Below are positions 1 to 39,827 of a stretch of DNA of 39,827 bases, piece after piece. The stretch lies in contig JAKEEX010000608.1 of the NCBI GenBank assembly GCA_022616315.1, forward strand, positions 1 through 39,827. Direction: 5' to 3'. How positions within the stretch are numbered: position 1 is the stretch's first letter; every line of letters begins with the position of its first letter. Source of the DNA: Myxococcaceae bacterium (GTDB lineage: Bacteria > Myxococcota > Myxococcia > Myxococcales > Myxococcaceae). Position numbers and translations under genes: made by a program. Below the pieces are notes generated by a model. It was not told where the DNA came from, did no database searches, and worked only from the letters and a program-made list of their open reading frames with translations.

Positions 1-142
1 GCGGTGGACTGGGGCATGGGCAGGCGCGGCGTGCGGAGGTGAAGTCGAATGGGCGGCGGATGATGGCGCCCCGCACAGTTTCAGAGCAAGGATTCGAGCG
101 GTGCGCTGCGAATGGAGAGGAGCGCTGCGAAGGGCGGAGCTC

Positions 143-162
143 AACCCCGGCCGGGCGGGGTT
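143..162 (-). terminator. hairpin downstream of the nucleotidyltransferase gene
   Basis: A 7-bp perfect inverted repeat (AACCCCG / CGGGGTT) with a 6-nt loop lies about 20 nt past the stop codon of the minus-strand gene that ends at 183. No T-tract follows it on the minus strand, so it is either a weak or Rho-assisted terminator or an mRNA 3'-end hairpin. The rest of 1-182 shows no gene that I can support. Confidence 0.35.
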
Positions 163-182
163 CGGGGAGAATTCACCCGCCG

Positions 183-962
183 TCACCTCGAGCCCAGCCC
201 CTTCAGGTACTCCCGGACGACCTCGGCGGCGCGCTCCGGGTAGGCGGGCATCGCGCTGCGCAAGTGCCCCTCCGCGAGCGCGAGCATCTCCCTGGCTGCG
301 GCCACGGGCTCTTGCAAGAGGACGTCGCGAAGCCGCGCGCCCAGCTCCGGGGAGGCGCGCTCGAAGCGCCGGTAGGGGTCGAGGTTGTCCAGCACCCCGG
401 AGGCATCCGGGAGCGCCCGCGTGAGCAGGGTCATCAGCTCATCGAGCGCGTACGTCTTGATGAAGCGGTGCCCGCTGAGCACCTCGCCCCGTGCGCAGCG
501 CGCCGCTCCGAGCAACAGGTGGAAGAGGAACAGCTCCAGCTCGCGCGGGAGGTCCACCTGCTGGAGCGCCGACTCCCGCTGGATGCGCGCCAGCGACTCC
601 GCGACGCACGAGCGGTCGAAGAGCACCCGGTAGTCGTTCACCTTCGCGAGGAACACCTCCTGCTCGTCGAAGACGGCGAACTCCAGCACGTGCCCGCTGT
701 CATAGAGCACCTTGAGCCCGTGCGCCGTCTCGCGTACGCGCAGCGCGACGTGCTCCACGTCGGGAAGCCACGCGAGATCCTGCCGGAATCCCTCCTGCGC
801 TCCCGGGACGGTGATGACGAAGAAGTCGTGGTCGGACCACGCGTCCGGCACCCGGCCGGCCTCCGCCATGGAGCCGAGCGCCACCAGGGAGAGGACGCGT
901 GGGTCCCCCTCGAGGCGCGCCTGCAGGCGGCGCGTGAACTCACGGTACGGTTCCAGGAGCAT
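183..962 (-). CDS. nucleotidyltransferase-domain protein
   Basis: The 259-residue protein carries the nucleotidyltransferase-fold signature near its N-terminus: G30-S31 followed by D44-x-D46 (LGSMAEAG...WSDHDFF). These residues bind metal and the nucleotide phosphates in this superfamily, which includes aminoglycoside and lincosamide adenylyltransferases and many uncharacterised members. The C-terminal two-thirds is alpha-helical in character. I chose the ATG at 962 because the motif then sits at the usual distance from the N-terminus; the upstream extension of the open frame is Pro/Arg-rich and unlikely to be translated. It lies downstream of the pullulanase gene on the same strand, but a hairpin at 1054-1085 separates them. 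The substrate cannot be told from sequence; a resistance function is possible but not supported. Confidence 0.75.
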   Translation of the reverse strand: MLLEPYREFTRRLQARLEGDPRVLSLVALGSMAEAGRVPDAWSDHDFFVITVPGAQEGFRQDLAWLPDVEHVALRVRETAHGLKVLYDSGHVLEFAVFDEQEVFLAKVNDYRVLFDRSCVAESLARIQRESALQQVDLPRELELFLFHLLLGAARCARGEVLSGHRFIKTYALDELMTLLTRALPDASGVLDNLDPYRRFERASPELGARLRDVLLQEPVAAAREMLALAEGHLRSAMPAYPERAAEVVREYLKGLGSR

Positions 963-1053
963 GGGGTGTGCCCCGCATGGGGAGCGCAGGCGTCGTACCC
1001 TACAGCGCCCTCCCTTGCACCTGCACGGGGGCCACCGCGGCAGGCCCTCTGGA

Positions 1054-1085
1054 GCAGGTGCTCCCCCAGGAGAGGGAGCACCTGC
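1054..1085 (-). terminator. strong hairpin between pullulanase and nucleotidyltransferase genes
   Basis: A 12-bp perfect inverted repeat (GCAGGTGCTCCC / GGGAGCACCTGC) with an 8-nt loop starts 35 nt downstream of the pullulanase stop codon. It probably ends the pullulanase transcript before the next minus-strand gene. No run of T follows on the minus strand, so termination without Rho is uncertain. Confidence 0.55.
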
Positions 1086-1120
1086 CCGAGGAGTGCGAGG
1101 CGTCACACCGCGACACTCTG

Positions 1121-4100
1121 CTAGCGGTTGAGCGTCAGCCCGGACTGCCCGATGAACACTGCGGTGGTGCGGGCGGGGATGACGAAGGTGCCGCCCGCCG
1201 GGACGAAGGTGGAGGTCGTCACCACCGGGTCCGTGCTGGTCACCAGCGCCGGGTGGAGGGTGAGCGCCGCCGTGGCGAAGGCGGTGTCGGTGAACGTCAC
1301 CTGGGCCTTGGTCGCGTTGACGAGGACCACCACCGTCTGAGGCGCAGGGTCAAGTTCCAGGTCGTCCGCACCGGTGCCATCCACGATGGACATCACGATG
1401 AGGCCGGGAACCTGCGAGGGGCCGGTGTTGTGGAAGCGGACCCGCTCCTGCACCTGCAGCTTGGTGGCGAGCCGGAAGAGGCGGGAGCTCTTGCGCACCG
1501 CCAGCACCTCGCGCAGGTGGTCGCGCGCGCGCTGGATGTCCGCCGGTGCGGGCTTGGGAATGCCGGTGAGCAGCGGCCGCATCACGCCCCAGTTCTCCTG
1601 GTTCTTCTCGGCGACGGGGAGGCCCACGGCCCAGTTGTTGTCGCTGTACGTCCAGTCCAGCCGGTTGAACCAGTCCCCCGAGTTGTAGCTGTCCCGGTCG
1701 AGCGACTTGGAGCGCAAGGTGTCGACGCCCGCGTCCAGGAAGGGGATGCCCTGCCCCAGCACGGTGATGCTCATGCCCAGGTTCTGGGCGCGGACCCGGT
1801 CGGACATCGGCGTGGCCAGCGGCATCTTGTAGGCGTTGATGTCGAAGAGCGTCTGGTTGTCGTGCTTGGAGACGTAGGTGATGGCCTCCTGCGGGTCATC
1901 CGTGTAGCCCGCGGGCGCGCCGTTGTAGTCCAGCATGAAGCCCCGCCTGGTGTTGCCGAGGCGGTCCACGAAGGCGTACTCGGCCAGGTTGCCGGCCATC
2001 CCCACGCGGATGAGGTCGCTGAGCCTGAGCAGCTCCGCCTTGGCCGCATCCCCCGTCGGCGCGCCCGCGTTGGGGTCGTAGAAGAGCCCGTTTATGAAGC
2101 CCTGCTTCGTCTGCAGCGCCGCCCCGCTGTCGAAGGGGCCCCCGCCGCGCACCGCATCGCGCAGCCGGTCATTGAAGGTGCCGATGCCGGTCCCCTTCAT
2201 GTTCAGCTGGGTGGCGTTGAAACCGCGCTTGTTGTTCTCCACCTCGCCGAAGTTCCAGCCCTCGCCGTAGAGGTAGATCTTCGAGCCGTCCACGCCGCCG
2301 CTGGCCGGGGTGAGGGCGGCGAGCCGCTGCTTCACTTCCAGCATGTCCGCCTTCATGTGGTGGCCCATCAGGTCGAAGCGGAAGCCATCCACCTTGTACT
2401 GGGTGGCCCACAGCACGAGGCTGTCGCCCATGAGCTTGCGCATCATGGCGTGCTCGGTGGCCGTGTTGTCGCAGCAGGTGCTGGTCGCCACCTTCCCCTG
2501 CTCGTCGAGGCGGTGGTAGTAGCCGGGCACCACGCGGTCGAGCACCGACTTGCTGCTCTGCCCCGAGGCGGCGGTGTGGTTGTAGACCACGTCCATCACC
2601 ACCCGCAGGCCGATGCCGTTGAGCGCCTGGACCATCTCCCGGAACTCGAGCACGCGCACCGCGCCATCATCCGGGGCGGTGGAGTAGCTGCCCTCCGGGG
2701 CGTTGAAGTGGAACGGATCGTAGCCCCAGTTGAAGCCATCGGCGTCCTTGGTCGCGGTCACCAGGTTCTGGGGAACCTCGGAGGCCGGCGCCGTGGCCAC
2801 CGCCGTCATCATCGCGTCGTAGTCGGGCTCGGTCCGGTCCGCCGAGTCCTCGCGGATGGTGGCGATGTCGAACGAGGGCAGCAGGTGCAGGTGCGAGAGC
2901 CCCGCGTCCGCCAGGCCCTTCAGGTGCGTCATGCCGGCAGAGGTCGTGTGGGTGAAGGCCTTGAACTTGCCTCGGTGCGCGGGGGGCACGCTGGTGTCGA
3001 AGACGCTGAAGTCCCGCACGTGCAGCTCGTAGATGGAGACGTCCTCCGGCTGCTCCAGCTCCGGCTTCACGAGCGTGTCCCAGTCCGCGGGCTTGAGGTC
3101 CGCGTCGTCCAGGTTCACGACGAGGCTGCGCCCGCTGTCCTTGGAGAGGCTGAGGGAGTAGGGGTCGGTCACCAGGTTGGTCTCCACCCTGCGTGTGGAG
3201 CCCGCGTAGACCTTCACCTCGTACTGGTAGGACTTCCGGTCGTCTGTGGCCGCTCCGGTGTAGCTCCAGATGCCGCTGGCATCGTCCCGCACCATCTCGT
3301 GGCGGGTGCTCTCGGCGGCGGTGGCGCTGGCGTACAAGAGCAGCGCGACGGACTGCGCCGTGGGCGCCCACACGCGGAACACCGGGCTGCCATCCACCCA
3401 GCTCACGCCCAGCTGCGCGTCCTTTGCCGCGGCGGCGTAGAGGTCATCCAGCACGCCCGGAACCTGCAGCGAGGTGTGGTCGACGAGCGCGCCCTGGGCA
3501 TCGAAGCGGGCCACCACCACCTGCCCGCGGAGCCAGGCCGGAGCGCTGCTGAGGGCGGCCTCCGGGAGGGTGAGGACCGGCGCACCGTTCAGGTGAGGGA
3601 AGCGACTCCCGTTCGCCGAGGCTGCCCACGGGGTGCTGGTGAGAGTGAGGTCCACCCGGGTGCCGCCGCTGATGGTCTCCGCCTCCGCGTCCACGGACAC
3701 CGCGCCGGTGGCCGAGTGGTAGAGGCGGAAGCTCTGGCCCGCCAGCGCGCCGGGCAGCGGCCAGACGATGCGGCCCCGGTCCACCCAGTGCGCGCGGGCC
3801 GTGGCCAGCGAGCCGATGTCCTTGCAGGAGACTTCCGGGCGGGTCGTGTGCAGGGTGGCCTCCCCCAGCACCTGGAAGAGCTCCTTCCCCGTGCCGGCGA
3901 AGCTCCAGGTCATGTCCTCCGGCACGCTCTTGGTGTCCCCCTTGTGGAGGATGAAGTTGATGCCCGCGGCGCCCGGCTTGATGGGGATGTCGAAGTACGC
4001 CCAGGGCCCACACCCATCGAGGTACAGGCCGGTCTGCGGCCAGGGGTTGGTCCAGGTGACCGCACTCGGCAGGTTCAGGTCATCCCCCCAGAGGTGGAGC

Positions 4101-4312
4101 GCCCAGCCCGCGTAGTCGCCATCCATGCGGAAGAAGTGGATGCGGGCCATGTTCTCGGCCAGCGGCGGGGCCTCCGTGGGCAGGCCCGCGTCGGGCAGAC
4201 CCCCGTCGGGGTTGGAGCCGACAGGGTCTGTGCAGCCGGTGGCCAGGACCACAGTGGTGGCGAGAAGCACCCAGAGCGACGGGCCCCGGGGCAGTGGGGT
4301 TGATGGCATCAT
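1121..4312 (-). CDS. pulA: pullulanase-type alpha-1,6-glucosidase, lipoprotein (GH13)
   Basis: A debranching enzyme predicted to hydrolyse alpha-1,6 links in pullulan and starch dextrins at the cell surface. The 1063-residue form starts at the ATG at 4312 (a second ATG follows directly at 4309) and has a lipoprotein signal ending in LATGC with Cys27. The order seen is a CBM41-like module (about 55-160, with [18 protein letters not shown]), a linker domain, a CBM48-like module (about 304-400, [12 protein letters not shown]), then the GH13 barrel. All GH13 regions are present: DVVYNH, the nucleophile Asp647 in [10 protein letters not shown], the acid Glu684 in YGEGWN, and the transition-state Asp818 in SKHDNQT. 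The YGEGWN and GHH forms are typical of pullulanases. The gene diverges from the malKEFG operon. Residue +2 after Cys is Thr, so nothing marks it for inner-membrane retention. Confidence 0.93.
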
Positions 4313-4561
4313 GGTCGGGCCACTCCGTGGAGGTTGGAGGGACGGCGGGCGTCCTGCCGCATTGGAGACCTGTTCGGCGATAGACGTCCAGCGGCGGGCA
4401 GCTCCCCCTCCGGGGCGTGACACCATCCGGTTTCCTACACCGCGCGGGACGCGGGGCCAGTGCTAAGGTCGTCCCCGGATGTCGGGGCTCCCTCCGTCTA
4501 ACGCGCTGCAGTGGCTCGCCGTGTTCGCGCTGGTCTGCCTCCCCGTCTCCACGGAGACCCC
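4313..4561. promoter_or_regulatory. divergent control region between pullulanase and malKEFG
   Basis: This 249-nt gap separates two divergent maltodextrin units and must hold both promoters. A possible myxobacterial-type -10 (TAAGGT, 4464-4469) faces malK, but no convincing -35 lies 17 nt before it. I found no LacI/MalR-like palindrome. Exact promoters cannot be placed from sequence alone. Confidence 0.45.
4545..4558 (+). promoter_or_regulatory. Shine-Dalgarno inside an inverted repeat before malK
   Basis: GTCTCC-AC-GGAGAC is an inverted repeat whose right arm contains the GGAG (4553-4556) that serves the TTG start at 4562 with 5-nt spacing. Folded as GTCTC/GAGAC with a CACG loop, it would cover the ribosome-binding site. 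This site also decides the start choice for malK. Confidence 0.4.
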
Positions 4562-5650
<1,089 letters not shown>

Positions 5651-5672
5651 CCCACCCGCCCAGGAACCCGAC

Positions 5673-6893
5673 ATGCTCCGCTCCATTGCCAAGCTGTTGT
5701 GCCTCACCACCCTGTTCGCGCTGCCCGCGCTCGGGGCCGAGGCGAAGAAGCTCGTCGTCTGGCACGCCTACCGCGCCGAGGAGAAGGCCGCGTTCGAGAA
5801 GGTGGTGGCCGCGTTCAACCAGCAGAACGCCGCGAAGGGGCTCCAGGTCGAGTCGCTCGCCGTCCCCTATGACGCGTTCGCGGACAAGATCTCCGCCGCC
5901 GTCCCGCGCGGGAAGGGCCCGGACGTCTTCATCTACGCCCAGGACCGCCTCGGCGGCTGGATCGAGGCGGGCAACACCGTCGAGCCCATCGACTTCTTCC
6001 TCGACGACGCGACGAAGTCCCGCTTCCTGCCCACGACCATGGAGGCGATGGTCTACCGGGGCACCACCTACGGGCTGCCGCTGAACTACAAGGTGCTCGC
6101 GATGATCTTCAACAAGAAGCTCGTCGCGAAGCCGCCGAAGACCACCGGCGAGCTGGTGAAGGTGGCGAAGGGGCTCACCGACCCCGCGACCGGCCGCTTC
6201 GGGTTCGCCTACAACTACGGGGACTTCTACTACCACTCTGCGCTGCTCAACGGCTTCGGCGGACGGGTGTTCGAGAACGGCTCGACCCCGGTGCTGAACG
6301 CGCCGGAGAACGTGAAGAGCATCGAGCTGCTGATGAAGTGGGCGCGCAAGGACAACGTGCTCCCCAAGGAGCCCTCGGTGGCGGTCATCACCTCGCTGTT
6401 CAGCGCGGGCAAGGCCGCCATCGTCTTCTCCGGCCCCTGGTTCCTCGGTGAGATTGCCAAGGACATCGACTGGGGCCTCGCCCCGCTTCCGACCATCGAC
6501 GAGGCGGGCGGCAAGCCGATGCGCCCGTGGATCACCGTCGAGGGCGTCTACGTTGCCGCGCCGTCGAAGAACAAGGACGCCGCCTTCGAGTTCGCCAGGT
6601 ACCTGACCGACGTCCCCGCCGCGAAGGTGCTCGCGCTCGAGGGCCGGCAGAGCCCGGCGAACAAGAAGGTCTACGAGGACCCGAAGGTGGCCGCGGACCC
6701 GGTGCTGAAGGTCTTCCGCCAGCAGGTGGAGGTCGCGGTGCCGATGCCGAACGTGCCCGAGATGTCGATGATGTGGTCGCCGGCGACGAACGCGATGAAC
6801 GCCATCACCAAGGGCTCCACCAGCCCGAAGGCCGCGCTCGACAAGGCCCAGGAGGCGCTCGCGAAGGACGTCGCCAGCCTCCGGAAGAAGTAG
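5673..6893 (+). CDS. malE: maltose/maltodextrin-binding protein
   Basis: The periplasmic solute-binding component of the importer. The 406-residue protein has a Sec signal peptide (about 1-22, ending near LGAEA) and the extracellular solute-binding family 1 fold. The mature start KLVVWHAYRAEEKAAFEKVV, the region GPDVFIYAQDRLGGW and the later AAIVFSGPWFLGEI match the maltose-binding-protein subgroup. There is no lipobox, so it should be free in the periplasm. It lies 22 nt after malK, with AGGA eight bases before the ATG, and 7 nt before malF. Specificity for maltose versus longer dextrins cannot be read from sequence. Confidence 0.92.
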   Translation: MLRSIAKLLCLTTLFALPALGAEAKKLVVWHAYRAEEKAAFEKVVAAFNQQNAAKGLQVESLAVPYDAFADKISAAVPRGKGPDVFIYAQDRLGGWIEAGNTVEPIDFFLDDATKSRFLPTTMEAMVYRGTTYGLPLNYKVLAMIFNKKLVAKPPKTTGELVKVAKGLTDPATGRFGFAYNYGDFYYHSALLNGFGGRVFENGSTPVLNAPENVKSIELLMKWARKDNVLPKEPSVAVITSLFSAGKAAIVFSGPWFLGEIAKDIDWGLAPLPTIDEAGGKPMRPWITVEGVYVAAPSKNKDAAFEFARYLTDVPAAKVLALEGRQSPANKKVYEDPKVAADPVLKVFRQQVEVAVPMPNVPEMSMMWSPATNAMNAITKGSTSPKAALDKAQEALAKDVASLRKK

Positions 6894-6900
6894 GCCGGAG

Positions 6901-8928
6901 ATGACTGCCCCCGCGCTCCAGCAGCCCTCCTCGCAGCAGACGCCGCCCGGTGCAGAGGCACCGCGCGCGCTGCCTCCCCCTCCTCCCGCTCCTCCCGGGG
7001 CGCCCTCGCACCGGCTGCGGTTCGCGGTGGGCGTCCTCGTGGCGTCGCTCGTCGTCACGGGCCTCTCCTGGATGCTGCTCTCCCGCGCCCGCGCCGGGGC
7101 GGCGCTCGCCCTCGAGGAGCGGAAGGCGACCGTCGCCACCCTCGCGCTCGCGGACCTCGTCGTCCGCGCGGGCGGGAGCGGGGACGGGGTGCGGCAGGCG
7201 CTGGCGGCCTGGCAGCAGCAGGCCCCCGCTGGGGCGCAGGCGAAGGTCATCGCCTTCGACGGCCTCTCTCTCGAGGCCGCCACCGACGCGGGCCTCGGGG
7301 CCCCCCGGCGCCTGCAGCGGGACGAGAAGCCGCTCTACGACCAGGGGCAGCGGCTGCGCGCGGCGGTGGAGACCAACCGGGAGGAGTCGGTCGTCCGGAA
7401 GGAGGAGGTGGAGATCGCCGCGCAGCCCGACGGCAGCCTGCTGCTCGCGGCCCCGGTGGAGCTCGACGGCCAGGTGCGCGGGATGGTCGAGGTGCGCACC
7501 CCGAGGGTCGTGGTTGCACCCAGCCCCTCGTCCGGGAGCGCCGGACTGGCGCTGCTGCTCCCCCTCGTCGCCTTCTTTGCGCTCGCGCTCGTGCTGGGTG
7601 AGCGCCGCGTCGGGCTCGCGCTCGCCGCCACCTTTGCGCTCGCGCTCGGGGTCGGCTTCTACGCCTGGCACTCGGTCTCGGTGGTGGTCGAGGACCGCCG
7701 GGCGGCGTCGGAGGAGGTCGCCGACTCCGTGCGCACGCAGGCGGAGACAGCGCGGGAGCTCATCTCCCGGCTCGGACTGCCGGCAGACCCGCCGGTGGTG
7801 GCCTCCAGCTGGGACGCGGACGCGTTCCGCAAGCCGCGAGGGTGGCTCACCGCCGCCGGCCAGGTGGACGCGGGCGTGCTCGCGGGCCGGCTCGCGCAGG
7901 CGTCGGGGGACGTGGTCCGGGCGCTCGTGGCGGTCGCGCTCCTCGCGCTGCTGCTGCTGCAGGCCATCGGGCTCGGCTCGGTCGGGGCGCTCGGGCGCAC
8001 GCTCGTCACCCACCGGCGGGCGTACGCCTACGTCGCGCCGGCGCTGGTGGGGATGCTGGTGCTGGTGTTCTTCCCGTTCTTCTACGGCATCACGCTCAGC
8101 TTCACCGACTCGAACCTGCTCAACACCAGCCGGCCGCTCACCGAGCTGTGGGTGGGCCTCAAGAACTACGTCGACATCCTCAGCGACTTCGACCTCTCGA
8201 GGACCTCCGCCGACGGCGCGCGGGTGGCGAACTACACCAACTTCTACTGGACGCTCGGGGTCACCGTCGTGTGGACGGTCACCAACGTCGTCATCGGCGT
8301 CAGCGTCGGCCTGCTCCTCGCGCTGGTGCTCAACACCAGGGGCCTGGCGCTGCGGCCGGTGTACCGGGTGCTGCTCATCCTCCCCTGGGCGATGCCGAAC
8401 TACATCACCTCGCTCATCTGGAGGGGGATGTTCCACCAGCAATTCGGGGTCGTGAACCACGTGCTGGCCCTCTTCGGCGGCGAGCCGGTCTCCTGGTTCG
8501 AGACGCCGTTCACCTCGTTTCTCACGGCGCTCACCACCAACGGCTGGCTGTCCTTCCCGTTCATGATGGTGGTGTCGCTCGGCGCGCTGCAGTCCATCCC
8601 GGTGGAGCTCTACGAGGCGGCTCGGGTGGACGGCGCGAGCAGGTGGCAGCAGTTCCGCGCCATCACCCTGCCCTCGCTCAAGCCGGCGCTCGTCCCCGCC
8701 GTCATCCTCTCGGTGGTGTGGACGTTCAACCAGTTCAACGTCATCTACCTGGTGACGGCCGGCGAGCCGGGCGGGTCCACCGAGATCCTCATCACGCAGT
8801 CGTACAAGTTCGCGTTCGAGAAGTACCGCTACGGGTACGCGGCCGCGTACTCGACGGTCATCTTCGGCATCCTGCTCGTCTACGGCGTCTTCCAGAACCG
8901 CGTCACCAAGGCCACGGAGGCCGTCTGA
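6901..8928 (+). CDS. malF: maltodextrin ABC permease MalF with a large N-terminal sensor-like extension
   Basis: The first inner-membrane subunit of the importer. The permease part begins near residue 372 and has the cytoplasmic EAA loop (ELYEAARVDGASRWQQF, from Glu569) that docks on MalK. At 675 residues it is well over the roughly 300-residue CUT1 permease and longer than E. coli MalF (514). The extra 370 residues comprise a Pro-rich cytoplasmic start, a membrane segment (about 41-60), a soluble section (62-212) ending in a Cache-like APVELDGQVRGMVEV, two membrane segments (about 215-258), a second soluble section (260-338) and another segment (340-360). The reading frame is unbroken and the composition matches the neighbours, so this is a natural fusion rather than a frameshift. 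Its stop overlaps the malG start (TGATG). Confidence 0.9.
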   Translation: MTAPALQQPSSQQTPPGAEAPRALPPPPPAPPGAPSHRLRFAVGVLVASLVVTGLSWMLLSRARAGAALALEERKATVATLALADLVVRAGGSGDGVRQALAAWQQQAPAGAQAKVIAFDGLSLEAATDAGLGAPRRLQRDEKPLYDQGQRLRAAVETNREESVVRKEEVEIAAQPDGSLLLAAPVELDGQVRGMVEVRTPRVVVAPSPSSGSAGLALLLPLVAFFALALVLGERRVGLALAATFALALGVGFYAWHSVSVVVEDRRAASEEVADSVRTQAETARELISRLGLPADPPVVASSWDADAFRKPRGWLTAAGQVDAGVLAGRLAQASGDVVRALVAVALLALLLLQAIGLGSVGALGRTLVTHRRAYAYVAPALVGMLVLVFFPFFYGITLSFTDSNLLNTSRPLTELWVGLKNYVDILSDFDLSRTSADGARVANYTNFYWTLGVTVVWTVTNVVIGVSVGLLLALVLNTRGLALRPVYRVLLILPWAMPNYITSLIWRGMFHQQFGVVNHVLALFGGEPVSWFETPFTSFLTALTTNGWLSFPFMMVVSLGALQSIPVELYEAARVDGASRWQQFRAITLPSLKPALVPAVILSVVWTFNQFNVIYLVTAGEPGGSTEILITQSYKFAFEKYRYGYAAAYSTVIFGILLVYGVFQNRVTKATEAV

Positions 8929-9809
8929 TGTCCGCTGCTCCCGGCGAACGCATCCCCCACTGGCCGCTCCACGTGCTCCTCGTGGTCGCGGTGGTGCTCA
9001 CGATCTACCCCATCCTCTGGGTCGTCACGATCGCGTTCTCGGGCAACCAGAGCCTGGCCATCTCGACCCTCCCGGAGGACCCGACGTTCTGGGACCGGCT
9101 GCGCGCCATCACCCCGTGGCCGCAGACCTTCTCGGTCTCGAACTTCACCTCGGTGATGACCGAGCAGCCGTTCGGCAGGTGGATCCTCAACAGCGCCATC
9201 GTGTCGCTGGCGACCACCGTGGTGGGCGTGTTCCTCGCCTGCACCGCGGGCTACGCGTTCTCGCGCTTCAACTTCCCCGGCCGGCGTACGGGGATGATGG
9301 CGTTCCTGGTGTCCCAGATGTTCCCGGGCACGCTGATGCTCATCCCGCTCTACATCATCCTCGTGCAGTGGCTGGGGCTTGGCAGCTCGCACATCGGCCT
9401 GGTGCTCGTCTACGCGACCACCGCGATTCCCTTCTGCGTCTGGATGTTGAAGGGCTACTTCGACACCATCCCGAAGGACCTCGAGGAGGCCGCGCTGCTC
9501 GACGGCGCCTCCTCCGGGCAGATCTTCTGGCGCATCATCCTGCCGCTCGCCAGGCCCGCGGTGGCCGTGACGGCGCTCTTCTCGTTCATGACCGGCTGGA
9601 ACGAGTTCATCCTCGCCGCCACCTTCATGGACCAGGAGCTGATGTACACCGCGCCGGTGGGGCTGCGCTTCTTCGTCGGCGGGTACTCGCAGCAGTGGGG
9701 CTACTTCGCTGCGGGGTCCATCATCGTCTCCATTCCCGTGGTCGCGCTCTTCCTCTTCCTCCAGAAGTACCTCGTGTCGGGCCTGACCGCGGGGAGCGTG
9801 AAGGGGTAG
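8928..9809 (+). CDS. malG: maltodextrin ABC permease MalG
   Basis: The second permease subunit of the importer. The 293-residue protein has about six membrane segments, starting with HVLLVVAVVLTIYPILWVV, and the EAA loop DLEEAALLDGASSGQIFWRI (from Asp184) for contact with MalK. It ends in VSGLTAGSVKG, the typical C-terminus of MalG proteins. Its ATG shares one base with the malF stop, so translation is probably coupled. The gene converges on the alpha-amylase gene with only 15 nt between stop codons, including a GGGGCGCCCC palindrome (9812-9821). Confidence 0.93.
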   Translation: MSAAPGERIPHWPLHVLLVVAVVLTIYPILWVVTIAFSGNQSLAISTLPEDPTFWDRLRAITPWPQTFSVSNFTSVMTEQPFGRWILNSAIVSLATTVVGVFLACTAGYAFSRFNFPGRRTGMMAFLVSQMFPGTLMLIPLYIILVQWLGLGSSHIGLVLVYATTAIPFCVWMLKGYFDTIPKDLEEAALLDGASSGQIFWRIILPLARPAVAVTALFSFMTGWNEFILAATFMDQELMYTAPVGLRFFVGGYSQQWGYFAAGSIIVSIPVVALFLFLQKYLVSGLTAGSVKG

Positions 9810-9824
9810 CTGGGGCGCCCCGGT

Positions 9825-12434
9825 CTACGGGATGGCGATCGGCGCGAGGTCGTCCATGATCTTCGGATCGGTCGTCGCGCCACCGCCCATCGCCCACTGC
9901 CCACCCTCGGGGGTGAGCTCGCGGAACGCGGCGCCGATCCCGTCGAAGTCCCACGTCGCGACGTACACCTTCACGCCCGACCAGGAGGCCAGGCCGAGCG
10001 CCGTGCGGTCGTAGCTGAAGGTGACCGTCCTGGACGCCTCGTCCGCGGTCATCGTCGGGTTCCAGGCTGCGGTCGCGCCGTACGTCTCCGCCGTCGCGCC
10101 AGTGGAGGTCGTCGTCTTCACCGACTCCCAGCCGAACGCGAAGTGCGAGTACGTCCAGGCGAAGCCATCCGGCGTGGTCGCGCTCAGCTTCGGCATCACG
10201 TTCGTCCCCGCGCTTCCCGGGACGGAGAGGTAGATGTTGAAGGCCACGTGGTCGAACCCGTTGCTCGGGTTCCACGACCTGGACCAGTCGGCCATCTGGA
10301 TCTTGAGGTTCATCGTGGTCGCTTCGACCTCGAGCGTGACCCCGTCGATGTCCATCTGGTCCCGGAACGTGGCGTCCTTCGGGTACGTGTAGGTCCCGAC
10401 GGGGCCGGTGTCGTCGCCCACCGGATCGTCGAACGTGTAGATGTCTCCCTGGAACACGGTGTCCGAGGTGAAGCGGTAGCGGGGCGAGGCCGCCTGGGCG
10501 GAGCGCGCGTAGAAGCTGACCGTGTGCGCGTTGAGGCCCTTCGGGAACGCGGACACCGGGAGGACCACGCTCCAGCTCCCGTCCGCAGCGACGGGGATGG
10601 AGGTGGCGCGGTCGACGTAGTCGTCCACCACCATCCGGAGCGAGGTGCTCGCCGGCGTGACCGTGCCCGAGAGGGTGACGTCGTCGCGGAAGGTCTGCCC
10701 TTCGATGGGGGTGGTCACCGAGATGGTCGCGGTCGGCGCCGGCGGGGCCTGCGTCGGCCCCGACGGACGGGCGATCAGCACCGCACGCGCGGGCAGCTCC
10801 ATCCGCAGGCGGCCACCCTCACCCACCACCGGCGTGGGGGGCTCCTTCTCCGAGTGGAGGACCTCCAGCACGGTGCCCGCGGGGAGCTTCGTGTCGAGGT
10901 CGTTCACCAGCACCTTCTCCCCCGCGGTGTTCATCAGCACCAGCACACTCTGGCCCTCGAGGGTCCGGCGGAACGCGAACGCCCCGGCGCCGGCGTGGGT
11001 GTCGTAGAGCACCTCGAGCTCGCCGCGGCGGAGCGCCGGGGAGGCCTTGCGGAGCGCGGCCAGCTTCTGGACCTTCTGGTAGAAGGTGCTCTCGAGGTAC
11101 TGGTCGATCCCGATGTTCTCGAAGCCGCCCCGGAACATCGCAGCGCGGTTCTCGGTGAGGAGCTGCTCGGTCCCGTAATAGACGACCGGGATGCCGGGCG
11201 CCGTGAAGAGGAACGCGAGCGCCTGCGCGAGCCCGTCACGGGTGGAGACCGAGAGGAAGCGCCGCACGTCGTGGTTGTCGATGAAGCTCGGCATCACGTG
11301 CGGGTTCGGGAAGCGCGCGCGGTCCATCGACCGCTGCAGCCGGTAGGTGAGCAGCGCGGTGGGCCTGCTCGCAGCGAACACCCGGTCGATCTCCCCGTAG
11401 AGCGGGAAGTTCAACACCGCCGGCAGCTCCGGCGCCTCGGCCGTGCCGAGGAAGCTCGAGACCTTCCTCTCTGCGGTGTCGGTGAAGGGCTCGGACACCT
11501 CGTACACCTCGCCGAACGCGAAGAACCGGTCGCGCCCCGTCGCCGCTGCGACCGCGTGCATCCCGGGCGCCTCGGCGTCGGTGGAGTGGAAGAAGTCGTT
11601 CCAGAACGCGTGCGGCGCGAACTTCGCGGTGTCGACGCGGAAGGCGTCCACGCCCACCTCGCGGATCCAGTAGCCGTACGAGTCGCGCAGCGCCCTGCGG
11701 ACCACCGGGTTCTCGGTGTTGAGGTCGTCCAGGTCGGACAGCTGCCAGCTCACCTCCTGCTCCGCGCTCGAGTAGTCGGAGATGGCGGGCGTCCAGTGGT
11801 AGATGGCCGCGTCCCGCTGCGCCGGGTCGGTGGCGTCGTTCTGATCGAACGGAGCCTGCGTCGGCCTGTCGGTGGGCACCGCGCCGGTGTTGCTGACGAT
11901 GCCCGCACCGACGTTGGCCGGGTCGTAGGCCGAGTACTGGAAGAAGTTCCCCATGTGGTTGGGGACCACGTCCTGGATGAGGTACATCCCGCGCCGGTGG
12001 AGCGCGTCGCTCAGCGCCTTGTAGGTGTCGAGCGTGCCGAAGTGCTCGTCCACCTGCTTCAGGTCCCGTGCCCAGTAGCCGTGGTAGCCGCCGTACTGCT
12101 GGAGCGGGTCCCACCACATGTTCGCCACGGGCGGGGTGATCCACACCGCGGTCGCGCCGAGGCCCTGGATGTAGTCCAGCCGGTCGATGATTCCCTGCAG
12201 ATCGCCGCCGGAGAAGTGCGCGGGGCTGGAGGGGTCGAACTCGCCGCGCCCCTGGTCGTCGTTCGACGGGTCACCGTTCGCGAACCGGTCCGTCATCACG
12301 AAGTAGATGACCTGGTCCTCCCACGCCGGTGATGGGACGTGGAGGAGCAACTCCTCCTTCTTTGGGCTGCAGGAGAGCGTGAGCGCGCCCAGAAGGAGCG
12401 GCAGGACCTGACGGGAACGGTGCGAAGCGCTCAT
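9825..12434 (-). CDS. alpha-amylase lipoprotein (GH13) with Ig-like and glucodextranase-C-like domains
   Basis: A predicted surface enzyme that cuts alpha-1,4-glucans. The 869-residue protein starts at the ATG at 12434 and has a lipoprotein signal ending LTLSC (Cys22). The GH13 barrel spans about 30-480, with DVVPNH, the nucleophile Asp268 in AFRVDTAKF, the acid Glu309 in FGEVYE and Asp389 in IDNHDVRRF. A beta-sandwich of Ig type follows (about 565-655, ISVTTPIEGQTF). The C-terminal 200 residues resemble the glucodextranase C-terminal module (DDPVGDDTGPVGTYTYP) that is also found in the proteins at 12451 and 18182. The start codon lies 16 nt after the stop of the upstream gene, so the two are co-transcribed. 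It is more likely an endo-amylase or neopullulanase-type enzyme than a glucosidase. Confidence 0.9.
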   Translation of the reverse strand: MSASHRSRQVLPLLLGALTLSCSPKKEELLLHVPSPAWEDQVIYFVMTDRFANGDPSNDDQGRGEFDPSSPAHFSGGDLQGIIDRLDYIQGLGATAVWITPPVANMWWDPLQQYGGYHGYWARDLKQVDEHFGTLDTYKALSDALHRRGMYLIQDVVPNHMGNFFQYSAYDPANVGAGIVSNTGAVPTDRPTQAPFDQNDATDPAQRDAAIYHWTPAISDYSSAEQEVSWQLSDLDDLNTENPVVRRALRDSYGYWIREVGVDAFRVDTAKFAPHAFWNDFFHSTDAEAPGMHAVAAATGRDRFFAFGEVYEVSEPFTDTAERKVSSFLGTAEAPELPAVLNFPLYGEIDRVFAASRPTALLTYRLQRSMDRARFPNPHVMPSFIDNHDVRRFLSVSTRDGLAQALAFLFTAPGIPVVYYGTEQLLTENRAAMFRGGFENIGIDQYLESTFYQKVQKLAALRKASPALRRGELEVLYDTHAGAGAFAFRRTLEGQSVLVLMNTAGEKVLVNDLDTKLPAGTVLEVLHSEKEPPTPVVGEGGRLRMELPARAVLIARPSGPTQAPPAPTATISVTTPIEGQTFRDDVTLSGTVTPASTSLRMVVDDYVDRATSIPVAADGSWSVVLPVSAFPKGLNAHTVSFYARSAQAASPRYRFTSDTVFQGDIYTFDDPVGDDTGPVGTYTYPKDATFRDQMDIDGVTLEVEATTMNLKIQMADWSRSWNPSNGFDHVAFNIYLSVPGSAGTNVMPKLSATTPDGFAWTYSHFAFGWESVKTTTSTGATAETYGATAAWNPTMTADEASRTVTFSYDRTALGLASWSGVKVYVATWDFDGIGAAFRELTPEGGQWAMGGGATTDPKIMDDLAPIAIP

Positions 12435-12450
12435 GGTGAGCCTCGAGGAA

Positions 12451-13797
12451 TCAAGGGGTCGGCGGGGACGAGGGGCGCTGCCCGGCCTGCGCGAAGTGCA
12501 CCCGGTGGCCCGGCCGGATCTCACCCTTCCCGTCGGTGATGTTCGCGAGGACGAAGCCGTTCGAGACGTCCGTCACCACGACCCGGCCGAGCTTGCGCCC
12601 CTCACCGTCCACCACGGTGCCGAGCTGCCACTGGCGCGGCCCTCCCTTCGGGGTGGGGATGACCGCGGTGTCTCCGGTGATGCTGGCGATCTCGAGCGAC
12701 AGGCTCTCTCCTGGCGCAGTCGGCGGCGAGGGCACCGGGGTGGGGGCGCTGGGCACGGCGATGCGGCTCGGGTCCAGGGGCCCGCCTGCCACGGGGCCTG
12801 CGGGAGCGGGGGCCGACGGCGGCGTGCCCGCAGCCTGGCCGCTGCTCGGGGCCGGGGCCGGGGCGGGAGCGGGGGCCGGCGGAGGCGTGCCCGCAGCCTG
12901 GCCAGTGCTCGGGGCCGGGGCGGACGAGGCGCCGGCGAGCGCATCCGCGCTTGCACCGCCGGGGTACACCATCGGCACGATCGCGGCCTTGTCTGGGCCG
13001 AAGCTGCCGAGAACGTCCGCCTGCGAGACGCCCGGCGGAAGGATGACGTCGATGACGTGCGGGTTGTTGCTGCCGAGATTGCCACCGCCGAAGGCACGCT
13101 CCTCCGGCACGCCGTAGACCGGGAGCGTGAGCATGTTCGACTCGCGCATGCCCCGGAGCCAATCGACGGCCGAGAAGGAGGCGTCCCACGCGGCGCCGCT
13201 CACCATCACCGAATAGCCCCAGTCCTTCCGGGGAGGCCCCCCCAGCTGCGCGAGGGGGACGCGCACGGTGAGAGTCTGCCCGGAGCTTCTCACCGGGCCC
13301 GGGGTGATGACGTGCCTGGCCATCTCGGCGTCCACGGTGGCGAGCTCGCTGCGCGCCGCTCCGGGACGGGGAACGATTGCGATTGCGCGCTCCCACCCGG
13401 ACCCGGGTTGAAAGGCGACGCGCCTGCCAGGGAGCGCCCGGGTGAAGCCCGCTCCCGGCGTGGTGTCGAGGTAGATGTCCACGTTCTGCGTGTAGATGCC
13501 GTTGTCGAGGATGAGGTCCCCGCGGTCTCCGCGCTGCGCGACGATGTTCCGGCGCACGTTCGCGCCAAGGGTGACCTCGAAGACGGCGTCCTGCCCCTCG
13601 ACCCGCACCGAGAACCTCCGCAGGTCGAAGTCACCCGGCCGGTACTCGGCCCCCGTCGGGTAGAGGTAGCTGCCCGGGCCGCGGTCGTCGTCACGCGGGT
13701 CCTCCAGGGTCACCACCGCGGGTGCCGGTGCAGCAAGGGCCGGGGCCGCCGCCGTGAGGAGCGCAGCCAGACAGGAGCCGAGAGTGGACCGCCGCAT
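12451..13797 (-). CDS. secreted glucodextranase-C-like protein with Pro/Ala repeat linker
   Basis: An exported 448-residue protein with no catalytic motif that I can see. A signal peptide (about 1-23, ending ALAAPA) is followed by a domain like the glucodextranase C-terminal module: DPRDDDRGPGSYLYPTGAEY near the start and NNPHVIDVILPPG and PMVYPG near the end (about 28-290). Next is a Pro/Ala-rich linker with a 21-residue repeat (APSTGQAAGTPP / APSSGQAAGTPP), then a C-terminal small beta domain (about 375-440). GGAGG sits 9 nt before the ATG. The upstream gene's terminator ends just before it, so this gene may have its own promoter or be read through. It is probably a carbohydrate-binding or surface partner of the amylase next door; that role is inferred. 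Confidence 0.8.
   Translation of the reverse strand: MRRSTLGSCLAALLTAAAPALAAPAPAVVTLEDPRDDDRGPGSYLYPTGAEYRPGDFDLRRFSVRVEGQDAVFEVTLGANVRRNIVAQRGDRGDLILDNGIYTQNVDIYLDTTPGAGFTRALPGRRVAFQPGSGWERAIAIVPRPGAARSELATVDAEMARHVITPGPVRSSGQTLTVRVPLAQLGGPPRKDWGYSVMVSGAAWDASFSAVDWLRGMRESNMLTLPVYGVPEERAFGGGNLGSNNPHVIDVILPPGVSQADVLGSFGPDKAAIVPMVYPGGASADALAGASSAPAPSTGQAAGTPPPAPAPAPAPAPSSGQAAGTPPSAPAPAGPVAGGPLDPSRIAVPSAPTPVPSPPTAPGESLSLEIASITGDTAVIPTPKGGPRQWQLGTVVDGEGRKLGRVVVTDVSNGFVLANITDGKGEIRPGHRVHFAQAGQRPSSPPTP
12800..12920 (-). repeat. 63-bp-period tandem repeat within a coding linker
   Basis: Two 58-bp copies (12800-12857 and 12863-12920), offset by 63 bp, differ at four positions. The period equals 21 codons, so changes in copy number keep the frame. 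It encodes the Pro/Ala linker of the protein at 12451-13797. Confidence 0.8.
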
Positions 13798-13820
13798 GTG
13801 ACATGGCCTCCGAAAAATGA

Positions 13821-13853
13821 GGGGCGAGGAAGTCGCATGGACCCCCTCGCCCC
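13821..13853 (-). terminator. intrinsic terminator after the lipoprotein operon
   Basis: On the minus strand a 9-bp perfect stem (GGGGCGAGG / CCTCGCCCC, 15-nt loop) is followed after three bases by TTTTT. It begins 27 nt past the stop codon at 13881. This is the best Rho-independent terminator in the window. It splits the minus-strand array into an outer-membrane operon and a downstream amylase pair. Confidence 0.8.
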
Positions 13854-13880
13854 GGATTCAACTTGAAGCGCTACCCGTGA

Positions 13881-14801
13881 CTACGGGATGGCGACGTAGG
13901 TGTTCTGGTTGCTGTCGAGGACGGCGACGGTCTTCTCGACGAAGTCACCGGTCGCGCCCTTCACGAATGCCTTCACTCCGTTGAGCTCGCCCGCGGAACC
14001 GTCCTTGTAGTCAACGCCGCCGACCACCCAGATGAACTCGGCGTTGGCGCCGCTGGCCAGCTTCAGGCGGCGAATTGCGTTCAAGCTCAGGGTGTAGGTG
14101 TAGATGCCGTCACTCGCGGTCGCATCGCCATGGGTGCCGTCGTCGTAGGTCTCCTCGGGCGACCAGTCGGAGAAGGTGCCCTTCACCTGCGGCTTGGTGC
14201 CCGCGGGCAGCTCGAACGTGCCGCCCAGGTTGTTGGTGTCAAGGGTCAGACGCAGGTCATTAGTCCCATCGGGGTCGAGCATAAGACCAGCGGCGGTGAC
14301 CGGCGTGGTCGAGCCGGCAGGGATCGTGACGGAGCCATCCGAGCCCTTCCAGATCCAGCAGCCACCCGAGTTGCCGCAGTTCGGGCCCGCCGGGATCTGC
14401 GCGCCGTACTTGATCTCGAGAGCTTCGGTCTGTTTCGGGAGGAACGCCGTGATGCCGAACTTGTTGTCACCAGCGACCGCGCCCTTCGGCTCGTGACCGC
14501 CCTTGTCCCAGGGACCGTCGTCATACAGCGGAGCGTAGGGGCCATTGCCGCCAGCCCAGTCTGCAGAGTACGTCAAGAGGCGGGTGGCCTTGTCGTAGGT
14601 GAAGCTGCCCTTCCACTCGAGCCCCTCGTTCACGTAGAAGCCCGGCCGGCCACTCGCGTCGATCGTGAAGCTGAGCGCCACGGTGTTCTCGGGCTGGGGG
14701 AAGCCCTCCTCCTCGGGCGGGGGCTCGATGGGCGTGCCGCAGCCCGCGATGAGCAGGCCGGCGGCGGTGATGAAACCAAGGATCTTCTTCGTCTCGTTCA
14801 T
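13881..14801 (-). CDS. starch-binding-like lipoprotein, last gene of the porin operon
   Basis: A 306-residue predicted lipoprotein: the signal ends LIAGC with Cys21 and +2 Gly, consistent with the outer membrane. It starts at the ATG at 14801 with a strong GGAGGAG site. The body is beta-rich. Near residue 218 it has YDDGTHGDATASDGIYTYTL, a motif found in carbohydrate-binding modules of amylases and in SusE/SusF-like proteins. The same motif recurs in the next gene upstream. No catalytic residues are recognisable. The gene is 25 nt downstream of the 464-residue lipoprotein gene and ends just before an intrinsic terminator. Function inferred: capture of glucan chains at the surface. The protein family is not one I can name with certainty. 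Confidence 0.78.
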   Translation of the reverse strand: MNETKKILGFITAAGLLIAGCGTPIEPPPEEEGFPQPENTVALSFTIDASGRPGFYVNEGLEWKGSFTYDKATRLLTYSADWAGGNGPYAPLYDDGPWDKGGHEPKGAVAGDNKFGITAFLPKQTEALEIKYGAQIPAGPNCGNSGGCWIWKGSDGSVTIPAGSTTPVTAAGLMLDPDGTNDLRLTLDTNNLGGTFELPAGTKPQVKGTFSDWSPEETYDDGTHGDATASDGIYTYTLSLNAIRRLKLASGANAEFIWVVGGVDYKDGSAGELNGVKAFVKGATGDFVEKTVAVLDSNQNTYVAIP

Positions 14802-14826
14802 TTGCACTTCTCCTCCGTCGTCGTGC

Positions 14827-16221
14827 CTACTCGGCCACGAACTCCTCACAGCTCACCGTCAGCGGCGCCACCCAGTCCGGGGTAACGAAGCCGTCCGGCA
14901 CACAGTCGTTGTCCACGTCGGCAGGGACCTCGCGGGCCTCGGGCTGGCCGTCGCCGTTGAGATCCTCGTCCCACTCAAGCGTTCCGCCTGACTTGGGATT
15001 CAGGTTGTAGAGGTCCTTGTTGGTCGCCTCGTCTCCGAAATTGTCGAAGCGGGCGACGTAGCCATCGCCGTTGACGTCTTGGACCTCGAAGATGCGCTGG
15101 TTGCCGGGCCACTCCTCTGTGCCCGTCCACAGGTCACCCTTGTTGCCCCATGTGTACTTGTACCCGATGCGCACGCCACGCGGCAGATCGAACGCAACCG
15201 ACCAGATGTTGTCGCCCGCGACCTGATCGCCGTTCGTCCCGTCGTCGTACATGGACACCTGATTCGGGGTCCAGCCGCCGCGGTTGCCGAGCATCGCGTC
15301 CACAAGGATGTCCTGCACCGGCGAGGTCTTGTGGATTCCACCGACGAAGAACATCTGTCGGCCGGGCTCGTTCCTCACCCAGCGGAAGCGGTCGATCTGG
15401 CCACAGGCACCGTTGAGCTTGCCGGCGTTGAAGTTCACCGTGAACACGGTGCGCACCAGGTCGGGGTCCGGCGGTGCCGACAGCTCTGTGCCCTGCAGCG
15501 CCTCGAGGAAGAGCACGTCGAACGCCTCGGTGGTCTGGTTGAGGACCCCGTTGCCGTCGTAGTCGTAGTTCGCCCGGACGACCCAGTCGGGGTTGAGCGC
15601 GCTCGTCTCCACCACGTATTGCCCGGTGGCTTCATCCTCCGAGACGACCGGCGACTGGAACACCTGCGTGGACGTGGTCACGTCGAGGTTCGCGCGCGCG
15701 ATGATCCGCTCCATGATCCGGACCAGCTCGGCGGACGGTCCCGGGACGGCGTAGCGCGGCGCGAGCTTCTTGCCGGTGATGCAGAGCAGATCGTCGGAGA
15801 GCTTCCCGAGGGTCTTGCCGGTCGGCCCGAGCAGCCCCTCGACGAGCTTCACCGTCGCGGTGCTCCTCGCGTCGAGGCTCACCCCCTCGACAGTCCCCTC
15901 GTTCGGAAGGCGAGGCATGAACGCCTCGTACATGACCTCCCCCTGGATGGCGCGCAGGCGCATGCCGGCGTAGGCACCCGCGATGAAGTTCACCTCGTAC
16001 TGGCCGTCGGCCACCTTCGAGGCGAACGGGGTGATGGTCTTCCCCGCGGAGTCCACGCCGACGAAGGTGGGATCGGGGAGCGAGATGGTCCCCTTGACGG
16101 TGCTCACCGGCTGCGTGTGCGGAGGACCGCCGTAGAGGTTGAACGCACCCTCGAGCCCGCAGCCGGGCCCGAGCAGAGACACTGCGGCGAGGGCGAGCGC
16201 CCTCTGGAGCTTGGATCGCAT
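14827..16221 (-). CDS. putative starch-binding lipoprotein with Ca-binding-like repeats
   Basis: A 464-residue predicted lipoprotein: signal 1-20, Cys21 in LGPGC, +2 Gly. The N-terminal half is beta-rich and not recognised. From about residue 324 it has YDDGTNGDQVAGDNIWSVAF, like the neighbouring lipoprotein and like starch-binding modules, followed by aromatic-rich sequence (YKYTWGNKGDLWTGTEEWPG) suited to sugar stacking. The C-terminus has several Asp/Asn-rich loops (DVNGDGYVA, DLNGDGQPE, DVDNDCVPD) resembling EF-hand/dockerin-type calcium sites. Its ATG shares one base with the stop of the barrel gene (TGATG), and GGAGG lies 10 nt upstream. The tight coupling suggests it works with the barrel, as Sus lipoproteins do; this is inferred. 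Confidence 0.78.
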   Translation of the reverse strand: MRSKLQRALALAAVSLLGPGCGLEGAFNLYGGPPHTQPVSTVKGTISLPDPTFVGVDSAGKTITPFASKVADGQYEVNFIAGAYAGMRLRAIQGEVMYEAFMPRLPNEGTVEGVSLDARSTATVKLVEGLLGPTGKTLGKLSDDLLCITGKKLAPRYAVPGPSAELVRIMERIIARANLDVTTSTQVFQSPVVSEDEATGQYVVETSALNPDWVVRANYDYDGNGVLNQTTEAFDVLFLEALQGTELSAPPDPDLVRTVFTVNFNAGKLNGACGQIDRFRWVRNEPGRQMFFVGGIHKTSPVQDILVDAMLGNRGGWTPNQVSMYDDGTNGDQVAGDNIWSVAFDLPRGVRIGYKYTWGNKGDLWTGTEEWPGNQRIFEVQDVNGDGYVARFDNFGDEATNKDLYNLNPKSGGTLEWDEDLNGDGQPEAREVPADVDNDCVPDGFVTPDWVAPLTVSCEEFVAE

Positions 16222-18170
16222 CAAAACGCAACCTCCACGAACGCCTTCGAGCGGACGACCCGCCATTTCTGGTCGAAGACGCCCGGGATCGAGCGGAACT
16301 GGTCCTTGTGGAAGTACTCGAGGACGTAGCCGATGTTGGCGCCCCCGAACGTGTACGAGAGCCCGGCGCGGCCGATGTGCCGGCGGGTGGCGTAGTCGAA
16401 GAAGCCCTGCGACTGCGAGCCGCCGCGGTTCTTCTCGTCCCAGTAGCTCCACTCGTAGCCGAGCGTGCCCTTCAGCTCGTTGTTGAACTGGTAGCCGAGC
16501 TGGGCGAACGCCATCATGCTGTCGCCCCGGTAGGTGTCGTCGAGGTTGTCCTGTTTGCGGTAGTCCACGTCGCGGACGTACTTCAGCTTCACCTTCGCGG
16601 TCAGCCCCTGCACCCCGGGCACCAGCGTGTCGGCGCCGAGCACGGCGATCTGGGTGTTCCGGTTCTGGAACTCCTTGTAGACCGAGCGCGGGTCACGGCC
16701 GCGGTCGTGCACGTTCGCGTAGTCGCTGTTGGCGGTGTACGAGACCGGGTCGGTGAACCCGTCCGTGTAGAGGAAGTCGGGGTACTCGAGCTCGACGTTC
16801 CGGTCCTGCTCGTTGGTGTTGTACGTGAGGTAGGTGAGCTCGCCGGTGAGCTTGAGAGCGCCGCTCACGTACTCGACGACGCCGGTGCCGCCGTGCCAGC
16901 CGATGATGGACTCGTACCAGGGCTCGTCGAAGTCCACGAACTCGTTGGCGATGTTCAGCGTCGGCAGCTGCCCGCCGGTGACGAAGCCGCCCCCGATGAT
17001 GCCGTCGGTGAGGAGCACGTCTGCCTCGCGCCGGGCGCCGAAGTTCGCGTTGAAGTCCTCGCCGATGTTGAAGTACTCGGCCTTGAACGACAGGCCGTTC
17101 TCGAAGGGGTCGAACAGCTCGACGAGCACCTTGCCCGCGACGTCACCCACCGGCACTGACTTGCCCAGTGAGTCGAACCGGTACACCAGCGGCGAGAACC
17201 CCTGGTCGTTCTGGACCGCGTTCGTCGCGTAGTCGGTGTTGATGTGGCTCCATCCCTGCGCGACCAAAGCGCGGACGCTGAGCGCCTCGAAGTCGGCGGG
17301 GGCGTAGGTCGCCTCGAGGGTGCCGTTGACGGCGCGGAAGCGGGGGGCCCACTTGACCGCGTGGTCGGCACCCCGGTCGCCCGAGGGCTCACCGGTGAGG
17401 TCGGGGTCGAACCGGTCCGCCTCGACGTCCTGGAGGTAGGCGCCGATAACGTTCAGGGTGAGGTCCGGGTGCGGGGAATAGCCGAGCTTCAGGGCGTAGG
17501 CCCAGTCCCCACCCCAGAAGCTGGACAGCGGGTCGGAGTGCGCCAGACCGGTGTTCCAGCGCGGCCCGATGAACAGCTTCGGCAGCGCGATCGCCGCGGT
17601 GTGGTAGGTGAAAGTGCCCAGCGCCCCCTCGACGAACGCGCCATAGCCGTTGGTGCGGTCGATGTAGCGCGACTTGCCGATGGTCCACTCGTTGAACATC
17701 CCGAGGTCGCTGGAGCCGATGTGGATCCAGCGCACCGTGGGGATGGGAGCGGCGATGCGCGCCCAGGCCGAGCGGAGCTTGATGTACTGGGCGTGGTTCA
17801 TCCCCTGGCTCTCGCCCGAGGTGTTCCCGGTGAAGGGGGTGTTGGAGGGGTAGTCCCAGCGGGTGTCGCCGTTCTCCCACCAGTCCTGCCAGAGCGCGCC
17901 CCAGCGGCTCTGGATGGACGCGCCGGCGGAGACCTTGTCGCTCACCCGGCCCTTGATGCCGATCTCGAGCTCGGTGCAGACGCCGTTGTGGCCGCCGATG
18001 TTGTCGGGCCAGAACGGGTTGGAGAGCGAGAGGCAGCCGGTGGTGGCGTCGTTCTGGTACAGGTACTTGGTGTAGATCTTCCCCGTCAGCTCGAGGTTGC
18101 TGGCCTGCGCGAGTGCGAGGCCCGGCGCGGCGAGCAGGGCGAGTGCGGCGGCGGTCGTGATGGGTTTCAT
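16221..18170 (-). CDS. outer-membrane beta-barrel protein, probable maltodextrin porin
   Basis: A 649-residue exported protein with a clear Sec signal (MKPITTAAALALLAAPGLALAQA) and a long series of alternating amphipathic beta strands with aromatic girdles. The last residue is Phe (SKAFVEVAF), as required for BAM-mediated barrel insertion. No plug domain, TonB box or LamB signature is visible. The best reading is a large porin-like barrel that admits dextrins, since the operon encodes surface amylase and two binding lipoproteins. A GTG at 18185 overlapping the previous stop by 4 nt (GTGA) is an alternative start adding five residues; I prefer the ATG at 18170 for its typical signal peptide. 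The barrel assignment is firm; the substrate is inferred. Confidence 0.82.
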   Translation of the reverse strand: MKPITTAAALALLAAPGLALAQASNLELTGKIYTKYLYQNDATTGCLSLSNPFWPDNIGGHNGVCTELEIGIKGRVSDKVSAGASIQSRWGALWQDWWENGDTRWDYPSNTPFTGNTSGESQGMNHAQYIKLRSAWARIAAPIPTVRWIHIGSSDLGMFNEWTIGKSRYIDRTNGYGAFVEGALGTFTYHTAAIALPKLFIGPRWNTGLAHSDPLSSFWGGDWAYALKLGYSPHPDLTLNVIGAYLQDVEADRFDPDLTGEPSGDRGADHAVKWAPRFRAVNGTLEATYAPADFEALSVRALVAQGWSHINTDYATNAVQNDQGFSPLVYRFDSLGKSVPVGDVAGKVLVELFDPFENGLSFKAEYFNIGEDFNANFGARREADVLLTDGIIGGGFVTGGQLPTLNIANEFVDFDEPWYESIIGWHGGTGVVEYVSGALKLTGELTYLTYNTNEQDRNVELEYPDFLYTDGFTDPVSYTANSDYANVHDRGRDPRSVYKEFQNRNTQIAVLGADTLVPGVQGLTAKVKLKYVRDVDYRKQDNLDDTYRGDSMMAFAQLGYQFNNELKGTLGYEWSYWDEKNRGGSQSQGFFDYATRRHIGRAGLSYTFGGANIGYVLEYFHKDQFRSIPGVFDQKWRVVRSKAFVEVAF

Positions 18171-18181
18171 CGCTTGAGTGC

Positions 18182-19069
18182 TCACTCGCCGGCGTAGACC
18201 ATCGGCAGCTCGACGAGGTCCGCCTGGGTCGGCGCCTCGAGGCCCTTCTTGAAGGCGCCGAGCACCTTCTTCTGCAGCTCGACCTCCTCCACCGCGCCCT
18301 TCGCCTTGCCGGCGAGGATGTCGATGGCGTGCGGGTCGTTGTCGTAGTCGCTGCCGCCGCCGAAGCGGTGCTGGCCCTCGAACTCGTTCACCTTTCGGGT
18401 GAGCAGGTCCGTCTTGTCCGGGAAGCCCTCGTTCGACTGGCTCACCACCTGGTAGCCCCAGGTCCCCTGCGGCAGCCCGCCGAGCTGGTCCTTGCCGACG
18501 ACCGCGATGAGCGTCCGGCCCTGAGCGCGCGTGATCTTGGGGACGATGATGTCCTTCTTCAGGTCAGCCGCCTTGATGCCGATCTCGCTGTTCACCCGGG
18601 TCTGCCCCTGCGGCGAGAAGACGACGACCTTCTCCCACGCGTTCGCCGGGGCGAAGCGCACGTTCAGCCCGGGGAGCCCCTTGGTCTGGCCGCTGCCGTC
18701 CTTGTGGTCCATGTCGATGAACACGAACGCCATCTGCACCGAGAAGCCGTTGCCGCCCCAGGCCTTGCTGTCCCAGGGGTCCTCGATGCGCGACTTCACC
18801 GTCACGCGGAACTCCACCTCATCGCCCACGGGCACCACCTGGAAGCGGGTGATGTCGAAGCTGCCGGGCTTGTAGACGGCGTCGGTCGGGTAGATGTAGG
18901 TGCCCGGGCCGAAGTCGTCCCCGGCGGGGTCGTTCAGGTCCACCGGGCCGGTGGAGGCGGTGGCCTTGGCACCGGCGGTGGGAGCGGCGGACGGCGCGCC
19001 CTCGGCGGCGATCGAGGTGGCGCCCGCGAGCGGCAAGAGCAGCGGAGCGAGGGCAAGGAATCGCTTCAT
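18182..19069 (-). CDS. secreted glucodextranase-C-like protein
   Basis: A 295-residue exported protein: signal peptide 1-23, a short Ala/Thr/Pro-rich spacer, then one domain over the rest. The domain begins NDPAGDDFGPGTYIYPTDAVY, closely matching the start of the modules in the amylase at 9825 and the protein at 12451. Near the end it has NDPHAIDIL and PMVYAGE, again shared with the 12451 protein. The family is the C-terminal binding module of glucodextranase, thought to bind sugars or cell surface; catalytic residues are absent. TGGAG lies 8 nt before the ATG. The gene is 19 nt after the GH13 gene and overlaps or abuts the barrel gene, so it sits inside the operon. The exact role is unknown. 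Confidence 0.82.
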   Translation of the reverse strand: MKRFLALAPLLLPLAGATSIAAEGAPSAAPTAGAKATASTGPVDLNDPAGDDFGPGTYIYPTDAVYKPGSFDITRFQVVPVGDEVEFRVTVKSRIEDPWDSKAWGGNGFSVQMAFVFIDMDHKDGSGQTKGLPGLNVRFAPANAWEKVVVFSPQGQTRVNSEIGIKAADLKKDIIVPKITRAQGRTLIAVVGKDQLGGLPQGTWGYQVVSQSNEGFPDKTDLLTRKVNEFEGQHRFGGGSDYDNDPHAIDILAGKAKGAVEEVELQKKVLGAFKKGLEAPTQADLVELPMVYAGE

Positions 19070-19088
19070 GGTGTGAGCTCCAGTCGGG

Positions 19089-20774
19089 TCAGTCGAGGCG
19101 GAGGAAGGAGAAGGACCGGGCACCGAGCCCGGCAAACGAGAGCGCGCCGTCCTTCGAGGTGGGCGGGATCTCGAGCCCCTCGTGCATGAGGACCGTGGGG
19201 GTGCCGGAGGTGGCGACGGTGAACGCGCCGACCGCCTGGGCAGAGAGGTTGGCGACGAAGAGGACCCGCTCGCCCCCCTCGAGCTCGCGGAGCATCGCGA
19301 ACACCCCGTCGCCACCGCCGGTGATGGTGGGGCGGGTGCTCGCACCGCTCGAGAGCGCAGGGTGGGCGTGCCGGAGCGCAATCAGCGCGCGGTAGTGGTT
19401 CCAGAGCGAACCCGGGTCGGCCTGCTGGGACGACACGTCCGTGCCCGAGGCCTCCGGGGCGGTGTCACCGAACTTCACGCGGTACCAGCTCAACGCGCTG
19501 GAGAAGCCGTAGCTCGGGAACTCCGGGGACCAGAGCATCGGGGTGCGCTTGTCCTCGTCGCGCTGGTTCGGGCCGCCCACCATGCCGAGCTCCTCCCCGT
19601 AGTAGAGGAACGGGGTGCCGGGCTGGGCGAACAGCAGTGCCGCCGCGAGCCGCGCCTTCTCGGGGCTGGACCCAAGCTGACGCATCACCCGGACATGGTC
19701 GTGGTTGCGCAGGAACGGCGCCTCGAAGCCGCGATCCGGCACCACCGTCGAGGCGACGTAGTTCGCCTGGTGGATGCTCGCGCGGGTGCCGTCGTTGACC
19801 GACTTCAGGATGGCGTCGGCGATCTCGAAGGAGAACGCGAGCTGGTACTCGTTCCCCTCGCCGTAGTAGGTGCCGACGTTGGTGCTCGACGTCCACGCCT
19901 CGGCGACGAGCAGCGCCTGCGGGTACTCCTGGTGGAGTGCGTGGCGGAGGCGCTGGACGAGCTCGTGCGTCTCGGGCTGGTCGGCGAGGTTCGCTTCGTT
20001 CTCGACCAGGTAGCGCGCGGCGTCCACCCGGAAGCCGTCCACGCCGCGGGCGAGCCAGAACTTCATCACGTCGAGCAGCTCGGCCTCGACCGCCGGGTTC
20101 TTCCAGTTCAGGTCCGGCATCCCGCTAAAGAAGACGCCGTAGTAGTAGCCGCCCGCGCCGGCGTGCCAGACGTCCCCGCCGCCGGTCGGGTTCACGTAGC
20201 CGGTCGGCTTGGTGGGCCGCCACACGTAGTGGTCCCGCCAGGGAGAGGTGCTGTCCTGCCGCGCGGAGACGAACCACGGGTGCTGGCTCGAGGTGTGGTT
20301 GAGCACGAGGTCGAGGATGACCTTCATGCCGCGCGCGTGGGCCGCGGCGGTCAGCGCGTCGAAGTCCGCGAGGGTGCCGTACTCGGGGTTCACCCCGCGG
20401 TAGTCGGTGACGTCGTAGCCGTGGTAGCTGGGCGACGGGTGGATGGGCATCAGCCAGAGCGCATCCACGCCGAGGTCGGTGGTGGTCGCCGGGTTCCCGT
20501 CGTTGAGCACGTCGAGCTTCGCGGTCAGCCCGGCGAGGTCGCCGTTCCCGTCGCCGTCCGAGTCGTGGAAGCTGCGGACGAAGACCTCGTAGAAGACGTC
20601 ATCGCGCCACCAGCCCGACGTGTTCGGGGTGATGACCTCGGGGTCGGGCCCGGCGTCCGGAGCTCCGCCTCCCGGAGGGGTGGTGCAGCCTGCCGCAAGG
20701 AGAATCCCCCCAGCCAGCGCGGCGACCGTCGCTGGCCGAACCTTCCAGGTACGAAGGTGTTTCCGAAGAGTCAT
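19089..20774 (-). CDS. GH13 alpha-amylase-family lipoprotein
   Basis: A 561-residue predicted lipoprotein (signal ending LAAGC, Cys30) that is mostly a GH13 barrel: YEVFVRSFHDSDGDGNGDL at the start (a calcium-binding loop pattern), DLVLNHTS, the nucleophile Asp251 in GFRVDAARYL, the acid Glu292 in VAEAWTS and Asp359 in LRNHDHVRV. A short C-terminal beta domain ends the protein. The barrel resembles oligosaccharide-acting alpha-amylases more than starch-branching enzymes. It is the first gene of the minus-strand outer-membrane operon. Two ATGs are possible (20789 and 20774); neither has a good Shine-Dalgarno. I chose 20774 because the signal peptide then starts MTLRKHLR. Exact specificity is unresolved. 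Confidence 0.88.
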   Translation of the reverse strand: MTLRKHLRTWKVRPATVAALAGGILLAAGCTTPPGGGAPDAGPDPEVITPNTSGWWRDDVFYEVFVRSFHDSDGDGNGDLAGLTAKLDVLNDGNPATTTDLGVDALWLMPIHPSPSYHGYDVTDYRGVNPEYGTLADFDALTAAAHARGMKVILDLVLNHTSSQHPWFVSARQDSTSPWRDHYVWRPTKPTGYVNPTGGGDVWHAGAGGYYYGVFFSGMPDLNWKNPAVEAELLDVMKFWLARGVDGFRVDAARYLVENEANLADQPETHELVQRLRHALHQEYPQALLVAEAWTSSTNVGTYYGEGNEYQLAFSFEIADAILKSVNDGTRASIHQANYVASTVVPDRGFEAPFLRNHDHVRVMRQLGSSPEKARLAAALLFAQPGTPFLYYGEELGMVGGPNQRDEDKRTPMLWSPEFPSYGFSSALSWYRVKFGDTAPEASGTDVSSQQADPGSLWNHYRALIALRHAHPALSSGASTRPTITGGGDGVFAMLRELEGGERVLFVANLSAQAVGAFTVATSGTPTVLMHEGLEIPPTSKDGALSFAGLGARSFSFLRLD

Positions 20775-20974
20775 CAAGTCGGGGCGCATTAGGCGCAAAT
20801 GTCTGGCCGGAGCGCAAGCGGCTGACCGGCGAAGCGCAACAGCGCGGTGCGTCTCGGTCCCATCGTTCCCGCGAAAGCATGCTTTGACGGCGCACGGGGA
20901 CCGACACCTGCGCCCTCCTCCCCACCCCGGTGGCACGCACGGCGCTCCGCGCGGGGAGGAGGTGTCGCTGCGGC
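20775..20974 (-). promoter_or_regulatory. upstream region of the porin/amylase operon
   Basis: The 200 nt before the GH13 gene should carry the operon promoter. It contains a perfect 12-bp palindrome, AAAGCATGCTTT (20874-20885), about 100 nt upstream of the start, which is a candidate operator. No clear -35/-10 pair is visible, and the same palindrome was not seen before malK. Confidence 0.35.
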
Positions 20975-22099
20975 TCAGGGGCTGGGACGGGAGAGAGCAG
21001 GGGCGACTTGCCGGCGAACCCGTGCGAGCGCAGCCGCGATCGCCCGCGGCGCCCCGGCCGCGCAGACGGCGAACGCCGGCAGCACCAGCAGCAGGTACTG
21101 AGGCCACTTGGTCGGCCACACGAGCAGGAAGACGAGGCCGACCACTGCCCAGACGGCGAAGGGGCGCCGCTCGCGCCAGGTGACCGGGAACCCGAGCACG
21201 GCGAGAGGCAGGAGGAGCTTTGCGGGGAGCCCCGTCGCGAAGACGCCGGGGTGCCACTCGAGCGGCGCAGCCTCGAAGAGCCAGCGAATCTGCGCCCACC
21301 AGGGGAGCGCGGACGAGACGACGTGCTTGGAGTGCGCGTAGCTCCAGTGGAAGCCGATCGCCTCGCCGGCGCGCGCGACCGGGTTGGGCCAGAACGTCGG
21401 GTCGAGGGCCACGAGAGCGAGGAGCGCACCACCGGCGAACGCTGCCCACGCGGCCGGGCGGCGGGGGAATGCGCGGATCACGAAGGGCAGAAGCGTGAGC
21501 CCGAGCACCAGGCCATAGGGGTACTTGCCCGCCGCGCTCGCGCCCACTGCGGCGGCGGCGAGCGCGACGCGCACGACGCGCCCCCGGCCCTCGCGCCGCA
21601 ACGCTGCCTCCACGAGCAGGACCGCGAGCAGCGCGAACACGCCGGGGATGGCCTCGAGCATGGCCTGCGAGGTGTACTTCACGTGGTACGGCTCGAGCGC
21701 GAGGACGAGCGCGCCGAGCGGGCTCGCGATGGCGACGAGCGCCAGCTGGAGCATCCCTGCCACCGCCGAGACCCAGCGGCCCGCGCCGAAGGCAGGCTTC
21801 GCCTCCTCCGGAATGGGGCGACCCACCTTCAGCGCTCCCCAGTCCGGCTCCGGCGGGTCGAACGCATCCACGGCGAGCGCGTAGGAGAGCTTCACGAAGG
21901 GCGGATGCTCCCGGTTCTCCGGGTACGAGGGGATCTCGCCGAGGCGGCCCGGAATCCGCTCCGCGTAGTCGTACGCGACCGGGAGGTAAGCGAACTCGTC
22001 GAAGTCGGGCGGCAGCGCGCGGACGGCGTGAACACGCTGCGCGGCGCCGAGGACGAGCACGAGCGAGACGAGGACGAGACGGCGAGCCTTGGGCGTCAT
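20975..22099 (-). CDS. GT39-like integral membrane glycosyltransferase
   Basis: A 374-residue polytopic membrane protein with about nine hydrophobic segments. After the first segment comes a loop with acidic residues (LPPDFDEFAYLPVAYDYAE) and then ENREHPPFVKL. This Asp-Glu arrangement and the H-P-P element match the first periplasmic loop of protein mannosyltransferase/ArnT-type (GT-C fold) enzymes, which use lipid-phosphate sugars. It is shorter than typical members (450-600 residues), so it may be a small GT39 variant. No Shine-Dalgarno is clear before the ATG at 22099. It lies downstream of the reductase gene with a 107-nt gap. A link to the maltodextrin genes is not evident. Confidence 0.72.
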   Translation of the reverse strand: MTPKARRLVLVSLVLVLGAAQRVHAVRALPPDFDEFAYLPVAYDYAERIPGRLGEIPSYPENREHPPFVKLSYALAVDAFDPPEPDWGALKVGRPIPEEAKPAFGAGRWVSAVAGMLQLALVAIASPLGALVLALEPYHVKYTSQAMLEAIPGVFALLAVLLVEAALRREGRGRVVRVALAAAAVGASAAGKYPYGLVLGLTLLPFVIRAFPRRPAAWAAFAGGALLALVALDPTFWPNPVARAGEAIGFHWSYAHSKHVVSSALPWWAQIRWLFEAAPLEWHPGVFATGLPAKLLLPLAVLGFPVTWRERRPFAVWAVVGLVFLLVWPTKWPQYLLLVLPAFAVCAAGAPRAIAAALARVRRQVAPALSRPSP

Positions 22100-22206
22100 G
22101 GGGCAGGCATGGTGTCACGGCTCCCCGGCTCGCGTCTTCAACGCCGCAGTGCCCGGGGCCCCGCATGCGCCTCGGTGGCCCGTGCCTCCCGTCGCCCTGC
22201 CTCCTC

Positions 22207-23088
22207 TCAGATGAGCCCGGCCCACGCCGCGCCGCGGGCAGCGAATGCCGTTTCCAGCGTGCGCCGCCAGTCGGACGGGAGCGGTCCCTCCGCCACGTGG
22301 CGCGCATTGGCCTCGAGGTGCTCGAGCCTCGAGGTGCCCACGATGGCCGCGCTCACTCCGGGGCCGTGCGCGGCGAAGCGCAGCGCCACCTCGTCCCACG
22401 GGCGCGCGAAGGTGGGCAGCCGCAGCGCCTCCATGCGCTCCCAGTACTCGGCGACATCGGGGGCCGCGGGACGCGCGGAGTAGCGCCAGGGTGCATTGGC
22501 GAGCGGGCGCTTGGCGATGACGCCCAGCCCGCGGCGCGCAGCCTCCGCCACGGCGCCGGTGAGGCCCCCCTGGTCGAGCAGGTTGACCGACGTCTGCACC
22601 GCGCCGAAGACGCCGGAGCGCACCGCCCAGGAGAGCGCGGGCTCCTCGCCGGAGTAGGCCGCCACCCGCACCTTCCCCGCGCGCACCGCCGCCTCGAGCG
22701 CCTCCACGACGCCGGGCCGCTCGAGCACCTCGAGCGGGCAGGAGTGCAGGTGGAGGATGTCGAGGACGTCCGTGCGCAGGGTGCGTAGCGCCGCCTCCAC
22801 GCCGGCGGTGATGCAGCCGGGCGTCCAGTCCTCGTGGCCGGGGATGCCGTAGCCGCACTTGGTGGAGAGGACGAACTCGCGGCGGCGGTGGGCCAGGTGC
22901 CGGCCGATGCGCTCCTCGGCGAGCCCGTAGCTGCGCGCGGCGTCCACGAGCGTGATGCCCAGGTCCAGGGCGCCGTTGAGCAGCCGCCCCACGTCTGCCT
23001 CGTCCAGCTCCGGGCGGCCCACGTGGCCAGCCCCGAAGCCCAGAGCGGATACCGTCAGTCCGGTGTTCCCCAACGCGCGCTGTTCCAT
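22207..23088 (-). CDS. aldo/keto reductase
   Basis: A 293-residue NAD(P)H-dependent oxidoreductase of the AKR superfamily. The catalytic tetrad is visible: Asp and Tyr in LVDAARSYGLAEERIG, Lys in FVLSTKCGYG and His in LHLHSCP. The C-terminal AAIVGTSRLEHLEANA is the phosphate-binding loop that holds the cofactor. It resembles the L-fucose/D-arabinose dehydrogenase-type AKRs more than the Tas/YajO type, but the substrate cannot be assigned. The start at 23088 gives the usual MEQRALGNTGLTVSALGFG. Confidence 0.88.
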   Translation of the reverse strand: MEQRALGNTGLTVSALGFGAGHVGRPELDEADVGRLLNGALDLGITLVDAARSYGLAEERIGRHLAHRRREFVLSTKCGYGIPGHEDWTPGCITAGVEAALRTLRTDVLDILHLHSCPLEVLERPGVVEALEAAVRAGKVRVAAYSGEEPALSWAVRSGVFGAVQTSVNLLDQGGLTGAVAEAARRGLGVIAKRPLANAPWRYSARPAAPDVAEYWERMEALRLPTFARPWDEVALRFAAHGPGVSAAIVGTSRLEHLEANARHVAEGPLPSDWRRTLETAFAARGAAWAGLI

Positions 23089-23147
23089 CCGCGCGAGTGT
23101 GCCTCCCCCGCGTCCCGTTGTCGCGGGTCGCGCAGCTTCGCCACATT

Positions 23148-23181
23148 CCCCTCACCCTGTCCCTCTCCCAGGGGGAGAGGG
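23148..23181 (-). repeat. 3'-end hairpin repeat, copy 1 (after the fatty-acyl regulator)
   Basis: On the minus strand: CCCTCTCCC, a 3-nt loop, GGGAGAGGG, then ACAGGGTGAGGGG. The hairpin starts 8 nt after the stop codon at 23190. It is the same element as at 27848 and 33185. Confidence 0.85.
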
Positions 23182-23189
23182 AAGTGGCG

Positions 23190-24629
23190 TCAGGGCTCCG
23201 TGGGCGAGAAGAAGCTCGCGGTGCGGACGTTCTCGTCGATGCGCAGCGGGTGACGCGTGCTCGGCAGGGCGCGCTCGGTGCAGTCGGTGCGCTCGCACAG
23301 CCGGCACGTCACCCCCACCGGCACGGCGGCGCCGGGGCTCGTCAGGTCCACTCCGTCCGAGTAGACGAGCTCGCGCGCGTGCTCCACCTCGCAGCCGAGC
23401 CCCAGGCTCTGCACCGCGTGCTGCGACCGGTAGCCCCCGCCATCCTTGCTCAGCGTGCGCGCCACACAGAAGTACGTCTTGCCGTCCGGCATCCGGCTGA
23501 CCTGCGTGTGGATGCGGCCCGGCGTGAGGAAGGCGCGGAAGACGTCCCAGCGGGGACAGGCTCCCGAGAAGCGCGCGATGTGGATGCCGCTGGCGCTGAA
23601 GCGCTTGCTGATGTTGCCCGCCACGTCGATGCGCACCATGTGGAACGGCACACCCTCGTGGCCAGGACGGCGCAGCGTGGTGAGGCGATGGCACACCTGC
23701 TCGAAGCTCGTGCGGAAGCGGTGGCCGAGCAGCTCGATGTCGTACCGCGCCTGCCGCGCCGCCTTGAGGAAGGGCCCGTACGGCATCAACACCGCGCCGG
23801 CGAAGTAGCTCGCCAGCGCCACCCGCGCCAGCGTGCGCGAGGCGTCGCTCGTCAGCCCCTTGTCGGCCATCCACCGCCCCACGTCCGCGTGGGGTGACAG
23901 CAAGGCCACCTGCTGCGCGAGCTGGAAGTTGCGGCTGCGCGGGGGCAACAGCTCGGAGAGCGTCAGGAGGTGGCGCTCGGGCTCGTAGCGACGGAGCACC
24001 CCGCGCGTCTGCTCCACCTGAGCCACCCTCACCTGCACGCCGTGCGCGCGCTCGAGGTGCTGCGTGAGCCCCCGCGTCAGCTCGTCCGCGTGGAGGCCCG
24101 CGTCCCGCCACAGCCGCTCTGCCGCCTCCTCGAGCGCGGGGAAGTGGTTGACGTGGCGCTGCAGGAAGTCGCTCACCTCCTCCGAGGGCACGCCCGCCGG
24201 CTTCGACTCCACTCCCTCCGCGTCCGACAGCTGCGCCTCGAGGCCCCGGGCCGTGTTGCGCGCCTCGTGGTAGGCCGCGTACAGCCCGAGCACCGCCCGC
24301 GCCGCCGTGGGCGACTGCGCCACGAGCTCCCGCACGTCCGCGCTCGTCAGCCCGGCCTCCTCGAAGAGCGGGTCTCCGAACATCTCCAGGAGCTCCGCCG
24401 CGAGCCGTGCGTCGTCGTCCGCGGTGAACGTCCGGAGGTCCGCCCCGAGCTCGCCCGCGAGCCGCAGGAGCATGGCCGCGGACAGGGACCGCCGGTCGTT
24501 CTCGATGAGGTTGAGGTAGCTCGGGCTCACCCCCAGCCGCGTCGCCAGCTGCGCCTGGCTGAGCCCCTCCCGCCGCCGCAGGGACCGCACCTTGACGCCC
24601 AGCCTCGGCGCTCCACTCGCCCCGTCCAT
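23190..24629 (-). CDS. XRE-family short-chain fatty acyl transcriptional regulator (RamB/ScfR-like)
   Basis: A 479-residue regulator predicted to control the adjacent glyoxylate-shunt genes. It has an N-terminal XRE helix-turn-helix (about 14-66, GLSQAQLATRLGVSPSYLNL), a central region related to the ImmA/IrrE peptidase fold but with the metal motif degenerate (RTSFEQVCHRLTTL instead of HExxH), and a C-terminal DUF2083-type region with Cys442, Cys445 and Cys450 (CRLCERTDC). This architecture is that of RamB and the short-chain fatty acyl regulators, which sense acyl-CoA/acetate state. GGGAGGAGG lies 7 nt before the ATG. It diverges from aceB across 201 nt. Direct or reversed operator half-sites in that gap are listed separately. 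Confidence 0.9.
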   Translation of the reverse strand: MDGASGAPRLGVKVRSLRRREGLSQAQLATRLGVSPSYLNLIENDRRSLSAAMLLRLAGELGADLRTFTADDDARLAAELLEMFGDPLFEEAGLTSADVRELVAQSPTAARAVLGLYAAYHEARNTARGLEAQLSDAEGVESKPAGVPSEEVSDFLQRHVNHFPALEEAAERLWRDAGLHADELTRGLTQHLERAHGVQVRVAQVEQTRGVLRRYEPERHLLTLSELLPPRSRNFQLAQQVALLSPHADVGRWMADKGLTSDASRTLARVALASYFAGAVLMPYGPFLKAARQARYDIELLGHRFRTSFEQVCHRLTTLRRPGHEGVPFHMVRIDVAGNISKRFSASGIHIARFSGACPRWDVFRAFLTPGRIHTQVSRMPDGKTYFCVARTLSKDGGGYRSQHAVQSLGLGCEVEHARELVYSDGVDLTSPGAAVPVGVTCRLCERTDCTERALPSTRHPLRIDENVRTASFFSPTEP

Positions 24630-24830
24630 CGCTGGCCTCCTCCCGGACCACGTCCGCCGTGCCCCCGTTTACAGACGAGGGCCAGGAAACCTCTTCGGAT
24701 TTACAAGGTCAAGCCGGTCACCTCCTGACATTGACAGGCTGTGACATCCACAACGGCACAGAATCTCTGGGGGAATTGCCATTTACGGCGTGATGCGTAA
24801 CTTGCCTCCACCGAATTTGCGGAGGTGCAG
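24630..24830. promoter_or_regulatory. divergent control region between the fatty-acyl regulator and aceB
   Basis: This region holds a cluster of TGAC/GTCA half-sites at 24706-24747. GTCA-N5-TGAC forms a palindrome (24717-24729), and TGACAT occurs at 24726 and again at 24742, 16 bp apart. TTGACA (24731-24736) could be a -35 for aceB, but no good -10 follows at 17 nt. Closer to aceB, CCTCC (24805-24809) can pair with the GGAGG Shine-Dalgarno (24821-24825). The half-site cluster is the best candidate operator for the divergent regulator. Confidence 0.45.
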
Positions 24831-26447
<1,617 letters not shown>

Positions 26448-26495
26448 GTCCACAGGCAGTTCCACCGAGCAGTGCGTGTCCAAAGGAGCAGCACC

Positions 26496-27839
<1,344 letters not shown>

Positions 27840-27847
27840 AGCCCCTC

Positions 27848-27881
27848 CCCTCTCCCGCTGGGAGAGGGAAAGAGTGAGGGG
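27848..27881 (+). repeat. 3'-end hairpin repeat, copy 2 (after aceA)
   Basis: CCCTCTCCC (27848-27856), loop GCT, GGGAGAGGG (27860-27868), then a tail ending GAGTGAGGGG. The hairpin starts 8 nt after the aceA stop, in the same orientation relative to the gene as the other two copies. The tail differs from the others by a few bases (AAAGAG in place of ACAGGG). Confidence 0.85.
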
Positions 27882-27918
27882 AAGCTGCTCCACACCGCGC
27901 CACGCCGTTCCTCCGTCC

Positions 27919-30864
27919 TCAGAACGTGAGGAACGGCGTGAAGATCGTGAAGAACGTCAGCCACCTGTCGTTCAGGACCGGCGTGCCGATGTCGAACGGC
28001 CGCGCGAAGTGCAGCTGCAGCGCGAGCGGCCCGAGGAGCAGGTTCACACCCAGCACCCCGGATGCCTGTCGCGCGGCGAGCGCCTCACGCGGCGTGTTGA
28101 AGATGGCGCCCGCGTCCACACCCACGAGTCCCTGCAGGTACACGCCCGTGCCGAAGTCCGGCAGCAGCGGGAAGTGCAGCTCCAGGGTCCCCACGTAGTA
28201 CGCGCGTCCGAGCACCTGCAGGAGGTCGTACTGCGGGAAGACGCGCAGGTTCTGCGCCGGCGGCAGGTAGAAGGATTCGCGCAGGGGGCCCCCGAGCGTC
28301 GTCCCCACGCCCAACCTTCCGCGCAGGAACAGCCGCTCGAAGCCCGAGAGCACGTTCTTGTACATGAACAGGTCGCTGCTCACCGTGCCGAAGGGCTCCA
28401 CGGGGCCCAGCGCGACGGTTGCGTCCGTGCGCACCACGAAGGCCACGCCGTCGTAGGGACCGAAGGACGCGAGGCGCAGCGTGTCCACCGCCAGCTCCGC
28501 CCCCACCTGCGCCGCGGGGGCAACGCCAGTGACGTGCTTCGCGAGCGGGCTGAGCGGATTGCTGAACTCCGCCGTCCTCAGCAGCTGCGGTGAGACGAAG
28601 CCTCCCACGCGCACGTACTGACCGAAGGGGTACTCCACGAGGAAGAGCCCCCCGAGGCGCTGGAGGACGAAGGTGTCGAGGTTGACGGCCGGGTCCCCCT
28701 CCAGCTGCAGCGAGGAGCGGACGAGGAGGCCTCCACCGAGCGCGGTGCGGCGCGAGCGGTCCAGGTAGAGGAGCTGGGCGTTCGTCAGGTCGAGGTCGCC
28801 CAGAATCTGGAGGCTCAGGCCGACGATGTGCGTCCGGAACTGGTTCGCGAAGGCCACCTGCCCGACGATGAACGGCCCGCCCGTCGCCGCGGCGAAGGCG
28901 TCCACCAGCCGGAAGTTGCGCAGTGCGAGGGGCTTGTAGTCCTGGACGTCGGTCAGCTCACCGCGCGGGATGGCCCAGGCAACGAGCTCCGCGCTCGGGC
29001 GCTCCCCGGGTACAGGCGGAATCGGCGAGGCTGCCGCGGGCTCTGCGACGAGCTGCTCCTTCGGGAACGCCACGAGGCGCCGGCTTCCACGCACCAGCAC
29101 CAGCCCCAGCAGCCGTCCGTCCGCGTCCCGCGCGGGACTCGAGAAGGACGTGGGCACGTCGGTGAGGCGCACGGGTGTGCCGTCCTGGAGCCGGTAGGCC
29201 TGCACCAGCCCGGACGCAGTGGCTTCGAAGAGCCATCCGCCGTCATCGGCCGAGGGTGCGGAGGCATGCACACCTCCGGGGAAGAAGAGGAGCGGCTCGG
29301 TGCGGCCGTCCTTCCATCGGAACAGGGCGAAGTGTGCGTCCGGTGTGGCGTCCGATGCGTAGACGAGCGCGCCATCCGCACCGTAGGCGAGTGCCTGCTC
29401 GGCGTACGCATCCGCAGTCACGCGCACGAGCGGCGCGTTCGCGCGAAAGGGCGTCTCCATGCGGTAGATGTCGAGGAACCCCTGCTCCCGCGGCAGACCC
29501 ACGAACGCCACGGCGCCGTCGGGGGCAATGGCGGGGAAGCCGCCCTCGAGGAGGCCGTAGCGGTCGAGCTCGTGCCGCCTCTCCTCGAGGAGCCTCAGGT
29601 GCACCCGGCCCCCCTTCTCCTCGCGTGCATAGCGGCGCACGTACAGGGCGTCCGAGTCCGCCACGCGTCCGAAGAACGCGAGCATGTCCTTCCCCACCGC
29701 CGTCACCCGTCGGCCACCGGGGTGCAGCGAGACGAGGCCGATGCGCTGGTCCCCCGTGACGAGCACCCGCGAGGACGGGTCCCCCACGTCCTGCAGGTAG
29801 AGCCGTCCTACACCCGTGTCGAGGTCAATGGTGCGGTAGAGGAGCACGCGTCCGTCCGGGGACAGGGAGAAGGAGTCCACCTCCCCTCGTCCCAGACCCT
29901 CCACCAGGGGCAGGTCCACGAGCCGCTGGCGCGCGTCGAGCGAGGGCTGCACCTGCTTCGTGGCCCACTCCTTCCACGCGGTGTCCAGCGTCTGCCCGTC
30001 CGTCCCCACCACCCGCTCCACCATCCGCGTGAACGGGTCCTCCAGGTCCGTGGCGAAGAAGCCTGCAGCGGCGCCGGCGCACAGCTCGGGCGAGGCCTGG
30101 AGGAGCCGGCGCACCGTGCCCTCTCCGTAGGCCTTCTCGAGGAAGCGCACCCGCGCGTGGCCCATGAGGTAGACGTTCTCGAAGGTGGGCAGGCCCACGT
30201 CGAAGAAGTCCGGGAGACCCTTCGGCTTCACGTCCGGCTCCGAGGGGAGCAACCGGTCCGCGAGCGCCGCGCGCACTTCGGGCGTGAGCGCGGGCTGGGA
30301 GACCGTCTCCGCGAGGCCCTCCACGAACCACAGCGGCATGCGCTGCAGCGCACCGCAGTTGCCCGCGGCGCGATCCAGGTCCACCACCTTCTGGATGGTG
30401 AACTGGTGCGCGAGCTCGTGGCGCATGACGTGCTCGAAGCGCAGGTGCTCGCCCCAGTAGGGCAGCGCCATCGTGAGCTCGGTGGTGCTGGTGACACCGA
30501 GCACCCCCTCGGAGACGAAGAAGGCCTGGGTGGACTCGAACTCGAGGTGCGAGTTGTAGAGGAGGAAGGGGGTGCGGTGCGCCGGCACGTAGCCGAACGT
30601 GCGCGCGTAGTCCACGTAGGCCCGGGCGATGAGGGGCTGGGCCGTCCGGGCAATCTCGCGCTCGGAGGCGTAGAAGTAGAGGCGCACCGGCGCGCCCCGC
30701 TCCATCGGAGTGAAGTCGGTGTACTTCCAGTCGAACTCGTACCAGCGGACCTGGTTCTTCCCCGGCAGCAGAGGAAGGACGGTCTCCAGCCGCCGCTCGT
30801 GCTGTGCCCGGCTGCTCGCCGGCACGACCAGCAATAGAGCCACCGATAGGCAGAAGACGCGCAT
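27919..30864 (-). CDS. surface protein: gluzincin-like peptidase, WD40-like propeller and probable outer-membrane barrel
   Basis: A 981-residue exported protein (signal about 1-20, ending SSRA). The N-terminal third has HELAH (149-153) and a downstream Glu182 in WFVEGLAE, the zinc-ligand pattern of peptidase-MA-like gluzincins. The middle (about 320-620) contains repeats of TolB/PD40 type such as FSLSPDGRVLLYRT and PAIAPDGAVAFVG, which build a beta-propeller. The C-terminal 330 residues are amphipathic beta strands ending in Phe (FTIFTPFLTF), like a barrel of the BamA/surface-antigen type. The ATG at 30864 is preferred to a TTG at 30873. It is divergent from the MarR gene. A peptidase acting at the outer membrane is likely; the substrate is unknown. 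Confidence 0.8.
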   Translation of the reverse strand: MRVFCLSVALLLVVPASSRAQHERRLETVLPLLPGKNQVRWYEFDWKYTDFTPMERGAPVRLYFYASEREIARTAQPLIARAYVDYARTFGYVPAHRTPFLLYNSHLEFESTQAFFVSEGVLGVTSTTELTMALPYWGEHLRFEHVMRHELAHQFTIQKVVDLDRAAGNCGALQRMPLWFVEGLAETVSQPALTPEVRAALADRLLPSEPDVKPKGLPDFFDVGLPTFENVYLMGHARVRFLEKAYGEGTVRRLLQASPELCAGAAAGFFATDLEDPFTRMVERVVGTDGQTLDTAWKEWATKQVQPSLDARQRLVDLPLVEGLGRGEVDSFSLSPDGRVLLYRTIDLDTGVGRLYLQDVGDPSSRVLVTGDQRIGLVSLHPGGRRVTAVGKDMLAFFGRVADSDALYVRRYAREEKGGRVHLRLLEERRHELDRYGLLEGGFPAIAPDGAVAFVGLPREQGFLDIYRMETPFRANAPLVRVTADAYAEQALAYGADGALVYASDATPDAHFALFRWKDGRTEPLLFFPGGVHASAPSADDGGWLFEATASGLVQAYRLQDGTPVRLTDVPTSFSSPARDADGRLLGLVLVRGSRRLVAFPKEQLVAEPAAASPIPPVPGERPSAELVAWAIPRGELTDVQDYKPLALRNFRLVDAFAAATGGPFIVGQVAFANQFRTHIVGLSLQILGDLDLTNAQLLYLDRSRRTALGGGLLVRSSLQLEGDPAVNLDTFVLQRLGGLFLVEYPFGQYVRVGGFVSPQLLRTAEFSNPLSPLAKHVTGVAPAAQVGAELAVDTLRLASFGPYDGVAFVVRTDATVALGPVEPFGTVSSDLFMYKNVLSGFERLFLRGRLGVGTTLGGPLRESFYLPPAQNLRVFPQYDLLQVLGRAYYVGTLELHFPLLPDFGTGVYLQGLVGVDAGAIFNTPREALAARQASGVLGVNLLLGPLALQLHFARPFDIGTPVLNDRWLTFFTIFTPFLTF

Positions 30865-31094
30865 TGCGTGCAACGCTGGCCGGCCGCGCAGGGGGCGACA
30901 ACTTCCCCGCAGAGGGAGCGGCGCGTCCGGCGCTGGACTCCTTGGGGGACGTCACCTGGCCATCAGCTGCTCTTCTCGAGGCCTCCCATCCGGAGCGCTG
31001 CGCCTCCACATTTGCTCCAGAAGCGGATGGACCCCGAGGGGCCCAGCGGGTAGAGGTGCTTGGAACGCCGACGAACGCGCAGGACGCACGCGAC

Positions 31095-31655
31095 ATGACC
31101 GAGGAGCGGGTGGAGCTGGGGGATGTGCTGAACTTCATGCGGGGCCTCTGGGCGCTGGACCACGCGCTCCAGTCGGCGAGCAAGCGCATGGAATCCACGC
31201 TGGGCGTGACGGGTCCGCAGCGCCTGGTCATCCGCATCGTCGGCCGCTACCCGGGCATCAGCGCCGGCCGGCTCGCGAACATCATGCACGTGCACCCGAG
31301 CACCCTCACCGGGGTGCTCAGCCGGCTCGAGCAGCGCGGCGTGCTCGTGCGCAAGGAGGACCCGGCGGACCGGCGTCGGGCGCTCTTCTCGCTCACGTCA
31401 CGCGGGAGCAGCTTCAACGTCCCCCACGAGGGGACGGTGGAGTCCGCGGTCAACACCGCCCTCGGTCAGCTGCCCAGGCGCTCGGTCCAGGCAGCTGCAC
31501 AGGTCCTGACCATGGTGACGGACGTGCTGGAGGAGCAGCGGGGTGAGAAGGAGGCGGCTGCCCCGGCGCGGCGGGCAGCGGGACCGCGCGCGAAGGCGGC
31601 TCCGCGCCGCGCGACCGCGACGAAGCGTCCTGCGGCAAGGCGAAAGAGGGCCTGA
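31095..31655 (+). CDS. MarR-family transcriptional regulator with basic C-terminal tail
   Basis: A 186-residue protein. The MarR winged helix lies in about 40-125: the recognition region ISAGRLANIMHVHPSTLTGVLSRLEQRGVLVRKEDPADRR contains the usual wing Asp-Arg-Arg. After the dimerisation helix the last 30 residues are Arg/Lys/Ala/Pro-rich (RAKAAPRRATATKRPAARRK), like the tails of eukaryotic-type histone H1 proteins and of some myxobacterial regulators. Start: the ATG at 31095; the open frame extends far upstream, but that part has no family match. It is followed 11 nt later by the hydrolase gene, so they are likely one operon. The effector and targets are unknown. Confidence 0.85.
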   Translation: MTEERVELGDVLNFMRGLWALDHALQSASKRMESTLGVTGPQRLVIRIVGRYPGISAGRLANIMHVHPSTLTGVLSRLEQRGVLVRKEDPADRRRALFSLTSRGSSFNVPHEGTVESAVNTALGQLPRRSVQAAAQVLTMVTDVLEEQRGEKEAAAPARRAAGPRAKAAPRRATATKRPAARRKRA

Positions 31656-31666
31656 CGTCGCCACCC

Positions 31667-32446
31667 ATGCTGCTCTCTCAGTTTCGGATTGGAGACGGGC
31701 CGCGGGCCGGCGTGCTGCTGCACGGCTTCCTCGGCTCCGGCCGCAACCTGCGCACCCTCGCCCAGGCGTGGTGCGAGGCGGACCGCTCGCTCACGCTGCT
31801 CGTTCCCGACCTCACGGGGCACGGGATGTCGCCTCCGGCTCCCGAGGGCGCGGGGCTCGAGGACGTGGCGCGAGACGTTCTGGAGACGGCGCGCGAGGCG
31901 GGCCTCAAGGGGCCCCTTTCGTTCACGGGTCACTCGTTCGGTGGCCGCGTCTCGCTGGCTGCGCTGCGGGCTGCACCTGAAGAGGTCGCGGACGTCACGC
32001 TGCTGGACATCGCCCCCGGCCCCCTGGGCGAGGGGCGCTCGGACACGCGACGGGTGGTGCAGGCGCTGGTGCGTGCACCCGAGCGCGCCCCGGACCGGCA
32101 GACCATGCGCACCGCGCTGCTCGGCGAGGGACTCTCCCCTGCGATGGCGGACTGGCTCCTGATGAACCTCGAGCGCACCGGGAGCGGTGTGCGGTGGCGT
32201 ATCGACCGTCCGGAGTTGCTGCGCCTGCACGAGCGCGTCAACGCCGAGGACCTGTGGGACGTCGTGGATGCGCGCAGCAGGCCCGTGCGGTGCGTCCGCG
32301 GCGGCGCGTCACCGTACGTCACCGACGAGGACGTCCGGCGGATGGAGAGCGCCGGGTGCCACGTGCACACGTTGCCGGGAGTGGGGCACTACGTGCACAC
32401 GGAGGCGCTTGGGGCCCTGGTGGAGTGGCTCACGCGCTCGCCGTGA
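31667..32446 (+). CDS. alpha/beta-fold hydrolase
   Basis: A 259-residue cytoplasmic hydrolase. The oxyanion-hole start LLHGFLGSGRNL, the nucleophile elbow GHSFGG, an Asp-containing strand region and the late GVGHYVHTEA with the catalytic His give a complete serine triad layout. It resembles YbfF-type esterases. It is co-directional with the MarR gene 11 nt upstream and may be its target. It converges with a lipoprotein gene, 4 nt between stop codons. The substrate is not predictable. Confidence 0.85.
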   Translation: MLLSQFRIGDGPRAGVLLHGFLGSGRNLRTLAQAWCEADRSLTLLVPDLTGHGMSPPAPEGAGLEDVARDVLETAREAGLKGPLSFTGHSFGGRVSLAALRAAPEEVADVTLLDIAPGPLGEGRSDTRRVVQALVRAPERAPDRQTMRTALLGEGLSPAMADWLLMNLERTGSGVRWRIDRPELLRLHERVNAEDLWDVVDARSRPVRCVRGGASPYVTDEDVRRMESAGCHVHTLPGVGHYVHTEALGALVEWLTRSP

Positions 32447-32450
32447 GGCG

Positions 32451-33092
32451 TCAGGTCCCAGCGTCCGCGGGCGCCCCGGCCGGTGGGCGCGCGATGGGGG
32501 GCGGGGGGTTGATGAACTGCAGCGAGTCGAAGAACGCGCCCGCGTGCGGCGCGCCGATGGCCGGGTTGTAGACGACGAGCATCGTGTAGAGGCGATTCCC
32601 CACCAGGTAGTGCCGCCCCCGGACCTCGCCGCGGTCCGACTGCACCACGTACGTCGTCCCGGGGTAGCCCTGCAGCGCGACGGTCTCCTCCGACACCACC
32701 TTCGCGTTCGGGAGCTGCTGCAGCACGCTCTGCCGCGCCTCGGAGAGGAAGACGTCCGCGCTGCTCTTGCTCACCAGCGCGGGCGGATAGTCCGCCGTCG
32801 TCACCGAGTAGTTCACCCCGCTCTCGTCGGTCGCCGACCAGGAGGAGACCTGCACGTCTCCGGCTGGAATCTTCACCGTCTGGCTCCGGGGCTCTGCGCC
32901 GGGGGGCATCATCAGCGCGAAGCCCTGCGCGGTGGCCAGAGGCACCAGCGGCGACCCTGGCGCGCCGGCGTCCGCCTCGGAGATGACCTCGATGGTGGAG
33001 GTGGCCTCGGACGGCTTCTGGGCGGTGGCACACGCCACGCCGAGGCCGGCCACCACCAGCAGCGCCACGAGCGAGCGCAAGAGTGTGGACAT
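32451..33092 (-). CDS. small lipoprotein of unknown function
   Basis: A 213-residue predicted lipoprotein: signal 1-20, Cys21 in GVACATAQ. The mature part is a single alpha/beta-like domain of about 160 residues with RQSVLQQLPNAKVVSEE and GYPGTTYVVQS, followed by a Pro-rich end. The pattern is like bacterial proteins that have a PsbP/DUF1795-type fold (strand, amphipathic helix, four strands), but that is only a resemblance. Start: the ATG at 33092, with AGGAG about 10 nt upstream. It lies between two unrelated genes and no operon is evident. Confidence 0.7.
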   Translation of the reverse strand: MSTLLRSLVALLVVAGLGVACATAQKPSEATSTIEVISEADAGAPGSPLVPLATAQGFALMMPPGAEPRSQTVKIPAGDVQVSSWSATDESGVNYSVTTADYPPALVSKSSADVFLSEARQSVLQQLPNAKVVSEETVALQGYPGTTYVVQSDRGEVRGRHYLVGNRLYTMLVVYNPAIGAPHAGAFFDSLQFINPPPPIARPPAGAPADAGT

Positions 33093-33184
33093 GGGAGGAC
33101 TTCTCCTTGACGGAAGGAATGGAAGGGACTGCCTGTAGCGGATGGGGCGGCTCCTGGCTACGTCCGCGAGGTCCGAGTGAGCAT

Positions 33185-33220
33185 CCCCCTCACCCTGTCC
33201 CTCTCCCGGAGGGAGAGGGG
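33185..33220 (-). repeat. 3'-end hairpin repeat, copy 3 (after clpP)
   Basis: On the minus strand: CCCTCTCCC, loop TCC, GGGAGAGGG, then ACAGGGTGAGGGGG. The hairpin starts 7 nt after the clpP stop codon. The tail matches copy 1 over 13 nt. Confidence 0.85.
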
Positions 33221-33226
33221 ATGTTC

Positions 33227-33820
33227 TCACGACGACCGCGGGGAGACGATCTCGTCGATGATTCCGTACGCGCGCGCCTCGGCCGCCCCGAGGAAGTAGT
33301 CCCGGTTGGTGTCCGCCTCCACCCGCTGGAACTGCTGGCCCGTGTGGTGCGAGATGATGTCGTTGAGCCGGTGGCGCTGCCGGAGGATCTCCTTCGCGCG
33401 GATGTCGATGTCCGTGGCCTGACCCTCCAGTCCCCCCGAGGGCTGGTGCAGCAGCACGCGACAGTTGGGCAGCCCGAAGCGCTTCCCCTTTGCGCCCGCG
33501 AGCAGCAGCACCGCCGCCATGGAGGCCGCCTGTCCCACACCGATGGTGGACACCGACGCGCGCACGTACTGCATGGTGTCGTAGATGGCCAGGCCCGCCG
33601 TCACCGAGCCCCCGGGCGAGTTGATGTACAGCCGGATGTCCTTGTCCGGGTCCTCCGACTCGAGGAAGAGCAGCTGCGCGGTGACGACGTTGGACACGTC
33701 ATCCGTGATGGGCGTGCCGATGATGATGACGCGGTCCAGGAGCAGGCGGCTGTAGATGTCGTAGACGCGCTCGCCGCGGTGGGTCTGCTCGATGACGTAC
33801 GGCACCGGGATGTTCGCCAT
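33227..33820 (-). CDS. clpP: ATP-dependent Clp protease proteolytic subunit
   Basis: A 197-residue serine peptidase that forms the tetradecameric Clp chamber. The triad is complete: Ser100 in GQAASMAA, His125 in [10 protein letters not shown] and Asp170 in EADTNRDYF. The N-terminal [17 protein letters not shown] and the [11 protein letters not shown] substrate loop are typical. Some positions differ from the consensus (LLHQP instead of MIHQP; AASMAA instead of AASMGA). There is no clpX or tig beside it, so it is probably an extra, stand-alone ClpP paralogue; myxobacteria are known to carry more than one. It is a separate unit from the CBS gene 151 nt upstream. Confidence 0.93.
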
Positions 33821-33971
33821 GCTGGGTCAGGCTCCTCGGGGTCGGCGGTGAGGGCCGCCTTCCCTGGAGCATAGAGGCCAGCCTCCTCCGTCGCAGCCAA
33901 CACGTCTCCCCCGGCGGGAATGCTGTCCGCTGGTGGGCGTCCCGGAGTCCCACGTCCGCCGAGGGCCCCGC

Positions 33972-34400
33972 TCAGGGCGTCAGCGAGGGCCAGGGCTCGG
34001 AGATGGTCTCCAGCGTGGCCCCCGCCTCGCGGTCCGTCACCGCTTGGGTGAGGTCTCCCAGCGAGATGATGCCCACCAGCTTCCGGTTCTCGTCGATGAC
34101 CGGGAGCCGGCGGACCTGCCGCTCGCGCATGATGCGCGCCGCGTCCTCGGCCTCGGCGTCGTCGCGGATCCAGACGACCTGGCTGCTCATGACCTCCGTC
34201 ACCGGGCTGTCCGGCGTGCACCCCAGGGCAATCCCGCGCACCACGATGTCCCGGTCCGTCACCATGCCCACCAGCCGGGTGCCGTCACACACGGGCAGCG
34301 CGCCCGCGTCCACCGCCCGCATCAGCTCTGCCGCTTCGCGAATCGTCGCCTCAGGCGAGAGGATCTCCACATTGTGCGTCATCACTTCGCTCACCAGCAT
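33972..34400 (-). CDS. CBS-domain-pair protein
   Basis: A 142-residue protein consisting of two CBS domains (about 5-60 and 70-125). The repeats show the usual GALPVCDGTRLVGMVTDRDI and RRLPVIDENRKLVGIISLGDL. Such pairs bind adenosyl nucleotides or similar ligands and often regulate partner proteins. There is no fused effector. AAGGAGG lies 6 nt before the ATG. It is divergent from the EAL gene (226 nt between) and the same strand as clpP. A partner cannot be named. Confidence 0.9.
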   Translation of the reverse strand: MLVSEVMTHNVEILSPEATIREAAELMRAVDAGALPVCDGTRLVGMVTDRDIVVRGIALGCTPDSPVTEVMSSQVVWIRDDAEAEDAARIMRERQVRRLPVIDENRKLVGIISLGDLTQAVTDREAGATLETISEPWPSLTP

Positions 34401-34625
34401 GCAGGGCCTCCTTGCGCGGTGTCCTTGCGCGAAAAGTCCGTCGGCGCTGCGCGCTTGGTGAGGGGGGCCCTCCGTGCGCCGTCGCTCGGCGAGGAGGCAG
34501 TCAGGCGCTCGTGCGACAGTCCTCGGAAAGTGACGGCGTGCTCACCACGACGTCACCCACTATTCCCGAATTGGTGGTAGGAGGAAGTCCCACCCGAGTC
34601 GTCACCCCAGGGTCCCGCTTCCGGC
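34401..34625. promoter_or_regulatory. divergent intergenic region between CBS and EAL genes
   Basis: This 225-nt region must contain promoters for both genes. GGTGG...CCACC (34571-34592) forms a weak hairpin around AGGAGG, which is 40 nt too far upstream to serve the EAL start. No convincing sigma-54 or sigma-70 pair was found. Confidence 0.3.
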
Positions 34626-35384
34626 ATGTTCTCCCTCGTCCCCCCGCCAGCGCCGGAAGGCTCGGGCCTGCTGTGGTGCTTCCAGCCCATCGTCGACGTG
34701 CCGGGCGGCGCGGTGCTTGGGCACGAGGTGCTGACGCGCAACGCTGCGGGGGACTGCCCGTTCGATGCGGACCTGGAGCCGCGGGCACGCCGCCAGCTGG
34801 AGCGGGAGTGCCTGGTGGGTGCCCTTCGCCGGATGCGGTCGCTCGGTGGGGAGCTTCCGTCCACGGCCTGGTTCCTCAACACCAGCCCCGAGGCGGTGTG
34901 CGCGCCGGGCTTTCCGGAGCTCCTCCGTGCGGAGGCCGGACCGGCGCTCCTTCCGCAGCTGGTGCTGGAGCTCACCGAGCGTGAGGAGGTGGCGGACGCC
35001 CGCCTGCTGCAGCACCGGCTGCATGAGCTCGCGGGCTCGGGCGTGCGGGTGGCGCTGGACGATTTCGGAGCGGGGCACTCGGGCCTCTTGACGCTCGTCC
35101 ACACGATGCCGGCCTTCCTCAAGCTGGACATGTCCCTCATCCGCGCGCTCAACCTCCATCCCTACCGGCAGCACCTGGTCCGCGCGCTGGTGGCGTTCGC
35201 GGCCAACGTGGAGGCCGTGCTGGTGGCCGAGGGCGTGGAGGCCTGGGACGAGCTGGAGACGCTGCTGGCCGTGGGCGTTCGCCACGCGCAGGGGTACCTG
35301 GTAGGCCGCCCGGCGGCGCTTCCCGGGGCCGTGTGCCCCGCGTTCGAGGCAGGGCGGGTGCGGTTGCTGGCCCGGACGGGGTAG
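34626..35384 (+). CDS. EAL-domain protein, probable c-di-GMP phosphodiesterase
   Basis: A 252-residue stand-alone EAL domain. The signature is EVL (34-36) in place of EAL, a common active variant. All catalytic and metal positions that I can check are present: Asn85 (NTSP), Glu115 (ELTE), Asp145-Asp146 (DDFGAG), Lys166 (KLD), Glu202/Glu205 (EGVE) and Gln222 (QGY). It should therefore linearise c-di-GMP. There is no sensor, GGDEF or membrane segment, so activity may be set by expression or by partner proteins. No strong Shine-Dalgarno precedes the ATG at 34626. It is followed by carB after 54 nt on the same strand; a functional link is not evident. Confidence 0.9.
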   Translation: MFSLVPPPAPEGSGLLWCFQPIVDVPGGAVLGHEVLTRNAAGDCPFDADLEPRARRQLERECLVGALRRMRSLGGELPSTAWFLNTSPEAVCAPGFPELLRAEAGPALLPQLVLELTEREEVADARLLQHRLHELAGSGVRVALDDFGAGHSGLLTLVHTMPAFLKLDMSLIRALNLHPYRQHLVRALVAFAANVEAVLVAEGVEAWDELETLLAVGVRHAQGYLVGRPAALPGAVCPAFEAGRVRLLARTG

Positions 35385-35438
35385 TGCGCAGCTAATCGAG
35401 CGACACGGGGCGCTTGGTGCTATTGGGGCGCCACAGAC

Positions 35439-38690
<3,252 letters not shown>

Positions 38691-38749
38691 GGGCACGTGG
38701 CTGGGACGCGCGGGTTGCGGACTTCGTGCCCTGGCGCTAGGGACGGGGC

Positions 38750-39298
38750 ATGAGCAATCCCATCCCGCTGCGGCCGTCGGGTCCTCATGTCGCGATGCTC
38801 GGGATGATGGGCTCCGGGAAGACGACGGTGGGCCGAGCGCTCGCCACGCGCCTGGGCTGGCCGTACCTGGACAACGACGTGCGCTTCGTCGAGCGCTTCG
38901 GGAAGACGCCTGCGGAGGTCGCGGCGCTCGGTGGGGCAGAGGCCCTGCACGCGCGCGAGGCGGAGTTGCTCCTCGAAGCGCTCGCCACCCGCTCCGCAGC
39001 GGTCATCTCCGTGCCGGGAGGCGCGGTGTTGCAGCCCGTGCTTCGCGAGGCGCTCCAATCCACGTTCCGTGTGTGGCTGAATGCGAGCCCGGAGACGCTC
39101 GCCCGTCGCATCACGTCCACCGACCTCCGTCCTCTTCTCCACGGCGACATTCCCACGACACTTCGCGCGCTCGATGCCGAGCGCCGGCCCCATTACGCCG
39201 CTCTCGCCCAGCTGGTGCTGGATGTGGACGCGCCCGGCTTCACGGTCGAGGGCGCTGTGGAGCGCGTCGTCGAAGCCCTCTCGACGCTCGAGGGCTGA
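38750..39298 (+). CDS. aroK: shikimate kinase
   Basis: Phosphorylates shikimate with ATP, the fifth step of the shikimate pathway. The 182-residue protein has Walker A GMMGSGKTT (18-26), the DND pair in LDNDVRFVERFGKTPAEV, the substrate Arg in LHAREAE, an SVPGGAV loop in place of the usual GGG-containing loop, the lid segment DLRPLL and the adenine-side RRPHYAALA. The PGGA and FxR differences are mild departures from AroK/AroL, so a related small-molecule kinase is possible but less likely. It lies 59 nt after carB, and GGG/GACGGGG before the ATG at 38750 is a weak ribosome site. Confidence 0.85.
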   Translation: MSNPIPLRPSGPHVAMLGMMGSGKTTVGRALATRLGWPYLDNDVRFVERFGKTPAEVAALGGAEALHAREAELLLEALATRSAAVISVPGGAVLQPVLREALQSTFRVWLNASPETLARRITSTDLRPLLHGDIPTTLRALDAERRPHYAALAQLVLDVDAPGFTVEGAVERVVEALSTLEG

Positions 39299-39569
39299 TG
39301 CGCGAAGGGAGAGGTGCTGCGCAACGGGTGTTCACGGACACGTGATTGCTCTGGGGGGACGGAGGGCTGGACGGGCTGTGACACGGAGGCTCGGTACGGC
39401 CCGGGGGAGACGCACGGCCCACGGCGGCTCCTGTCGTCACACGGCCTGGAGTCAGCGTGCACGCGGGAGGTGGCAGCGCGGCCTCCAACGCCCTGTCGCG
39501 GATGTACCCGGGCGAGGGACTCGGCAGCACATCGCCAGAAGGCCGGCGCCGGGGGGTAAGGCTCTCTCC

Positions 39570-39704
39570 ACCGAAACCTCGGACCCACTTTGGTGCCCCC
39601 TTGAAGGCCCCTCTCTTGCGCGTTTTCCGGCGCAGAATTCGCAGTGGCTTCCCGGGAATCCAGTGCTCGGAGGTGCCGCGGACGTGAGGGTCCGAGGGTT
39701 CGGT
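39570..39704. repeat. inverted-repeat element with internal palindrome
   Basis: The arms ACCGAAACCTCGGACCC (39570-39586) and its reverse complement at 39688-39704 match at 16 of 17 positions, 101 nt apart. Between them, 39642-39665 is a 24-bp near-palindrome centred on CCCGGG (two mispaired positions). It could be a small mobile (MITE-like) element or a folded RNA. Confidence 0.6.
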
Positions 39705-39745
39705 TTCCTGCGCCCAGAGGGGACTGGCCGACAGGGGGCTGGGCT

Positions 39746-39763
39746 TGAACGACTGTTCGTTCA
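39746..39763. promoter_or_regulatory. TetR-type operator-like palindrome
   Basis: TGAACGACTGTTCGTTCA is a 7-bp perfect inverted repeat with a 4-nt centre. Its GAACGA..TCGTTC form is typical of operators bound by TetR/AcrR-family repressors. The regulated gene would lie just past the right end of the window. Confidence 0.5.
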
Positions 39764-39827
39764 CCCGGGACACCCCTGGCACCCCCGCCTGGGGGGAGTG
39801 GCTCGACTGGTAAGACCGTCTGGCCAC

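Follow-up and report, generated by a model that had tools for sequence, protein, structure and literature searches.

A Myxococcaceae genome carries three copies of the glucodextranase C-terminal module (PF09985) within a single locus, two of them on proteins without any enzyme, and we asked what such modules might do beside amylase genes and a maltodextrin ABC transporter. The window analysed here, the whole 39,827-nucleotide stretch of DNA, encodes the two stand-alone copies, A and B, and a GH13 amylase, C, that ends in the third (Table 1). Compared by hmmscan with the 228-position PF09985 profile, whose curated cut-off is 22 bits, all three lie far above threshold, as the single family proposed by an earlier note on this DNA predicts: A scores 174 bits (E 5e-51, profile positions 3–217), B 127 bits (E 8e-37, 1–224) and C 90 bits (E 2.2e-25, 1–204, with the last 24 positions missing). 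The coordinates given there for the three genes, all on the minus strand, are correct, and the N.PH.ID and PMVY motifs ascribed to the free proteins are present in both, their full modules aligning end to end with these ends included (hhalign E 2e-52). The DP..DD.GP..Y.YP motif, said to occur in all three, is exact in A and B but one residue longer in C (DPVGDDTGPVGTYTYP); likewise, the description of one fused and two free exported copies holds, except that B is no bare module, since it continues into a linker and a C-terminal domain. No other PF09985 match occurs in the 5.54-Mb genome, and the clustering of its only three copies is thus not a matter of chance.

By both sequence and fold this is the module found at the C terminus of Arthrobacter globiformis glucodextranase (1ug9/1ulv); A matches the 1ug9 sequence at E 1e-18 and B at E 5e-7. 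In glucodextranase the module ends a GH15 enzyme, whereas in the window A and B are exported as proteins in their own right and C joins it to a GH13 enzyme: profile searches found a GH15 catalytic domain on none of the three, and no catalytic domain of any kind on A or B.

Table 1. Features of the PF09985 locus, with positions in the window.
Feature	Positions	Strand	Evidence
Pullulanase (PUD, Pullulanase_N2, CBM48)	1121..4426	-	Pullul_strch_C 8.9e-56
MalK ATPase	4511..5650	+	ABC_tran, OB_MalK
MalE binding protein	5673..6893	+	SBP_bac_1 3.7e-34
MalF permease	6901..8928	+	BPD_transp_1 1.1e-23
MalG permease	8925..9809	+	BPD_transp_1 5e-22
C: lipoprotein GH13 amylase with C-terminal PF09985 module	9825..12434	-	Alpha-amylase 1.4e-54, PF09985 2.2e-25, lipobox LTLSC
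B: PF09985 module, Pro/Ala linker and unnamed C-terminal domain, 448 aa, Sec signal peptide	12451..13797	-	PF09985 127 bits
Hairpin with U-tract, candidate partial terminator between lip2 and B	13821..13853	-	14-pair stem, TCATTTTTCG tail
lip2: lipoprotein, choice-of-anchor X domain	13881..14801	-	NF041940 33 bits, lipobox IAGC
lip1: lipoprotein, DDGTNGD..AGD motif, choice-of-anchor X	14827..16221	-	NF041940 28 bits
POR: outer-membrane beta-barrel, C-terminal F	16221..18170 (18185 with GTG)	-	AF2 22 strands
A: stand-alone PF09985 protein, 295 aa, Sec signal peptide	18182..19069	-	PF09985 174 bits, 1ug9 matches by sequence and fold
GH13 lipoprotein amylase, first of row	19089..20774	-	Alpha-amylase 4.4e-95, lipobox LAAGC

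The exported genes form a minus-strand row, read in the order GH13 amylase, A, POR, lip1, lip2, B and C, with 19 bp between the first amylase and A, 25 bp between lip1 and lip2, and 16 bp between B and C. POR begins at the stop of A or at most 15 bp away (a GTG start at 18185 would overlap that stop), the ATG of lip1 overlaps the stop of POR (junction TGATG), and C starts at the ATG at 12434, or at 12524 if an upstream GTG is used, its PF09985 module occupying 9840–10442. The sole sizeable gap of the row, 83 bp between lip2 and B, holds the hairpin at 13821–13853; terminator-like sites are no more frequent in the region than in shuffled sequence, that is, at chance level, so this hairpin is only a lead. 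It lies just upstream of the ribosome site of B and may lower expression of B and C. From the other side, the plus-strand genes MalK, MalE, MalF and MalG converge on C, from which MalG is 15 bp distant, with the pullulanase gene beyond them.

Much of this arrangement recurs in other phyla. A species-level scan, in which 84,980 species were represented by a single genome each, gave 272 stretches with relatives of A, of which the best 80 were kept; these come from Myxococcota (Archangium, Corallococcus, Hyalangium and Anaeromyxobacter), Acidobacteriota (Acanthopleuribacter, Thermoanaerobaculia and Holophagae), Pseudomonadota and one Bdellovibrionota assembly. Gene order follows two repeated layouts, MalK-E-F-G-A-POR-B and the window's own type, A-POR-lip1-(lip2)-B, and they are kept in loci of Myxococcota, Acidobacteriota and Pseudomonadota. 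Among the 76 of these best loci with enough sequence, 72, across several phyla, have POR directly after A, and 36 have MalG immediately before it. The A protein itself has 37 residues invariant across 55 proteins.

Within the phylum the same association is seen genome by genome. PF09985 is carried by 18 of 60 relatives and by 67 of the phylum's 174 genomes; POR is present in 59 of the 174, every one of which has PF09985 (59/59), and is missing from all 107 genomes that lack PF09985. The Fisher value for this co-occurrence, 4e-38, is descriptive only and overstates significance, because the genomes are related rather than independent. In these genomes 54 POR matches start less than 370 bp from a same-strand match to A and one more at 2.1 kb, the remainder lying on contigs without a match to A. 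B follows POR closely in distribution: 50 of the 59 POR genomes have it, the other nine containing no recognisable B, and it occurs in none of the eight genomes that have PF09985 without POR. A still follows MalG in two genomes (G114, locus L137; G116, locus L138) where POR and B are both missing. Several deeper relatives have A and POR but lack a Mal transporter in the roughly 10 kb around them, and genome G008 (locus L026) has A with neither POR nor a Mal transporter nearby, so that maltodextrin may not be the substrate in every case. In Archangium-type loci the interval from POR to B proved to contain no hidden genes, POR itself being longer there.

What, then, is the barrel beside A? The AF2 model of POR (mean pLDDT 76.5) has 22 strands and no plug, and its last residue is Phe, as in outer-membrane proteins. 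No Pfam or NCBIfam family scored above cut-off for this barrel family, of which 50 members were aligned, PDB sequences gave no match, and the fold search returned generic barrels only, with a query-normalised TM-score no higher than 0.41 among the 50 matches listed. A TonB-dependent transporter of the SusC kind was rejected, given that the 50 members contain no plug family and the model begins with strands. Nor does POR appear to be a distant LamB: hhalign gives that relationship a probability of 0.5%, PF02264 does not match, and the 22 modelled strands compare with 18 in the LamB barrel.

The strongest hint that POR carries maltodextrins comes instead from loci where LamB occupies its place. 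Four of the 76 A loci have no POR next to A, two of them in Anaeromyxobacter, and in four Anaeromyxobacter-type genomes and one other (G075) LamB follows A in the slot of POR, at gaps of 155–201 bp. The Anaeromyxobacter protein matches PF02264 at E 3e-100 and maltoporin 1mpr at E 9e-54, and in locus L102 LamB was recognised as a 52% match in a tblastn frame. B is absent from all five of these genomes, and a phylum-wide LamB search found no match in the window's own genome. In the tree, Anaeromyxobacter A proteins group among Acidobacteriota A proteins from POR loci, a pattern which suggests that LamB replaced POR. Two smaller features of these loci may be recorded: in G075 the A gene before LamB (L139:8233-8797) is split over two frames, through either a true break or an assembly error, and in three Anaeromyxobacter-type loci the usual place of B, after LamB, is taken by a protein that matches the pullulanase PUD part (L102:8896-9246, L120:12294-12689 and L139:10418-10792).

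The divergence of the three modules, from which the earlier note had argued against recent duplication, is confirmed by the tree, in which A, B and C form three separate groups (supports 92/88, 100/97 and 100/100), with A and B spread across phyla. As A and B span the same phyla, they must have parted long ago; C joins 1ug9 through long branches only, and that join is not trustworthy. In a fold search with the AF2 model of A (mean pLDDT 84.7), glucodextranase 1ug9 (E 1.6e-13) was the sole solved relative with E below 0.001, CBM9 being included among the sub-threshold matches. Residues 51–60 and 211–250 are the best conserved of A, yet have the lowest pLDDT within the module (62–81); invariant Asp, Glu, Asn and Arg abound in both stretches, which do not differ between loci of POR and LamB type. 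These features make it more likely that they hold a ligand or metal ion missing from the model than that they form a contact with POR.

Where in the cell A and B act can be approached through their export signals, judged here by a simple rule and by eye. Both window proteins have type-I signal peptides and no lipobox, and profile searches found no SLH or other surface-anchor domain in either. By the same rule 87 of 98 A proteins are type I, a few having a lipobox; many Archangium-type loci, unlike the window, encode a B with a lipobox. The surface scaffold suggested by the earlier note is poorly matched by such mixed soluble and lipid-anchored forms, which fit a protein working beside the outer membrane. 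Since conservation ties A and B to an outer-membrane barrel and a maltodextrin ABC transporter, a periplasmic or channel-associated position fits better, and the lipobox of some relatives means that A or B may be attached to the outer membrane, on either face.

These observations favour, with moderate confidence on our part, a reading of the whole locus as a maltodextrin or starch importer in which POR stands in for LamB and A and B are exported glucan-handling partners. The amylases and pullulanase would cut alpha-glucan outside the cell or at its envelope, and the fragments would then enter by way of POR, a large outer-membrane barrel doing the job of LamB, to be passed to MalE and on to the MalFGK ABC transporter. 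A and B probably help starch fragments into the cell, and would do so by holding glucan or handing it over at the step between channel and periplasm. In such a scheme A would be the general partner, kept beside MalG with POR, with LamB or with no channel at all, and B, found only in POR genomes, a partner specific to POR; in C, a lipoprotein amylase, the module would act as a tail for binding. A common role of the three proteins in alpha-glucan handling, akin to the shared binding set suggested by the earlier note, is probable. We advance more tentatively the idea that POR represents a new class of outer-membrane alpha-glucan channel, wide, plug-less and unrelated to LamB or SusC, with PF09985 partners of its own in the periplasm, A general and B specific to it.

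Several other readings deserve consideration. A and B might instead be structural partners or plugs of POR, acting in its assembly or gating and binding no sugar: A and POR almost always adjoin, B tracks POR, the barrel is modelled as wide and plug-less, and anchoring that alternates between soluble and lipobox forms is what a membrane-held protein should show. We consider this unlikely, as A persists alongside LamB and where a genome has no POR at all, and its residues 211–250 are the same whichever channel lies alongside, which speaks against contact with POR. The chances appear slimmer for a surface-exposed starch-binding set comprising A, B, C, lip1 and lip2, comparable to SusE and SusF of Bacteroides; the lipoboxes of C, lip1, lip2 and the first amylase, and those of A or B in some relatives, would suit it, but the window's A and B have neither lipobox nor surface-anchor domain, most A proteins are type I, and no SusC or SusD relative was found in the row. 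We regard as highly improbable a reading of the free modules as leftover or spare glycosidase tails that lack any fixed role. PF09985 was indeed first known as an enzyme tail, and in haloarchaea the module exists both fused to GH97 and separately beside a sugar ABC transporter; debris would decay, however, whereas A retains its invariant residues and a fixed gene position across phyla.

The importer reading invites comparison with known systems. In the E. coli maltose system, malK-lamB-malM accompanies malEFG, and a small periplasmic protein is thus encoded beside the channel. The window likewise combines an ABC transporter, an outer-membrane channel and exported proteins, and some relatives of the locus use LamB itself, but POR has no detectable kinship with LamB, and neither A nor B matches MalM (PF07148) at E up to 10. 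The Bacteroides Sus system places a lipoprotein amylase and starch-binding lipoproteins beside a large outer-membrane barrel; lipoprotein amylases and weakly CBM20-like lipoproteins also lie near a large barrel here, although POR has no TonB plug, no SusD was found in the row and import across the inner membrane falls to an ABC transporter. A separate PF09985-type protein of 356 aa, named 'glucodextranase DOMON-like domain-containing protein' by NCBI, is known from the haloarchaeon Natrinema versiforme, while other haloarchaea carry the GH97-fused module; unlike the bacteria considered here, these organisms have no outer membrane and no POR. The Natrinema gene lies on a plasmid (L146, 7608-8678) beside an alpha-glucosidase, a GH97 enzyme and a sugar ABC transporter.

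PF09985 is a known family whose stand-alone members already carry names in databases; novelty appears to lie in the A-POR-B cassette conserved in maltodextrin operons and in the replacement of POR by LamB. Name searches of the glucodextranase literature, in which subscription journals were thinly covered, found nothing on stand-alone PF09985 proteins or the POR barrel, and nothing helpful came from searching for maltodextrin porins of myxobacteria, for MalM or for starch uptake by Corallococcus. For a domain whose name reflects only its place as an enzyme tail, the locus suggests a role open to testing, and POR points to an uncharacterised family of outer-membrane barrels in the place of LamB. 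The locus is also a second instance in which a maltodextrin channel has a conserved exported protein encoded next to it, and may help to explain such accessory proteins.

The remaining exported proteins of the row add further detail. The C-terminal domain of B, about 75 residues (roughly 365–440) after the Pro/Ala-rich linker, is conserved in 10 aligned proteins, none of which has a Pfam family there; it is found in window-type relatives, while the B of Archangium-type loci is shorter and seemingly without it. lip1 and lip2 share the motif DDGT.GD..A.D(G/N)I(Y/W) (choice-of-anchor X). Assignment of either to CBM20 was not accepted, its CBM_20 matches being sub-threshold only; the two are possibly new starch-binding lipoproteins. 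Other-strand reading frames within the range of A, B and C look like frame shadows in high-GC DNA, as do long minus-strand frames over two genes further along the window. These genes, both on the plus strand, encode malate synthase (24825-26447) and the large chain of carbamoyl-phosphate synthase (35439-38690).
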